Under the pieces are notes generated by a model. The model was not told the origin of the DNA, did no database searches, and was given only the letters and a program-made list of their open reading frames with translations. Shown here piece after piece: positions 1 to 64,000 of a DNA stretch of 64,000 nt; position 1 is the stretch's first letter, and every line of letters begins with the position of its first letter. The translations under genes were made by a program, and so were the position numbers. Origin of the DNA: Nostoc sp. 'Peltigera membranacea cyanobiont' 210A (GTDB lineage: Bacteria; Cyanobacteriota; Cyanobacteriia; Cyanobacteriales; Nostocaceae); assembly GCF_002246015.1 (NCBI RefSeq), contig NZ_NOLJ01000009.1, positions 170,224 to 234,223 on the forward strand, read 5' to 3'.

Positions 1-35
1 TCCCACACCTCCCACACCTCCCACACTCCCCACCC
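1..35. repeat. 9-bp tandem repeat (TCCCACACC)
   Basis: The window opens with three near-perfect copies of TCCCACACC followed by a degenerate copy. This is low-complexity intergenic DNA of the kind common between cyanobacterial genes. A related run of CCCCACACT lies near 57422-57448. No function is proposed. Confidence 0.7.
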
Positions 36-88
36 TATGAGTGAGAAATTCGGGGATAGAGTTCATTAGAAATGGGTTGCGATATCAT

Positions 89-113
89 CTATGGTGGGGC
101 GTAGCCCATCGCC
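89..113 (-). repeat. Short dispersed palindromic repeat, copy A
   Basis: A 25-bp GC-rich repeat beginning (minus strand) GGCGATGGGCTACGCC. It supplies the last codons and stop of the SPP-like gene. A 24/25 identical copy sits inside the response-regulator gene at 3865-3889. Confidence 0.75.
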
Positions 114-862
114 TTCCAACTATTAGGAAATGGCAAAATATTAAAATAAATCAATCCTTCAAGAATACCCGCAGCACCAGGGTAGTGAGCTAAAAAGTGC
201 CAAGGGTAATGCGTCTTGTAATACCACCATAGAAGTTCTGTTTGGGCATTACCAACGATAATCCCAGCTGATGGCTGTTGAAATAAACTGATGTCATTTC
301 CAGAACCTCCACAGATAACGGTTGCATCTAATTGCGCTTGCAGCAATTCTTGCAGATATGCAGTTGCTTCACCTTTGTTACTGTTCTTGGGTATGATATC
401 AACGTCCCGCCCATTGCTGAAAATCACCTCAGCCTGCAATCCAGTAAAAGTTAACAAATCCTGCAAATCATGGATAACCTCAAGCGGCGCATCCATATCT
501 AGGCAAAAGCTTAATTTATAGGGGGTTTGTTCGCTGTCGGGTTGAGGTATCAGTGCCGGAAAGTAACTAGCAATTGTCCAAACTGCATCCCAATCCCAAT
601 CTCTTGAAATTTGATTTGCCCAATCTTTTTCTAAAAGCACACCCTGTTGATAAATTTCAGTACCTAAACTGGTGATTAAATAATCGGGTTTCAAAAGCTG
701 TGCTTTTGTTATCACTCGACGACTAGAAGCATAAGAGCGACCAGTAACATAGACTAAGTAAATCTGATTGCGTATAGCTTCTAGCCTTTGGTTTAAAGCG
801 GCAATAGCTCGATTGTTACCAACCAAGGTATTATCTAATTCAATCACCAAAAGCAGTTTCAT
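89..862 (-). CDS. Sucrose-phosphate phosphatase-like HAD protein, probably inactive
   Basis: The 257-residue protein aligns by eye along its whole length with cyanobacterial sucrose-6F-phosphate phosphatase, which dephosphorylates sucrose-6-phosphate in the last step of sucrose synthesis. Family landmarks present are TGRS (residues 40-43), SNKG around Lys163 and SGND (187-190). Two catalytic positions are changed. The motif I nucleophile is Glu8 (ELDNT instead of DLDNT), and the motif IV loop reads GGSGND with Gly186 where active enzymes have Asp. Loss of both argues against phosphatase activity. The last residues (MGYAPP) and the stop codon come from a dispersed repeat, so the C-terminus has been remodelled. 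It lies 160 bp downstream of, and co-directional with, a sucrose-phosphate-synthase-like gene. A regulatory or sugar-phosphate-binding role is possible but inferred. Confidence 0.75.
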   Translation of the reverse strand: MKLLLVIELDNTLVGNNRAIAALNQRLEAIRNQIYLVYVTGRSYASSRRVITKAQLLKPDYLITSLGTEIYQQGVLLEKDWANQISRDWDWDAVWTIASYFPALIPQPDSEQTPYKLSFCLDMDAPLEVIHDLQDLLTFTGLQAEVIFSNGRDVDIIPKNSNKGEATAYLQELLQAQLDATVICGGSGNDISLFQQPSAGIIVGNAQTELLWWYYKTHYPWHFLAHYPGAAGILEGLIYFNILPFPNSWKAMGYAPP

Positions 863-1021
863 ATTTGTTTGCTTTCACTAAAATAGTACAGTATTGATAA
901 ACCTCTTTCCCTTTGCTCTTGTTCGGCTCCTTTCGATTCTGCTCGGCACAAGTTACGGTAAGCCTGCTCCCAGGAACAACTACGCTCTTAAGGATCGCTC
1001 TTTAACCGGACACGATATCAT

Positions 1022-2464
1022 TTAACTGGTTGCCCACTGCACAATGTCATTAGAAAAAGAGTCAATTAATTTTTCTAGAGCTTTAATTTCGTTGGATTTC
1101 AAAACTTTTGACTTCAATAAATTTTGGATTTGTCTTTCTAAATCTGGAGTTAACTTTTTAGTTTGAATAATTTCTTGAACAAATGTATCAAGTGTTAAAG
1201 ATTGATAGAGTTCTTGGACTTGGGTAGCAACTCCCTGAGTGCTAAAACGAGACTGAACCCAATTTTGTGCAGCATTGCCATAGCTTTCTTTGAGAGTCGG
1301 GTTTTGTAATAAACTGTGAATGGCGATCGCCAATGCTTTAGAATCACGAGGAGGAACTAAAAATCCGGTTTCACCATGCACCACCGTATGCTGCAATCCT
1401 CCTACATTACTCGCAATTACGGGTGTTCCGGCTGCCATAGCTTCAATCGCCACTAAACCAAAAGGTTCATAGTAACTCGGTACAACGCAGATATCCCCTG
1501 CGGCATAGTAAGCAGGTAACAGCGCTTGAGAAATTCGTCCAGTGAAAACTGTAACGGCTTCCAATCCCAGGTCATTCACCAAAGTTTCAATGCGTTGTTG
1601 TTCTTTGAAGTCTGCTCCATCTTCACGGCTACCACCAACTAAATAGAGTTGAAATCCTGAAGGCAAGTTGGCGCAAGCTCTTACTAGGGTTTCAACTCCC
1701 TTGCGGGGGTCAAAACGTCCTACATACAAGATTATCTGAGAATCTGCATCAATTCCCAACTGTTGGCGAGCAACTTCTTTATTCACAGAACCAAAGTGTT
1801 CAGTATTAATCCCGCAGGGGATAACTTTAATACGTCCATACTGCGAAATTAACTGACGTAAATCTTCCGCTTCTTGAGGGCTAGTAGATATTACATAATC
1901 TGCTTGTTCTAAAATAGCGTTCTCCACACAATGACGAATTGCAGCAATCTGCGGCGGATTCTCCACATTACGGTATTTAACTGCCCCTATAGAGTGATAG
2001 GTATGAACTTGGGGTAGTCCCAATCGAGATTTAAGTTCTAATCCTACCCAAGCAGAAAGCCAATAGTTAGTGTGAATCAAGGCATAGCTGCGTCCTGTTC
2101 GTTGTTGAAAATTCAGCCAAGCTTCTACAAATTCTGGTAAATATTCAAATAAATCGTTTCTAGTAATGAATTTTGCTGGACCAGCATTTAAACGAATAGT
2201 GCGACATCCTGGTGCTAATTCCACAATTTCTTCTTGATTGGGATACTCGCGTCGGGTAAACATATCAACCTGACAGCCGCGTTTTGCTAATGCTAATCCC
2301 AATTCTCGCACGTAGACATTTTGACCATCTGCCCCTTCTTTACCAATTTCATCTGTTGGGTCGCCATGAACTGAAATTAGGGCATAAATGGGTTGAGAAT
2401 TTGGCCTTTCTGAAGCAGAATTTTCTAGAGATTTAACTAAATTTAAAGAAGCAAGAGTATTCAT
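1022..2464 (-). CDS. GT4 glycosyltransferase, sucrose-phosphate-synthase-like
   Basis: A glycosyltransferase family 4 (GT-B fold) protein of about 480 residues. The N-terminal ALISVHGDPTDEIGKE and GGQNVYVRE-like (here DGQNVYVRE) blocks are the UDP-sugar/F6P region typical of cyanobacterial sucrose synthesis enzymes. YVGRFDPRKG and the C-terminal EPFGLVAIEAMAAGTPVIAS hold the donor-site E-x7-E pattern. A roughly 60-residue helical tail follows the GT domain. The reaction expected for the family is UDP-glucose plus fructose-6-phosphate to sucrose-6-phosphate, though related GT4 enzymes cannot be excluded. A TTG two codons upstream is in frame, but ATG at 2464 is preferred. It is co-directional with the SPP-like gene 160 bp downstream, consistent with a sucrose locus. 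Confidence 0.75.
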   Translation of the reverse strand: MNTLASLNLVKSLENSASERPNSQPIYALISVHGDPTDEIGKEGADGQNVYVRELGLALAKRGCQVDMFTRREYPNQEEIVELAPGCRTIRLNAGPAKFITRNDLFEYLPEFVEAWLNFQQRTGRSYALIHTNYWLSAWVGLELKSRLGLPQVHTYHSIGAVKYRNVENPPQIAAIRHCVENAILEQADYVISTSPQEAEDLRQLISQYGRIKVIPCGINTEHFGSVNKEVARQQLGIDADSQIILYVGRFDPRKGVETLVRACANLPSGFQLYLVGGSREDGADFKEQQRIETLVNDLGLEAVTVFTGRISQALLPAYYAAGDICVVPSYYEPFGLVAIEAMAAGTPVIASNVGGLQHTVVHGETGFLVPPRDSKALAIAIHSLLQNPTLKESYGNAAQNWVQSRFSTQGVATQVQELYQSLTLDTFVQEIIQTKKLTPDLERQIQNLLKSKVLKSNEIKALEKLIDSFSNDIVQWATS

Positions 2465-2537
2465 AATCAAAATTCACTGTTGTATGTGGTACAAAAATTC
2501 ACAGCTAGGTAACTTGGAGAAAAAATTATTTATTAAG

Positions 2538-2759
2538 TTACCTATCATCGAAAGAAACGTGTAAAAACCTTCTAGGAAACATAAACGAATGGCTTCTACT
2601 TAATTTGTTATTATTTGAAGAGCATTCTGGAAGAGAATCAATTAATAATCGTATTGCTTTATGAATTGATATTTGATGATATCCTGCATAAGCTCTAAGC
2701 TTGCGATACTCTTCATTAGTAATAACAATATTGGAAATATTTATTGAAAAACGGGGCAT
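2538..2759 (-). CDS. Small hypothetical protein, possible ribbon-helix-helix
   Basis: A 73-residue basic protein. Residues 5-45 have the spacing of a ribbon-helix-helix DNA-binding fold: a short beta strand (FSINIS), then helices around NEEYRKLRAYAGY and SIHKAIRLLIDSL. The C-terminal 25 residues are rich in Ser, Asn and Arg with no recognisable domain. It lies 73 bp upstream of the GT4 gene on the same strand, and three ATCGGT direct repeats sit just upstream of its start. The assignment rests on pattern only; function is unknown. Confidence 0.45.
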   Translation of the reverse strand: MPRFSINISNIVITNEEYRKLRAYAGYHQISIHKAIRLLIDSLPECSSNNNKLSRSHSFMFPRRFLHVSFDDR

Positions 2760-2834
2760 AAAAATTTCCTTAAAACTGAAATAAACTTACCAAAATGCTT
2801 TCGTTCCAAGATGTTACATTTTAGAAGTTGAAAT

Positions 2835-2862
2835 ATCGGTGAGAAATCGGTGAGAAATCGGT
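2835..2862. promoter_or_regulatory. Three ATCGGT direct repeats with 11-bp period
   Basis: ATCGGT occurs at 2835, 2846 and 2857, each followed by GAGAA or TTATT, giving an exact 11-bp period. Such helical-phase direct repeats are the usual layout of OmpR/PhoB-type response-regulator sites. They lie upstream of the small minus-strand gene. The same hexamer recurs at 3356 and, as a pair with 11-bp spacing, at 11635 and 11646. In the rest of the 2760-3368 gap I see only AT-rich sequence. Confidence 0.45.
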
Positions 2863-3368
2863 TATTAATAAAAAAATGTTATTTAAATTAATTTCTATCT
2901 CATTTGAAAATATCAAATATCTAATAGTTAAATTTTAACTAAACGCGGCGATTACGTCGCGTTACCTATAGCAAATAGAACTTCATAAAACTGAAAATTC
3001 AATATAAGTTTGACACTATGGTGGCACTCAATACTTCTCGGTTAAGGGGGAAAGAGAAAGAAAAAACCTTTAACCCTTTACCCCAAACCCAATTTCTAGT
3101 TAAAAATACTTCATCGAGAAGTATTGTGGTGAAACTTATTCTCAGCCATCCAAATATTTCAAAATAGAAATATCTAAAAATAGGGTAATTATGTATTTTT
3201 TAGTTTAGTTAAATAAAAATTAAAATTCTCCAAATCAATAATTAAAGAGATTTGGAGAATAATAGTGTTCTAGTGTAAAAGAAGAGGTTAATTTCAGTAA
3301 TGTAATTGAAGTATAACAATCAGTTGTGGAGATAAGGGGCAAATATAAGGTAGAAATCGGTTAGTTTT

Positions 3369-4094
3369 CTAAAGCTGCTTTAAGCGATAGCCTAGTCCAT
3401 GAACTGTCTCAATAAAATCATCGGCAGCACCTACGTCTTTAAGTTTATACCGTAAACTTTTAATGTGAGACTTAACAGTTTCTTCGCTCGGAGGGTCATC
3501 AAGTGACCAAATGCGCTCAATAATTCCGGCTCGACTTAGCACCCGCCGACCGCTAGAAACCATTAGTTCTAAAAGAGCAAATTCTTTAGGTGTTAGATGT
3601 AAAGGCTGGTCAGCATAAGTGACTTCATAAGTGCTGGAATTTAAACGCAAACTACCCCAACCAAAATCTGAAGAAGATGTTGCGGCACTATTGCGGCGCA
3701 ATAGGGCGCGAACACGAGCCATTAACTCTGGCATTTCAAAAGGTTTGACCATATAATCATCTGCCCCAGCATCCAAACCAGTAATTTTGTCACCAAGGGT
3801 ATCGCGTGCTGTTAACATGAGTACAGGTATTGTGTTATTGCGCGATGAGCTGCGCCCTGATGTAGGCGATGGGCTATGCCCCACCATAGGCGATCGCAAC
3901 CGTTGACAAAAACTTACACCATCTAACTTGGGCAAAGTAATATCTAGTACCACCAAATCATATTCCAACACTTTGATGCAATCCCATGCTTCCTCTCCAT
4001 CTTGGGCTATATCTACCACATATTGACGGTCAGTTAGGGCTTCCATCAGCATCTCTGCTAGCTGAACATCATCTTCGACTACCAAAATACGCAT
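3369..4094 (-). CDS. OmpR-family response regulator with repeat-encoded insertion
   Basis: A 241-residue two-component regulator. The receiver (residues 1-122) has the acidic pocket Glu7-Asp8-Asp9, phospho-acceptor Asp51 (VVLDITLP), Thr95 and Lys117 (KPF). The winged-helix DNA-binding domain (about 140-241) includes LTPKEFALLELM and the GLGYRL terminus. Residues 69-86, between helix 3 and strand 4 of the receiver, are an extra Ser/Pro-rich stretch encoded by an inserted dispersed repeat. No kinase gene is adjacent. The insertion keeps the frame, so the protein may still be made, but it sits close to the phosphorylation-sensitive face. Confidence 0.9.
   Translation of the reverse strand: MRILVVEDDVQLAEMLMEALTDRQYVVDIAQDGEEAWDCIKVLEYDLVVLDITLPKLDGVSFCQRLRSPMVGHSPSPTSGRSSSRNNTIPVLMLTARDTLGDKITGLDAGADDYMVKPFEMPELMARVRALLRRNSAATSSSDFGWGSLRLNSSTYEVTYADQPLHLTPKEFALLELMVSSGRRVLSRAGIIERIWSLDDPPSEETVKSHIKSLRYKLKDVGAADDFIETVHGLGYRLKQL
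3842..3899 (-). repeat. Dispersed repeat inserted in response-regulator gene
   Basis: A GC-rich insertion containing GCGATGAGCTGCGCCC and a 25-bp block (3865-3889) that matches the repeat at 89-113 in 24 of 25 positions. It ends in the HIP1-like GCGATCGC. It lies in frame within the receiver-domain coding region. Confidence 0.7.
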
Positions 4095-4285
4095 TGTGAT
4101 AATATTTCTATATTAAAAAATAGATAATACTATATTTTTTTAGAAAAATAACTTTCCAATCAGGTTTCTTATAATAAAGTGAGTTAGACAGGGGAACAAC
4201 TTTTATAAGTAAGAATCCCTAAATCTGACGATGACAAGGAGTAAATAAGATGTATTTTGTGATGTTCTTGAACAAAATTACTGAG

Positions 4286-4666
4286 TTATAAAGTGGAATC
4301 GCCTACATTTGTAAACAGTACTCTGATAGCACTAACAAGCAGTAAAACTCCAAATATTCTCGCCAATATCACATTAGATAATCCTGTTCCTATTTTAGCA
4401 CCCAGCCATCCACCTAATACAAAACCCAAGCAGAGCAATCCTGCTATTTTAAAGTCTACATATCCTTGCTTGTAGTAAGTCCAAGCAGCCAAAATATCAA
4501 TCGGAGGAACAAGCAAAGCTAATGTTGTACCCTGAGCTTGGTGTTGAGATAAGCCAAACAGAAAAATTAAGGCAGGCAGAATAATTATGCCGCCGCCAAT
4601 TCCAGTTATTCCGCTTACTATTCCTGCAATTAGTCCCAAAATTAGACAAAGTAAAATGTTATCCAT
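4286..4666 (-). CDS. TSUP-family membrane permease, half-size
   Basis: A 126-residue, very hydrophobic protein with about four membrane segments. It carries the GITGIGGGIIILPAL motif (about residues 20-34) characteristic of the TauE/SafE (TSUP) family of sulfite, sulfonate and other organic-anion exporters. Full-length members have about 250 residues in two pseudo-symmetric halves; this is one half, like many short standalone members that presumably dimerise. The substrate cannot be told from the sequence. A full-length paralogue is at 6841. Confidence 0.75.
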   Translation of the reverse strand: MDNILLCLILGLIAGIVSGITGIGGGIIILPALIFLFGLSQHQAQGTTLALLVPPIDILAAWTYYKQGYVDFKIAGLLCLGFVLGGWLGAKIGTGLSNVILARIFGVLLLVSAIRVLFTNVGDSTL

Positions 4667-4942
4667 AGCTTTGAAAATCCTTGATTTGCTACAAAAGATT
4701 AAAATATTTACTTTCTCTAGGCTAGAAAAAATATTTGATAAAAATTTGTCATTGTTATGAATAAGCTATGACATTTTTATAAGAATTCGATATAAATGCA
4801 TCTACCATATTAAAAATTAATAATCAATTATTTTTACCCTGTACTTAGTACTAAAAGCGTTTACATTCTTGATTATTTATTGTTAGATTATACCTTGAAA
4901 GCTTAGTTCAGACTCATACTCCAGCTTTAGTTTTTGAAAAGG

Positions 4943-6265
4943 CTAGTTTCTAAATAAAATTTCATTCCGACTGTCTACACCGATTTGAGGTAAAGAGTTC
5001 ATCGCTAAGTGGGGAGTTAGGATACTAGGAACTACTTGAGGTAGTTGCAACTGTTTGATCAAATTTTGCAACAGTTTATCTTGCTCAGAACGGAAACCTG
5101 CTGGGTTTGTGCCACGGTTCAGAATTGCAAACCAGACCAAACCGCGATCGCGTGTAGGCATCACACCAGCTAAACTACTGACATCATGCAATGTCCCAGT
5201 TTTAATTACAGTCGCAACAGGAATATGTCTGCGGTGAATTGTCCCCCGATGATCCAACCCGGAAGTGAGAAATAAGTCAGCCAAATTCATCTGATGAGCG
5301 ACTGCTTCCCGCTCTAGCGCCATGAACATTGCACAAATTGCTCTAGGGGAAATGCGATTTTCTGGGCCTAGTCCAGAACCATTGATTAATTGAATTTCTG
5401 ACTGTGGTACTCCAGCAATATTAGCGGCTGTTGATTGGACTACACTAAACCCTCCCACTGACTCTGCTAGCATCTCTGCCATATCATTGTTACTGAAAAC
5501 GTTCATCTCCTTGATAAGTTGTTGTAAAGGCAAAGACCGGTGACGCACTAACAAATTTTGTTGGGGAGTCGATTGTAAATCTACTTTAACAGTACCCGCA
5601 ATTATGACTTGTGGTTTTGGTGTTCCCTTGGGCATAGTTGAGTAGTGGAAAATAACAGAGCGATTCCATTTAGCATAATTTAGTGCTTGTTTAAGCATTT
5701 GACCTGCCAAGAATGGATAACGCTGGAAATTCATGGCGAAGTTACCACTAATTACTAAATTACCCTTCACCTGTTTAATGCCCATTTGGTTGAGAGTATT
5801 ACCAAGAGCGATCGCTTCTTCCCACACAAACATCGGATCGCCACCGCCAGTAATTATTAAATCGCCCTGCAAAACCCCATTTACTACCGGGCCAGTAGCG
5901 CTTACCAAAGTCTCAAATTGGTGGTCTGGCCCCCAGGTTTTGAAAGCAACTAATGAGGTAGCAATTTTGGTTAAAGAGGCAGCTGGCAGAGGTGTTGTAC
6001 CTTGGTGATTAGCCATAAGCATTGGCCCCGACTGTATCCAAATCCCTTGGTTTTCTTTCAAATTCTGTGCTATCAGTTTTGATGTTATTAACTTCTGAAG
6101 ATATTCTTGCACTGTAGTGTTTCCAGATGGATTCGGATCTGAGGCAAGAACCAAGCTAGGACTAATTTGCCAAGCTAGTGCATCTAAAGCATCTAAATAA
6201 TTGATTTGGATTCCAGCTTTTTGTAGCCACAGCGTTACTAAGCCTGAACCTAATAACTCAAGCAT
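4943..6265 (-). CDS. PBP4-type D-alanyl-D-alanine carboxypeptidase
   Basis: A 440-residue penicillin-binding protein of the S13 (DacB) family, which trims or cleaves cross-links in peptidoglycan outside the cytoplasmic membrane. The three active-site motifs are visible: SLTK at residues 97-100 (nucleophile Ser97), SNN in FSNNDMAEML near residue 250, and KTG at 355-357. The hydrophobic N-terminus (about residues 5-40) is a weak signal or anchor. The gene is unlinked to obvious partners, but a PBP1A-type enzyme lies 3 kb away at 9530. Whether it acts as carboxypeptidase or endopeptidase is not decidable here. Confidence 0.88.
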   Translation of the reverse strand: MLELLGSGLVTLWLQKAGIQINYLDALDALAWQISPSLVLASDPNPSGNTTVQEYLQKLITSKLIAQNLKENQGIWIQSGPMLMANHQGTTPLPAASLTKIATSLVAFKTWGPDHQFETLVSATGPVVNGVLQGDLIITGGGDPMFVWEEAIALGNTLNQMGIKQVKGNLVISGNFAMNFQRYPFLAGQMLKQALNYAKWNRSVIFHYSTMPKGTPKPQVIIAGTVKVDLQSTPQQNLLVRHRSLPLQQLIKEMNVFSNNDMAEMLAESVGGFSVVQSTAANIAGVPQSEIQLINGSGLGPENRISPRAICAMFMALEREAVAHQMNLADLFLTSGLDHRGTIHRRHIPVATVIKTGTLHDVSSLAGVMPTRDRGLVWFAILNRGTNPAGFRSEQDKLLQNLIKQLQLPQVVPSILTPHLAMNSLPQIGVDSRNEILFRN

Positions 6266-6520
6266 AATTTATTCCTCTCTAATATGGGATTACGTGATTT
6301 GCTATGCTAAATTCTTCCGTCTTATAATTCGACTAGTCAATTCTTATGAATCAGCCTCATCAATTCAATAAGATGCCAACAGTCAGAAACTTTTACTTAG
6401 ATTTACTTCACCAGCTTTACTGCAAACTGTACTTAAGACTATAAAAAAGAGCATATTTGATCGAATGTAGAGAATATCTGTTAAGAAAACATCCACAAGA
6501 TAACAGTCATCTGTGACATA

Positions 6521-6549
6521 GTTATGACCAAGTTATGACCAAGTTATGG
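6521..6549. repeat. 11-bp tandem repeat upstream of TSUP gene
   Basis: GTTATGACCAA occurs twice in tandem (6521, 6532) and is followed by GTTATGG. It lies in the 575-bp AT-rich gap 6266-6840 between divergently oriented genes and could be a regulator site. I see nothing else in that gap beyond AT-rich DNA. Confidence 0.4.
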
Positions 6550-6840
6550 CATAAATGTGACGTTCACAAAACTACTATATTTGGCTGGCTTTACAGTAGT
6601 TTAGCTGGTTAAATATCTGTTTAATCAATTTGATCAAAATTTAGCGGAATAGACTATAGACAATTTGTAATTTTGACAGTTTTTCAATGCTTATATATAC
6701 AATATAATTAAAAAGTTTTATTGAATTAATAAGAAAAAATATTTGTTTTTATAAATGAAAAAATATAAAGTAAAACCAACTAACCAGTGTGAAACTAATT
6801 GGTGTATTAACCCATAAAACCAAATAGTGGAGAATAAACC

Positions 6841-7677
6841 TTGAATACTCTGGATTTTTCGCTATTAGTATGGTTTGGCTCCTTGAGCGCTGGATTTTTA
6901 GGAGCCTTGACAGGCTTGGGTGGTGGCGTAGTAATTGTTCCTTTCCTATCTGTAGTTTGTAGAGTGGATCTCCACTATGCTATTGGTGCTTCCTTAGTAT
7001 CTGTAATTGCTACATCTAGTGGAGCAGCTTCTGCTTATGTAAAGGAAGGTTACACTAATATGCGGCTAGGCATGTTCCTAGAAATAGCAACAACCTTTGG
7101 CGCTGTAGCTGGAGCGGTTGTGGCAGCGAAGATTTCTACTGGAGCGATCGCTATTGTGTTTGGGATTGTTTTACTTTATAGTGCGTACCTATCTCGTAAA
7201 CCCTACTCCGAAAACATCGATAATTTACCGCCAGATCCCCTGGCAACACGCTTGAAGCTAAATAGTACTTATCCAACTTCTACGGGAGAACAATCTTACA
7301 ACGTGCGCGGTGTTCCCTTTGGATTTGGGCTAATGTTTATAGCTGGTGTACTTTCCGGCTTGCTAGGTATTGGTTCGGGAGCGCTCAAAGTGCTGGCAAT
7401 GGATCAAATAATGCATATTCCATTCAAAGTTTCCACAACTACCAGCAATTTCATGATTGGAGTAACAGCAGCAGCTAGTGCAGGAATATATCTAAACCGA
7501 GGTTATATCGACCCCGGATTAGCAATGCCAGTGATGTTGGGAGTACTGTGTGGTGCTGTATTGGGGGCGCGAGTACTTGTCAGAGCCAGGGTACAACTTT
7601 TGCGAAATATTTTCAGTGGTGTGATTTTGGTACTGGCGCTGGAAATGATCTACAAAGGTCTAACTGGGAGGCTTTAA
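6841..7677 (+). CDS. TSUP-family permease, full length
   Basis: A 278-residue integral membrane protein with two homologous halves. Each carries the TSUP signature: GALTGLGGGVVIVPFL around residue 25 and GVLSGLLGIGSGALKV around 175. A hydrophilic cytoplasmic loop (about 118-155) separates them. The start is TTG at 6841, preceded by GGAG about eight bases upstream. One base after its stop begins a DUF1634-family gene, a pairing common in bacteria, which suggests a two-component exporter or importer of an organic or sulfur anion. The substrate is unknown. Confidence 0.85.
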   Translation: MNTLDFSLLVWFGSLSAGFLGALTGLGGGVVIVPFLSVVCRVDLHYAIGASLVSVIATSSGAASAYVKEGYTNMRLGMFLEIATTFGAVAGAVVAAKISTGAIAIVFGIVLLYSAYLSRKPYSENIDNLPPDPLATRLKLNSTYPTSTGEQSYNVRGVPFGFGLMFIAGVLSGLLGIGSGALKVLAMDQIMHIPFKVSTTTSNFMIGVTAAASAGIYLNRGYIDPGLAMPVMLGVLCGAVLGARVLVRARVQLLRNIFSGVILVLALEMIYKGLTGRL

Positions 7678-7678
7678 A

Positions 7679-8059
7679 ATGGTTCTAAACAGACGTACTA
7701 AGTTTGAGCAGCGTTTTGAGCAATTTATTGGCAATCTGTTAAGAGTCGGGGTCATCCTTGCTAGCGTTCTGGTTCTAACGGGTGGAATTTTGTACTTAAT
7801 TCGCCACGGGACTGAGGTTCCTAATTACCAGTTTTTTCGGGGAGAACCAGCAGAGTTTCGCACTCCAGCTGGGGTAAAAACATCAATATTATCAGGTCGT
7901 AACCGAGGCATTATTCAACTAGGATTACTGCTACTGATTGCTACTCCAGTTATGAGAGTGGTTTTTTCTCTGTTAGCCTTTGTTCGACTCAAAGATTATA
8001 CCTATGTAATTGTGACTCTAATTGTACTGGCTGGGCTGATTTACAGTCTCATTGGATAA
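7679..8059 (+). CDS. DUF1634-family membrane protein
   Basis: A 126-residue protein with three predicted membrane helices (about residues 20-42, 78-98 and 102-125) and the FEQFIGNLLRVGVILAS start typical of DUF1634. The start codon is one base after the TSUP stop, so the two are almost certainly co-translated. The family's function is not established; it is thought to accompany TSUP permeases, possibly as a subunit. Confidence 0.82.
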   Translation: MVLNRRTKFEQRFEQFIGNLLRVGVILASVLVLTGGILYLIRHGTEVPNYQFFRGEPAEFRTPAGVKTSILSGRNRGIIQLGLLLLIATPVMRVVFSLLAFVRLKDYTYVIVTLIVLAGLIYSLIG

Positions 8060-8402
8060 AATTCTTAGATAGGTCTAAGTTGGCTTAGTATTACTTATGT
8101 TACTCTTGTACAAAGAATACATACTCCTGTCTCTCTTATGACAAGCTGTTGGAGCCAAGGGAGCAGAAGGCGAAGGGTACAAGGAAAAAATAATAGTTAG
8201 TACAATACTTTCTTTAATAGCCTCAAGAGTTTATTAGAACAGTGTTAGAAGTTGAAAACTCTCATATATACCTTGAAATTACTATTTTGTCAATCATTCT
8301 TGTTTATCTTTTTGAAAAAAAATCAAAATAGCTCGTATTACTTTATTACTTTAGAGTTTAGATAGAATTACAAGTTTAAAAGCTTGTATAGTATCTAGCC
8401 TG
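8060..8402. other. Intergenic gap without recognised features
   Basis: This 343-bp AT-rich stretch separates the DUF1634 gene from the Rrf2 regulator. I could not find a convincing gene, terminator or repeat in it. Confidence 0.5.
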
Positions 8403-8840
8403 ATGAGACTACCAAATAAATTTGAATACTCACTTCTAGCGATGTTGGCATTGGTAGATTCCTACCAGAATGGCGATCCAATGCAAATTAAACAAATAGC
8501 AGAGCTAAAAGGTATACAAAATCGCTACTTAGAACAACTACTGGCAACATTAAGATGTCAAGGTTTAATTAATAGCATACGTGGCGCTAAGGGCGGCTAC
8601 ATCTTAGCACGTGACCCCCGAAAAATCACAGTTTTAGATGTTTTGACTGCCATAGAGGGAGTAGAGATTGATGCACCTGCCAACAATACAACTATTGAAA
8701 CTATGGAATCGGGCATAGTGGAGGAGGTTTGGCAAGAAGCCTGTCAAGCAGCTAACTTCGTTTTCCAAAAGCATTCACTCCAAGACCTTTGGGAAAGACG
8801 GTCTAAACGTCAACAAAGGGAACTTATGTACTATATATAA
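8403..8840 (+). CDS. Rrf2-family transcriptional regulator
   Basis: A 145-residue winged-helix regulator. The N-terminal KFEYSLLAMLALVDSY, the recognition region IQNRYLEQLLATLR and the wing IRGAKGGYILARDP are diagnostic of Rrf2 (IscR/CymR) proteins. The three-cysteine cluster that binds Fe-S in IscR is absent; Cys residues are scattered, so it resembles the non-Fe-S, CymR-like branch. Rrf2 proteins often control sulfur or cysteine genes, which would suit the TSUP permease just upstream, but that link is inference. A small gene follows after 19 bp. Confidence 0.88.
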   Translation: MRLPNKFEYSLLAMLALVDSYQNGDPMQIKQIAELKGIQNRYLEQLLATLRCQGLINSIRGAKGGYILARDPRKITVLDVLTAIEGVEIDAPANNTTIETMESGIVEEVWQEACQAANFVFQKHSLQDLWERRSKRQQRELMYYI

Positions 8841-8859
8841 AAAGGTAAATATTGTAACA

Positions 8860-9126
8860 ATGTTTAACAATAATCTTTTTTCCGAACCTTTTGGTGAAAC
8901 AACTGACGTGGAAATTTGGCTTAGTCGGGCTGGGCTAAAATTTGAAGACTTAGGTAATGATGTCACTAGTATAGCCATTCGTAAGCAATGGCGGGAATAT
9001 CAAGCGGCAGTGCAAAGATGCTGTGCAACCTTCCATCAACCACCAGAACGTGTTCAACTGAGTGGCATTTATCAAAAGTTGAGAATACCTAGTAGTGAAG
9101 CAATGAGGTATAAAGTTCTTAATTAA
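8860..9126 (+). CDS. Small hypothetical protein downstream of Rrf2 regulator
   Basis: An 88-residue protein beginning 19 bp after the Rrf2 gene, so probably co-transcribed. It is soluble, has one Cys-Cys pair, and has no domain I recognise. Downstream DNA is an eroded insertion sequence, which marks the end of the unit. Confidence 0.55.
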   Translation: MFNNNLFSEPFGETTDVEIWLSRAGLKFEDLGNDVTSIAIRKQWREYQAAVQRCCATFHQPPERVQLSGIYQKLRIPSSEAMRYKVLN

Positions 9127-9198
9127 TTGGTGATCTAGCGATGCGGCACTTAAGCAGCAAGACAGTAGTAGCTTCTGGGTGAGGAGGGTAACTTCCTT

Positions 9199-9333
9199 GC
9201 TTACACTCAGATGTTGTTTGCGTCCATGTATTTTTTTGATGCTATTATAACCTACATCGATGGAAATCATCGTTGCTGCTTCCACTGGTTGACTATCAAC
9301 TGCCGCTTCTGATGGACTAGAGCGTGTCATCAA
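9199..9333 (-). pseudogene. IS5-family transposase remnant
   Basis: About 45 residues on the minus strand read SPSEAAVDSQPVEAAT then DVGYNSIKKIHGRKQHL. This is the region around the first catalytic Asp (AVDSQ) and the KxxGRKxHL block of IS5/IS1031-type DDE transposases. The remainder of the enzyme is missing. The fragment abuts the inverted repeat at 9317. Confidence 0.65.
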
Positions 9334-9429
9334 TTTAAGCAGATAACAGAAGCAGCTAAATAAATTGCACCATTTGGCTTATCCTAAGAATCCCTGATTC
9401 CAGTTTATCTAATTGATGACACGCCCTAG
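9317..9429. mobile_element. 113-bp MITE-like element with 20-bp inverted repeats
   Basis: CTAGAGCGTGTCATCAATTT at 9317-9336 and its near-complement at 9410-9429 match in 18 of 20 positions and flank a short non-coding interior. The left end overlaps the IS5-type transposase remnant. It is either a miniature element or the fused ends of a deleted copy of that insertion sequence. Confidence 0.6.
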
Positions 9430-9529
9430 ATATAATATGTGGCGCTCTAAATTATACTTTTTGGAGCCTGAAAGACTTGCGTGAGGTTTTCATCTGGAAA
9501 AATTAAATCCGTCTCAGCTTAGAACATTT

Positions 9530-11455
9530 TCAATTTGATTTCGGACGAGGAAAATTAGAAGGTGGCTGAAACTTTTCTACTGGTACATCCTTAAGTGCCT
9601 TCTGCATAAAATCACGCCAAATAGGAGCAACCATACCTCCGCCTGTCGCGTGGTTAGATAATTGTCGGTTGTTGTCCCTTCCTACCCAGATGGCAGTCGT
9701 TAACTGCGGTACAGTACCAATAAACCAAATGTCCTTCTCTGAGGAGGTTGTACCCGTCTTTCCCGCAACTGGACGACCTATATCTGCACCTCTACCAGTT
9801 CCTTCTTTAACTACCGTTTGCATCACGTCTAAAGTTGCTGCTGATGCCCAAGGGTTAAGCACTAACTGAGGTTTAGGAGTATTATCTATTAACACATTAC
9901 CACTACCGTCAGTAACACGGGCAATAATCGTTGCAGGCGAGCGCCAGCCGTAATTAGCAATAGTTGCATAAGCACTAGCCATTTCTAACGGTGTCACACC
10001 GATCGCACCTAGTGGCAAAGAACTCACAGGTAACATTGGACTCATAATTCCCAAAGTACGGCAAGTTTCAATAACTTTATTCATACCCACAGCTTTGCCA
10101 ATCTTAATTGCAGGAATATTACGAGACAGAGCCAGAGCAGTGCGAACTGGTATTGCTCCCATAAAACTATTATCGTAGTTTCGGGGATAATACCAACCGT
10201 TACCATCACGGTAACTAACCGGAGTATCTAGAATTGTTGTATTGGGTGTAAATTTACCACTAGCAAAAGCAGTATAGTAAACAAACGGCTTAAAAGAAGA
10301 TCCTGGCTGACGGTGGGCTTGAGTTGCTCGATTAAATTCGCTAGTTTTTGCATCTATACCACCTACTAGTGCTTTAACAAAATGTGTGCGCGGATCAATT
10401 GCCACCAAAGCCATTTGATTATTATTCAATCCTTGACCTTCAAGGATTTTATGCCACTTCTTGATAGTTTTTTCTGCCATCATTTGGAAGCTAGTATCAA
10501 CTGTGGTTTGTACATGCATTCCACCTTTAAGCAATGTTTCACGCCCAAACTTCTTAATTAATTCCTGCGCTACAGTATTGGTAACGTAAGGCAAAGCGCT
10601 ACCTTGAAATGACTTGATTTCACCAAGTTTAATGTTTTGTTTGAGGGCATCATTATACTCTTGCTGGCTAATCCAATTCAGTTCTAACATTCGCCCCAAT
10701 ACTTCTTTTTGTTTTTGTTTTGCCAACTTCATGCTGACAAACGGGCTAAATTCTTCTGGAGCTTGAATCAAACCGGCCATCATTGCTGATTCGCCCAAAG
10801 TCAAATTTTGCGCTGATTTTTTAAAGTAAGTGCGTGCTGCTGTCTGAACACCATAGTTATTATGACCCCAGTAAACTTGATTGAGGTACATTTCTAATAT
10901 TTCATCTTTACTAAGAACTTGCTCTAAGCGAATTGCTAATACTGCTTCTGCTATTTTTCGGGTAAAAGCACGTTTTTGAGATAAGAAAATATTTTTTACC
11001 AACTGCATGGTGATTGTAGAACCACCCTCTCGGACTTCCCCAGATGCAAAATTGACTAATGCAGCACGTCCAATACCACCGGGATTAATACCATGATGCT
11101 CGTAGAAACGGCTATCTTCGCTAGCTAATACCGCTCGTTTCAAATTGGGGGAAATTTGATTTAAAGGCACTACTTGGCGGTTAGCTTCCCCATGTATACG
11201 TGTTAAAAGCTTACCTTTAATATCATATATATAAGTTGTTTCTGAGGGTACAAAGCTTCGTAGTTGCCTAACATCTGGCAGATCGCGGAAACTAATGGCT
11301 AAACCAACTAACCCTCCAGCTAATATAGAACTTGATAGCATCGTAATTGATAGGAGGGTACCACCAGTTACTTGACCGACCTTTTTCAAAAACTCAGAAT
11401 TAGGTAAAGTTTGAACTTGTGATTGTTTCTCTGCAAAAGTTTTAAAGGATGACAC
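9530..11455 (-). CDS. Class A penicillin-binding protein (PBP1A type)
   Basis: A 641-residue bifunctional peptidoglycan synthase. An N-terminal membrane anchor (about 27-55) is followed by a GT51 glycosyltransferase domain with EDSRFYEHHGIN and GGSTITMQLVKN, which polymerises lipid II. The transpeptidase domain carries SSFK (QPGSSFKPFVYY), SRN (SRNIPAI) and KTG (AGKTGTTSSE). Length and order are normal for the family. The start codon is GTG. It is flanked by non-operonic genes; the upstream gap contains ATCGGT repeats facing the kinase gene. Confidence 0.93.
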   Translation of the reverse strand: MSSFKTFAEKQSQVQTLPNSEFLKKVGQVTGGTLLSITMLSSSILAGGLVGLAISFRDLPDVRQLRSFVPSETTYIYDIKGKLLTRIHGEANRQVVPLNQISPNLKRAVLASEDSRFYEHHGINPGGIGRAALVNFASGEVREGGSTITMQLVKNIFLSQKRAFTRKIAEAVLAIRLEQVLSKDEILEMYLNQVYWGHNNYGVQTAARTYFKKSAQNLTLGESAMMAGLIQAPEEFSPFVSMKLAKQKQKEVLGRMLELNWISQQEYNDALKQNIKLGEIKSFQGSALPYVTNTVAQELIKKFGRETLLKGGMHVQTTVDTSFQMMAEKTIKKWHKILEGQGLNNNQMALVAIDPRTHFVKALVGGIDAKTSEFNRATQAHRQPGSSFKPFVYYTAFASGKFTPNTTILDTPVSYRDGNGWYYPRNYDNSFMGAIPVRTALALSRNIPAIKIGKAVGMNKVIETCRTLGIMSPMLPVSSLPLGAIGVTPLEMASAYATIANYGWRSPATIIARVTDGSGNVLIDNTPKPQLVLNPWASAATLDVMQTVVKEGTGRGADIGRPVAGKTGTTSSEKDIWFIGTVPQLTTAIWVGRDNNRQLSNHATGGGMVAPIWRDFMQKALKDVPVEKFQPPSNFPRPKSN

Positions 11456-11610
11456 GGCAATTTGATTTCCTCAATTATTAAATTTTGGTTTTACCTATAT
11501 AAATATAAAGAAAATAAAATTTCTCCAAATAAACATTTAAATTTATTTGAAGAAAAGTTAGTGTGATGCATAATTGCATAAGGAGTTATTTTAAATAGCA
11601 TTTTAACAAA

Positions 11611-11654
11611 TAGCTGTGGAGATAAAGGGCAAAAATCGGGTAAAAATCGGTTAG
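11611..11654 (+). promoter_or_regulatory. Direct-repeat region upstream of CHASE3 kinase
   Basis: The block CTGTGGAGATAAAGGGCAAA is followed by ATCGGG (11635) and ATCGGT (11646), again 11 bp apart. A closely similar block (TGTGGAGATAAGGGGCAAAT followed by ATCGGT at 3356) lies at 3325-3364 beside the OmpR-type regulator gene. The shared layout suggests a common DNA-binding regulator. The rest of the gap between the PBP1A gene and the kinase shows nothing else. Confidence 0.4.
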
Positions 11655-11756
11655 TAGGAAAAATAATTTTGAACTAAGCTTTTATTGGAAAAATCTTTAC
11701 TTTGATGTAAGGTCTTGGATAAGATATGGACTCTGAACCATTAATTGATTTTTTCT

Positions 11757-13157
11757 ATGAAATGGTCGCTCGAAAGGAAATGGATAACCTCTGGCTTTGG
11801 CTTGAGCTTATTATTAATGGGTGCAGCTAGTATGATTTCTTACCAGAACGCTACTCAGTTAATTACAAGTAGCAATCAAGTGAAGGACACACATGAGGTA
11901 ATGAAAAATGTTATTGACATCTTCGCTACACTAACCGATGCAGAAGCCGGACGCAGGGGTTATATTCTTTATAGAGAGCAATCAGAACTCAAACGTTACT
12001 ATCAGGCAATGCAAAGCCTGGATGCCAAAGTCAAAAAGTTGCAGCAACAACTTGCTGATGACTCTTATCAACAGCAGCAAATAACGAAGCTGAAATTCCT
12101 AATTGCTCAAAGAGTTCAATTATCTAAACAGTCGATTAACCTCAAAGAAGTAGGTAAATCAAGCTTTGCTATTCAAGCACCTCTACTTACTCAAAGTAAC
12201 CAAAACCGTAATCAAATCCGCGAAACGCTTACCCAAATGCAAGCTAGGGAGGAACAGTTACTGCAAATCTCAGTCAGACATTCCCAAGAGAATATCCGTA
12301 ACCGGATGTTGATTGAATTCCTCGGTACTTTCTTGAGTTTTGCCATTTTATTAGGAGTTTATGCCTTACTTTATCAACAATTAGTGAAGCGCCAAGAAGC
12401 AGAAGCTATTCAACAAACTTTAGCTCAAGAAAAAGAACTTAGTGAATTAAAGTTACGCTTTTTTTCAATGGTATCCCATGAATTTCGTACACCATTGAGT
12501 ATTATATTGGGATCGGCTCAACTATTGGCTCAAAGTAATCAGCAGTGGACGGAAGAGAAGAAACTTAAAAATCTGTATCGCATTCAATCTTCAGCTAGGT
12601 CAATGAACCAGTTACTAACCGATATTTTAACTTTGACTAGGGCAGAAGCTGGGAAATTAGAATTTCATCCAGAACTGATAGATTTGGAAGCATTTTGCAT
12701 TAATTTGATCGAAGACCTCCAATTTTCTAATCAACAACATCATACTATTAAATTTATTAGTCAAGGTAACTGTACTCATGCCAAATTAGACGAAAATATA
12801 CTTTATTCTGTTCTGAGTAACTTACTCTCAAATGCAATTAAATATTCACCTCCAGAGGGAAGTATTTTCTTAATTCTTAGTTGTGAATCATCCGCAATAT
12901 TTTTCCAAGTTAAAGATAATGGGATAGGAATTCCTGGCGAATTTAAAGAGCATTTATTTGAGCCTTTTCATTGTGCTAATAATGTAGGCAAGATTGTTGG
13001 CAGTGGACTAGGACTTGCTGTGGTGAAAAAGTGTTTAGAAATACATCATGGAGAAATTTATGTAGATAGCGAAGTAGGAGGTGGAACAAGTTTTACGATA
13101 AAATTTTCCCAACAAGGAACAGTAATAATCAAGAGTAAATTAAGCAGTCATGATTAA
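11757..13157 (+). CDS. CHASE3-domain sensor histidine kinase
   Basis: A membrane kinase of about 466 residues. An N-terminal transmembrane helix, an extracytoplasmic helical CHASE3 sensor (about residues 35-175; landmark DAEAGRRGYILY), a second membrane helix (about 185-205), then HisKA with FFSMVSHEFRTPLS (phospho-acceptor His) and HATPase with NLLSNAIKYSPP, DNGIGIP and GSGLGLAVVKKC boxes. A TTG four codons upstream is possible, but ATG at 11757 is preferred. No regulator is directly fused; a receiver-only gene begins 132 bp downstream. Confidence 0.9.
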   Translation: MKWSLERKWITSGFGLSLLLMGAASMISYQNATQLITSSNQVKDTHEVMKNVIDIFATLTDAEAGRRGYILYREQSELKRYYQAMQSLDAKVKKLQQQLADDSYQQQQITKLKFLIAQRVQLSKQSINLKEVGKSSFAIQAPLLTQSNQNRNQIRETLTQMQAREEQLLQISVRHSQENIRNRMLIEFLGTFLSFAILLGVYALLYQQLVKRQEAEAIQQTLAQEKELSELKLRFFSMVSHEFRTPLSIILGSAQLLAQSNQQWTEEKKLKNLYRIQSSARSMNQLLTDILTLTRAEAGKLEFHPELIDLEAFCINLIEDLQFSNQQHHTIKFISQGNCTHAKLDENILYSVLSNLLSNAIKYSPPEGSIFLILSCESSAIFFQVKDNGIGIPGEFKEHLFEPFHCANNVGKIVGSGLGLAVVKKCLEIHHGEIYVDSEVGGGTSFTIKFSQQGTVIIKSKLSSHD

Positions 13158-13289
13158 ACTTAAACCTTCTTGGTGATAAGGTTTTCATCCTTACTATTTA
13201 ACAAATTAATTTCGAGAGGAAGATGTTACAAATATATCTGTTAATACAAAATATTATTATAAATAACTCCCGATAATTGAGAATAAACA

Positions 13290-13667
13290 ATGCCACATGT
13301 ATTACTTGTAGATGATGAAGCGGCTCTTTGCGACAGTCTCACCTATACACTACAAAAAGAAGGTTACACGGTGACTACAGCCGCCGATGGACATAGTGCA
13401 ATCAAACAGTTTCACAAGCAAGTACCAGATATAATTTTGCTTGATTTGATGTTACCAGTAGTTGACGGTATGGAAGTTTGCTGGCGGATTCGGGCATTTT
13501 CCAATGTACCTATTGTGATGCTCACAGCTAAAGATGAGGATATTGATAAAATTTGGGGGTTAGAAGCAGGTGCAGATGATTATATTACTAAGCCGTTTAA
13601 CACCCGCGAACTACTAGCACGTATCAAAGCAGTATTGCGTCGTCGTTCTGGGGAGCAGCCTTCATGA
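13290..13667 (+). CDS. Receiver-only response regulator (OmpR-type, DNA-binding domain absent)
   Basis: A 125-residue receiver domain with Asp-Asp at 8-9 (VDDE), phospho-acceptor in LLDLMLP, Thr in MLTAKD and Lys in TKPF. The end (RELLARIKAVLRRRSG) is the linker that in OmpR-type regulators leads into a winged-helix domain. Here the stop follows at once and overlaps the next gene's start by four bases (ATGA), and no DNA-binding domain fragment remains. It is probably co-translated with the kinase and acts as a single-domain phospho-carrier or modulator. Confidence 0.88.
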   Translation: MPHVLLVDDEAALCDSLTYTLQKEGYTVTTAADGHSAIKQFHKQVPDIILLDLMLPVVDGMEVCWRIRAFSNVPIVMLTAKDEDIDKIWGLEAGADDYITKPFNTRELLARIKAVLRRRSGEQPS

Positions 13668-15091
13668 GAGGCTGGATACCTGGGATTAAATTAAATACAA
13701 TTTATGCTAAGTTGTTAGGCACATACCTGATGCTAACAGCTTTTGGAACGTCGTTGATGGCAGGTTATATCCTGTGGTCGTTCCATGATTACTTCATGCG
13801 ATCGCGGCAAGTAGATTTGGATAACTGGACGAGTGCATTAAGCGAAAGTGTTGCAGATGCACTAGAAGAAAAAGATATTAAACAGGTAAATTTACTGGTG
13901 CAACGGTATGGCGCACCACAAACTGTAACACTACGTGTTTTTAGTCAACAAGGCAGTTTATTAGCCACTTCTGACCCAAAGTTAGACAGCCAAGTTAAGG
14001 ATTGGTTTCAGGTTCCGGGAATACGGGAAGCTCTACAAAATCATGTAAAACAAGGAATCGCCAAAGGCGTTTTATCAAACGACGATCGCCTCTACATTAC
14101 CAGACCTATTGAGCGTAAAGGTCAATTGTTGGGCGTAATCCGAATGTCTATGACTTTGGAGCAGCTTCAGCGACAGTTTGCTAGGGTAATTTGGAGTATT
14201 TTGGGAACGCTAGCAATAACAATTCTACTATGTGCATTAATTAGCAGTCGGTTTGCTCGTAGTCTCTCAAAGCCAATTGAGATTATGCAGAACTTTGCTA
14301 TTCGCTTGGGTGGCGGTCATTTTGGTGATAAGCTGACGATCCATGAGAACAATGAGTTAGATCAATTGGCAGCAGAACTCAACCGGATGAGTGAGCGGTT
14401 AGCTTCCTTAGACAAAGAGCGACGGGTGTTTTTAGCCAATGTCTCCCATGAACTGCGTACCCCTATAAGTAACATTCAGGTGACAGTAGACGCACTCAAA
14501 GCTGGAGCATCTGAAGAACCAGAATTACGCGATCGCTTTTTTCAAACTATCGAAAGCGAAATCAAGCGTTTATCACGATTGATTCATGACTTGCTGGATT
14601 TAGGACGTTTGGAAGCAGGAGTTACTGAACTAGAAAAGCAAGCTATTTCGCTGGATGGATTGATTAACCGTGCTGTTAATGCATTAGAACCGCGAATGCG
14701 AACTCTGAGAATTTCTACACAGGTGAACGTGGGAAATCTAATAATTCAGGGCGATCCAGAGCGACTATTACAAGCGATCCTTAATTTGTTGGATAATGCG
14801 ATTAAGCACTCACCAGCCAATTCTCAAGTATCTATTTCTGGATACAGCCAAGGCAAACAAGCTATTATTCAAATTCAAGACCAGGGAAAAGGCATAAAAG
14901 ACGGTGATTTACCCAGAATATTTGAGCAATTTTATACAACAGACCCCGCACGCAAAGGTAGTGGCAATGGTCTGGGGTTAGCAATTTCTAAGCGGATTAT
15001 TGAAGCTCATCAAGGCAGTATTATCGCCAGCAGCACACCAAATCAAGGGGCAACTTTTATTATATACTTGCCGATAATTCGTAATTCGTAA
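13664..15091 (+). CDS. HAMP-type sensor histidine kinase
   Basis: A 475-residue kinase. There are two membrane helices (about 18-40 and 175-197) flanking an extracytoplasmic sensor, then HAMP (about 198-250), HisKA with VFLANVSHELRTPIS, and HATPase with NLLDNAIKHSP, DQGKGI and GSGNGLGLAISKRI. Its start overlaps the receiver-only gene, so the pair forms an operon. The final residues (PIIRNS) are encoded by GTAATTC heptamer repeats, indicating that repeat DNA replaced the original 3' end. Confidence 0.9.
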   Translation: MRGWIPGIKLNTIYAKLLGTYLMLTAFGTSLMAGYILWSFHDYFMRSRQVDLDNWTSALSESVADALEEKDIKQVNLLVQRYGAPQTVTLRVFSQQGSLLATSDPKLDSQVKDWFQVPGIREALQNHVKQGIAKGVLSNDDRLYITRPIERKGQLLGVIRMSMTLEQLQRQFARVIWSILGTLAITILLCALISSRFARSLSKPIEIMQNFAIRLGGGHFGDKLTIHENNELDQLAAELNRMSERLASLDKERRVFLANVSHELRTPISNIQVTVDALKAGASEEPELRDRFFQTIESEIKRLSRLIHDLLDLGRLEAGVTELEKQAISLDGLINRAVNALEPRMRTLRISTQVNVGNLIIQGDPERLLQAILNLLDNAIKHSPANSQVSISGYSQGKQAIIQIQDQGKGIKDGDLPRIFEQFYTTDPARKGSGNGLGLAISKRIIEAHQGSIIASSTPNQGATFIIYLPIIRNS

Positions 15092-15140
15092 TGACGCTCC
15101 TGCGTCGCTAACGCTGTGCTAACGTAATTCGTAATTCGTC
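15073..15140. repeat. Dispersed repeat flanked by GTAATTC heptamers
   Basis: GTAATTC heptamers at 15080-15090 and 15123-15140 flank a 28-bp block starting GACGCTCCTGCGTCGCTAAC (15093-15120). The same 28-bp block recurs with one mismatch at 59176-59203. The left heptamers form the end of the kinase coding sequence. The following gap to 15320 holds further repeat-like DNA but no gene. Confidence 0.65.
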
Positions 15141-15320
15141 ATTTGTAATACTCTACGGGTAGGGTTGCGCCTATATAATTAACGCCGTGTGGGACTTTAT
15201 CTCAGACCTAACCCCCAACCCCTTCCCTACTAGCGTTGGCGAGCAAGAATCAAAGCCTCTCGACCTTTCGGGGAGAGGAATGGAAGTGGGGTTTCAAGAA
15301 TAAGTCGCACATCGCGTTAA

Positions 15321-17927
15321 TTAAGTTTTGACCATGATAACCGTACAATTACTCTTGCGAGAAATATTCTCGGCAATATTTCCTTGAATCGCTTGTTGTA
15401 GTAGACTTTCACGGCTAGCTCCCAGGACAATCACATCACTATTGTCAAGTTTTGCACAATTAAGGACAGCATCAGAAACAGAACTGGCACGAACTGGAGT
15501 AGCCATCACTTTACCGCTAACTCGGCGTTGCAGAAAGCGAACAGATTTATCTAATAATGTTGTGTCAGGAATGGAGTTAGTCGGCTGGAAAACCTGACAT
15601 AGCTTGATTTGTGGTGATGTACTTAAAGAAGCAAGAGCTGGTAATAACTTAATTGCTTGGCTGGAGTTAGGGCCGCCTGCCATTGGCAACAACCAACGGT
15701 CAAAGGATCTTTTATCATCTAATTTAGCCAAGATAACATCACAACCTGCCTGTCGAATTATGGTATCCACTACTCGGCTAAAAACTCTACCAGGAGTTGA
15801 TGTAGTGCCTTTCCATCCCATCAGCACCAAGTCAATGTGTCGTTCTTTGACAGTCTCCAAAATTGCCCCAGCAACATTATGGGCAACTCTGATCTGGGTG
15901 TGAACGGGAATCCGCGAATTCTCTCCTAAAAGTATTGCCCGTTGCAAAAGTTGAAGGCTTTTGCTGATTTGTACTGGTGTTTCCGATGGGATGCGGCTAG
16001 ACGGAACGATAATCACTTGTAGGCATTCTATTTCGTAATTGCGATCTTTAGCGATCGCAACTGCCATTTCCAATAAAGTCTCGGCTGTCTGTGGATGTGA
16101 AAGTGGTACTAGTAACCGTCCTTTGCCTGTAGCCGGAGCGCGAGTTTGGTAAACCACATAAGAAGGTGCTGATTTACGTTCTATTTGTTCGCTATTACCA
16201 CTGAGTTGCTCTGCTTCTACACGGATAATATCACTACGAGTAATAATTCCTATGAGCTTGCGATTTTCTGTAACAGGTAAGCAGCTGAGATGATAACGAT
16301 TGAGTATATGCAGTACATGAGCCAGCGTAGCTGTGGGAGTTACTGTCACCGGCTCTGGTGTCATAATCTCGCTAATAGTGGTATCTTTGCCTAATTGTTC
16401 TGAAGCAATATTAACTAAATCTTTCTGAGTCACAATACCAACAACTTTACCATTCTCTAAAACCGGGAAGTTGCGATGGTGAGAGTTGGAAAATGCCTGT
16501 ACTGCTTCATCAGTACTCATTTGGCTAGAGAGAGTTTCCACACGCCGTTGCATCACATCTACGGCACTCAGTTGTGCTAGAAGTCCTTCTGTGCTAGGCT
16601 CCTTGGTGATGTGAATCCCTTTCCACTCTAGTAGAAGGTCGTAGAGCGATCGATGGTCAATTTTTTCTGCCACTAAATAGGCAACCACAGACGCAATCAT
16701 TAGCGGTAGCACCAGATTGAAATCTGTTGTCATCTCAAATACAATGACGACCGCTGTAATTGGTACTTTGGAGACGGCACTAAAAAAGGCAGCCATGCCG
16801 ACATGAGCATAGACTGTTGCAGCACTCATTCCCAGTAAACTGTGTTCGACAGCACCCACTAAGTAACCAAGGGCAGCTCCCAAAGCCAAAGTGGGAACTA
16901 GTAAACCCCCTGGTGCTCCAGAGCCGTAAGTAAAAATAATTAGGATAAACTGAACTAAAAGAGCGATCGCTGCAAATGACCAATTAGCACTACCCGCAAG
17001 CAAAATTTCTCTTAACCCAGCATGATCCCGAAAGGCAGCAGGTAATAAAGCGATCGCCAAACCACTCACTAACCCAGCAATTCCAATTCGCCAGGGTAAA
17101 CTCAACCTTACCAGGCGGCGGTTAATTGCTAGACTCTCAAGAATACCTTTATTAAATAGAATGCCTAGAAGTCCCGCCAACACTCCTAAAATCAAGTAGA
17201 AAGGGATTTCCTGAGCGAAGAAAGTTGTATCGGGAAGACCTAAATTTAGATGATTCAGATCCAGGTTGTGACTACCATAGAGTCGAGAGATGACTGAAGC
17301 AATGAAAGAAGCCAAAATCGCAGTACCAAGAGTGATACCTGACACATCTTGGAGTAATTCTTCCACTACAAAAAGCACACCTGCGATCGGTGCATTAAAA
17401 GCCGCAGCTAAACCAGCCCCGGCTCCGGCGGCGATCAGTTGGCGACGATGCTCTGGTGAAGTCGGTGCCCAATTACTCAGTTGATTTGCCAAAGCTGCCC
17501 CAATTTGGACAGTTGGCCCTTCCCGTCCCAAAGGCATTCCCGAACCCAACACTAATGTAGCGCTGATCAACTTCACCAAAGCAATTCGCAGATTTAACGG
17601 CATTGGTACGCGAGCCAATACCGCTTTGACTTCCGACATCCCACTACCTGATGCTTCCGGTGCAAAGCGCTCTACTAGCCAACCAGCTAAGATTCCTCCT
17701 ATCAGTCCAATGCCTGGTAGCACCAAGTAGGCAGGCCAATGGTAAGAAATACGCACTCGCAATGCGCCTGCCCAATCCACTGCCTGTCCTAGCAGAACTG
17801 CCGCTAACCCAGAAACTAGACCAATTAGGCAAGCTTCCACGAAAGCCAAGCGCCTGGGTTGAACCAACTGACGGGAGAGCCTCAACCAGAGAATTTTACC
17901 CCTGGCTAACATATTTTTAGCAATCAC
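15321..17927 (-). CDS. ClC-type chloride/proton antiporter with CBS and Usp domains
   Basis: An 868-residue protein. Residues 20-430 form a ClC anion transporter with the selectivity motifs GSGMSEVK, GREGPTVQIGAA and GSGAPGGLLVPT; the Glu of GREGP is the gating/proton residue of Cl-/H+ antiporters. A CBS pair (about 455-570; VMQRRVETL and IMTPEPVTV) probably binds adenine nucleotides. Two C-terminal universal-stress-protein-like segments (about 600-735 and 740-868) follow, each with an ATP-loop-like pattern such as LVLMGWKG. This ClC-CBS-Usp fusion is known in cyanobacteria. The gene stands alone. Confidence 0.9.
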   Translation of the reverse strand: MIAKNMLARGKILWLRLSRQLVQPRRLAFVEACLIGLVSGLAAVLLGQAVDWAGALRVRISYHWPAYLVLPGIGLIGGILAGWLVERFAPEASGSGMSEVKAVLARVPMPLNLRIALVKLISATLVLGSGMPLGREGPTVQIGAALANQLSNWAPTSPEHRRQLIAAGAGAGLAAAFNAPIAGVLFVVEELLQDVSGITLGTAILASFIASVISRLYGSHNLDLNHLNLGLPDTTFFAQEIPFYLILGVLAGLLGILFNKGILESLAINRRLVRLSLPWRIGIAGLVSGLAIALLPAAFRDHAGLREILLAGSANWSFAAIALLVQFILIIFTYGSGAPGGLLVPTLALGAALGYLVGAVEHSLLGMSAATVYAHVGMAAFFSAVSKVPITAVVIVFEMTTDFNLVLPLMIASVVAYLVAEKIDHRSLYDLLLEWKGIHITKEPSTEGLLAQLSAVDVMQRRVETLSSQMSTDEAVQAFSNSHHRNFPVLENGKVVGIVTQKDLVNIASEQLGKDTTISEIMTPEPVTVTPTATLAHVLHILNRYHLSCLPVTENRKLIGIITRSDIIRVEAEQLSGNSEQIERKSAPSYVVYQTRAPATGKGRLLVPLSHPQTAETLLEMAVAIAKDRNYEIECLQVIIVPSSRIPSETPVQISKSLQLLQRAILLGENSRIPVHTQIRVAHNVAGAILETVKERHIDLVLMGWKGTTSTPGRVFSRVVDTIIRQAGCDVILAKLDDKRSFDRWLLPMAGGPNSSQAIKLLPALASLSTSPQIKLCQVFQPTNSIPDTTLLDKSVRFLQRRVSGKVMATPVRASSVSDAVLNCAKLDNSDVIVLGASRESLLQQAIQGNIAENISRKSNCTVIMVKT

Positions 17928-18230
17928 TTGTCATCAATGAAGGTATATAAATGTCTGAAATGTCTTACCGTTCACCCTATTCATAGAGTTTCATAAGAAA
18001 ATGAAATTAGAATGAAATTTTTCTATGCCTAAAGATAGGTATGTACAGTAGCAATACGTGACTGTAGTGTTTTATACTTAAAACTCCTGCTTTAATACAG
18101 CCAACTCTGATAATCTGTATTTGTCTCTTTCATATCTTCATAAAGCCAAACCATGCGATCCAGATACCATAGTTTGCCAAAAGCTGTTGATTGTTAAAAA
18201 CGCAACTTCAGTAGACTGAAAATTTTTGTG

Positions 18231-18260
18231 ATCGCCTACGTGGGCGCTCCGCACCATCGC
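18231..18260. repeat. Dispersed repeat in a 937-bp gene-poor gap
   Basis: ATCGCCTACGTGGGCGCTCC followed by GCACCATCGC is a typical HIP1-associated dispersed repeat. The surrounding gap 17928-18864 is AT-rich. I found no convincing gene in it; short frames around 18463-18735 lack family resemblance and a clear ribosome site. Confidence 0.5.
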
Positions 18261-18864
18261 TTTTAACTACTGTGCCTAAATCTGGCTCATCTGCAACAAT
18301 AAGTCGCATAGTAGCGGAATTTTTTGTAAAAAGTAACTTCAGTTATATAATTACAAAAAGACCTTGCAACAACTTTTTATCTTTGAACCGTGAGCCACTG
18401 TAGCCTAAGAAAAATTCACTACTCTGACCTGATTAAAGAATAATTTACTTTTTCCTTGCGCCTCACAATTTTTCAGCTAAAACGTCATAATCTGAATTTG
18501 ATAAAGAAGCTATTAATTTCTTAAAAAATTTGACTGCCATCTCTAAAGTGCAAAGCTGAGTACTCAAAATCACAACAATAGCAGTATTTATAGTTAATGA
18601 AGTTGAGCAATGGTGTTTTGGGGAGATGACACTGGACAACCAATGCCTTACAGGGGTTGGAATGCGGTTGTAGCTAGCGAACAAAATGGTACAGAAACTA
18701 GGCTGACTGCAACATTTCATAGGCTACTTGAGTAGTTGCGAGATTATACAGCACTTACGGCAGCTATGAGGTACATCCCCAAATCTGAAAGCTTTGATAG
18801 GAGAGGGCAAGGAGAAAAACTGTATTGCATAATAGCCGGAAGCGCTGTATGTCTGTAGATACTG

Positions 18865-20103
18865 TTACACTTCTACTTCCAGATGTGGAGGCGATCGCTC
18901 TTTGCTGATTTTGCTTAACCCGCTTAAAGACAGCATTTCATTGACAAAAACGAATATATTCTTAAAATTGCAACAAATTGGTAAAAATAGGCAGTTTTGC
19001 CAATTTGGGCACTTAATTTGATAAGTGGTATTGCATTCTAGATGTTCTCTAACCTGCATTCCCACAGCATATGCAAGCAATGGGGGCACCGAATTTCCGA
19101 TTTCTCTTTGGGCGTGGAGTATTGCCTCACTAAAATTAAACCAATCAGGATAACTGTGTAAGCGAGCAGCTTCTCTAACTGAGATAACTCGTGGCTGTTC
19201 TGGATGAAGGGGACGTAATGCGGTGCGGTTGCCACTCCCCGCTCTTAACGTCACACAGAATCCATCCCATTGCAGCTTTTTTGATTTGGATTTAGCTTCC
19301 CTCGCGCCTGGAGGAGTGTTGATGAATTGCTGAATTACTTCTGGTGTATGTGTTGTCGCTGCGAATCCCGTCTCAATGTTAGTTACTATACCAAGATTTG
19401 GGAATATTTTCTCAAGATACTTGGTATATTCTCCCTTCACCCAATCTGGATGCCATTCTTGAGTGTTTTGCTTGGGGAGTAGGGGGACTGGCAACAAGTC
19501 TGCGATCGCATCTCTAACTGTATGTTGAGGTTGATGCTTTGGCGGTATAATTTCTCCAAACTTAGATGCAACAAAAAACACCCTTTTTCTAGCTTGCGGA
19601 ACTCCGTAATCTGAAGCGTTCAGGTTCCACTTTGAGAGAAAATAATGTTCTTCTAGCACTGCTTGGAGGTTCGCAGTAATGCAGCCAAACTTTTGATTTT
19701 CAATCCCTGGCACATTCTCCATGATTGCCGCAAGAGGATTGAGTTCCAACACCAGCCGAACAAACTCCCCTAGTAACGAGTTTCTCTCATCTTCAACATT
19801 TTGCAGTCCGGCAACACTAAATCCTTGGCATGGTGGCCCACCAAAAACGGCATGAATCTCCCCGTCCCAATCTACATACTTCGCCTGAATACAGGCGCGT
19901 ATTTCTTCCCCTGTCACCTCCCGAATGTCTTTGCACAAAACTGTGGCGTGCGGGAAATTATGTTGGTATGTTGCTAGGGCGATGGGATTGTTATCAATGG
20001 CGATCGCAATTTCAAATCCTGCTGCTTTAAATCCCAAATCAAATCCACCCACCCCGGAGAATAGGCTAACAGCTATTTTTTTGTTTGCTGCTGTTGAGTT
20101 CAT
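18865..20103 (-). CDS. DNA (cytosine-5-)-methyltransferase
   Basis: A 412-residue C5-methyltransferase that transfers a methyl group from SAM to cytosine in DNA. Conserved motifs appear in order: I (LFSGVGGFDLG, 14-24), IV with catalytic Cys92 (GGPPCQGFS), VI (MENVPG, about 150), VIII (QARKRVFFV) and X (GNSVPP). The variable region between VIII and X should hold the target-recognition domain. A 45-residue cysteine-containing tail follows motif X. It is the last gene of a three-gene minus-strand operon (48 bp after the preceding gene). No restriction endonuclease is recognisable nearby, so it is solitary or belongs to an unusual system. Confidence 0.92.
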   Translation of the reverse strand: MNSTAANKKIAVSLFSGVGGFDLGFKAAGFEIAIAIDNNPIALATYQHNFPHATVLCKDIREVTGEEIRACIQAKYVDWDGEIHAVFGGPPCQGFSVAGLQNVEDERNSLLGEFVRLVLELNPLAAIMENVPGIENQKFGCITANLQAVLEEHYFLSKWNLNASDYGVPQARKRVFFVASKFGEIIPPKHQPQHTVRDAIADLLPVPLLPKQNTQEWHPDWVKGEYTKYLEKIFPNLGIVTNIETGFAATTHTPEVIQQFINTPPGAREAKSKSKKLQWDGFCVTLRAGSGNRTALRPLHPEQPRVISVREAARLHSYPDWFNFSEAILHAQREIGNSVPPLLAYAVGMQVREHLECNTTYQIKCPNWQNCLFLPICCNFKNIFVFVNEMLSLSGLSKISKERSPPHLEVEV

Positions 20104-20151
20104 TGAGATTCTAATTAATGTTTATTTCTTGCACTTGGCTTTTAACACATA

Positions 20152-21381
20152 TCAATTACAATCGGAGTTATGCCTGACTTTCAAATCTGCCAACCATCTG
20201 TCTAACCGACTATTACTAACTGTTTCTTCTATTAGTGGGTAATCTGTAGTGAAGACTTTATATACTCCTCCTGACTCCATCTCATAAAAATTGACAATCA
20301 ACCCTTCACGTTTGGCATTACTAAGCTTTTTGATTGCCTCTGGAAGCATCTGCCATACAGATTTCCTTTCCGAATCCGAGAGGAGGTTCCAAGCTTCTTC
20401 TTTAGCTTGTTGATATTGCCATAGTCCCCGGCGCACTGAGGAATAATCTGAAGCTTTCCGCAATATGTCTGCGAGGACTTCTGCATCAGTTGCTGGGACT
20501 TCATTTGTACCGAACATTCCAGCCAATGTACTTTCTACTGCCTCAATCTCATCTTCTTCAAAGTCAATGTTTGACTCTTCAGGTTCTTCCAGGTATTCTT
20601 CGCAATCATATTCTTCTGTATCCCTTTGCCACAAGGTTTCAAGTTCTCGCTGCATCACCTCAAGGTTTGTTGGGTTGACGACACTTTCATCGTTGACAGG
20701 AATCAATTCTTCTATGGTGTCAGTGAGTTGTTCACAAAAGATTAGTTCTCCAAAAGAGCCGATTTCATTCTTGGCTATCTCAGCTTGATGCTTTTCATAT
20801 AAATCAGCGATCGCCTTTCTGACAATTCGCTGCGGTGACAATCCCAATTCCTCTATTAACTTCTCGGTAAACACCCCTGTTTGGTGGTCATCCTCCATAA
20901 TTTTGCCGAAGGTGTAATATCTATTTCCATCTGGTGTTGCTCGCCAGTTGCCATCTTTTTTTTCTTGATTCATGGCTTTGAGAAACAATCTTCTTTTCTC
21001 AATCAGTTCTAACACTAATCCACAAGTCAATCCACCAATAGGAATATCTTTCAATTCATCAATTAAGATTTTGTAGTTCACAGAACATAACCGAAGTAGT
21101 AGCGATATTGGTAAAACTGCTAAGTGTTCCGGGCAACTGATAAATGCTTGAAAATTCTCGGCAATTCGGAGCGATCGCCTTTCCTCAGCACTGCCCTTAT
21201 CCCAGCCGTACTCTTCTAACAGTGCGCGATACTCTTTTTTGGTGTAAGTCTGCTTGTACTCGTAGAGTAGGAAAGCCGTATGGAGGTACTCTAGGGTACT
21301 TTGCTCTATGTGGGTGGTAGGATTGGAGTCTACCTGATGCTGCTCGATGTATAAATTATTTGCAAAAGTTGTTGTAGTCAT
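20152..21381 (-). CDS. Hypothetical acidic protein in methyltransferase operon
   Basis: A 409-residue soluble protein of unknown family. The N-terminal half is helical with a KKEYRALLEEYGW segment. Residues about 250-285 are extremely acidic (EEYDCEEYLEEPEESNIDFE), and the C-terminal 120 residues look like a compact alpha/beta domain. It lies between the HTH-repeat protein gene (73 bp upstream) and the methyltransferase (48 bp downstream) on one strand, so it is probably co-expressed with both. An acidic stretch may mimic DNA or bind a basic partner, but this is speculative. Confidence 0.6.
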   Translation of the reverse strand: MTTTTFANNLYIEQHQVDSNPTTHIEQSTLEYLHTAFLLYEYKQTYTKKEYRALLEEYGWDKGSAEERRSLRIAENFQAFISCPEHLAVLPISLLLRLCSVNYKILIDELKDIPIGGLTCGLVLELIEKRRLFLKAMNQEKKDGNWRATPDGNRYYTFGKIMEDDHQTGVFTEKLIEELGLSPQRIVRKAIADLYEKHQAEIAKNEIGSFGELIFCEQLTDTIEELIPVNDESVVNPTNLEVMQRELETLWQRDTEEYDCEEYLEEPEESNIDFEEDEIEAVESTLAGMFGTNEVPATDAEVLADILRKASDYSSVRRGLWQYQQAKEEAWNLLSDSERKSVWQMLPEAIKKLSNAKREGLIVNFYEMESGGVYKVFTTDYPLIEETVSNSRLDRWLADLKVRHNSDCN

Positions 21382-21454
21382 GATGTTGTATACGCGCTAA
21401 TATGCGCGGTCTTATCTTTAAGACCAAGTTTGCTAATTCGACTAGTTGAATAAG

Positions 21455-22090
21455 TCACGCTGCTTTCTGCAAGTTTTTTGATGATGATTTGGAGATAGCA
21501 GCCAACGCATAGCCCAAGGTGTGCTTGTGAATTTTGGGCATTTTGTGAAACGACATATCCTGACCCCAATCTTGGACTGACTTGGTGCCAATATGTAATA
21601 CTTGCGTGAGAGTTTTGACACAAGTTGCGCGAAAATTGGCGTGAGAGACAGTTTGTAGTACTTGTTGTTCAGTTAACTCATGAAGGAGTATTTTTTCTAG
21701 AAACGTTTGAGCATTTACTTCCGGTGCGTTGTATTCTCCTCTTAAGATGCTCTTTAGCTGCTTTGGCACGATTTCGGCGGTATGAATGTAAGCAAGTGAA
21801 ACTTTGGAGTAGTTGGGTATCCCATCAAAATTGAGATCACTTCCCCACTTGCGAACTGTTGGTCTTTGTACACCTAAGACTGCACATAGTATAGTGATAC
21901 ATTTTTTGCGGTATTGTGAGTCGGTTTCTTCTTCGAGCAGTTCTCTGGGACTAAGTTCGGCGATATCAAAACAGTGGCGTAGAAATTGTCTGGGTTCTAA
22001 GCCTTCTTTGGGTAAGTTTTTGAAGATTTCGCAGTATTTCATATTGGACTCGTGCAGAAATTTTGATTGAAACAGGTGTTTTTCTGCCAT
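21455..22090 (-). CDS. Protein with duplicated HTH-like module
   Basis: About 211 residues. Two copies of a roughly 70-residue unit can be aligned by eye: KKCITILCAVLGVQRPTVRK then WGSDLNF and, about 93 residues later, ATCVKTLTQVLHIGTKSVQD then WGQDMSF. In each, L-G/I-x-x-x-x-V-x-x-W fits the turn and recognition helix of a helix-turn-helix. The start is uncertain: ATG at 22090 is given, with an in-frame TTG at 22126 and ATG at 22042. It is the first gene of the leftward operon, beside a 48-bp palindrome, so a DNA-binding regulatory role is plausible. I do not recognise the family. Confidence 0.55.
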   Translation of the reverse strand: MAEKHLFQSKFLHESNMKYCEIFKNLPKEGLEPRQFLRHCFDIAELSPRELLEEETDSQYRKKCITILCAVLGVQRPTVRKWGSDLNFDGIPNYSKVSLAYIHTAEIVPKQLKSILRGEYNAPEVNAQTFLEKILLHELTEQQVLQTVSHANFRATCVKTLTQVLHIGTKSVQDWGQDMSFHKMPKIHKHTLGYALAAISKSSSKNLQKAA

Positions 22091-22161
22091 CTCAACTTTT
22101 TTGTGCTTTTGATTGAAGAATACCAAATCAACTAATTGTGTATGTGTTTTATTTACATTTT

Positions 22162-22209
22162 GTAACTATTTAGCAGTGTAAAAATATTTTTACACTGCTA
22201 AATAGTTAC
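22162..22209. promoter_or_regulatory. Perfect 48-bp palindrome between divergent operons
   Basis: Two 24-bp arms, the left starting GTAACTATTTAGCAGTGTAA, are exact reverse complements with no spacer. The palindrome sits 66 bp before the RHH-protein start and just upstream of the leftward operon. It lies between divergent starts rather than behind genes, so an operator or cruciform-type recognition site is more likely than a terminator. Confidence 0.75.
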
Positions 22210-22275
22210 GTTTATTAACGATTTAGCATACAAAGGCTTCAAATATGCTTTGTGGTTCCGATAGACTGAAGTAAC

Positions 22276-23286
22276 ATGAGTAAACAACAGCCCGAACAAA
22301 ACCCGAAGCTACCTCCGAAGCGTGGTCGTCCTGTAGATGCAGAGAAAGACCGCGTGACAGTCCATATTAGTGTTGATATGCGAGGTCAAATTGAGAAGCT
22401 AATACCTGATATGGGTAAAAGCTTGTCAATGGTAGTTAGGAACTTGGTGAATTTAGGTTTAGAGCTTGTTGGTTTATCTCAAAAGGGACTTACTGCTCCT
22501 CGGTCAGGTAATTTAGAGGAGTGGCTTGCAAGTTATACGTCTTTGGGAACTGAGCTGCTTATTGCTTGTGAAACTCTAAATTTGTCAGCTCCAAAATCAG
22601 GACAAATAGCTATTTGGCTTTTAGACAAAATGGCTTTTGGGTCAAATGACCCTCAAATTATTAATGATGAAGAAGATACTGGTACAAAGCTTTTAGAAAG
22701 AATTCGTTTAGGAAAGAAACTGCAAACTTTTAGCTTTGAACAAGGGATAGAATTACCTCAAAATGAGGAATTTGCTACTTGGTTGGGGCAGTTATATGTT
22801 AATGCTGCTATTGGACAAGAACTTTCAGCTGCTTGTCAGACGCTGGATTTGCAGTTACCAGAGACAGGAAAACTACAGGAGTGGTTGCAGGATTTGGTGG
22901 TGCGTTCGCCCTTGGCGGCTCCTCAAGGAGCATCGCACAGCGTCTCCGCAGTAGAATCACAATTATCAAACGAGTTATTAGAAGAATGCGATCGACTGGG
23001 GATAGAGCCGCCAAAACCTGGTGAGGTTGTAGCGTGGCTACAAAATACCCGCCCTGCGGTATTTGAGCAGTCAATGCACGAACATAGGTTACCTTTTACG
23101 GATGATGGTTTGCCTTTAGGGGGGTCGCAACCTTTTTTGGAGCATTTACTTACACTAAATGCACCGCCAACTGAAGATGAGGAGTATGACATTGCTCATA
23201 GGTTTGGTGTAGACCCAGCCCATCTTAAGGATTTGATATCCCGCATGAGGTTTAACAAGAACGGACAGACAAATAATTGTCATTAA
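22276..23286 (+). CDS. Ribbon-helix-helix protein with five degenerate repeats
   Basis: A 336-residue protein. Residues 14-66 look like a ribbon-helix-helix DNA-binding domain (basic KRGRPVDAEKDR, strand VTVHISVD, helices to LVNLGLEL). Five repeats of about 28 residues follow at roughly 60-87, 90-117, 145-173, 179-207 and 229-257, with the pattern LGxEL---C--L-L--P--G----WL. Residues 209-226 between repeats four and five are encoded by a dispersed repeat (22903-22955). It opens a rightward operon and faces the palindrome, so it is a candidate regulator of the divergent module. Confidence 0.6.
   Translation: MSKQQPEQNPKLPPKRGRPVDAEKDRVTVHISVDMRGQIEKLIPDMGKSLSMVVRNLVNLGLELVGLSQKGLTAPRSGNLEEWLASYTSLGTELLIACETLNLSAPKSGQIAIWLLDKMAFGSNDPQIINDEEDTGTKLLERIRLGKKLQTFSFEQGIELPQNEEFATWLGQLYVNAAIGQELSAACQTLDLQLPETGKLQEWLQDLVVRSPLAAPQGASHSVSAVESQLSNELLEECDRLGIEPPKPGEVVAWLQNTRPAVFEQSMHEHRLPFTDDGLPLGGSQPFLEHLLTLNAPPTEDEEYDIAHRFGVDPAHLKDLISRMRFNKNGQTNNCH
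22903..22955. repeat. Dispersed repeat inserted in RHH-protein gene
   Basis: A GC-rich block including GCGTTCGCCCTTGGCGGCTC and CATCGCACAGCGTCTCCG adds about 18 in-frame residues between two protein repeats. The type matches other cyanobacterial dispersed repeats in the window. Confidence 0.6.
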
Positions 23287-23305
23287 TTTGCTGAGGGATA
23301 AATGC

Positions 23306-24100
23306 ATGGATGCCATTGAAGATTCCTCAACGTTGTGGACTTTACTATGCAAGCCTGGATGGGAAATTAAACCCAATCCAGTAAAGCATCTACTCAAAAT
23401 TAAAGCTCCTGACTACCAGGAAGCATTAATGCTTTATACCAACTATCGGAAATTTCTAGCAATGTGGGCGGCATCCCTCGATTGTACCTGTGCTTTGATT
23501 GGAATTCAGGGGATGCGTGGGTCTGCATTTAAAATTCTTGCAGCAACGCCAGCATCGCAGCAGAAGTTATACGAAGACTTGATTTTTGCGAGCTTACGAA
23601 AGTCGGTTAGTTGTGATTCAGAAAGACTAGTTGATCGGGAATTTGAGAATGATATCAGCAAGTATTCAGGGTTTTACATTGCTGAAACTTGTTTGCATCC
23701 TGAGCTTAGACCAATTGTTGATGAAATATTCTCAAACCCAGACAAGAAACTTGCCTTAACGCGAATGTCTGACAATTTGCAATTGATCGTGTCCGCATCA
23801 GCAGCACGGGCGATGAGTTCTGACTCACAAGATGTGGTGCGTCGTCGAACGACTGATTTTTGGCACGCTAGAGACTACGAATGTTTTTTGCGGATGTTCA
23901 AGCAAGATGGGGGAGCGGGGTTTGAAATTACCTACCAAGCAACAACCAATCTCCCAAAAATTAATCCTTTGGCACCGTGGGCGCGGTTTACTACAAGCTA
24001 TCGGTTTTTTGAAATTGATGTTGGCGATCGCACAGAAGTGTACCGTTTGGGCGAAGGTAAAGATATCACCCTAATCAGTCGTCCCAAGGTTGTTTCATAA
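23306..24100 (+). CDS. PAS-like hypothetical protein
   Basis: A protein of about 264 residues. The C-terminal half (about 150-255) resembles a PAS fold: a short strand before VSASAARAMSS, then VVRRRTTDFWHARDYECFL, which mirrors the PAS 'E-x-V-G-R-x-x-x-D-F' loop and the following strands. The N-terminal half is helical and unassigned. ATG at 23306 is preferred over an upstream TTG because GAGGG lies about nine bases before it. It is the second gene of the rightward operon, 19 bp after the RHH gene. The ligand and role are unknown. Confidence 0.5.
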   Translation: MDAIEDSSTLWTLLCKPGWEIKPNPVKHLLKIKAPDYQEALMLYTNYRKFLAMWAASLDCTCALIGIQGMRGSAFKILAATPASQQKLYEDLIFASLRKSVSCDSERLVDREFENDISKYSGFYIAETCLHPELRPIVDEIFSNPDKKLALTRMSDNLQLIVSASAARAMSSDSQDVVRRRTTDFWHARDYECFLRMFKQDGGAGFEITYQATTNLPKINPLAPWARFTTSYRFFEIDVGDRTEVYRLGEGKDITLISRPKVVS

Positions 24101-24114
24101 TATAGCGAGGTTTT

Positions 24115-24966
24115 ATGGCAGTAAGATTCCTAGAAAACAAGGGCAGTGGCAATATCTTAGAAATTAGTCGAGCTAGGCTTTTAGAACTTACCCCCAATGT
24201 TTATCCCCTCACCTGGGAAGCGATTCTTTCAGGTAATGGTGATAGTGCAGCTATCTTGGGTGCAGGTTTTGCCGAACGTGAAGTTTTTTTTGGTTTTGAG
24301 GGAGTTGACTTGACGCGCTACCAACTTCCGACAATCGACTGTTACGACATTGCTACTGAGCCGCCAGAAAAGTTTTTAGCTTTACGCAGCCAATACCCAA
24401 ACCTACAGTTAAATTATTTTTGCGATCGCAATCTAGCAGAACTAGAACTGACAAAACTTTACGCTCCTAATAGCCTGCGGCTAGTTTCAGTTCATGGAGT
24501 ATTAGATTACTTACAACCACATACGGTTACAAAAACATTACTTGATATCGTGAAGGTGCAACCAGAGGTAATATCGATACGGTTATTTTTAATGGGCAAC
24601 CCGTGGTCGCGGAATTTTGCGAGTATAGAGCAACTGGCGATGGAATTAGATTCAATAGAAATTACTACAAGTGGCTTAGTCGAGTCGATTGATTTTGATA
24701 TATTTTGTCGTACAGGTGTTGTGCAATTAAATATTTTAGATCAAGATAAAATTGAACATAATTTGTTACCAAGTTACGGTGCATCTCATGTAATGCCTGA
24801 TAAATTAGTTGGTTATTTAAATAGTCAAGGATATCAGCTTGTTGCAACTGATGTGTACTCACTTTCAAGTCAAGATTTGCAAGGGGATGAATCGCAAAAT
24901 CACAATAGTAATAAAGATGTATTTTTAGATAATCCACATGGAATGTTGTTATTTTTTAAACGATAG
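24115..24966 (+). CDS. Methyltransferase-like hypothetical protein
   Basis: A 283-residue protein beginning 14 bp after the PAS-like gene, with GAGG just upstream. The middle reads like a degenerate Rossmann SAM-methyltransferase: AAILGAGFAEREVFFGFEG in place of motif I, an acidic strand end (GVDLTRY), SVHGVLDYLQPH near the motif IV region, and a C-terminal strand LLFFKR. No catalytic motif is certain. It may act on a small molecule, peptide or nucleic acid, or be a non-catalytic relative. Confidence 0.45.
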   Translation: MAVRFLENKGSGNILEISRARLLELTPNVYPLTWEAILSGNGDSAAILGAGFAEREVFFGFEGVDLTRYQLPTIDCYDIATEPPEKFLALRSQYPNLQLNYFCDRNLAELELTKLYAPNSLRLVSVHGVLDYLQPHTVTKTLLDIVKVQPEVISIRLFLMGNPWSRNFASIEQLAMELDSIEITTSGLVESIDFDIFCRTGVVQLNILDQDKIEHNLLPSYGASHVMPDKLVGYLNSQGYQLVATDVYSLSSQDLQGDESQNHNSNKDVFLDNPHGMLLFFKR

Positions 24967-25165
24967 AATAATCATTTGAATCGAGCTAATCAACGAATCT
25001 GTGTTAGCGAAGCTCCTCCCTTTGAGAGGCTCGCATAAATTCCCGCCTTACGATTCAGATTTTCAAATCAGCACTCCATCACCAGAAGCTATATCCTTTA
25101 CATAGCAGAGGATTTAAATATATCTGCAAAATTTTTGTAAATAATTCAACTTGCAGTTAACAAAA

Positions 25166-25403
25166 TTAGGACTTACACGCTATACAAATTGACCATAGTA
25201 TGGGTTACGGTTTTTGGTTGTTTCAGGCGCTTTGCATAACCCCAATTTATATCTTGACCACCTACGTTGTGAACTATATCCTGTCCTTTTTTTTCAAGTT
25301 TTGGGTAAAACCACAGTAGCCCATCGTAGACATCGCTGAGTGCTAAACACGGCTGAAATAGCCAAATTGCGTGTAGTACTTATGTACGATGCGTAAGTCC
25401 TAA
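25166..25403. mobile_element. 238-bp MITE-like element
   Basis: TTAGGACTTACACGC at 25166-25180 and GCGTAAGTCCTAA at 25391-25403 are imperfect terminal inverted repeats around a non-coding interior. AGGACTTACGC-type ends are recurrent in cyanobacterial miniature elements. It occupies the gap between the methyltransferase module and the BREX operon. The rest of 24967-25652 holds no gene I can support. Confidence 0.55.
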
Positions 25404-25652
25404 AAATAACAATAATTCACATTAATTTTATTCCGCATTAATACGCAGGGCATTCTAGACGCTTCAAGTTAATGTGTATTGAATATTTTAGTGGATATTA
25501 CTTATTAATAAATTAAAAATTTTCAGAAATTTCACACTATTTTGACTTTAATATCAACACTTGCAACAAGTAATGTTGTCAAAGTTGGTGAAGAAGCTTA
25601 TGTCTAAATAGTTTCAAGTAAAACAGTAAAAATTTAAACTTTTATAATTCTA

Positions 25653-26234
25653 ATGCTAGCTAATAAGGTTACTAAAGATACATTAGACAATATTTTGGCA
25701 CTTCAAATAATAGTCGCTTGGGCTGGAGAAGGAGTTTGTGACCCTAAGCGTCTCGACTGGTGGCGTACAGACTTAATTGATGAAAATGGTGGTGGTGACT
25801 TATTTGGGCGGCTCTTTCCCAAGACGCATCAGTGGGCATCCTTACAAGCGGTACGACAGGCAGCAATCCAGCAAGATCGGCGTAAGCGTTTAGATATGGC
25901 GAAGCCTGACGCTGTAAGAACGCTGTTTTTTTGGGGGTTTACCGTTGATGAGCAGTTGACAGAACGACTGGCTTTCCACAAGCAGAGCGGGGTCAAACCG
26001 GTAGATGTTTTACCTTTATCTCTGGATATCTATCAGCCTTTTTCTGCGGCTGACTTCGAGGAAGCCATCAGTATTCCGCAGCAAAAGGTGGATTTTAAAG
26101 TGGTTCCTAGTGGACGGGAAATTTTTGGTGAAATGCTCAAGGCATTAGACGAATGTGCTAGGAAGCTAGCGTTTGCACTTTTGCCAATTGTAGAGAGCTA
26201 CCCCATGCCGTTTTACCGTTTGGAGGAGCGCTAA
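25653..26234 (+). CDS. brxE: BrxE, BREX type 6 component
   Basis: A 193-residue soluble protein at the head of the defence operon. The start (LALQIIVAWAGEGVCDPKRL) and the block DWWRTDLIDENGGGDLFGRL match what I recall of BrxE, the subunit that distinguishes type 6 BREX. Its biochemical role is not established. Five bases separate it from brxA. No strong ribosome-binding site is visible before the ATG. Confidence 0.82.
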   Translation: MLANKVTKDTLDNILALQIIVAWAGEGVCDPKRLDWWRTDLIDENGGGDLFGRLFPKTHQWASLQAVRQAAIQQDRRKRLDMAKPDAVRTLFFWGFTVDEQLTERLAFHKQSGVKPVDVLPLSLDIYQPFSAADFEEAISIPQQKVDFKVVPSGREIFGEMLKALDECARKLAFALLPIVESYPMPFYRLEER

Positions 26235-26239
26235 ATTCG

Positions 26240-27094
26240 ATGGCTACTAAAGTAATTCAGCGGCAACTCCCCCATCCAGTAGCAGCCCAATCTATGTTGT
26301 CTCATGGCAAAGAAGTCAGTCAATTCCATACCAGATTGCTACGTACATCTTTAGGGCTAGAAGAAAGCCGCGCCTACTGGGAACACTTCAGGATAGATAT
26401 ACCTAGAGAACAACGGGCAGTTGTTGCTTTTGAAGAACGTTGGTTTGGTAGTAAAAGCATGGCGCGTGTTCGCAGCCTGCTATTAGAATTCAGCCATCGC
26501 TTTGAAGCCTATCCAATGTCGTTAGAAGTTCTTAAACATTGGCGACCTAACGATCCCACAACTCGCCAAAATATCTGCCACTGGCATATGCAATTGAGCG
26601 ATCCCATTTATCGCAATTTTACTGGTGTTTTTTTAGAACAGCGCCGTCTACAACCCAATTCTGGCATTGATCGAGACATAGTGGCACGTTGGGTAACTCA
26701 GCAGCTGGAAAGTGAGTGGTCTGCTGCAACAACCTTTCGCATGGCGACTGGCTTGATAGCCGCCTCTGCTGCTGCGGGACTTTGCTCGGAAAACTCAGGG
26801 ATGCGTAGCCTCAAATATCCCAAGGTGACTGATGAAGCTCTAGCCTACTGGTTGTATTTTTTACGTGATTTATACTTTGAAGGTTCACTTCTCAGTAATC
26901 CTTATTTCAACTCTGTTGGCCTATTTGACAGCTTTTTAGAACAGAGGTTGAGCCGTCTACCAGGGTTATCATTTACCCGCATGGGTGATCTTTATGATTT
27001 TGGCTGGCATTATGTTGACCTGAAATCTTGGGCGATGCAAATCCTCTCTGCGAGAGACTACGCCAATGAAGCGAAGTGGGAGGAACAAGCATGA
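26240..27094 (+). CDS. brxA: BrxA (DUF1819) BREX protein
   Basis: A 284-residue protein of the BrxA family, a small helical protein reported to bind DNA in other BREX systems. The AYWEHFRIDIPREQRAVVAF and ERWFGSKSMARV segments and the position directly before BrxB support the call. Its stop overlaps the brxB start by four bases (ATGA), indicating translational coupling. Confidence 0.85.
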   Translation: MATKVIQRQLPHPVAAQSMLSHGKEVSQFHTRLLRTSLGLEESRAYWEHFRIDIPREQRAVVAFEERWFGSKSMARVRSLLLEFSHRFEAYPMSLEVLKHWRPNDPTTRQNICHWHMQLSDPIYRNFTGVFLEQRRLQPNSGIDRDIVARWVTQQLESEWSAATTFRMATGLIAASAAAGLCSENSGMRSLKYPKVTDEALAYWLYFLRDLYFEGSLLSNPYFNSVGLFDSFLEQRLSRLPGLSFTRMGDLYDFGWHYVDLKSWAMQILSARDYANEAKWEEQA

Positions 27095-27723
27095 TTGGAT
27101 CTTTGCTTGACCTTCAAATGTCTGCGGTGCAGGCACTACGCAGCGACTTGCTCGATGAAGGTGGCCCCAAAATTAGCACAATGCGGAACTACCGATTTGC
27201 CATTCTACTTTACGATCCCCGTGAAGAATTTAAACTTCGCGCTCAAATCCGGGTACTAACAGATGACCTGAAGGGACAAGGTTGGAATGTCCTAGCAATC
27301 TCTCTTCAGCGCTTGTTTTTAGACAGACTCAAGCGAGAAGAACCAAGGGTTTTAGAAAGTATTATTCGCACAGAGCATCGTCTCTATGCCAAAGACCCAA
27401 ACCGGGCGCTGAATCATTTAAAAGACAAAATTGCACTTTACATTGAAGGGGCTGAGGGGATTGCCAAAGATGTTATTGCCTTAATCGATGATTTTTCAGA
27501 TAAACACCCAGGTGAAATCAACCGCACCTTAATTTTTTTGGGACGTGCTGGAGGGCTGTATCCATTTTTTCGCTCATCAGCACTTCTTAAGCATATCGAT
27601 GGTAAGACAAGCAACTTGCCTGTTGTTCTCCTTTATCCAGGGGAGCGAAGGGATTTGAACGCTCTGTCTTTTATGGACGAACTGCCCTCTGACCGGGACT
27701 ATCGACCTCGAATTTACTCATGA
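27091..27723 (+). CDS. brxB: BrxB (DUF1788) BREX protein
   Basis: A protein of about 210 residues. ATG at 27091, preceded by GGAGG, is preferred over an upstream in-frame GTG. NYRFAILLYDPREEFKLR and the C-terminal NLPVVLLYPGERRD fit BrxB, a core component of most BREX types whose exact role is unclear. It lies between brxA (overlapping) and brxC (37 bp). Confidence 0.85.
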   Translation: MIGSLLDLQMSAVQALRSDLLDEGGPKISTMRNYRFAILLYDPREEFKLRAQIRVLTDDLKGQGWNVLAISLQRLFLDRLKREEPRVLESIIRTEHRLYAKDPNRALNHLKDKIALYIEGAEGIAKDVIALIDDFSDKHPGEINRTLIFLGRAGGLYPFFRSSALLKHIDGKTSNLPVVLLYPGERRDLNALSFMDELPSDRDYRPRIYS

Positions 27724-27760
27724 CTGACTTTATTACTGCAACTCTTAGAGAGGTGATGCC

Positions 27761-30700
27761 ATGCTAATTAAGGAAATTTTTGCTGCTGATGTCACCCGTA
27801 ATATTGCCCCAGTCATTTATTTCCATGAGCAAAAGCCTGCCAAGGTCTTAGAAGAAGTCTCTGAATACATTATCACAGGCGGTTATCCGGAAACTGACCC
27901 CCGCCACAAGCGTGTGCAGTCGGGAATTCACGAGCAGTTTGTGAAGCTGCTCAATTCTATGGCAGAAGAATTACAAAAACCGGGTGGGGCTGAACTTCCA
28001 GCATCCTGGATCTCAGGTTTTTATGGATCTGGGAAATCGAGTTTTGCCAAGCTTTTAGGGTTGGCTCTCAATGACATGGTTTTACCCGATAATCGGACGG
28101 TGGCAAGTGCCTTGCTAGCGCGGGATGATTCTCCCAAAACCCAAGAGTTTCAAGATGCCTGGAATCGAGTTCGTAGTCAGATTGATCCCCTAGCCGTGGT
28201 CTTTGATATTGGTGCAGTAGCACGGGATGACGAGCATATCCATTCAGCAGTCAAGCGGGAAGTACAAGCACATCTGGGCTACTGCACTATTAGTAATTAT
28301 GTTGCCGAGCTAGAACTGAAGCTAGAACTGGATGGGAAATGGCAGGAGTTTTTAATCTGTGTAGAGCAGACTTTAGGACAACCTTGGTCAAAAGCGAAGA
28401 GCGATCAGTTGGCTGAGGAAGCTTTCTCTGAAGTTATGCACGCTATGTATCCTAGCCGTTATACTGACCCAATGAGTTGGTTTGATAGTCGTGCTGGTGC
28501 CCAAACGGGAATGGGAACCTCGCCCTCGGAAACGACTAAAGCCATCATTAATATGCTCAATCACCGCGCCTCTGGTAAAACCTTATTCGTTGTAGTAGAT
28601 GAGGTGAGCCAGTATATACACCAGAATACGGAGCGGATGCTCAAACTTCAGTCGTTTGTTTCTGATTTGGGGCAAAAACTGAAAGGACAAGTATGGTTAT
28701 TGGCAACAGGGCAGCAAAAGCTGGAAGACAGTGAGGATGAAAGCAACATTGGTAAGCTCAAGGATCGTTTTCCACCCAAGCTGAGGGTTCACCTTGCACC
28801 TACCAACATTCGAGATGTTGTGCATAAGCGGCTTTTGAAAAAAGCTTCCTCGAAAGAAGCCCAATTGCGATCGCTTTTTGCCCAGCACCGTAGCGACCTC
28901 AAACTCTACGGCTACAAGTGCGATTCCATCACTGAAGAGGATTTTATTGAAGTTTATCCCATGCTGCCTGGTTACGTAGATTTACTGATGCAAATCACAT
29001 CAAACCTGCGTACCCGTTCCAGCCGTGCGAAGGGAGATGACCATGCCATTCGAGGGCTACTGCAACTGTTGGGGGAATTGTTCCGTGAACAGAAACTAGG
29101 AGAACAGGAACTAGGCGCGTTAGTTACTATCGATAGCATTTATGAAGTGCAACAGTCGGCTTTAGACGCTGATGTGCAAACTACGCTAGCACGTTTGTTC
29201 AGCCATGAAGAAGTTATTAAAGACGAGATGGCGATAAAAGTGGCAAAAGCAGTGGCACTTTTGGAGTTGATTCAAGAACAAGAACCGACAACTGTTACTT
29301 TGGTTAGCCAATGTCTTTATTCTCAGTTGGGAATGGGTAACAATGAGCCATCAAGTACAGCAGCCTTAGAGAAGTTGCGGGGATTAGGGCTACTTTCTTA
29401 TTCTGACAAACTTGGCTATAAAATTCAAAGTTCTGCTGGGCAAGAATGGCAGCGAGAGCGAGATAATCACAGCGTGATTACTGATGCTATTAGTTTGATT
29501 GTGGCAGACAAGTTGAAGTCACTGTTAGGCACTGTAGAACGCCCCCGCTACAAAAATAAGTCGTTTCCTTGGTTAGCTATTTATAGTGATGGTCGTCAAC
29601 GACAGGATGAGCGTATTCAAGGTTCAAACGACCCAGCTGTGCTGACTATTGATTTTCGCTATCTCACTAATAAAGAAGAGCGAAACCCTACAACTTGGAT
29701 ACAAACTAGCGATCGCTCAAATTTCCGCGATCGCCTAATTTGGGTAGTAGGTACTTGCGATAATGTTGCAGCCCAAGTACGAGAACTTGCCAAATCCCAG
29801 CACATCATCAGTAAGTATGAAAGTCGCAAGCAATCTCTTACCAAAGATAAGAGAAACTTACTTGGAGAAGAAGAAAGTCGCCGTGACGTGTTAGAGAGAG
29901 AAGTGCAAAAAGCGATCGCTCAATCCTTTATGGATGGTGAAATCTTCTTCCGGGGACGACAAATCGACAAGCAGCAACACGGGACAACTTTTACTACTGT
30001 GCTTGGACGCATAGGGGAAAACATTTTGCCGGATCTTTACAGCCATTATGTAGATGTGGCAGTTACTCCGGGTGAATTAGCGCAACTTTTAGAGCCGAAC
30101 TTATCCGGCCCATCCCACAAATTTATGAAAGATGGGCTGGGCATACTCGAACTAGATGCAGGTAAATATATGCCAACCTGTAGCGGTGAAGTTCCTTCCC
30201 GAATTGGTCAGTACATTCAAGACCAAAACGGAGTTTCTGGCAATGTGTTGCTAACTCACTTTGGTGGGCCGCCCTACGGCTATCCCGCAGATGTGGTTAA
30301 GGCTTGCTTGGTGGGTTTACTTCGAGCTACTAAGGTGCGAATTCGACCCGAAACTGGCCCAGAAATTACCTCGGTGCGTGACCCTGGCGCTAAGGATATG
30401 TTCACTAAAGACCGGGACATCAAACGTGCCGATTTGCTACCTCCCAATGAAACCAGTATTAGCCCTCGTGACAAAATTGCCATTTGTAAGTTCTTCAAAG
30501 ACTCATTAGATGTTGAACTGGATCGGGAAAATGATGCGATCGCCGATGCGGTTTTCCAACAGTTCCCCGGTCAGGTCAAACGATTACAAGAATTAGAACG
30601 GCGGTACAATCGACTACCAAACCGACCAAATTTACCCTCAGCTTTAGTCAAGTTGCGCGAGTCCCTGGAAAAGTGTACCCGTTCTCGCCAAGTTGAAGAC

Positions 30701-31381
30701 ACTGTGATTGCAGTTAAGAAAAATCTCGATGCACTGCGAGATGGGATTCAAGAACTTGGTATTTCCTTGACAGATTTGACTGATAGTGCTGTGGATGCCG
30801 TAACTAAGGCAATTAATATTCGGGATAACCAAGTAGTTCAACTCAAGCAGATTGAGCGTTGGACAGAAATTACTGAAGCGATCGCAGCTTTAGAAGAACA
30901 GCTAAATAGCGATCGCTCTTGGCGGGACATTAGCAGCTTGGAACCTCACCTACAAACAATTGAACAGCACTACAAAGCCGTGCGGTTGAACTTGATTGAG
31001 AGTCAAGAAAAGCAAGCCAAAGCAATTCAAGGACGACTCAAACAGCGCCAAAACTTTATCAAATTAAACGAAAAGCAAGGAGAATATGTGTTCCGTTCCG
31101 TTCAAGAAGCGACCTATGACACAACTCAGGATGCACTCTATCCCAGTTTGTTAGAACTCAAAGATTCAGCACTAATTAAGCTCCAGAAGGCTGAGACTAC
31201 TGCTAATAACAGGCTTGATGATGTGTTGTCCGAAGTCACTGAAGATCAAGTGGTGCAGCTACCGCTAAATCTTAGTGGTCGTGAAGTCAGCACAGAAGCA
31301 GAAATTGATGCACTAGTTAACCAGTTAAAAGAGCGGCTATTAGCTCAACTCAAACCCAATACTCGCATTCGCTTATCTTAA
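27761..31381 (+). CDS. brxC: BrxC, large P-loop ATPase of BREX
   Basis: A 1206-residue AAA-like ATPase. Walker A is GFYGSGKSS at residues 86-94, and Walker B is [12 protein letters not shown] near 275. The C-terminal third is rich in coiled coil (for example [10 protein letters not shown] to LNSDRSW), as in other BrxC/PglY proteins. GAGGTG precedes the ATG. BrxC is essential for BREX restriction and is thought to form the ATP-dependent core complex with PglX and PglZ. The stop codon is also the first base of a long hairpin. Confidence 0.92.
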
Positions 31382-31494
31382 ATGGGGCATGGGGAATAAG
31401 AAGCATAAATACTCAACTCCCAACTCCCAACTCCCAACTCCCAACTCCCAACTCCCAATCCCCAATTCCCTATTCCCCATTCCCCATTCCCAAT
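31381..31494 (+). repeat. Heptamer array in a long hairpin between brxC and pglX
   Basis: Six perfect CAACTCC heptamers (31414-31455) are followed by degenerate heptamers such as CCATTCC up to the pglX start. AATGGGGCATGGGGAATA (31381-31398) and TATTCCCCATTCCCCATT (31471-31488) pair in 17 of 18 positions, enclosing the array in a loop of about 72 bases. No Shine-Dalgarno sequence is visible before pglX, so this element must shape its translation. Confidence 0.75.
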
Positions 31495-34400
31495 GTCCTA
31501 TCTCACCCCTGAAGCTAAATCCAAATTATCCAGTACAATTCGTGCTTTAAGAGAACGTTTGCTTACTGATTTGCAAAACGCCGTAGAAAGCACCTATCGA
31601 TTGTCGATTACTGCTGTAAGTAAAGCCGGATTAGCAGAAGAACAACGGGTAAAGCGGCAACGTTTAGAACAATGGCTAGATGAGCAATCCCGTAGTCAGG
31701 GTAAAAGTAAGAAACAAGAAAATGAGATCGGCGATCGCTATTTGAAAACGGCTGTCAAACTCGCGGCTGCAACGTTGCTCAATCGGCTGATAGTAATTAA
31801 GCAGATGGAAGCACACGGATTAAGTAAACCTGCTGTATTAACCGGAGGTTGGCAGAGTCGGGGTTATCGGGAGTTTCGAGATTTTGCACCGGACTTGTGC
31901 AAAGATGAAACTGAGGGATACGGAACACTACTGCAATTACTCTACGATGAACTGGCTCAGGAATTGCCTGGTTTGTTTGGCAATGTCGGAGTGACAGCAC
32001 TGTTCCCAATTCCAGCCAGTACCTTGAGAGCAGCAATTGAGGCTTTGGATGCAGCTGAATTAAAGGATGTTTGGCTGGACGATACAACTTTGGGGTGGGT
32101 TTATCAATACTGGAACGACCCAGAACGAGAAGCCCTAGATGCCAAATTAAATGGGGGCGGGAAGGTAGAACCCCATGAAATTGCCAGTAAAACCCAAATG
32201 TTTACAGAACGTTACATGGTGGAGTGGTTACTCCATAACAGTTTGGGGCAGATGTGGCTGGCTATGTGCAAAAAGCACGGTTGGACGGCTGAGGTTGAGG
32301 CTGATGGAACTTTAGCTCGTTTGGAAGCAAGGCGTAAAGAGTGGCGAGAAAAGCGCGAACAAGGCGAGGTGGCTTTAGACGCATTAATGCCAATTGAACC
32401 GGGAATTGAAGAAAATTGGAAATATTGGGTTCCCCAACCATTAACCGCAGATGCAGTCACTCATGCACCAGAGAGTGTGCGATCGCTAAAAATTCTTGAT
32501 CCTGCCACCGGCTCGGCTCATTTCCTGGTAATTGCCTTTGGGTTGTTATTTACACTTTACCAGGAAGAGGCCAGGCATCGGGGGGAAAATTGGAGCGATC
32601 GCCAAATTGTTGAGTCGATTTTAGAGAACAATTTATATGGTGTTGATATTGACCCCAGAGCAATACAAATTGGGGCGGCGGCGTTGATACTGAAGGCGCG
32701 GCTGCTTTCTCCCCAAGCAAGTCCTAAACATCTGAATTTGGTTGCATCTAATCTCCAGTTGGCTTCTTTACCAGCAGATGATCCGGCGTTGGTGGAGTTG
32801 CGGCGAGAGGTGACGGAAGCCACGGGGATTCCTGAAAAGTTGACAAATCAGATTGTATATGCTCTACAAGGAGCAGATTATTTAGGAACGCTGTTGAAGG
32901 TAGATACAGCAGTGGATGCAGCAATTAGTGAGTATGAAAGTCAGTTTCAGCAGGCAGTTCAAGGGAATATTTTTGCAGGCTTTGGTGAGCAAAAACCAGA
33001 TTTCAACTTTCAGCAGACAAAAGCTTCTTTACTCGATAAACTTGAGCAATTTCTCTCTCGGTGTACTAGTGGCGATGATTTAGGTTTGCGGTTGCGGGGT
33101 GAGCAGTTAGCAGCAGGTATCAGATTTATCCGCATAGCCCGTGAGAATAGTTATGATTTGGTGATTGGTAATCCGCCGTATCAGGGGACGAGTAAGATGG
33201 CGGATGCTGGGTATATTACGAAGAATTACTCAAAAGGAAAGGCAGATTTATATACAGCATTTCTGGAACGGGGTTTGCAATTGGCAAAAGTTGGGGGTTT
33301 GTCTGCATTGTTAACGATGCGGAATTGGATGTTTATTCAGCAGTTTACGCAGATTCGGGAATATTTACTCAGCAATTTTGATTTGAGATTACTAGGAGAT
33401 GTAGATCGGGGTGCATTTGAAGAAGTGGTTGATGAAGTAGTTGCAACAGTTATGAGTGTGTTTCAAAAAGCAACATCAAATAAAGCATTTAGTATAGCAA
33501 TCCAGCCAACTCCATTAGATGATAATTCACGAGATAGCGGACGAACAAAGCGGAAACGGGCAGCAATTTTATTGCAAATAGGGCGGTTTGAATTTTGGAG
33601 CCATCGCTTTGATGTTATCAAAGAAAAGCCTCTCGTTTATTGGTGGAATAAAGCTTTTCTCAAACGCTATGCCGAGACACCGAAATTAGGGGATATAAGT
33701 CCCTCATGGCAAGGAGTCGCAACAACAAATAACACTCGATTTTTGCGAAAAGTTTGGGAAGTAAATATTAATAAAATATTAATTGCTAAAACAACTGATT
33801 TGATGAAGGAGCAGCAAAATGAAACATGGTCTCCATATATTAAAGGAGCATCTGGACAAATTTGGATAGAGTCTCTCTCAAATCTTGTTGAATGGCAAAT
33901 GAAAGGATGGACGCTTAATGCTCATCTAGAATTTTACAGAGAGAAACACCCAGCATTACATCTAAAAGATAATACAAAATATTTCAACCCTGCTGTTGCT
34001 TTTTCTTGCATTGGGGCAGAATTTTCTGCTCGAATTCACCGCTACCGGAGTGTTATAGGTGATAAAGGTTCTTCTGTTTTTACCCAAGATTTGGCTAATG
34101 TAACTTGCTTATTAAATAGCAAAATCGGCCGTAATGTTATGGCTTCTCTTAACCCTTCAATTAGCTTTCAAGTCGGCGATGTTAACCGCCTTCCTCTTTT
34201 CCCCATTGAATCTGCTGACGAAATATTCACCCAACTCGACGCAGCCTTCAGCGAACATGAAGCTGCCCGCGAAACATCTGTAGAATTCAAAAAACCAGGT
34301 GCATCCGTCTGGAACTATGCTCAAGAATGGGCGCAAACAGCAGTAGACCGTGAACCTGGTATACCGCTACCAAACTACGAACCAGTCTACGAAGATCCAC

Positions 34401-35473
34401 CTGCAACCAATTTTGCATCCTATACTATCGGCGTAGCATTAGGGCGATTTGGCGCAGATGGCGAAGGTATCCTTAATCAAGCGCCCGCAACTGCACTCCC
34501 CCACAGTATCCTTTATCTCTCCGCCTACTCTGAAAAAGACAGCTTAGAACACCCAGCCTGTAAACCCATCCAAGAAACTTGGCACGAGTACGGCTCAATT
34601 ATTGCCAAAGGAACCCAACTTCGCAAATGGTTGCGGTTATCCTTCTTTAAAGAAGTTCACTTGGGGATGTATGAAAGTCGCCCAATTTACTTTCCTCTTT
34701 CATCCCAACGTAAAAACTTCGTTGCCTTTGTCAGCATTCATCGCTGGGCTGACAACACTTTGCAAACTTTATTAGCAGATTACCTCATCCCCGAACTCAG
34801 TCAACTAGAAGGCGAACTCAACGACCTAACCACAGCCAGACATCAAGGCGATAAAAAAACACAAACAAAAGCCGAAGAACGCTACAGCGAAGTCCAAAAA
34901 CTCCACGAAGAATTCAAAGCATTTATCGACCTCGTGAGACAGTGCGCGGAACAAGGGCCAATCCCAGCCAACGCCAGAGATATCCCCCGCGAAGTCGATG
35001 CCCGTTTCAAAATGGATTTGGACGACGGTGTGATGGTGAATAGTGCAGCCCTCTGGCCCTTACTCGAACCCCAGTGGAACCAACCCAAGAAATGGTGGTC
35101 AGAACTCTGCAACGCCGAAGGTAAAAAAGATTATGACTGGTCACATTTAGCCGCCCGTTATTTTCCCAAACGAGTTGATGGTAAATGCAAACAAGATCCT
35201 TCCCTCGCCGTAGCCCACAGCTGCTTTTGGAAATATCACCCAGCTAAAGCTTACGAGTGGGAACTGCGGTTGCAAGATGAAATTTCTGAAGATTTTACTA
35301 TTGAGGAAACAGACTCTAATACTTTGCGCCTAGCCTTTGCTAGAGAAAATCCCCAGCTAGTGCGGGAAATTATCGAGAAAGAAGAGAAGCGACGGGAACG
35401 CAAACGCAAAAAAGAAGAAACCCAAGAGGAAGATTACGGCCCTCTGTTTGAGCAAGAAGAGGAGGCCGCATGA
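31493..35473 (+). CDS. pglX: PglX, BREX N6-adenine DNA methyltransferase
   Basis: A 1326-residue type I-like adenine methyltransferase that marks host DNA in BREX. Motif I is [10 protein letters not shown] near residue 336 (SAH rather than the more usual SGH) and motif IV is IGNPPY near 559. A target-recognition region follows (about 700-900), then a long C-terminal extension rich in charged residues. The ATG lies immediately after the heptamer array. The stop overlaps the pglZ start by four bases. In other BREX systems pglX is the phase-variable or allele-shuffled gene. Confidence 0.93.
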
Positions 35474-38325
35474 GTCACTTAAATCCCATTACCGCAGTTT
35501 TAGAAGCAGAACTGAAGCGAGAACTGCGTCAACGCGGTATCGTTATTTGGCTAGATAAAGACGGGTACTACAACAGTTATGTTGATGAGTTAATCGCCCG
35601 CTATAACCGTGGTGACTTTTTTGCCCCAGTCGTTGGCTTTCGCGGCAGTTACTTAGAGATGGTACTTGCCCTGGAAACTTATGGCAATGGACTTGACCCC
35701 GAACCGTTGTTAATTCACATGCCCGGTCATACGGAAGAAACTATCCGCAAAACTCCTATTCTGGAACTTTACCGCGCCGGCTACCGTTTCCGCAAAGCCT
35801 TTGACACATTAATTCGGGAAGCAGTCACAGGGCGCATTAACCCTGCTAGTATCGAAAACTACCTTAACAACGGCATCACAGACTTACCATCTGCCGAGAT
35901 GTGGCTGCAAAATAACCTTTCCCAACCCCAGGACGGACTAGCAGCTTATTTAACAAGTCTCAGTTTGGAGTGGATTGTAGACGGTATCCTGGGCGAAGAC
36001 AAAGTACTGCAATCGAGAATCAGCGACCAAACTGCTCTCAACACCTTAACAGAACATCTCTACCGTCACACAGGGATGAACACAGCTTTTGTGTGCTTCT
36101 TTCACGGCGACACACCCCTATCTTTCCTCGGTCTGGGCGAAACATTTGCTGCTTGGCTGATGTGCGTTGAGTATGTCCATGACCTCACTCGCCCTCCTCA
36201 TCTTGAAGCACTGCAACCCCTGACCCAACTTTCTCTACCCTTGCGAAAGACCTGCAAGCAACTCGTCGAATATCTGCGAAAACGCCATCCAGATATTTAT
36301 GCAGCCAAAGCAGCAATTGTAGAATCCCATCTAGAACAAGAACTTAATCAAATTAGCCCCGAAGACCTGGGACAATTTGAAACCTTCCAGTGGGAAGAAA
36401 CCGCCATTTTACAGGGTGCTGTACAAGCACTGCTGACTGGGGAATTTCAGAAAGCCTTACAATGGTCACAATCTCACACCGAGTCTGCTTCATTTTGGCT
36501 AGAACGCGATCGCACTCGCAGATTAGAATGGTCATTAATCAAAGATGCAGCCACTTTGGGTTACATGATTCAAGGTTCAGGGCAGCTTAAGGGCAAACAA
36601 ACCCTCAGAGAAGCTTTAGAATACTATACACAAACTGGCTCTGAAGTAGACAAAGCACATCGCCGCTTTGAGCAACAGAGGTTAAAACTCCTAGAACCCA
36701 CCTTACCCCACTTCGCTCAACTCCTAGAAGCTGCCGATAAACTTCGTTTTCAGTACCGCAGTTGGGCTGATACGCTGGCACAAGATTTTGCCGTCATCTG
36801 CACTACAGAAAGCTTTTTACCCGATGATGGACTTCAGCAACGCACTCTCTACGAGCAAGTAGTACACCCCCTCACCCAAGGTAATAAAAAAGTTGCTTAC
36901 TTTCTGATTGATGCCTTCCGCTACGAAATGGCAACAGAACTTATCCAAGAATTTGAAGGGGCTGGTACTACCGTAACGTTGAAAGGGAGATATGCCGAAT
37001 TACCCAGCATCACTGCTATCGGGATGAACATCCTAGCCCCCGTTAACCAAAATGGTCGGGTAGTATTAGCGGGTAGTGATGGTTTCAAAGGTTTTAAAAC
37101 AGGTGAGTATACTGTGCGAAAGCCTGATGAACGAGTCCGGGCAATGAGTGAGAAGAGTGTTGATAATATCAGTGCAGGCCGTAGAAAAGTTCGGGGTCTG
37201 ACTCTGGCAGAAGTCTGCAATTGGTCAACCACCAGCCTCAAACAAAGCTGCGCTAATACCAATCTTGTTGTTGTTCACAGTAGAGAAATTGACGATGCAG
37301 GCGAAGCTAATGTAGGTTTAGCAACCTTTGAAACTTGGCTTCAACAAATCAAGTCAGCCTGGAACCACCTCAAAAGTATTGGTATAAATGAGTTTGTATT
37401 CACTGCTGACCACGGATTTCTCCTCCAAGACCAAACTACCCAAGAAAAACCCTATCGTGACTCCAATCGCCGTTATATTCTTGCCAAAGAACCTCGCTCT
37501 GAAGAAGGAATGGTAACAGTTTCTTTAAATGCTCTCAAATACGAAGGACAAGAAGGTTACTTACTATTCCGTAAAGATACTGCTGTTTTTGCCACTGGCA
37601 ATCCTGGTGCTACCTTTGTACATGGTGGGAATAGTCTTCAAGAGCGAGTTATTCCTGTACTAACAGTATCCCATCGTCATCAGTCACATTTGGCAATGGT
37701 GAAATATCTCATCGAAGCCAAACCAGAGCCAAGCATTTTAGACTGTAGCCGGATTCGGGTGAGGGTTAAGCCCGCGCCTGTTGCCCAAGGCGTTCTCAGT
37801 TTTGTGGGAGCCAGGGAAATTAATGTCGCTTTGCGCGTACCAGAACGACCTGATATCCAAGTTACGATTAAGGATGCTCCTGGTGCAGAAGTCAAAAATC
37901 AGCAACTCCAAATTGCCGTCGAAGGAGATTGGATTGAGGTGCTTTTTGACCTCAAGGGACAGCGAGATGAGCGTGTCCGTCTGGAAATTTATCACCCAGA
38001 TAATGTTGAAGATGTAGAGTCAATAGTTCCTCAAACTTATTTTAATGTCTCTGGCTCATTGATCCAGGGTGAGGTTTCTACGGCTACCGAATTACCCAAA
38101 AATACTGACTGGCAAGATAGTTTCGAGGATGAAACCGTTCGGCGTGTGTTCTTCCACCTCCAGCAACACGGCTCAATCACAGAATCGGAACTAAACCAAA
38201 TCCTTGGTTCAGCCAGACTGGTGCGGCGTTTCTCCTTAGATTTTGAGGAACACCTGAAAAAGGTTCCTTTCTCAGTCAGGATTGAAACAACCAGTAACGG
38301 TAAACGCTATGTCAAGCAAAATTAA
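35470..38325 (+). CDS. pglZ: PglZ, alkaline-phosphatase-superfamily BREX protein
   Basis: A 951-residue protein with the alkaline-phosphatase-like core: FLIDAFRYEMATEL near residue 479 (first metal site) and FTADHGFLL near 646 (DHG metal site). It has the N-terminal alpha-helical region usual in PglZ and an Ig-like or beta-rich C-terminus. PglZ is the defining gene of BREX; metal-dependent nuclease or phosphodiesterase activity has been reported for family members. Overlap with pglX indicates coupled translation. Confidence 0.93.
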   Translation: MSHLNPITAVLEAELKRELRQRGIVIWLDKDGYYNSYVDELIARYNRGDFFAPVVGFRGSYLEMVLALETYGNGLDPEPLLIHMPGHTEETIRKTPILELYRAGYRFRKAFDTLIREAVTGRINPASIENYLNNGITDLPSAEMWLQNNLSQPQDGLAAYLTSLSLEWIVDGILGEDKVLQSRISDQTALNTLTEHLYRHTGMNTAFVCFFHGDTPLSFLGLGETFAAWLMCVEYVHDLTRPPHLEALQPLTQLSLPLRKTCKQLVEYLRKRHPDIYAAKAAIVESHLEQELNQISPEDLGQFETFQWEETAILQGAVQALLTGEFQKALQWSQSHTESASFWLERDRTRRLEWSLIKDAATLGYMIQGSGQLKGKQTLREALEYYTQTGSEVDKAHRRFEQQRLKLLEPTLPHFAQLLEAADKLRFQYRSWADTLAQDFAVICTTESFLPDDGLQQRTLYEQVVHPLTQGNKKVAYFLIDAFRYEMATELIQEFEGAGTTVTLKGRYAELPSITAIGMNILAPVNQNGRVVLAGSDGFKGFKTGEYTVRKPDERVRAMSEKSVDNISAGRRKVRGLTLAEVCNWSTTSLKQSCANTNLVVVHSREIDDAGEANVGLATFETWLQQIKSAWNHLKSIGINEFVFTADHGFLLQDQTTQEKPYRDSNRRYILAKEPRSEEGMVTVSLNALKYEGQEGYLLFRKDTAVFATGNPGATFVHGGNSLQERVIPVLTVSHRHQSHLAMVKYLIEAKPEPSILDCSRIRVRVKPAPVAQGVLSFVGAREINVALRVPERPDIQVTIKDAPGAEVKNQQLQIAVEGDWIEVLFDLKGQRDERVRLEIYHPDNVEDVESIVPQTYFNVSGSLIQGEVSTATELPKNTDWQDSFEDETVRRVFFHLQQHGSITESELNQILGSARLVRRFSLDFEEHLKKVPFSVRIETTSNGKRYVKQN

Positions 38326-38367
38326 CAGATTAATGTATAAAAGTAAACGTATTAATTAAAATCAACT

Positions 38368-39687
38368 ATGGCAATCAGCGAACGAGATATTGAGCATATT
38401 TTTGAGCGTCTTCGCTCCGGCGTTGTACCAGAACGAGGGTTAGAAGCCTTTGCTGTCGGTATTGACAAACAGCGAACAGAAATTCATCGCCAATTCCAAC
38501 TAGCAGCTAATAGCGAAGGTGTCTTCAAGTTCTTACGTGGTGGCTACGGTTGTGGTAAAACTTTTATGTCCCGTCTAGCCATCCTTGATGCCCAAGCTCA
38601 AGGCTTTGCCACTAGTTTTGTTGTCGTCTCTGATAACGATTTGCACTTTTATAAATTCGATGATGTTTATCGCAAAGTCGTTCAGGAATTAGGAACTAGT
38701 TCTTGTCCTAGAGGTGCTTTAAGCGATATTATCGATCGCTGGATTGCGCGTGTGGAAGATGCACTGATTGCTGGTGGGGCAGATGAAAACAGCGACGAGT
38801 TCGATACTTTAGTACAGCAACGCATAGAAGAAGAACTTGCTTCTCTTACAGGCGGTAAAGCTCCAGAAGATATGGCACGAGTTCTGCGTGCTATTTTTAC
38901 TTTTAAGCAGAAAGGTGAAATCGCTGAAGCCAGCGCCTTGCTTTCTTGGCTTTCTGGTAGTGAAAATGTGGCTGCTACCGCTAAAAAAGCCGCAGGTATT
39001 AAGGGAGATATTGCTAGCCGAGATGCCCTAGACTATCTACACGGTATTCTCGAAATTGTCAAAGCCGCAGGCTACAAGGGACTGGTTATTGTCATTGATG
39101 AAGTAGAAACAGTACTGCGAATGCGGCATGATAGTCGAGGTAAATCTTTAAATGGAATTCGCCAAATCTGTGATGCCGCCGACCGTTACAGAGGATTGTT
39201 ATGGATTTATACAGGGACACCTGAATTTTTTGATACTAAACGCGGAGTTGCTGGACTAGAACCTCTGCATGACCGTATCCAATTTCTGACTCTTGGTGGC
39301 TTTGCTAACCCCCGCCAACCCCAATTAGAACTCAAACCCTTTGATGCACGCCGTCTAAAAGAGGTGGCACTCAAATTGCGAGAAATTTACCCCACACCCA
39401 ATCGGACTGGAATCGTCAATAAAGTCACTTCAGAATTTATTGAACGGCTAGTTACCAAAGTTACTGCTGGCTTTAAGGGAGACGTGGGAGTGGTTCCTCG
39501 ACAATTTCTGCGCCAGTTTGTCAACATCCTTGATTTAGCAGCAGAAAACGATGAATTTGACCCGATGAGCGCAGAAGGTTTTGAACCCACAGATTTAAAC
39601 GAAGTAGAATTGCTCATCCGTGAAGGTCGTACTTATTTTGACGAAGAACCTGCGGATATTCAAGGTTACGCAGCTGTGGAGTTCTAA
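38368..39687 (+). CDS. brxD: BrxD, ATPase of BREX types 2 and 6
   Basis: A 439-residue P-loop ATPase. Walker A is GGYGCGKTF near residue 57, Walker B is LVIVIDEVETVL near 241, and RIQFLTLGGF follows. The length and place after pglZ and directly before the helicase match BrxD. It is thought to work with the BrxHI helicase; the mechanism is not established. Two bases separate it from brxHI. Confidence 0.9.
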   Translation: MAISERDIEHIFERLRSGVVPERGLEAFAVGIDKQRTEIHRQFQLAANSEGVFKFLRGGYGCGKTFMSRLAILDAQAQGFATSFVVVSDNDLHFYKFDDVYRKVVQELGTSSCPRGALSDIIDRWIARVEDALIAGGADENSDEFDTLVQQRIEEELASLTGGKAPEDMARVLRAIFTFKQKGEIAEASALLSWLSGSENVAATAKKAAGIKGDIASRDALDYLHGILEIVKAAGYKGLVIVIDEVETVLRMRHDSRGKSLNGIRQICDAADRYRGLLWIYTGTPEFFDTKRGVAGLEPLHDRIQFLTLGGFANPRQPQLELKPFDARRLKEVALKLREIYPTPNRTGIVNKVTSEFIERLVTKVTAGFKGDVGVVPRQFLRQFVNILDLAAENDEFDPMSAEGFEPTDLNEVELLIREGRTYFDEEPADIQGYAAVEF

Positions 39688-39689
39688 CC

Positions 39690-41807
39690 ATGACTTCAGC
39701 CTTTGCTCGCTTTCCTCCCCGTTTGCAAGCCGCTATTGTCTCCAATTTAGGGTGGTCTTCTCTGCGTCCTGTCCAAGAACTGGCAGGACATACACTGCTC
39801 GACGGTAATAATGCAATTGTTCTAGCCCCTACAGCTGGTGGCAAAACGGAAGCTTCTATATTTCCATTACTAGCAACGCTAATGGAACGCGAGCCTGAAG
39901 GAGTCGGACTAATATACATTGCACCGATTAAAGCTTTATTGAATAATCAAGCTGACCGTTTGGGGCATTACACCGAAATGGTAGGTCTAAGGCGCTTTCT
40001 TTGGCATGGGGATATTAAAGATCAGGAAAAGCGTGCCTTTATTGAAGAGCCGACAGCACTATTGATGACCACTCCTGAGTCATTAGAGGTGATGCTGCTA
40101 TCCGCCAAAGTCCCCCACACAAAAATCTTTGGCGATATGCGTGCTTTAGTAATTGATGAAGTTCATGCCCTAGCAGGTACAGACCGAGGTGCCCATCTCA
40201 TGTCCGTTGTGGAACGGCTAGTTCGTTACACCAGTAATGATGTGCAGCGCGTTGGACTTAGTGCCACCGTTGGTAATCCGGTAGATATTTTGCATTGGCT
40301 CCAAGGTACATCAAAACGTCCAGGTTGCGTTGTCGATCCGCCCAAAGTTCCCTCAAAAAAGGATTTGCGCGTTTACCTGCGTGATACACTAGGCGCGATC
40401 GCTCAAGATGCCAGCCAGATAACGCAGAGCAAGAAAAGTCTGTTTTTTTGCCAAAGTCGGTCTTTGGCTGAAGAAATTGCCGAACGGATGCGTAACCGAG
40501 GTACAGATGTCTTTGTCCACCATAGTTCTGTCTCCCTAGAAGAACGAACAGCCGCAGAAGAACGTTTTCATAGAGGGACAAATGCCAGCATTATTTGCAC
40601 CTCCACTCTAGAGTTGGGCATCGATGTTGGCGATCTTGATTTAGTATTGCAAGCTAATGCCCCTTCTACAGTCTCATCCTTCCTCCAGCGCTTGGGCCGC
40701 ACTGGAAGGAGAACAGGGCAACAAGCTAATACTACATTTTTCTGTGAAAATATAGAGACAGTATTGCAAGCGATCGCCATCATTGAACTAGCTAGGAAAG
40801 GCTGGGTCGAATCTATACCTACTCAGACACGCGCATGGGCCGTACTTGTACATCAGCTATTAGCACTTACTCTCCAATTTGGTGGCATTAGCCCAGAACT
40901 CTGCTGGGGGCAACTTTCAGTAGTTCCTGACTTTTCAGGCATAACCCACTCAGAATTTGAAATACTGATCAAACACATGATTCAGGAGGATTTCCTGTTT
41001 CTAGCTGGTGGGCTACTGTCAATGGGAGAAAAAGCAGAACGAGTGTTTGGGCGTAAAAACTTCATGGAACTCTACGCTGTTTTTAGTAGCCCAGTTCTCT
41101 ATAAAGTTCAAACACCAGCAGGTTACACTGTAGGCTCTCTAGAGCAAGCTTTTGTCGATAAATTAGTTGCACAGATGAGTTCATTTCTTCTCGGCGGTCG
41201 GGCTTGGACAGTTATGCACGTTAGCCATGAGGAACGCACAGTTGGAGTTGTTCCAGCCCCCCGTGGTAAAAAACCAAGCTGGGGTGGCTTTGCCCCACAG
41301 CTACTAGGCTTTGAACTTTGTCAGCAAATTGCGGAAATATTGCAATCAAAAAGTACTATTCCTTACATCGATGCCAAAACGCAAGTTGTGTTAGATGAGT
41401 ACCGTTCTGATCTCAGGCCATTAATCACAGAAGTTCAATCAAGCATCCAATTAGAAACAGATCGGGCGCTGTGGTGGACTTTTGCAGGTGGACAAATTAA
41501 TCACACCCTCAAATACGGTCTGCAATTTCACCATGATTGGAAGATTACCTCTGACAACTTCAAGTTAAAAATTGAAGGCGATAGTGTTGGTTATGCAACT
41601 TTAAGTTTAGCGATCGCTCAGATGAGTACTTCTGCCTTTTGGAAAACTCCAGCTACCCAGCGCTTCATCCTTTCGCAATTACCAGAATATCGTCTAAGTA
41701 AGTTTCAGAGGGCGTTGCCAGAAGTGTATTCTCTAGAGATGGTTAGCAATTATTTGCTAGATATGCCAGGAGTAATTAAAATTTTGAATTTAAATAAACT
41801 TGAATAA
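39690..41807 (+). CDS. brxHI: BrxHI, Lhr-like superfamily 2 helicase
   Basis: A 705-residue DEAD/DEAH-type helicase. Motif I is APTAGGKTEA near residue 47, motif II is VIDEVHAL near 156, motif III is LSATVG, and motifs V-VI are STLELGIDVGDLDLV and RLGRTGRR. The C-terminal DUF/Lhr-like region is present. It is the last gene of the BREX operon, consistent with the type 6 order. The following genes are on the opposite strand. Confidence 0.92.
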   Translation: MTSAFARFPPRLQAAIVSNLGWSSLRPVQELAGHTLLDGNNAIVLAPTAGGKTEASIFPLLATLMEREPEGVGLIYIAPIKALLNNQADRLGHYTEMVGLRRFLWHGDIKDQEKRAFIEEPTALLMTTPESLEVMLLSAKVPHTKIFGDMRALVIDEVHALAGTDRGAHLMSVVERLVRYTSNDVQRVGLSATVGNPVDILHWLQGTSKRPGCVVDPPKVPSKKDLRVYLRDTLGAIAQDASQITQSKKSLFFCQSRSLAEEIAERMRNRGTDVFVHHSSVSLEERTAAEERFHRGTNASIICTSTLELGIDVGDLDLVLQANAPSTVSSFLQRLGRTGRRTGQQANTTFFCENIETVLQAIAIIELARKGWVESIPTQTRAWAVLVHQLLALTLQFGGISPELCWGQLSVVPDFSGITHSEFEILIKHMIQEDFLFLAGGLLSMGEKAERVFGRKNFMELYAVFSSPVLYKVQTPAGYTVGSLEQAFVDKLVAQMSSFLLGGRAWTVMHVSHEERTVGVVPAPRGKKPSWGGFAPQLLGFELCQQIAEILQSKSTIPYIDAKTQVVLDEYRSDLRPLITEVQSSIQLETDRALWWTFAGGQINHTLKYGLQFHHDWKITSDNFKLKIEGDSVGYATLSLAIAQMSTSAFWKTPATQRFILSQLPEYRLSKFQRALPEVYSLEMVSNYLLDMPGVIKILNLNKLE

Positions 41808-41888
41808 TTTTATCTCAGTAACAAAGCCACTTTGAGCCAGATACCTTAGATGGAACTAAAATCAAGTCAAAGTTTAAAAGGCTGTGGG

Positions 41889-41968
41889 TGGCATCACCGC
41901 GCCAAAAGGGTAAAATTGTACGCTAAGGCTGTAATCCTTGTACAGCAATAGTTTCCGCCCTACCTTTC
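41889..41968. repeat. 80-bp direct repeat, left boundary of CBASS island
   Basis: The block starting TGGCATCACCGCGCCAAAAG covers the last 15 or so codons and stop of the Cap15-like gene plus about 34 bp downstream. It recurs at 46764-46843 with three mismatches in 80. Confidence 0.85.
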
Positions 41969-42606
41969 ATCGGATGATCGCCTAGATCAGATGGATATTC
42001 GTCAAGTTTTTCACGGCAACGAAATCTTAAGGTAACTTCACCTGTTGTTTTTCTCGTAGTCCAGTAAATACCATGAAGTTTTTCTACAGGATTACCGATT
42101 ATCTCTAAAGCAATTGTGCCATCGTGGGGCTGGCTACGTTCTGCAACTGATATAGAGGGAGAACTCGTGTAGCAATATCCAAGCTTTCGTAATTGCTCAT
42201 CACTATCCAGCCAGAAGTCGGCGAAGTAACTTCGACTTGTCATCTCTGCTGTACGCATAACACAACTAATATGAGTGAAGGACTGTTTAATAGTGAGAAT
42301 TGTGGGTATGGGGCCGGGAGTCTCCCCAGTCTGCGGATTCTTCCAGGTCGTTTGTATGCTTCCTTGCCAAGTCCCTTCAATATAAGGGAAGGGAACAAGC
42401 CACTTCTGAAAAATTCGCCATTTCCAAGCATAGGTGACAAACCCTACCCATAAAATCACCAGAATTGGAATTGTTTTATAGGCAATCTTCAATGCACTCC
42501 AGATGTCTGTAATCTCTGCACCTGTGACAAGTGCGACACCGATAAAACAAATCGCAAACAGTGCAAAAAGAAAATATGCAAATGATTTGGCTTTCAGATT
42601 CTTCAT
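41923..42606 (-). CDS. Cap15-like CBASS membrane effector
   Basis: A 227-residue protein with two membrane helices (about 9-31 and 43-62) followed by a beta-strand-rich domain beginning YIEGTWQGSIQT. This is the layout of the S-2TM-beta/Cap15 effectors, in which a beta barrel binds the cyclic nucleotide and the helices then damage the inner membrane, killing the infected cell. The start overlaps the CD-NTase stop by four bases. The 3' end lies inside the 80-bp direct repeat. The call rests on architecture plus the neighbouring CD-NTase. Confidence 0.78.
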   Translation of the reverse strand: MKNLKAKSFAYFLFALFAICFIGVALVTGAEITDIWSALKIAYKTIPILVILWVGFVTYAWKWRIFQKWLVPFPYIEGTWQGSIQTTWKNPQTGETPGPIPTILTIKQSFTHISCVMRTAEMTSRSYFADFWLDSDEQLRKLGYCYTSSPSISVAERSQPHDGTIALEIIGNPVEKLHGIYWTTRKTTGEVTLRFRCREKLDEYPSDLGDHPMKGRAETIAVQGLQP

Positions 42607-43505
42607 GTATATCCAATATAATTCCAGACTGCTTGGAGAAAATTATTCGCCTCCTGGCGAGTCCACGGTTGAGAATTGCGGAAGAGATACTTCAATTCAT
42701 TTACTTCACCCCATTCAGAACAATCTTCATCTTTACGTGTGCGACTCCAGATGTCTACAATGATATATCGAAGAATTTCTGTGTATGACTCTTTTGAGAA
42801 TGCTTCCAATGCAGCATTCCAAACCAGGCATTCGATAAGAAACGACGAAATGTTTTTGGCTCCTGATACGTTCTCGCTCTGCATTTTGTCTCGGAGACGT
42901 TTCAAAATGCGAATAACCCGTTTATATTTCCGGCCTGTACTATTATTTCTATTTACCCCATTATCGTAAGTCTGCTGAGGCCAATTCTGTATCAAACTAC
43001 CGTTATCCGGCTTGAAGGCAACACCTGAAATGTAGTGAGGAGTGCCATCTGTGTTCCATCTTCCTGTGTAGTGTCGATGCTCGAAAGAAGGCACTACATC
43101 TGCATCAATTCTGTAAGTGTTTGCATGAACATCAAAAGCTTTATTACCTCGTGTAACTCCATTTCTACCAAAGTAATTGACTAACGCCTGCTCAACCATA
43201 TTCTTGAATTCAGCAAAGGATATAGCACTACCCACATTACCAAACGTGTTTCGTGTAGTACCACTGGGATAGTCTGGAAAGAATGCTGAGTTATAGCGGA
43301 CACATATATCTACATCACTGTTCTGTCTAACATTTGTGCGGGCACGGTAAGAGCCTTGAGCAAAAACGGAAATGTCTAGGCTTGATAGTTTAACATCAGC
43401 TTTGATCGCTTTGCGAACAATTCTCTCTGCGTTCTCACATTTATCAGACTCTGTTTGGCTAGGCCCCCTCGACCAAGAAACAAAGGTATCTTCGGATATA
43501 TTCAT
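42603..43505 (-). CDS. CD-NTase (CBASS cyclic-oligonucleotide synthase)
   Basis: A 300-residue SMODS-type nucleotidyltransferase. The active site reads FAQGSYRARTNVRQ then NSDVDICVR: Gly51-Ser52 and metal-binding Asp64 and Asp66, with the third acidic residue in YRIDADVV (about 134-136). The C-terminal helical part contains KYKRVIRILKRLRDKM, typical of the family. On phage infection such enzymes make cyclic di- or trinucleotides that activate the effector. It is translationally coupled to the Cap15-like gene and lies 47 bp after the DUF6527-like gene in the same operon. The clade and product are not assigned. Confidence 0.88.
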   Translation of the reverse strand: MNISEDTFVSWSRGPSQTESDKCENAERIVRKAIKADVKLSSLDISVFAQGSYRARTNVRQNSDVDICVRYNSAFFPDYPSGTTRNTFGNVGSAISFAEFKNMVEQALVNYFGRNGVTRGNKAFDVHANTYRIDADVVPSFEHRHYTGRWNTDGTPHYISGVAFKPDNGSLIQNWPQQTYDNGVNRNNSTGRKYKRVIRILKRLRDKMQSENVSGAKNISSFLIECLVWNAALEAFSKESYTEILRYIIVDIWSRTRKDEDCSEWGEVNELKYLFRNSQPWTRQEANNFLQAVWNYIGYT

Positions 43506-43552
43506 GTACTAAAAGTCTCCCTACCTCATTCTTGGGCGGTATATTATTACAG

Positions 43553-43981
43553 TCACTTCCAATACTGCAACCACCACTGTTTCAATTTCATCCAAGAACT
43601 TTGCTTTTGTTTATCGCTCTTTGGTTTCTCTGTCATCACGTTACTAGAAGCATCTTCAAAGTATTTCTCTTTTGCAGAACGATCATATATTCTGGCAGCG
43701 TCAATCTCTTCTTGTGACCATTGGACAGCCCATATAACATCATTATGTCTGATCCAATAATGAGACTTACACTCAAAACTCCAGTTACCAATTGAAGGCT
43801 CAAGCGAAATTGATTTACCGTTAAAGATTAACTTCCAATCGGTTGGGCTTAGTGGAGTAAAAACCTCATTTCCACATCCGCAGCAACATTTATGAGCTAC
43901 GGTTCCAAACTTTATAGACACATAGATAGTGTTGTCATTGAGGTTATCAGGAATATATTCAACAAATTCGTGTCTAAGCAC
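43553..43981 (-). CDS. DUF6527-like cysteine-rich protein
   Basis: A 142-residue protein with a probable zinc site: His30, Cys32-Cys33-Cys34, Cys36 (HKCCCGCGNEVF) and later Cys71/His74 (FECKSHYWI). PLSPTDWKLIFNGKSISLEP fits DUF6527 (the '6E'-type family seen beside bacterial ubiquitin-like genes). The C-terminal 40 residues are basic and rich in Lys and Trp. It starts four bases after the E1-like stop. A treble-clef or peptidase-like role has been suggested for such proteins, but nothing here proves it. Confidence 0.65.
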   Translation of the reverse strand: MLRHEFVEYIPDNLNDNTIYVSIKFGTVAHKCCCGCGNEVFTPLSPTDWKLIFNGKSISLEPSIGNWSFECKSHYWIRHNDVIWAVQWSQEEIDAARIYDRSAKEKYFEDASSNVMTEKPKSDKQKQSSWMKLKQWWLQYWK

Positions 43982-43985
43982 TGTT

Positions 43986-45170
43986 TCAGCCTTCTAACTG
44001 GTCTTCGTTAATTAGTGTATTGCCATCTATGGTATATGTAGTATTATGTTCCCCGTTGAAGTCTCGATAGAATCCAAATATTTTTTTCCACTTTATTACA
44101 GCTAAGGCTGCATTAAGAGCATTCAGATCAGCAATCTGAATATTTTGAGCATAGTCGTTGTTACCGTTATTGTCTGAAAAAGAAACTCTTTTATTTATAT
44201 GCTCACGCTGTTCTATAGTGCTAGTCGTGACTCTTAGTATCCCCCCTAACGATTCATCAACTAAATTCACACCAATTCCGACATCAATGAAAGGAATGCC
44301 AAATTCTTCTAATTTTCCAATAATTAGTTTTTTTGCTGTACCTCTATCAAGGCAAAGAAATACAAACTTCATCTTCTTTAAATAATTAACGCTTGTTTCA
44401 TCCTCAATATAGAAAGCATGAGGAACAATACCTTGATGCATTTTGGAGTACAGTTCCTTGAAGTAAATTACCTTATAAGGAATTTCCCTCAGTTCATCAA
44501 TTGATGGCGCACCTGGAGACCTAAATGCGTTATGTTGAAATAATTTATCTCCATCAAATAGATGAACTCTTTTGACAGGAGTTTTGGCTACTAGATCCAA
44601 CACGTATGTTCCCGTTCCACCTAAGCCAATAATAGCAACATCTTCCAGTGCTAATTTCTGAGAAATTAGATTGATACCCGCCCTACTTGATGCGGTATCA
44701 CGATAACAGAATGGCGATTCTCCTTCCTCCGATTGGATAACTGAGAAATTCTTTGCTGTGACAGCCGGATCAATTGCTTGTGCAGGACTAGAAATAATAG
44801 CGATATACGTAGTCAGCTTTTCATAATAGTTTGAATAGCCTTGAGGAGGTTTGCTTGAAAACGTATGTTGAACTTCAACTCCCTGAGTGAGTTGCTTTCT
44901 TGTACTCGCATGTTTGATCTGAGTTATTTCTGTCCCGTCTTTATGGCAAGGATGATCACCGCCAAACTCAATAACGTGTGTACTAGGTTTAGTGGTTACA
45001 TCGCCAGCAAGAGTCAATTCTGAAACAAGCATCCCGTATTTGATTTCTCGGTTGGAGTTTAAATACGGAATATTTTTGACCAGTAGATAGCCTGAGTTGA
45101 TCTCCAGATCAAAGCCTTCATCTTGTAGACGCTTTAAGTCAATGCTACGACTTATCAGTTGCTGTGACAT
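43986..45170 (-). CDS. ThiF/E1-like adenylyltransferase with N-terminal DUF6791-like domain
   Basis: A 394-residue protein. The C-terminal half is an E1/ThiF Rossmann fold: AIIGLGGTGTYVLDLV (GxGGxG at 182-187), LFDGDKL with Asp206/Asp208, HNAFRSPGA with Arg217, and FLCLDRG (Cys273). The N-terminal domain (about 1-150) contains GGDHPCHKDG (His73-Pro-Cys75). No separate E2-like gene is present, and no canonical E1 catalytic-cysteine motif is obvious. The family adenylates the C-terminus of ubiquitin-like proteins. Its start overlaps the multi-ubiquitin gene by 26 bases, so the two are surely partners. Confidence 0.8.
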   Translation of the reverse strand: MSQQLISRSIDLKRLQDEGFDLEINSGYLLVKNIPYLNSNREIKYGMLVSELTLAGDVTTKPSTHVIEFGGDHPCHKDGTEITQIKHASTRKQLTQGVEVQHTFSSKPPQGYSNYYEKLTTYIAIISSPAQAIDPAVTAKNFSVIQSEEGESPFCYRDTASSRAGINLISQKLALEDVAIIGLGGTGTYVLDLVAKTPVKRVHLFDGDKLFQHNAFRSPGAPSIDELREIPYKVIYFKELYSKMHQGIVPHAFYIEDETSVNYLKKMKFVFLCLDRGTAKKLIIGKLEEFGIPFIDVGIGVNLVDESLGGILRVTTSTIEQREHINKRVSFSDNNGNNDYAQNIQIADLNALNAALAVIKWKKIFGFYRDFNGEHNTTYTIDGNTLINEDQLEG

Positions 45171-45618
45171 TGAAGATCATCCCATTTTTAATATGTACCG
45201 ATTGTCCTTCGACTAGAGTTCCTTCAGGCCTGCTGCCTTTGCCCTTCTCGTATGTAACTGTAAAAAGGATGTTTTCGCCTGTCGGAGGATTACTAAATGC
45301 CAAAGAGACAATCTCGGTAAACGATAATTCCTTTGAAGTAACCTCTTTGGGACGACCGTTCACGATGATCTTGAATTCTTTAGTGCTATAAAAATGCTCG
45401 TCTTCTTTGAGATGAATCTCATTTCCATCATTCGGGATGACTTTATCTTCCTGCTTTCCCTCTACCTCCTGAAACAGCTCGAATCCATGAGGAACGTGCC
45501 CAAGTACATAAAGCGCTGAACCTGTTGTTGGATTCGGCGACTCGTACTGCTTACGATCTATATGGACACGGACTTTACTATGCCCTACATCATGCTTGTG
45601 TTCTTTTTCGTTCATCAT
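45145..45618 (-). CDS. Multi-ubiquitin-domain protein
   Basis: A 157-residue protein whose residues about 15-70 and 75-155 look like two ubiquitin-like beta-grasp units of the bacterial Multi_ubiq type (YVLGHVPHGFELFQEVEG; FKIIVNGRPKEVTSKELSF; ending GMIFNVTATDKS). There is no C-terminal Gly-Gly. If it is conjugated, processing or a different chemistry is needed; otherwise it may be a scaffold. GAGGA lies before two consecutive ATG codons; the second (45615) has the better spacing. It is the first gene of the five-gene operon. Confidence 0.75.
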   Translation of the reverse strand: MMNEKEHKHDVGHSKVRVHIDRKQYESPNPTTGSALYVLGHVPHGFELFQEVEGKQEDKVIPNDGNEIHLKEDEHFYSTKEFKIIVNGRPKEVTSKELSFTEIVSLAFSNPPTGENILFTVTYEKGKGSRPEGTLVEGQSVHIKNGMIFNVTATDKS

Positions 45619-45696
45619 TAAATCCTCACACCAAAATAGCTAATACAATACAAACCCCTGATGCTAATCGTGATAGAGTGAAACTATTCCATCTCT

Positions 45697-45709
45697 GCAA
45701 CAACGTTGC
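45697..45709. promoter_or_regulatory. Dyad operator 1 (GCAAC-N3-GTTGC)
   Basis: A perfect inverted repeat GCAAC-AAC-GTTGC, embedded in the longer direct repeat CTCTGCAACAACGTTGC. Its right arm overlaps TTGCTT (45706-45711), a -35-like hexamer spaced 17 bp from TATATC (45729-45734) on the plus strand. It lies between the CBASS operon and the repressor gene. Confidence 0.65.
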
Positions 45710-45740
45710 TTCAGTGATTCAAATCTGTTATATCACCTCT

Positions 45741-45753
45741 GCAACAGTGTTGC
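45741..45753. promoter_or_regulatory. Dyad operator 2 (GCAAC-N3-GTTGC)
   Basis: A second perfect dyad GCAAC-AGT-GTTGC, 44 bp from operator 1 and in the same CTCTGCAAC...TTGC...AGTGA context. It falls just downstream of the candidate -10 of the repressor gene, where it would block transcription initiation. Confidence 0.65.
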
Positions 45754-45783
45754 AATAGTGAAACAAAAACGAAAGGATTTTTT

Positions 45784-46143
45784 ATGGCTAGGCTTACACT
45801 TGAGCAACTTGGCCCCCTCATCAAGAAACGAAGGGGTAGCAGAGGACTGAGACAAGTTGCGGCAGAAATGAATATCAGTGCGGCAACCCTATCACGAGTA
45901 GAGGCAGGAAAACAGCCTGATCTAGACTCCTTTACAAAAATTTGTGCCTGGCTTGGAGTCGATCCTGGCGAGGTTCTGGGTTACAAGGAGCAGGGAGAAA
46001 CAGAAACTGCATCCAAGCCCAACCAAACGGTCATGCTTGCTCACTTTAAGGCAGGCAAGACAATGAGTCCAAAGACCGCGCAACATTTGGGTGCATTAAT
46101 TCTTGCTATTCATCAAGCTGCCGTGGCAGAGGATGACGAATGA
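45784..46143 (+). CDS. CapH-like HTH repressor
   Basis: A 119-residue XRE-family helix-turn-helix protein (residues 5-60: LRQVAAEMNISAATLSRVEA). It is divergent from the CBASS operon and coupled to a metallopeptidase gene by a four-base overlap. This is the CapH/CapP arrangement that represses CBASS until DNA damage lets the protease cleave the repressor. GAAAGGA precedes the ATG. Two dyads in the shared promoter are its likely binding sites. Confidence 0.8.
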   Translation: MARLTLEQLGPLIKKRRGSRGLRQVAAEMNISAATLSRVEAGKQPDLDSFTKICAWLGVDPGEVLGYKEQGETETASKPNQTVMLAHFKAGKTMSPKTAQHLGALILAIHQAAVAEDDE

Positions 46144-46730
46144 TCGGCCCAATATCAAAAAATGATGAAGCACTGTTCGTCCGGGGTTTCAAATCACGAT
46201 GCGAGAACACTGCGATTCAGGTCAGGTCACATTTAGGTCTGAAAGATACAGACCCGTTGCCTGCACGCGAACTTGCAAAGTATTTAAATGTATTTATCTG
46301 GGAACTCCCCAATGTGCCAGGCTTACCCCGTGAAACGCTTCGTTACCTTCAATCAACGGAGGGCGATGAATGGTCTGCTGTTACCGTCCGCTCAGGAACA
46401 AAAGATATTATCGTACTCAATCCGTCCCATTCAGTTGCCCGCCAATCCAATGATCTGATGCACGAGCAGGCTCACATCATTCTTAACCATGAATCATCCC
46501 AGATCATCGTATCTGATAGCACTGGCATAGGCTTTCGTACATTTGATAAGCGCCAGGAGGCCGAAGCCGATTGGTTGGGTGCTTGTCTCTTACTCCCTAG
46601 ACCTGCTATCGCTGCCAGTCATCGTCAGAAGATGGATATTGAAGCTGCGGCCGATTATTTTGGTGTTAGTAAGGAGTTGTACAAGTATCGAATACGTATA
46701 ACGGGCGTAGAGAAGCAGCTATCTCGTTAA
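46140..46730 (+). CDS. CapP-like ImmA/IrrE metallopeptidase
   Basis: A 196-residue zinc peptidase of the ImmA/IrrE (COG2856) family. HEQAH at residues 108-112 is the HExxH zinc site, and QEAEADWLGA supplies the third ligand (about Glu143). LLPRPAI and the C-terminal YFGVSKELYKYRI are family features. It overlaps the HTH gene by four bases, so the two are co-translated. Its expected role is to cleave the HTH repressor in response to a stress signal and so induce the CBASS operon. Confidence 0.82.
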   Translation: MIGPISKNDEALFVRGFKSRCENTAIQVRSHLGLKDTDPLPARELAKYLNVFIWELPNVPGLPRETLRYLQSTEGDEWSAVTVRSGTKDIIVLNPSHSVARQSNDLMHEQAHIILNHESSQIIVSDSTGIGFRTFDKRQEAEADWLGACLLLPRPAIAASHRQKMDIEAAADYFGVSKELYKYRIRITGVEKQLSR

Positions 46731-46763
46731 GCATAGCTATGGCTATTCCTGTCCTGAAGATTC

Positions 46764-46843
46764 TGGCATCACCGCGCCAAAAGGGTAAAATTGTATGCTA
46801 TTGCTGTAATCCTTGTACAGCAATAGTTTCCGCCCTACCTTTC
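46764..46843. repeat. 80-bp direct repeat, right boundary of CBASS island
   Basis: This copy matches 41889-41968 in 77 of 80 positions, including codons for the last part of a Cap15-like protein, here without the rest of the gene. It lies 34 bp after the metallopeptidase stop. In the remaining gap 46844-47367 I see no supportable gene. Confidence 0.85.
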
Positions 46844-47367
46844 TGAGGTAATATTTCATTAGATAGAGAAGCAACTAGAAGTTTGGTTTAAGAAACGTTG
46901 ATAATTACGTTTCTTACTTTGCATCTCAAAGCCAGTTTTAGAGCGCATTTGCAGAGCCAGTACCGCGCAACAACTCTGCGTGGCATTGGCTCAGAATTTT
47001 CCTTAGCGTACAAAAAACCTTTTTTGGCACGGTGATGCCTGGGTTGCGATCATCATCACCTACGCTTGTTATCAAAATTCCCTGTCTGCAAAAAATCCTT
47101 TCCAGTTTGATTTTGGGAATCAATGGTTCCTATGAGGCTAAAGAGTGCCCAAAACATCTGTGTAAAATATTGTGGCATCTGCGCGAAAAAGAAATTTGTA
47201 TCCAATTGATAAATTCCTCAGCAAGGGACTCGTATTTTCTATAGATTTGCTGTATCTTGTTTATTCCGTGCAATTATTAACACCCAATTTCTCACAACTT
47301 TGCTGTCATCCAGATTTTCAGCCGATGCCTTTGGGGAGCAGTGAATGAAAACTTTTAATAGATAGAT

Positions 47368-47628
47368 ATGAAGATCATCAAAAAATCCGACAAGCTGACT
47401 CTGAAGAAAATGATGGAAATCCAACACGCTGAAGACCAAAATCTTCTCTTCTGTACCGTCAATTCTTCAGCCCCTGTAGTTGATGAGCAACCAGCAGCAA
47501 TTCTTCTTCCAAGAGAACCTGACTATATTCCATTCCTTGACAATCCTCCAGTACAGTCTGTTGGCAACTCTGGCTGGCAGATTTCTGACATTTGGCGGGA
47601 TATCCGGGTGGATGATTTTTGTGGGTGA
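47368..47628 (+). CDS. Small hypothetical protein
   Basis: An 86-residue protein with a Lys-rich start and a Pro/Asp-rich C-terminal half. No domain is recognised and no clear ribosome site is visible. It may be a real small gene or chance; it is given because it is the only plausible frame in this stretch. Confidence 0.35.
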   Translation: MKIIKKSDKLTLKKMMEIQHAEDQNLLFCTVNSSAPVVDEQPAAILLPREPDYIPFLDNPPVQSVGNSGWQISDIWRDIRVDDFCG

Positions 47629-47797
47629 TACTCCTGATAAATATAGGTAAAAAAAAATACATTTCTCTTATGGGGTACGTAGTGTCACAAACAGGAGTTG
47701 CTCTTTGGTAAAGAAGCCTACCAAATAATCAACGGTAGCATTAAAGTTGAGTGCGTAGACGTTTAGGCGGCAAGGCGATAGACATTGCAATGGCTCA

Positions 47798-48463
47798 ATG
47801 GGTAAACGAAAGAGAAAACATCAGAAGACATCCTTCCCTTGGATGGTAGAAGAAGAAAATCTGTTCATTGCAAAGACTGGTAACGAAATAGTTACAGATG
47901 CTGGATGGGAGAAAATTTCATTTGAAGAAGCGCGAAAACTATTTAGTCCCGAAACATTTCAAGAATGGTACGAACTGTTCCTAGAAAATACAGATATCTC
48001 GGAAATACTTTCAGAATCTAACGTAGATATAGATTTAGATGATGAATCAGCAATAGATAACTTTTTACAAAGGAGCAACTGGACACCAAAACAAGTCAAT
48101 TTAGTTGTAGCGAAGGCTATCTATAAAAATCATGCCTGGGTGAGAGCATTGCTGATTTCTACACCTGATGTTGAAGAACCCTACTTTCAAAATTATGAAA
48201 TGGAGGCAATTCGTTTAGGAGTCCAATTGCGGAAATACATCAAAGAAGATATTCCAGTAATTAATGACTGCAAGAATGCTGTCAGACATTTACATGGAAG
48301 ATATGCCCTCATTGGCTGGCAACCAAGAAATTGTGTGACAGCAGCTCACAACCTAAAAATATCTCAAGCAACTAAGGTTTACAATGAACTTCTCTGGGAT
48401 GAAGATTGGGTAGATGAGTGCGATTCGTTGATCAGTGAATCACGGCAATCAGCCCGTAAATAA
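47798..48463 (+). CDS. Hypothetical protein, 3' end possibly replaced by intron
   Basis: A 221-residue soluble protein of unknown family, with a basic start (MGKRKRKHQK) and a helical body with many Asp/Glu. A GTGCG (48418-48422), the consensus 5' end of group II introns, lies inside its last 16 codons. The true C-terminus may therefore be in the exon after the intron (55700 on, where a frame encodes QEIDSFDDIVEVTWLLL then a stop). That joining is a hypothesis. Confidence 0.5.
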   Translation: MGKRKRKHQKTSFPWMVEEENLFIAKTGNEIVTDAGWEKISFEEARKLFSPETFQEWYELFLENTDISEILSESNVDIDLDDESAIDNFLQRSNWTPKQVNLVVAKAIYKNHAWVRALLISTPDVEEPYFQNYEMEAIRLGVQLRKYIKEDIPVINDCKNAVRHLHGRYALIGWQPRNCVTAAHNLKISQATKVYNELLWDEDWVDECDSLISESRQSARK

Positions 48464-48977
48464 CTAATCCAGCCCGACAGCAGATTACTGTCACTAAAGG
48501 GCTGAACTCTCGGTCAGATGTAGGTGAAAGCCCTACCATTCAAACTCAGAATTGACTCCTTACCTGCCCACACCGAACAAGCTCGGTTCTTGTAGAGTGA
48601 AGCTGGGAACAGGGTGTAATCAGACAGCCGTTACGGGTTGACACTGGCACTAACAGGGAGTTCCTACGGCGAAACCGGGTCTAGAAAAGCAACCTATCCA
48701 AGAGCAGGGCGTAACAGAAAACCCTGACTCCACTGGAGAATTAATTCCCGCCGCATATCGGTTTTATAGCGGCAAGAGTCTTGGGAATCCAGTGGTTGAA
48801 TTGACCACACCTAACGGAACAATCAATCTCTCCGAGGGAACGAATAAAAACGAGTCAAAGGTCTTGGGGAAGTCGAACCCCAGGTAGGTAAGACGGGATA
48901 CGGAATTCCTTTGATTCGGGTAGGACGCAACGTAATTGTTGCGAGGTGTTCAGAATACACAAACCAGAGAAGAGAAA
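48418..48977 (+). ncRNA. Group II intron 5' region (domain I onward)
   Basis: A structured non-coding region from a GTGCG at 48418 to the reverse-transcriptase start. Segments such as GGGAACAGGGTGTAATCAGA, GGGTTGACACTGGCACTAAC and GGAGTTCCTACGGCGAAACC are typical of bacterial group II intron domain I. The exact 5' splice site is inferred. An RT gene follows directly, as in mobile introns. Confidence 0.6.
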
Positions 48978-49355
48978 ATGATTAGACACAGTTACAAAAC
49001 TAGTGAATCTTGGAAAGCTCTACCGTGGAAGAAATTCCGCCGTAACCTTTTCCGCCTTCAAAAGCGCGTGTATAAAGCGGTTCTTGTTGGAGACAAGCGG
49101 AAAGCTAGGTCACTCCAAAAGCTTATTCTTAAATCAACCTCGGCTCGATTTCTTGCAATAAGACAGGTATCTCAGCTAAATGCTGGTAAAAAAACGGCGG
49201 GTATTGATGGTAAGAAATCCCTGTCATTTGAAGAACGCTTCAACCTTGAAGAACTACTGAAAACGAACAGTGGAAATTGGAAGCATCAAGGACTACGGGA
49301 AATCCCCATCCCTAAAAAGGACGGGACTACCAGAATGCTCAAGATACCGACGGTG
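48978..49355 (+). pseudogene. Intron reverse transcriptase, N-terminal fragment
   Basis: About 126 residues: an RT0-like region (WKALPWKKFRRNLFRLQKRV), GKKTAGIDGKKSLSFEERF, and REIPIPKKDGTTRMLKIPTV, all standard for group II intron-encoded proteins. The frame is then broken by the recombinase element at the codon after PTV. The C-terminal continuation is either the piece at 53181 (RDRVMQT...) or that at 54603 (KCFDRINH...). Confidence 0.8.
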
Positions 49356-49577
49356 TATTCATATTGCACCTTGATTCAATGAAGTTTAGGGATATTTTCC
49401 TTTCTATAATTATTCTCCACTCAATGCGCTGCAATTGGGTACAGATTTTCTCACAAGTGAGTGAGCCTCGCCAAGGGAAGAGCTTTGCTAAGGTGAAAAA
49501 AGTAGTGGTTAGTGAGCTATGAGTGAGCTACTAATAAGGTAGGCTAGAGTTGTATCAAGTGTTAAAGTCTACCAACT

Positions 49578-50543
49578 ATGGCAACAAAAAATCCCCGTAT
49601 AGCAGCCTACCCACCACCCAAAGTCTATGAACTGTTGGTTGAATTTAAGCGCTCTCAAGGATTAAAGTCAGATTCTGCCGCTATTGTGGCAATTCTGGAG
49701 ACTTACCTATGCGGTAGCCTACCCAATGTGCTACCAAGTGAGCTATCAAGTACGCCAAAGCGAATTGAGGATTTAGAGGTGAAGGTGAGTAGTCTGCTTT
49801 CTGATGTAGCAGTACTCAAGCAGGCAATGAGTCAGTATACTTGTCAAGCATCTGGTGAAGACCTATCCAACGGATATCTGCATCAACCTGATAACTACGA
49901 GGGATTAAGTGAGCCACCAAATGAATCACCTAACAGAATCCTTGACTTGACAAACGAATCTGTAGTTACGTCCGGGAGTACATCTAGAAGTGAGCTACCA
50001 ATAACTGGGGCAGATGTTGACACTGAATTATCGAAGTCATCTATTATTGAAACCGTATCCGCCAACAGTGAGCTATCAAATGAGTCACTATTGGTAACAC
50101 CAACTGCCGAATTTATCTTAAATTCCATACTAATTGAGGAGAACACGCCTCCCTATAATGAGCTACTAAATGAGCCAGCATCAAATGACTTACTAGAGAC
50201 CGTCATGGGTGAGCCATTTCATGACTCACTTGATGGTCTACCACTACTCAAAGAAAATAATCATCCCAAAGTATCATCTGATAATAGTGAGCCACTTGCT
50301 GACTTACCTGATAGCTCACTAGAGAAATCCGAAAGTAAAAATTCTCTGGAAGTCCCATCTCACCTGACTGGTGCAGCTTTAGCAAGAAGACTAAATGTTT
50401 CTCCTAGCACCCTTCGTCATAAGAAAAATGCTCCCAATTTTGGGCAATGGACTTCTCTTCATGATCCAGATGGAATTGCTTGGCATTTTAATGGTGAAAA
50501 ATTTATTGAAAAACCCTCACCCGAAGACAGTAAAACCCCTTGA
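49578..50543 (+). CDS. Recombinase-element protein with Ser-Glu-Leu repeats
   Basis: A 321-residue protein. The N-terminus (AAYPPPKVYELLVEFKRSQG, then SAAIVAILETYLCG) resembles a small DNA-binding or RHH-like head. A short coiled coil (about 60-80) follows, then a long low-complexity acidic Ser/Asn/Glu/Leu region with recurring SEL/SEP (about 95-255), and a C-terminal HTH-like segment (LTGAALARRLNVSPSTLRHK) followed by a Trp-rich end. It is cargo of the serine-recombinase element and may bind the GTGAGCYA sites. The function is inferred. Confidence 0.6.
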   Translation: MATKNPRIAAYPPPKVYELLVEFKRSQGLKSDSAAIVAILETYLCGSLPNVLPSELSSTPKRIEDLEVKVSSLLSDVAVLKQAMSQYTCQASGEDLSNGYLHQPDNYEGLSEPPNESPNRILDLTNESVVTSGSTSRSELPITGADVDTELSKSSIIETVSANSELSNESLLVTPTAEFILNSILIEENTPPYNELLNEPASNDLLETVMGEPFHDSLDGLPLLKENNHPKVSSDNSEPLADLPDSSLEKSESKNSLEVPSHLTGAALARRLNVSPSTLRHKKNAPNFGQWTSLHDPDGIAWHFNGEKFIEKPSPEDSKTP

Positions 50544-50566
50544 GTACAAAATTACTCAAAGGGGTT
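50534..50566. terminator. Hairpin after the iteron gene
   Basis: AACCCCTTGAGTA and TACTCAAAGGGGTT form a stem with one bulge around a short loop, between convergent genes. There is no long T-run, but a bidirectional terminator is likely. Confidence 0.55.
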
Positions 50567-50610
50567 AACGATATTCAAACTATTGTTTTCGGCTCACTAT
50601 CAAACTGGTA

Positions 50611-52689
50611 TTATTCAGATTTAACTGGTACGCGGCGGATTTTTTCACGTAAAGTCTCTAAAACTTCGGGTGTGACTATATACCACCAAGGACTTCTAGG
50701 AGTTTCTTGGAATGCCTGAATAATTCCTTTGTCTCGCCAGTAATAGACAGTATGAATTCCAACACCCAGTTTTTTAGCAAGGGCACTGGTGGAATAGTAA
50801 CCTTCCGGGCTGACCCCAGATTTCGCAACACTTGGGTCACTTAAAGGCTTATCAATACCAAACTTCCAACGAATCCAGGCGACACCTTTTTTCGTAAAAG
50901 CACGCCCAGTACCACCCACCAAACCTCGGCGATTCAGTTCATCAGCAATTTTCGTATCAGTTCGACCCGGGGCTAATTCTTCAATAAGTTGAATGACTTC
51001 GTTGGGTGTTCGGTATTTGTCTGCATTTGTTGGGCGTGTTGCAATCAACTCACTTGTAGCTCCTGTATGCCAGAGTATTTGGATACGAGTAGAGCGTTCT
51101 GGAGCATCAATTGGGGTGATAGCAACTTGTTTTACTAACAACCCTAGTATTTCTTTACGCTCAAGATTCGTAGTAGTACTGGCGTGCCAAAGTGTGGGAA
51201 TATCGTTGGCTAACTGTAAAATTTGTTGCCGTTGCACTGCTGTTAATTCCAGCCGTTGTACAAGACGTGCTTTTTGGTATGCCTCTTCTAACTCTGCTAA
51301 CTGTTGTAATTTTTCATTCCATCGCCTTTCTAGTGTACGGACTACTAAACGATTTTCTGGCTCGGTTGCATCATATTGTCGAAAAGCTCTGTCAGCTTCG
51401 TAACGTGCCCTTTCCAGTCGCAGTTGCCATGTTTTATCTGCCTCATCTGCAATATTTTCAAGTTCAGATAGGACAGCAAGGGAAATATCTAGTTGCTCGT
51501 CCGTAAAAGCTGACAGCACATGAGCGGAAACGGCTGTATCAATTGCTGCTCCTGCAACGCTCCAGCAAGCACCAACGCTACCATCTTGTTTACGAGCTTG
51601 GGTACATTCGTAAGCTGCTCTACAACCACCAGTACCGTGGTAGCGAGGACTCATACGACGACCGCATTTACCACAAATTACTAAACCTTGGAGGAGAGCA
51701 AAGCCCTCTCTAGGTGTACCTGGACATCCATCTGATAAAGAAATTGGGCAATTGCGTCTGAGTCGCTCACAATTAGACAAATATTCAGACCAACTAATAT
51801 AAGCCTCGTGAGCGTTGTGGATTATCACTTTCCATTCTTCTTGGGGTAGTTGCTGGATTTTAACCTTCTTTATTTGCCCAGCCTCAATTACATTAAAACT
51901 GCGTCGTCTACCATATACGTATGTTCCTGTGTAAGTTGGATTGTGCAGTAGGGCAGTTATACGACTAAGGTTGGCTTTTCCCCAATGAAGTGTACCAATA
52001 TCCCCAGGTCGCCAACGTCTTCTTGGGAAAGGAATTTGGTTCACACAAAAGTAGCGCATCACCTTAAACGCCGTTCTAAGTTCGCGGAACTGTTGAAAGG
52101 CTAACTGTATTGCACCAACAACACTTTCATCTGGATCTAGCACCAATTTTCCTTCTGGGTCGTAGACATAGCCAGTAGGTGGAGAACAGCGCAGTTCTCC
52201 TTTTTTAGCTTTATTGAGTTTGGCTCCTTGTAACCGTAAGCGCATACCATGTAGTTCCGTGTGGCTCCAAGTTCCCTTAAACCCCAGTATCACTCGGTCA
52301 TTAAAATCATTTGGGTCGTAAATCCCATCGTGGTCAATTACCAAGGTATCAGTTAGGGCACAGATATCTAAAAGTTTATGCCAATCTGCTTGGGAACGAG
52401 AAAATCTTGAAGCTTCCAGAGCCAAAACAGCCCCCACCTCCCCTAAACCAACAGCAGCCATTAGTCGATGAAAATCTTCGCGTCCTGTTGTCGTTTGACC
52501 ACTTTTACCAAGGTCACTATCCAATACGGATATTTGACTCTTGTCCCAACCCAAGGTTAATGCACGGTCAGCTAGGGCATATTGTCTTTCCGTACTTTCA
52601 CGGTTAAATTCTACCTGATTGGGTGTTGACTGTCTTAAGTACACAACAGCACGGCGTTCCAGATGGGTTGAACTAATTTTATTATTCAT
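50611..52689 (-). CDS. Large serine recombinase
   Basis: A 692-residue site-specific recombinase. The resolvase-type catalytic domain (1-150) starts AVVYLRQSTPNQ, with Ser21 the likely nucleophile, and includes EASRFSRSQADW. The recombinase domain (about 155-290; PPTGYVYDP) is followed by a zinc ribbon (CGKCGRRM... CRAAYEC, about 335-365), a coiled coil, and a C-terminal MerR-like HTH (YYSTSALAKKLGVGIHTVYY). It should integrate and excise the element. The downstream partner gene overlaps or adjoins its start. Confidence 0.9.
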   Translation of the reverse strand: MNNKISSTHLERRAVVYLRQSTPNQVEFNRESTERQYALADRALTLGWDKSQISVLDSDLGKSGQTTTGREDFHRLMAAVGLGEVGAVLALEASRFSRSQADWHKLLDICALTDTLVIDHDGIYDPNDFNDRVILGFKGTWSHTELHGMRLRLQGAKLNKAKKGELRCSPPTGYVYDPEGKLVLDPDESVVGAIQLAFQQFRELRTAFKVMRYFCVNQIPFPRRRWRPGDIGTLHWGKANLSRITALLHNPTYTGTYVYGRRRSFNVIEAGQIKKVKIQQLPQEEWKVIIHNAHEAYISWSEYLSNCERLRRNCPISLSDGCPGTPREGFALLQGLVICGKCGRRMSPRYHGTGGCRAAYECTQARKQDGSVGACWSVAGAAIDTAVSAHVLSAFTDEQLDISLAVLSELENIADEADKTWQLRLERARYEADRAFRQYDATEPENRLVVRTLERRWNEKLQQLAELEEAYQKARLVQRLELTAVQRQQILQLANDIPTLWHASTTTNLERKEILGLLVKQVAITPIDAPERSTRIQILWHTGATSELIATRPTNADKYRTPNEVIQLIEELAPGRTDTKIADELNRRGLVGGTGRAFTKKGVAWIRWKFGIDKPLSDPSVAKSGVSPEGYYSTSALAKKLGVGIHTVYYWRDKGIIQAFQETPRSPWWYIVTPEVLETLREKIRRVPVKSE

Positions 52690-52700
52690 CTGGTTTACTC

Positions 52701-53141
52701 CTAGTTATCGCTTTCTCTGTCTGTTGAGTGGAGAGTATTTTGTCCACTAACCGTGCTGTTAGCTTTATGAGGCGACTTAGCCTTTCTTCGTTTTTGGGTT
52801 GAGCGGTTGCTAGTAGATGCTTTTTCCTCATTTTTTTTCTTGTGTTCGACTTCAATATCATCAAGAACACAAGAAGATTCGGACGTTATAATTTGCGATC
52901 GCCGAGCTACCCATTCGCTTAATCGCAGTAATTTCTCAGGTAAAAACTTCCCGACTGTTTGGGCTGTGAAAGCTTGCTGTGTCCATAGGTCGGTTTCCGT
53001 TGCTGGTAGAGACAAAAATCCTCCTAAAGGACTTTCTACAGTTACTTTAGTCTCAATCCCTACTTTACGAATTTGCTGTATTACAACTGACTGACCACAT
53101 AACGGGTGGATGGGATTGGTGATGGTGACACAACTTCCCAA
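52701..53141 (-). CDS. DUF5372-like partner of serine recombinase
   Basis: A 146-residue protein. The N-terminal 75 residues (VTITNPIHPLCGQSVVIQQI; GGFLSLPATETDLW) form a small beta-rich domain found immediately upstream of this type of recombinase. The C-terminal half is a basic, Ser/Lys-rich tail. It ends 12 bp before the recombinase start on the same strand, so the two form an operon and it probably assists recombination. The role is not established. Confidence 0.65.
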   Translation of the reverse strand: MGSCVTITNPIHPLCGQSVVIQQIRKVGIETKVTVESPLGGFLSLPATETDLWTQQAFTAQTVGKFLPEKLLRLSEWVARRSQIITSESSCVLDDIEVEHKKKNEEKASTSNRSTQKRRKAKSPHKANSTVSGQNTLHSTDRESDN

Positions 53142-53180
53142 AAGTGACTTGAAGTTATGTGCAGTCTTACTGTACTGTTC

Positions 53181-54514
53181 CCACCGTGAGAGATAGAGTC
53201 ATGCAAACAGTAGTCAAAAACTTACTAGAACCAGAATGGGAGGCAGTCTTTGAAGAAAATTCCTACGGCTTCCGACCTGGAAGGAGTTGCGCCGATGCTA
53301 TCGAACAAGCATTCACGAGAATTGCACCAACAGGCAAAAGCGAAAAGGGAGACTCATGGGTTCTAGACGCAGACATTTCAGGATTTTTTGACAACATTTC
53401 TCACAGCAACATTGAGAACTCTATAGGTAAAGTACCAGGACGAGAACTCATTAAAATGTGGCTAAAATGCGGTTTCATGGATAAAGGAACGTTTAACGAA
53501 ACAATCCAAGGAACTCCCCAAGGTGGTGCAATTAGCCCCCTACTTGCCAATATCGGACTTCACGGTTTGGAAACAGTAGTTAAGGCAATACCATATCGGC
53601 ACCCGCCTACCAAGAATCATCCATTAGGAGAAAAATCCCGAAGTGGAATGGGGATAATTCGCTATGCTGATGACTTTATCATTACGGCAAACTCTAAGGA
53701 ATACATCTTAGAAGCGAAAAAGGTAATTGAGAAATGGTTATTAGACCGCAACCTGGAATTAAGCGAGGAGAAGACACGTATAGTTCACACAGAGGATGGA
53801 TTTGACTTCCTCAGCTTCAAACTACGCACATTCAAGGGGAAGGCACTATTCATGCCTTCTAAATCAAAAGTTCTTAACTTCTGCCAGAAGATCGGCGAAA
53901 TAGTCAAATCCCTAAACGGTGCAAAACAGGAAGCAGTCATATCCACACTCAATCCTATTCTCCGAGGCTTTGCTAACTACTACAGAGGTGGAGTCAGTAA
54001 AGAAACCTTTAGCTACATCGATTATCGTGTGTGGCAATATCTCTGGCGTTGGGCTAAACGACGACACCCATACAAATCAAAAAACTGGATTAAAGCTAAG
54101 TACTTTCACCAAGTCGGGACACGAAGTTGGGTCTTTGCTGTTAACAGCAAAGACCGTCGAAACAATTCTAAACTCATGCAACTATTTAACGTTGCTTCAA
54201 CCAAGATTGTACGTCACATCAAGGTGAAAGGAAGCGCCTCTCCAGATAATCCTGAACTCCGAGAATACTGGGAAAACCGTAACAAGAAGATGGGCAAAAA
54301 CAAATGGGCAAAAGGAAGTAAATATTTCATAGTTGCCGAAAACCAGGAATGGAAATGCCCAAGCTGCGGTGAAACTTTACTCAACGGCGAGGAACTGGAA
54401 GTCCATCACATAGTTCCGGTGGAGGATGAGGGAACAGATGACACCTGGAACCTTATCCACTTGCACAAGCCATGCCACAAACTGGAACATTCAAAATCCA
54501 AGAAATCGGGCTAG
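53181..54514 (+). pseudogene. Group II intron reverse transcriptase/maturase, C-terminal part
   Basis: About 444 residues beginning PTVRDRVMQTVVKNLLEPEW. RT motifs include FRPGRSCADA, LDADISGFFDNISH, GTPQGGAISPLL and the catalytic YADD (IIRYADDFIIT). Maturase domain X follows, then an HNH endonuclease (CPSC... EVHHIVPVEDEG... HLHKPCHKLEH). The 5' end is cut by the recombinase element; a GTG at 53159 opens the frame but no intact start remains. It lies in the 3' part of an intron whose domains V and VI follow. Confidence 0.8.
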
Positions 54515-54525
54515 AAATAAGGCTT

Positions 54526-54602
54526 GAGCGTAGTGATGGGAAACTGTCACGCTACGTTCTTAGGGGGGTTTCGGAGGTGGTGACACCTCCTTCCTACCCG
54601 AC
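54526..54602 (+). ncRNA. Group II intron domains V-VI and 3' end (inner intron)
   Basis: GAGCGTAGTGATGGGAAACT with its complement (54526-54559) is a 34-nt domain V hairpin with a GAAA tetraloop. A domain VI hairpin follows, ending CCTACCCGAC at 54602. Immediately after, another RT frame resumes in phase at AAG TGC TTC GAC, showing that this intron lies inside a second RT gene. Confidence 0.75.
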
Positions 54603-55619
54603 AAGTGCTTCGACAGGATTAACCACTCAGCAATAATGGACGAACTCATCGCCCCTAAAGGCTTGAAACTCGGAATTTTCCGATGCCTCAAGGCGGGGGT
54701 TAATCCAGAATTCCCCGAACAGGGTACACCTCAAGGGGGAGTAGTTAGCCCACTATTAGCAAACATCGCGCTCAACGGAATCGAAGATATCCACAAATAT
54801 CATCGAAACTACAAACGGGGAACTAGAATAACAGGCAATACTCTAGAAAAATACATTGCCAAACCATCAATCCGATACGCGGACGACATGGTTATTATAC
54901 TCCGACCCGAAGATGACGCAACAGAGATACTTGAAAGAATCAGCGAGTTCCTCCGCAAACGCGGAATGAATGTAAGCCAAAAGAAAACCAAAGTTACCGC
55001 CACGACAGATGGGTTTGATTTCCTCGGATGGCACTTTAAAGTCCAGAAAAACGGAAAGTTTAGAAGCACTCCCTCAGTAGACAACTTCAAAGCATTCCGT
55101 AAGAAAGTAAAACACATCGTCAACAACTCGAATTATGGTGCTACCACAAAGGCTGAGAAATTAGCCCCGGTAGTTAGAGGTTGGAGAAATTTCCATAAGT
55201 TCTGCAAGATGGACGGGTCTAGAAACTCGTTATACCACATCGAAACAAGAGCTTATAGGGTATTCAACAAGGAAGTCAAGCAAAACCGCCATTCTAGCAA
55301 GAAATTACTAGACAAGGCATTCCCAGCAGTTCCTCACTCCGAAAATAATCACGTCATGGTTAAAGGAACACAATCCCCCTATGACGGAAATATAGCCTAT
55401 TGGAGCGAACGTAACAGTAACCTCTACGACGGCGAAACCTCTAAAGCTCTTAAGAAGCAAAACCATAAATGTGCATCCTGCGGCTTAAAATTCACCGACG
55501 AGGAACAGATTCACCTGCACCACATCGATGGAAATCACGCCAACTGGAAGAAAAATAATCTGGAAGCAATCCATGAGAGTTGCCACGATTACAAGCACAT
55601 GAGCAAAAGCGCAAGCTAA
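54603..55619 (+). pseudogene. Second intron reverse transcriptase, C-terminal part
   Basis: About 338 residues starting KCFDRINHSAIMDEL, so the frame enters in the middle of RT motif 3. GTPQGGVVSPLLANIALNG, SIRYADDMVII (catalytic YADD), maturase region GFDFLGWHFKVQ and a C-terminal HNH (CASCGLKFTDEEQIHLHHID) follow. The missing N-terminal part should lie upstream of the inner intron; only one N-terminal RT fragment exists in the window, so one of the two enzymes has lost its start by deletion. Confidence 0.8.
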
Positions 55620-55628
55620 GAACATCGG

Positions 55629-55699
55629 GAGCTGGGTGCGGTGAAAGTCGCACGCCCAGATTTAACTGAGAGGTGCGGGGAATAATATCCCCCATCGAC
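55629..55699 (+). ncRNA. Group II intron domains V-VI and 3' end (outer intron)
   Basis: GAGCTGGGTGCGGTGAAAGT and its complement (55629-55662) form a canonical 34-nt domain V. Domain VI follows, ending CCCATCGAC at 55699. This is the 3' boundary of the outer intron. Confidence 0.75.
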
Positions 55700-55787
55700 T
55701 CAAACAGAAGACTGTTCAGGAGATTGACAGCTTTGATGATATCGTTGAAGTGACTTGGCTTTTGCTAGACAATGATTGCGTCTAGAA

Positions 55788-55928
55788 GCGATCGCAGCGC
55801 TGCAATTGGTAGAAGCTGGAAAAATTAACCTGGATGTCCTGGATGTCTCTGTAAAACAATATCTACCAGACTTCACTCTGGCTGATACCCAAACGGCTGA
55901 TCAGATCACGAATCATTGTGAGGTCTGA
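55788..55928 (+). pseudogene. Beta-lactamase-like serine hydrolase fragment
   Basis: About 46 codons read ALQLVEAGKINLDVL and then VKQYLPDFTLADTQTADQIT, matching the region after the active-site SxxK of class C beta-lactamase-related hydrolases. No start or catalytic domain is present. It is a remnant beside the intron insertion. Confidence 0.6.
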
Positions 55929-56545
55929 TTGAGACTTGCAAGTGCAGCTGCGATTCGTCCAGATGCCTTTGGTCGTTTGTACATTCGTTCCATGTAGTTT
56001 ACCAGCGTGGGGAAAGTGGCGAGTAGCTGAACTTCGTTCGCCCAATCCAGTGTGTAAGCAAGCACAAAATCAGCCACTGTGACGTGTTCACCCACTACAA
56101 ACTGCCGATCCAACAGATGGTTCTCTAAAACGACAGCCATACTGGTGAAGTCTTGCCGAGCGAGAGGTATTTCAGCAGACAATCTCAACTCTTCTGGGTA
56201 TATAAACGTGTGGCGAGCGATACGCCATAGCGGCTGTTCTAATTCGGTGGCAGTAAAGAGGAGCCAACGATAAAGCTGTGCTCGCAGAAGCAAGTCTGTA
56301 GGTACCAGGTTAGATTCTGGGTACTTCTCACCGAGGTACAAAGCAATGGCTACGGATTCAGTGATGATATGTTCGCCATCGATGAGCACAGGGAGCTTGC
56401 CAGTGGGATTAATGCTGAGAAAATCGGGTGTACGGTGTTCACCTGCCCGCATGTTGATGGAGATTGCTTCAAATTCCACCCCAAGTTCCTGGAGAACCCA
56501 GCGAACTCGAATTGATCGCGTGGGAGCAAATTCATAGAGTTTCAT
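55913..56545 (-). CDS. Glutathione S-transferase
   Basis: A 210-residue cytosolic GST. The thioredoxin-like N-terminal domain has YEFAPTRSIRVRW (Ser/Arg near the glutathione thiol), NPTGKLPVL with the cis-proline, and ESVAIALYLGEKYP (Glu-Ser gamma-glutamyl site). The helical C-terminal domain has VADFVLAYTLDW. It probably conjugates or reduces small electrophiles. It is unlinked to the ECF cluster by a MITE-containing gap. Confidence 0.9.
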   Translation of the reverse strand: MKLYEFAPTRSIRVRWVLQELGVEFEAISINMRAGEHRTPDFLSINPTGKLPVLIDGEHIITESVAIALYLGEKYPESNLVPTDLLLRAQLYRWLLFTATELEQPLWRIARHTFIYPEELRLSAEIPLARQDFTSMAVVLENHLLDRQFVVGEHVTVADFVLAYTLDWANEVQLLATFPTLVNYMERMYKRPKASGRIAAALASLNQTSQ

Positions 56546-56610
56546 GAATCAACCTCAGTGATGTGCAAATATCTTTCATCTTGTTGTTGGTCAGTGGTCA
56601 GTGGCTATTT

Positions 56611-56840
56611 AACCTGAGTTCGGGTTAAGCCAGAAGCTAAAAAGCTTATTCTGTCAGGATTGAATAAAACTGGAATTGATCAAAGCAGGGATAAAAGTGG
56701 ATGGAATTATTTTGTCAATAAGGTTCACAAATGAAACTAATCTCAGCAATATGTCTTATTGACAATAGATGAAAACAGAGCTTTAGACCGAACAACGATA
56801 ATTCAAGGCTTATGAGGATTTCTTATCCCGAACTCAGGTT
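56611..56840. mobile_element. 230-bp MITE with 19-bp inverted repeats
   Basis: AACCTGAGTTCGGGTTAAG (56611-56629) and its complement at 56822-56840 (one mismatch) bound a non-coding interior with internal complementary segments (TTGTCAATAAG / CTTATTGACA). ATTT flanks both ends and may be the target duplication. AAAGGAC heptamers follow to about 56870. Confidence 0.65.
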
Positions 56841-56890
56841 ATTTACAAAGGACAAAGGACAAAGGACGAATGACAGATGTTGGTATAGGC

Positions 56891-57301
56891 TCAGATGGTT
56901 TGTTCGCAGTTGATCATCCACGGTGTCCCAAACTGATCGGTCAACATGCCAAAGCGCGATGACCAGAACGTTTGCGCGATCGCCATCTTCACCTTGCCGT
57001 TTTCTGCTAGAGCGTGAAAAAGCCGTTCTGCCTCAGCGATTTCAGGAACGCTAATTTGTACGTAGAAACCTTGCGGGGTTTCAAAGTATCCTGGTGGGCA
57101 GTCAGATCCCATCAGGAGGCGATCATCTAGTTCAAGGCAAGCGTGCATGATTTTGTCTTGCCATTCCGGTGAGACATTTTCGGCGGAAGGTGCTTCTTTG
57201 TGTGTCATCATCATAGTCATCTTGCCACCCAGACATTGTTCATAGAACTTGAACGCTGCCTCACAGTTGCCGTTGAACATCAGGTAAGAATTGAGTTTCA
57301 T
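56891..57301 (-). CDS. PhnB-like VOC-family protein
   Basis: A protein of about 136 residues from ATG 57301, which has AAGGAG upstream; longer in-frame starts are rejected because they run into repeat DNA. MKLNSYLMFNGNCEAAFKFY, LGGKMTMMMTH and FGTPWMINC are typical of the PhnB/3-demethylubiquinone-like branch of the vicinal-oxygen-chelate superfamily. The natural substrate is unknown. It is the last gene of the leftward ECF42-linked cluster. Confidence 0.85.
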   Translation of the reverse strand: MKLNSYLMFNGNCEAAFKFYEQCLGGKMTMMMTHKEAPSAENVSPEWQDKIMHACLELDDRLLMGSDCPPGYFETPQGFYVQISVPEIAEAERLFHALAENGKVKMAIAQTFWSSRFGMLTDQFGTPWMINCEQTI

Positions 57302-57492
57302 TGATTTCTCCTTTTGTAATCGATTCTGCGTTTTGATGAGCGGATCGTTTGTACATGAACGAATGGCACTAAGAAAAGCTGAAACCTCGTCAGGGCAGGG
57401 TGTGGGAGGACGGGGAAGAAGTCTTACCCCCCACACTCCCCACACTCAAAAAGCAAGTTATATCAGGGCTTTGCGATTAACTTAGTGCCGTT

Positions 57493-57513
57493 CGCAAATG
57501 AACATCATTTGCG
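57493..57513. terminator. Short perfect hairpin
   Basis: CGCAAATGA-ACA-TCATTTGCG is a 9-bp stem with a three-base loop, 16 bp after the stop of the leftward YCII gene. It may stop transcription or protect the mRNA end; no T-run follows. Confidence 0.4.
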
Positions 57514-57528
57514 CGGTTGCTGATGACG

Positions 57529-57960
57529 TTACTCTTGCTGCTGAGTTTCAAGTTGAGCGCGAATGCGGTCTTCCTGCTCCCTTAAGGCGGGTGTCAGGAC
57601 TTCACCAAAATCCTCTGCCTCGAATACGGGACGAATCTCAATCTCGGAGTCTCCTGGCATAGGGTTAGGGCAGCGCTTTACCCAAGCAACTGCCTCTTCC
57701 ATTGAGTTCACCTGCCACAGCCAGTACCCTGCCACTAGCTCCGGCGCTGGAGTGAAAGGTCCTTGGGTGACGGTGCGATCGGTTCCTGAAAAGTGAACTC
57801 GCACCCCTTTTGAGCTAGGATGAAACCCCTCAGCGGCGAGCAAGATACCTGCCCTGGCTAATTCTTCGTTGTACTGCCCCATTTCAGTTAAAAGCTGTTC
57901 GCTCGGCATGACCCCAGTTTCGGAGTATTGAGTTGCTTTGACAAAGACCATGACTTTCAT
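57529..57960 (-). CDS. YCII/DGPF-domain protein
   Basis: A 143-residue protein with the ferredoxin-like YCII fold (MKVMVFVKATQYSETG start, VTQGPFTPAPELVAGYWL middle, IEIRPVFEAEDF end). The TQGPF element is the DGPF motif of proteins linked to ECF42 sigma factors. A role in stress or oxidative metabolism is suspected for the family, but no reaction is established. It is part of the leftward cluster after a perfect inverted repeat. Confidence 0.85.
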   Translation of the reverse strand: MKVMVFVKATQYSETGVMPSEQLLTEMGQYNEELARAGILLAAEGFHPSSKGVRVHFSGTDRTVTQGPFTPAPELVAGYWLWQVNSMEEAVAWVKRCPNPMPGDSEIEIRPVFEAEDFGEVLTPALREQEDRIRAQLETQQQE

Positions 57961-58012
57961 TGTGAAATCTCCTGTTGAATGGTTTTGAGTTAGATTGCGA
58001 GGGGTTGGGTGT

Positions 58013-58056
58013 GCTGATTAGCGCAAAGCGCAACTCTGAAGGAACCGCTAATCAGC
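58013..58056. repeat. 11-bp perfect inverted repeat between cluster genes
   Basis: GCTGATTAGCG (58013-58023) and CGCTAATCAGC (58046-58056) straddle the stop region of the upstream VOC gene. A hairpin here could attenuate transcription or define an mRNA end within the cluster. Confidence 0.5.
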
Positions 58057-58545
58057 AGCGACACGCTTGAGTTCATCAATCTCGATCTTCTTCATTTGCA
58101 GCATGGTAGTGGTCACTTTTTGAGAGGTTGCCGCGTCGGGGTGGTTGAGTAACTCAATCAGAATGCGAGGAATAATTTGCCAGGAGACGCCGTATTTGTC
58201 TTTGAGCCAACCGCATTGCTGTGCGGTTTCATCCCCACCGGCAGACAATTTTTGCCAGTAATCGTCCACGTCCGCCTGGGTATCGCAAAAGATTTGGAAG
58301 GAAATCGCCTCGTTAAATTTGAAGGTCGGACCACCGTTGAGTGCTGTGAACGGCTGACCATCAAGTTCAAAGCTGACAGTCATGACGGCTCCGGCTGGTT
58401 TTCCGTGAATTTCCTGTCCAGCGTCTCCATATCGACTGACGTGGACAATTTTGGAATTGCGAAAAATCGACGTATAAAACTGAGCGGCGGCTTCGGCTTG
58501 ATCGTCAAACCATAAACAGGGAGTGATTTTGGAATTGTTTTGCAT
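58048..58545 (-). CDS. VOC-family (PhnB-like) protein
   Basis: A protein of about 165 residues from ATG 58545, which has AAGGAGAACC directly upstream; the longer in-frame start lies within the upstream gene. MQNNSKITPCLWFDDQAEAA, NGGPTFKFNEAISFQIFCDT and DKYGVSWQIIP mark the 3-demethylubiquinone-9 methyltransferase-like VOC group. It follows the YCII gene by 34 bp, so both belong to one operon. Confidence 0.85.
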   Translation of the reverse strand: MQNNSKITPCLWFDDQAEAAAQFYTSIFRNSKIVHVSRYGDAGQEIHGKPAGAVMTVSFELDGQPFTALNGGPTFKFNEAISFQIFCDTQADVDDYWQKLSAGGDETAQQCGWLKDKYGVSWQIIPRILIELLNHPDAATSQKVTTTMLQMKKIEIDELKRVAAD

Positions 58546-58579
58546 GAGGGTTCTCCTTGAATTCAAGCGGTTAAGACGG

Positions 58580-58939
58580 TCAGGGCTGTCCTGGTAGTCC
58601 CGCAACTTCGATGACAGGACGGATTTCGACGGTGCCGACTTTTGCACCTGGGATGCGGGTGGCGATCGCAATGGCTTCATCCAAATCCTGAGCATTAACG
58701 AGGAAGAATCCACCCAATTGTTCGCGGGTTTCGGCAAATGGTCCATCGGTCACGAGTGATTTGCCATCACGGACTTGGACACTGGTTGCGGTTGCAACAG
58801 GATGGAGTGGAGCCGTCGCCAGAAATTTTCCTTGAGTATGCAAGTCCTGGGCGAGTTGGGCAGATTCCCCATAGCAATGCTCCCGCTCGGTGTCGCTCAT
58901 GGCGTTTTCGTCCATATAAATCAGCAGCAAATATTTCAT
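58580..58939 (-). CDS. YCII/DGPF-domain protein, first gene of ECF42 operon
   Basis: A protein of about 119 residues from ATG 58939, chosen for the strong AAAGGAGG before it. MKYLLLIYMDENAM, SLVTDGPFAETREQLGGFFL (DGPF motif) and VEIRPVIEV define the family. Two candidate ECF promoters lie within 135 bp upstream, so this gene is probably the main target of the divergently encoded sigma factor. Confidence 0.88.
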   Translation of the reverse strand: MKYLLLIYMDENAMSDTEREHCYGESAQLAQDLHTQGKFLATAPLHPVATATSVQVRDGKSLVTDGPFAETREQLGGFFLVNAQDLDEAIAIATRIPGAKVGTVEIRPVIEVAGLPGQP

Positions 58940-58962
58940 TGGGTTGCCTCCTTTGTGATTAA

Positions 58963-58989
58963 GTCGAATGGGAATTGTCCAAATCGACA
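58963..58989 (-). promoter_or_regulatory. Candidate ECF42 promoter P1
   Basis: On the minus strand TGTCGA (58989-58984) is followed after 17 bp by CGAC (58966-58963). This matches the TGTCGA / CGA-type consensus reported for ECF42 sigma factors, as I recall it. It lies just upstream of the ribosome site of the YCII gene. Confidence 0.6.
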
Positions 58990-59044
58990 CCTGAGTGCAA
59001 AAATTTTGTTTAGTACAATTGAACTTATCTCCCTTTATCAGTTA

Positions 59045-59071
59045 GTCGAACGGCAATTGCTCAAATCGACA
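59045..59071 (-). promoter_or_regulatory. Candidate ECF42 promoter P2
   Basis: A second TGTCGA (59071-59066), 17-bp spacer and CGAC (59048-59045), 82 bp upstream of P1. Spacer sequences also resemble each other, so the 27-bp unit looks duplicated. Confidence 0.6.
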
Positions 59072-59097
59072 CCTTGCCCAAAATTCTTTATCAAACA

Positions 59098-59273
59098 GAA
59101 TTCAGGAGTCAGGAGCCAGAATTCAGAATTGAATTCTGTGCGACTGGTGGATGAATAAACGGGTTTAAAACCCCAGACGCTCCTGCGTCGCTAACGCTGC
59201 GCTATCGTCTGCACGGTGTCTACAATTGGTTGGGGTCTGAATTCCCATCCAATTGATTCTGACTCCTGAATTC
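59098..59273. repeat. Inverted repeat enclosing a dispersed repeat
   Basis: GAATTCAGGAGTCAG (59098-59112) and CTGACTCCTGAATTC (59259-59273) are perfect complements. Between them lies the 28-bp block GACGCTCCTGCGTCGCTAAC (59176-59203) also seen at 15093. It is typical cyanobacterial repeat DNA just upstream of the sigma-factor gene. Confidence 0.6.
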
Positions 59274-59312
59274 TGACTTCTGAATTCTTCTTCAAGTCTT
59301 TTTGTCAAAGGT

Positions 59313-60581
59313 ATGGCTTCAATCCCAAAAACAGATGTGGCTCAAGCAATTGCTGCCCTTTATCGAACTGAATGGGGGCGCATTGTCGCTATTCTGATTC
59401 GGCTGGTCGGAGATTTTGATGTAGCTGAAGAAGCTGCACAGGCAGCATTTACAGCGGCAGTGAATCAGTGGGAAAGCGACGGTATTCCTGATCGTCCCCG
59501 TGCCTGGATTATCCGAACTGCCCGGTACAAGGCGATCGATCGCCTCCGACGACGCACGAAACTGACCGAAAAACTGGAGTGGTATGCGGCATCTGGCTTA
59601 ATTCCATCCACTGAAGAACCAACCTATGACAGTGATGAAATTGGAGACGATCGCCTGCGATTAATCTTTACCTGCTGTCACCCGGCACTGGCAACGGAAA
59701 CTCAAGTAGCGTTGACCCTCCGAATGTTGGGTGGACTGGAAACCGACGAAATTGCCCGCGCCTTTCTTATACCGACTGCAACAATGGCACAGCGGTTAGT
59801 TCGTGCTAAACGCAAAATTCGAGACGCAGGCATTCCTTACAAAGTACCTGAGACGACTGATCTCGCTCCCCGGATAGAGGCAGTCCTGACAGTCATCTAT
59901 CTCATCTTCAACGAAGGCTATGCCGCAACCAAAGGAGATGCGATCGTGCGGGCTGACCTCTGCATCAAAGCGATTCGCTTGGGGCAACTGGTGCGGCAAT
60001 TGCTGGCACCCCAACCCCCATCTGAAGTCACAGCACTGGTGGCGCTGATGTTATTGCACGATTCGCGGCGCAATGCGCGTCTAGATGAGGCAGGCGATTT
60101 GATTTTGCTAGAAGATCAGGATCGCAGTCGTTGGAATCATCTACAGATTGCTGAGGCGTTACCTCTGGTAGAGGAAGCGTTGCTCTTTGGAACCGGAGTG
60201 TATGCCCTGCAAGCGGCGATCGCCGCCCTCCATTGTCAGGCAACCCGCGCCGAAGAAACAGACTGGGCGCAGATCGTGCGGCTCTATGAGGTGTTGGAAC
60301 GCTTGCAGCCCTCACCCATTGTTACCTTGAACCGAGCAGTGGCGATCGCAATGGCAGACAGTCCTCAAGCCGCATTTGGACTGATTGATAGGCTTGCTTC
60401 AGAACTGGACAGCTATCATCTCTTTCATGCCACCCGTGCAGATTTATTCCGGCGTGTTGGAGCATTAGAGGAAGCGACTCAGAGCTATACACGGGCACTA
60501 GAATTAGTGACAAATGACAGTGAGCGCCGTTTTCTGGAACGTCGGTTGCGCGAAGTTCAACCTAACATTCAGTCCGGCTAA
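59313..60581 (+). CDS. ECF42-type RNA polymerase sigma factor
   Basis: A 422-residue sigma factor. Region 2 (about 10-80: YRTEWGRIVAILIRLVGDFD, ARYKAIDRLRR) and region 4 (about 125-180: LTLRMLGGLETDEIARAFLI) are followed by a long C-terminal extension of about 230 residues (DUF6596/TPR-like; NEGYAATKGD, RRNARLDEAGDL, LERRLREVQP). That extension and the neighbouring YCII/DGPF genes identify the ECF42 group, in which it is needed for activity. No anti-sigma factor gene is present, as is usual for this group. It is divergent from its probable target operon. Confidence 0.9.
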   Translation: MASIPKTDVAQAIAALYRTEWGRIVAILIRLVGDFDVAEEAAQAAFTAAVNQWESDGIPDRPRAWIIRTARYKAIDRLRRRTKLTEKLEWYAASGLIPSTEEPTYDSDEIGDDRLRLIFTCCHPALATETQVALTLRMLGGLETDEIARAFLIPTATMAQRLVRAKRKIRDAGIPYKVPETTDLAPRIEAVLTVIYLIFNEGYAATKGDAIVRADLCIKAIRLGQLVRQLLAPQPPSEVTALVALMLLHDSRRNARLDEAGDLILLEDQDRSRWNHLQIAEALPLVEEALLFGTGVYALQAAIAALHCQATRAEETDWAQIVRLYEVLERLQPSPIVTLNRAVAIAMADSPQAAFGLIDRLASELDSYHLFHATRADLFRRVGALEEATQSYTRALELVTNDSERRFLERRLREVQPNIQSG

Positions 60582-60814
60582 GGGTTTACAACAGTTTAAA
60601 GCGCCAGGCATCCATGATGCTGTTGAAAAAGAAATGAAAAATCTTCTAACAGGGTGAACTTGTAACTTAACAAAAGGCAAAAGAAGACAAGTCGGCTTAG
60701 TACTAAAGTACTGTTATAATCCAATCGTTTGATCAAGTTGTGTTCGGGTGCAGCAAATCACCGATCGGCTCTCTGGCACATCCACATCCACCTCAACTGA
60801 TAGAGGATTCCGAC

Positions 60815-61240
60815 ATGGATAACAATCCCAGCATTCTCTCGCATATTTCGATTGGTACTAATGATTTTGAACGAGCGATCGCCTTCTATGATGCTGTGTT
60901 GCCAACATTGGGCTGTAAGCGATTTATGGAGCATCCGGGGGCGATCGCCTATGGTAAACAGTATCCCGAATTTTGGGTGGGAACTCCCTTCAACGGGCAA
61001 CCTGCAACGGTTGGCAATGGAACTCACATTGGTTTTATTGCTCCTACAAAAGAAGCAGTCCACGCCTTCTATGAGGCAGCATTAGCGGCAGGAGGTAAAG
61101 ACGATGGTGCCCCCGGTGGCAGACCCGACTATAGTGAGCCGTATTACGGCTGCTTTGTGCGCGATCCAGATGGACACAAAATAGAAGCCGCCTTCTGGGA
61201 TGAGCAGCTTGAGCAGCAACTCAACCAGAACAATGGTTGA
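60815..61240 (+). CDS. Glyoxalase/VOC-family protein
   Basis: A protein of about 141 residues from ATG 60815, preceded by GAGGA; a longer in-frame start is less likely. ILSHISIGTNDFERAIAFYD, FWVGTPFNGQPA and CFVRDPDGHKIEAAFWD (metal-ligand Glu) match the small glyoxalase-like VOC group. It is 234 bp after the sigma-factor gene on the same strand. Its substrate is unknown; it may belong to the same stress response. Confidence 0.85.
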   Translation: MDNNPSILSHISIGTNDFERAIAFYDAVLPTLGCKRFMEHPGAIAYGKQYPEFWVGTPFNGQPATVGNGTHIGFIAPTKEAVHAFYEAALAAGGKDDGAPGGRPDYSEPYYGCFVRDPDGHKIEAAFWDEQLEQQLNQNNG

Positions 61241-61374
61241 CCAGAGAGTCACAAACCCTGCTCTTAAGAGACAGGGCTTGTAAGAGAAAGGCTTACTGCA
61301 AGAGTTGGTGGTTCAGGAATAAAAAATTGAATAACAGGAATTGTGGTAAGAGCGCCAGCCATATCGCTCTTCAT

Positions 61375-61448
61375 TGAAGCGAACGCGAGTAGCGTCTCGT
61401 AGAGACGAAAAAAGAGCGATGCCTCCGGCGGGCGGGTACGCCATCGCA
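61375..61448. repeat. Dispersed repeat cluster
   Basis: GAAGCGAACGCGAGTAGCGT, a CGTCTCGTAGAGACG palindrome and GCGATGCCTCCGGCGGGCGG form a compact GC-rich repeat of the type common between cyanobacterial genes. The rest of 61241-61532 contains no gene I can support. Confidence 0.55.
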
Positions 61449-61532
61449 CCTACAAATGATTAAGTGTGATGCATAAGTTGTTAAATTATTTCAGTTAAAT
61501 ATATATATTCAATAACCAACATAGAATCATCT

Positions 61533-61736
61533 ATGAAACTCGCTAACCCACTCAATTTGGCAAATCTTGTTGGTTCTATTTTACTACCTAGAATCGCTAA
61601 CAATCAAACAGCTACTTCTAACAAGAGTGAAACATTAATTACTTTACCCAGTAATCCCATAAATATCAATTACCTGCAACCCTTTGATACTGCTGTTATT
61701 GCTTATCACATGATGGGTATTGGCAACTTTGAATAA
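61533..61736 (+). CDS. Small hypothetical protein with its own terminator
   Basis: A 67-residue protein starting MKLANPLNLANLVGSILLP, weakly hydrophobic at the N-terminus, with no recognised family. A strong terminator 37 bp after the stop supports a genuine transcription unit. Confidence 0.45.
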   Translation: MKLANPLNLANLVGSILLPRIANNQTATSNKSETLITLPSNPININYLQPFDTAVIAYHMMGIGNFE

Positions 61737-61773
61737 AGCATAGTTTCAGTACAGCCTTTGAAAAGCTACTTTA

Positions 61774-61799
61774 CCTCTCCAATCTTGGAGGGGTTTTTA
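61774..61799 (+). terminator. Rho-independent terminator
   Basis: CCTCTCCAA-TC-TTGGAGGGG followed by TTTTTA: a 9-bp stem with one G-T pair and a T-run, right after the 67-residue gene. Confidence 0.75.
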
Positions 61800-61957
61800 A
61801 TTGGTGCATTAATTCTTAAAATCAACATTATATTACTCCAGAAGATAGAGACATATTAGAAAAGTTAAAGCACACTAGTAAGAGCAACTTTAACTATTCA
61901 GTAATGGTGGGGCAATGTGGCTGAAATATGGTGTAAATGAAGAAGGGATCTTGATAT

Positions 61958-63462
61958 CTGACTTTTCCCGTTAAGTCTTGAAAAGCTTGCTCACAAAGGA
62001 TTTAGGAAACAGCACAGCATATACGGTACAGTAATTGAAATCGAGTGCTAAAGGTAACAAGCGATGCTGGACTGGTGGGAGAAAAATTTTGCGACTTGTG
62101 AGCTAGGCGATCGCAGATTAAATGAGCGTGCAATGTCGATAGGCTATGCTCTAAGTCTTGGATTTGGCAAAGCACTGTCAGAAATCTTCAGTAGTGGAAA
62201 AGTACTCAAGAGAGCTTATGAGTTTTTGCCAACCCCAAAGTGGAATTTTCAAGATTGATTGAGCCGCACTGTCAAATGACGGCGGAAACTGTTGCAGAAT
62301 ATGATGTAGTGCTGTGCGTTGGAGACACGACTTTTCTTGATTATGGCAGTATTGAGGCTAAAAAGGAAGGTTACGGCCCAATTGGTAAGGGAGGTAACGG
62401 TTTAATATTACACAGCGCTTTAGCCATAGAACCCCAGAAAGGTCAATCGATAGGTCTGTTGTGGCAAAAACTTTGGAATCGAGATCCAAAACAAAAGCCA
62501 CCAAAAGAGGAAACTCCGACACAAAAGAAAAAACGACTTGCAGCAGCACGCAAAGAAGCCCGAAACCGCCCTTTTGAGCAAAAAGAATCTTACAGGTGGG
62601 TAGAAGCGCTCACCACTGTAGAAAACCTTGTGAGTAAGCACACCCAAGTGATTCATGTTTTCGACCGAGAAGGTGATATCACAGAAGTTTTTGATAAAGT
62701 TCGTCAACTTCAGCACATAGGAGTTATCGTTCGTGCAGCTCATAACCGTAGCTTAGAAACTGAACAGTGAGCGTCTTTGGTCAAAACTGGAAGGGCAGCC
62801 TATCAGTCTGGAACAGGAAATCGAATTACCCCAGACTAGTAAACGTTCTGCCCGCAAAACCAAGCTGGCTGTACGATTTTGTCCTGTAAACCTCCGTACT
62901 CCCTATCGTTTTGACAACCGTGACCCTCTACTGGTATATGCTGTTTATGCTACGGAAGTTGATTGCCCAGAGGGTGAAACCTCTGTAGAATGGATGTTGC
63001 TAACCACAGAAGTTGTTGCAGATATCCAGACAGCTTCTATGATTTTACGCTGGTATTCTTACCGTTGGCGAGTTGAAGAGTATCATAAAATTTTCAAGTC
63101 GGGATGTCAGGTAGAAAAATATCGGCTTGCTGCTGAGGGGATGAAAACTCTCATTGGATTCTTGAGTGTGATTGCTGTTGAGCTTTTACAGTTGACTTAT
63201 CTCCACCGTACTCAGCCTTTAGCTCCCGCAATTGAAATTCTCAATCCCCTTGAACTCAAGATTTTAAAAGCTAAGTCTCCCAAACCACCCAAACTCCTCA
63301 CAGTTAATTGGGCTGTCGAAGCGATCGCTCGTCTTGGCGGCTACCTAGAACATCGAAGCAAAACACCAATTGGTATCCAGGTACTGTGGCGAGGTTGGTT
63401 AAAATTGCATGACCTTTGTGAAGGTTGGCTGCTTGCAAAAGAGACTTAACGGGAAAAGTCAG
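61958..63462 (+). mobile_element. IS4-family insertion sequence, 1505 bp
   Basis: The terminal inverted repeats are CTGACTTTTCCCGTTAAGTC at 61958 and its complement ending at 63462 (21 of 22 positions match). ATCTTGATAT at 61948-61957 and 63463-63472 is a perfect 10-bp target duplication, the size usual for IS4-family elements. The single transposase frame inside is broken. Confidence 0.9.
62064..63449 (+). pseudogene. Frameshifted IS4-family transposase
   Basis: The transposase starts MLDWWEKNFATCELGDRRLN. It shifts frame near 62240 (CCAAAGTGGAATTTTC) and again near 62769, where an extra T turns CAG-GAG into CAG-TGA. The pieces together contain all catalytic parts: VGDTTFLDYG (first Asp), HVFDREGDI (second Asp) and YRWRVEEYHKIFKSG (Y-R-E-K box with Glu). 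Two shifts make programmed frameshifting unlikely, so the copy is probably immobile on its own. Confidence 0.85.
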
Positions 63463-64000
63463 ATCTTGATATGTATTGAAGATATCAACAGGGGCAAGAC
63501 TTCACTTAAGTGTCCTTACTGTAATAGCAGTCTAACTGCTAAAAAAGGCAAGGTGAAAGAGCATCATTTTGCTCATAATGAAGAAACCTGCCGCCCCATA
63601 GCTAACCGAGAATTCCCTACTCTGCCACTCTATGACAATTTTAATGTTCAATTATCTGGCAAGGATTTGGCACAGTTAAAGCTGCTTTGGCAGGAGTACG
63701 GAGCCAAAAATTACCCTATTAGTTCCTACTTAATTACTTCTGGTTTACTCAAAGCAGCAGTGTTAAGAAAAAACCTATACTTCACCCCACCTGAGTATGA
63801 ATTTAGTGATTTGGGTAAAATTCCCGTTGGAGCGCTAGAGTTTGCGCGGTTCAATGATGTACAGGAGCCACTATTACTTAAAAAACTGCTGAAACTTGAG
63901 CTAGCTTTTAAACACGCTGAGTACAAAAATGCTCCAGATTTAGCATATCGATTTACTGATTTGAAGCTGTATCGCGCTCAACTTCAACGTATTCTATCCT

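Follow-up and report, generated by a model that had tools for sequence, protein, structure and literature searches.

A perfect 48-bp palindrome between two divergent operons of a probable Nostoc megaplasmid is, with a probability of about 80%, the operator of the 336-aa RHH-like protein encoded beside it. Judging from sequence comparison of its relatives, this operator appears to be exchanged between related plasmids together with the regulator's DNA-binding half, as one unit. The window, by which we mean the whole 64,000-nt stretch analysed here, lies on a 336,339-bp contig (C30) of the 8.3-Mb genome of Nostoc sp. 'Peltigera membranacea cyanobiont' 210A. Positions are those of the window unless a relative is named, and the features around the palindrome are collected in Table 1.

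Table 1. Features of the palindrome and its flanking operons, in window coordinates.
Feature	Position	Strand	Basis or remark
C5 cytosine DNA methyltransferase, third leftward gene	18865..20103	-	Family match; missing from this place in several relatives
409-aa protein, function unassigned, second leftward gene	20152..21381	-	No family above cut-off
195-aa HTH-like protein, highly conserved first leftward gene	21455..22042	-	All-helical model; no family above cut-off
Exchanged block, approximate edges	21990..22880	.	HTH gene start, intergenic operator and RHH DNA-binding half
Perfect 48-bp palindrome, proposed RHH operator	22162..22209	.	Sequence; paired changes conserved in relatives
Left half-site core CAGTG	22174..22178	.	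GTG invariant in 17/17 aligned type-A sequences
Right half-site core CACTG (mirror)	22193..22197	.	CAC invariant in 17/17
Putative RHH-gene promoter	22238..22267	+	TTCAAA 22238-22243, 18 nt, TAGACT 22262-22267; by eye, conserved block
336-aa protein with N-terminal RHH-like domain, proposed palindrome-binding regulator	22276..23286	+	Sub-threshold PF01402; allele exchanged with operator
264-aa protein, conserved after RHH gene	23306..24100	+	No family above cut-off; 270 aa from an upstream TTG
283-aa protein, conserved third rightward gene	24115..24966	+	No family match

The palindrome (letters GTAACTATTTAGCAGTGTAAAAAT / ATTTTTACACTGCTAAATAGTTAC) has no spacer, and its two 24-nt arms (22162-22185 and 22186-22209) are 100% complementary, as the initial annotation of this DNA had described; the genes on either side are indeed divergent. 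Its exceptional character is also clear. The runner-up among perfect inverted repeats (loop 0-4) on the 336-kb contig has a 15-nt arm, and the longest arm in three first-order Markov simulations of the contig's length was 12, against 24 for the palindrome. The 171-bp region around it occurs at one place in its own genome (the palindrome's self-match on the opposite strand aside) and the 24-bp core, allowing up to three mismatches, at one place among 8,325,913 bases, so it is no dispersed repeat; a common dispersed repeat is what the annotation had said would count against its proposal. That we are looking at a chance palindrome or the footprint of a mobile element is improbable in the extreme: palindromes can arise by rearrangement, and in one relative a deletion ends inside the left arm, but the simulated arm lengths, the single copy and a dyad at 17 of 17 comparable loci all argue otherwise.

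A program scan calls the palindrome terminator-like (four sites in the scanned stretch against 0.1 in shuffles, three of the four being the palindrome), and its single strand forms a stable DNA fold (-20.6 kcal/mol, z -10.3), both of which would suit a bidirectional terminator or an RNA hairpin or attenuator. We nevertheless regard such a role as highly unlikely. Intrinsic terminators have a G+C-rich stem and a T-tract and lie downstream of a gene; here the stem is A+T-rich, the tail (GTTTATTAAC) has no clean T-tract, and the palindrome precedes each of the divergent genes, whose transcripts therefore need not run through it. Rfam at the gathering threshold gave two group II intron matches in the window and none at the palindrome. 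Moreover, relatives with the second type of operator described below keep separate dyads at helical-turn spacing.

The operator reading draws first on conservation in relatives, the search that the annotation had proposed. Matches to the RHH protein were found in 28, and to the HTH protein in 57, of 192 genomes of the family. Among 388 genomes searched across the order, five gave matches, including a weak one from beyond the family (E 4.5e-4). From the family search we took 30 loci with the HTH gene, 17 with a neighbouring RHH gene of type A, as in the window, or of type B, and 13 with neither. An inverted repeat, defined by thresholds chosen after the data had been seen (arm of at least 13, at most two mismatches, loop of at most 12, centre 145-152 nt from HTH codon 30), is kept at the homologous place in 17 of 17 loci with the RHH neighbour versus 0 of 13 without it. 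The longest arm among these 13 is 11; one of them (L062) extends only 263 nt to that side, and another (L056, in genome G124) has a 27-residue remnant of the RHH C-terminus nearby. The dyad is thus conserved at homologous loci, and in this set only where its proposed cognate regulator is encoded, as expected of an operator.

Compensatory changes in both arms, which the annotation had suggested looking for, are also present. The covariation set comprises 17 type-A sequences, 14 close and three distant (L022, L110 and L111); of 16 type-A loci, L095, with its left arm deleted, and L099, with a repeat identical to that of L098, were dropped. Among the 17 sequences, 88.7% of cells are paired (G-U counted as a pair), and 11 of 24 pairs have changed on both sides, compared with a mean of 3.8 in shuffles and none as high in 500. 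The covariation score is 0.165 versus 0.080 in shuffles, and pairing falls to 34-48% when the partner is shifted by one to three columns. In strict Watson-Crick terms, a sequence's own arms match at 20.0 of 24 positions versus 18.6 when arms are reassigned across the 15 distinct rows, a difference matched in 5 of 100,000 permutations. Since kinship among the sequences inflates the significance given by shuffle controls, the pattern outweighs the p-values. The GTG/CAC core of the half-sites holds even in the three distant relatives, which retain a degenerate type-A site pairing at only 12-16 of 24; four of the 14 close loci (L092, L093, L094 and L101) pair at only 16-20 of 24.

A perfect palindrome of 48 bp is longer than a pair of RHH dimers should need; known RHH sites are shorter and often imperfect. 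Part of its perfection therefore needs another cause. It is quite possible, at rather less than even odds, that this is an operator whose arm perfection comes mainly from quasipalindrome template switching, which copies one arm onto the other. L097 carries three adjacent mirrored changes (positions 16-18 from the centre), and perfection extends beyond the core and varies between near-identical strains, with 24/24 in the window and 23/24 in L091, where one arm has changed. PMC8604942 reports for yeast that the arms of inverted repeats become homogenised, with multi-base changes. Against this, the core is invariant and the site is exchanged together with the DNA-binding domain, both of which point to selection on the site, and one-arm changes without a partner persist in most loci that differ from the window. 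Template switching would refine the operator reading, with which it is compatible, and may add perfection to a selected core.

The assignment of the operator to the RHH protein comes from a comparison of types A and B. The strand motif of the protein reads VTVHI(S/N)V in type A and VSFTLAP in type B, and type-B loci have 16-bp dyads resembling TTTAGTGATGCACTAA, unlike the type-A palindrome. Of 10 type-B loci, seven carry three such dyads, 33 and 21 bp apart from start to start, and L105, L065 and L015 each have one of their three dyads off pattern. L113, a distant relative of type B, also carries three, spaced at 21 and 33 bp. Over positions 22050-22770, all nine type-B loci compared are 48-50% identical to the window and type-A loci 94-100%. 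Windows at the edges of the exchanged block are 66-91% identical to type B. Beyond it, the HTH-core DNA of type B is 89-97% identical to the window (nine loci) and the right flank 87-97% in eight of nine loci, with the shortened stretch of L015 at 63%; type-A loci reach 90.5-100% and 87-98.5%, respectively (13 loci). In 120-bp windows of the right flank, listed for 12 of 22 relatives, identity is 64-82% in one lineage that holds both types, and single windows in L104, L105 and L014 stand at 75-79%.

A tree of the flanks (22 rows; L015 of type B is omitted because its shortened row gave a long branch) rejects type B as one clade (AU p=0.000125), and a tree of the block (23 rows) splits A from B with 100/100 support. 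Operator type and RHH type are thus co-inherited while the flanks are incongruent with B as one clade, which argues that the DNA-binding half and the operator moved as a unit. By sequence association, then, specificity appears to follow the regulator's DNA-binding domain. Most simply, recombination in the conserved flanks would replace the cassette on similar backbones with the type-B allele and its operator. This makes a clear natural case of a regulator's DNA-reading half and its operator being replaced together on similar plasmids, and comparing such plasmids in pairs could reveal the rules of RHH-DNA recognition and of plasmid 'typing'. As side observations, Dulcicalothrix desertica carries both an A-like (L110) and a B-like locus (L113), and Nostoc favosum two A loci (L095 and L097). 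L095 has lost its HTH gene to a deletion (~5085-5125 of that locus) with an endpoint within the left arm, and the junction retains GTGTAAAA-N4-TTTTACAC.

Because the repeat follows the RHH DNA-binding domain across relatives, we assign it to the RHH rather than the HTH protein. Binding by the HTH-repeat protein instead would fit its being encoded by the other flanking gene, its all-helical AlphaFold model (pLDDT 69) and the likeness by eye of its two halves. We consider this very improbable, as its core hardly differs between plasmids that have a type-A operator and those that have a type-B one (among 20 HTH proteins compared, the core of those from seven type-B loci is 85-93% identical to the window's) and as it is encoded at 13 of 30 loci without a comparable repeat. 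A protein so constant across operator types is unlikely to set specificity, and the HTH gene would be the regulated gene rather than the binder. A PDB fold search with the HTH model returned no match at E <=0.001 (best E 1.3). The gene very probably starts at 22042, which is codon 30 of a 223-aa ORF, because non-type-A homologues align only from about codon 30 and because plasmid pC052_E of Nostoc sp. C052 has an annotated gene of 588 nt corresponding to window positions 21455-22042.

The RHH-like domain spans residues 26-63 (22351-22464). Its PF01402 score lies below the curated cut-off of 20.5, with 15.5 bits for the whole protein and 19.5 bits for the isolated domain, and for this reason we call the protein RHH-like and do not file it as a member of PF01402; weak matches to the family recur in eight of 16 full-length relatives and four of 10 isolated domains. 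The initial annotation took both first genes to encode putative DNA-binding proteins; the RHH assignment is sub-threshold, and 'HTH repeats' is a reading by eye of a protein with no family library match above cut-off. The AlphaFold monomer model of the RHH protein is poor (mean pLDDT 44), with helices at 33-40 and 50-69 and no strand assigned in the domain. Modelling a single chain of an obligate dimer would be expected to fail, but the model lends no support. Searches of PDB sequences with the RHH, HTH, 264-, 283- and 409-aa proteins gave nothing convincing, CopG being one of three weak matches of the RHH protein (E 1.4). The protein resembles CopG and other RHH_1 repressors in the sub-threshold profile match over residues 26-63, but differs from them in having about 270 extra C-terminal residues. 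Viral contigs searched with the RHH and HTH queries held no confirmed relative.

We infer from these observations how the protein binds, in what stoichiometry, that it represses and which promoters it controls. Two RHH dimers, or a tetramer, would bind the mirrored half-sites CAGTG-N14-CACTG and control the divergent promoter region. Within the 233 bp that separate the two operons, the HTH promoter would have to lie between the palindrome and 22042, so RHH binding would probably repress the HTH operon. On the other side, the RHH gene begins 66 bp right of the palindrome and its putative promoter starts 28 bp right of it, so autoregulation would probably proceed through cooperative binding or looping. 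A scan for consensus promoters found none. Of the shared operator that the initial annotation had put forward, the operator part is thus upheld by the conserved inverted repeat and its paired changes, and control of both operons is the part that is predicted.

A regulon sharing the type-A operator was considered and dropped. The genome holds no second copy of the type-A core within three mismatches, and the contig no second 17-bp half-site within two; there is one at three mismatches, compared with two for the reversed control. CAGTG-N14-CACTG with one mismatch fits eight further places on the contig, about the chance level for ten fixed bases by our own arithmetic. As there is no second operator copy in the genome, direct control of the neighbouring BREX genes from the same operator sequence is unlikely.

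RHH proteins also act in plasmid partition and in relaxosomes, and MobC of RA3 is described in parts of PMC4175270 as an RHH transfer auxiliary protein; a parS-like centromere, or an oriT or replication site bound by an RHH accessory protein, was accordingly a further candidate. We think it highly unlikely. No recognised ATPase gene adjoins the palindrome, sister plasmids with another regulator are without the site, and we see neither a linked partition ATPase nor repeated sites near par genes. On pC052_E, read with about 75 kb of the plasmid left out, the cassette occupies 42-47 kb, away from the genes for ParA/ParB, ParM and the relaxase (125-134 kb) and from a further ParA gene (147-148 kb); on the Nostoc contig, the counterpart of the 125-134 kb block is situated about 135-143 kb away from the palindrome. 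Two other suggestions of the initial annotation, a processing or replication site of a mobile unit and a cruciform-binding site, find no support: the site is single-copy and lies far from the ParAB, ParM and relaxase genes seen (about 80 kb away on pC052_E and 135-143 kb on our contig).

The proposed operator invites comparison with three known systems. First, MobC, which we compare by arrangement and with no kinship of the proteins implied, is likewise a plasmid-borne RHH protein beside a palindrome upstream of its own gene (PMC4175270, in part). According to the same parts of that paper, an intact palindrome is needed for efficient binding, and perfecting the palindrome lowered binding. The MobC operator is short, imperfect and placed between -35 and -10 beside oriT, whereas the Nostoc dyad, perfect over 48 bp, precedes the proposed -35, separates two divergent operons and is remote from the relaxase gene. 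Second, the immB regions of phages PY54 and N15 likewise place operators between divergent regulator genes, and their proteins and operators form type-specific pairs (PMC4488713, in part); unlike these, our case concerns a plasmid, the exchanged unit takes in no more of the regulator than its DNA-binding half, and no choice between lysis and lysogeny is known. Third, BrxR of BREX systems is a regulator with a pseudo-palindromic site next to the BREX locus, but it is a wHTH-WYL-WCX protein with its site at the BREX promoter (PMC9122589, in part), whereas the protein here is RHH-like. The mechanism is of a known kind; what makes this case a variant is that a domain and its operator are exchanged jointly on a plasmid and that a range of regulators is found in the same slot. 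A literature search, which covered its sources in part, did not find joint domain-operator exchange described, and PMC8600333 does not mention C052, NIES-4073, defense, BREX or ribbon.

As in phage immunity regions, regulator and operator are exchanged jointly between similar elements. This could mean that large conjugative plasmids of Nostocales diversify through swaps of regulator-operator pairs ahead of the HTH operon and that each pair sets a plasmid 'immunity type', such that the regulator of a resident plasmid would silence the operon of an incoming plasmid of the same type (superinfection immunity) and not those of other types, a reading of the sequences that we find doubtful. Other loci carry still other regulators at this place, which gives it the look of a general slot for regulators ahead of the HTH operon. 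Some relatives have an 86-aa RHH-like protein preceded by CTCTAGAGAATCTCTAGAG, some a 64-aa RHH-like protein, and some a 143-aa Xre-like protein with ATTATATAGCAAGCTCGCTATATAAT; L045 has another RHH-like protein, with ATAGGTCATGTATA and its mirror, and the Trichormus type has no small divergent regulator at the homologous place. These RHH-like and Xre-like labels were given by eye, and the dyads are candidates with no chance comparison behind them.

The contig itself is very probably a circular megaplasmid related to pC052_E; we take it to be circular because one alignment series crosses its own two ends. Blocks of the pC052_E backbone, including ParAB, ParM, relaxase and dnaN/dnaX stretches, align at about 88-97%, and a further 721-nt piece at 66%. 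Both pC052_E and a Scytonema plasmid resemble the gene of the 409-aa protein only in the DNA of its first ~310-360 nt. Homologues of the locus occur on megaplasmids of Nostocales. Among plasmid records, five of five with the RHH gene are typed conjugative, as are 10 of the 14 with the HTH gene (two are mobilizable and two non-mobilizable), and our contig is, by sequence, similar to plasmids typed conjugative. The VirB4 family PF03135 had no match in its own genome and matched one of 14 control genomes. In other genomes the locus lies on a chromosome-sized contig (for example, G108 and G136).

The cargo beside the cassette varies, from BREX in the window to DISARM, Eco29kI, CBASS-like or caspase-like genes or a set of tgt and DGQHR-domain genes in relatives, where the names are those of the annotations except for 'CBASS-like', which is our own reading. 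The operator would thus be a conserved control point beside a cargo region with BREX, DISARM, restriction and other defence genes. In the window, the BREX set follows the cassette at 25653-41807 and includes a BREX-6-type BrxE, BrxB, BrxC and PglX, with BrxA sub-threshold, in a family scan that left out three ORFs from 35470 on. Tandem 14-nt units (CAACTCCCAACTCC) at 31400-31497 lie between the brxC and pglX ORFs and touch the pglX start.

Several smaller observations concern the surroundings of the cassette. ORFs at 43986-45618 resemble, by eye, ThiF/E1-type and multiubiquitin-like proteins, and pC052_E has genes annotated as ThiF/E1-type and multiubiquitin-like on the opposite side of the cassette (3587-5919 of L063). 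Two ORFs at 53159-55705 resemble group II intron reverse transcriptases, and each is followed by a match to the group II intron family RF00029 (54524-54602 and 55627-55705). In Tolypothrix plasmids, an annotated iscB lies between the HTH gene and the next leftward gene (9551-10828 of L065). Near the right end of the window, at 61956-63464, perfect 23-bp inverted repeats 1463 nt apart enclose two ORFs resembling transposase fragments and mark a probable insertion sequence.
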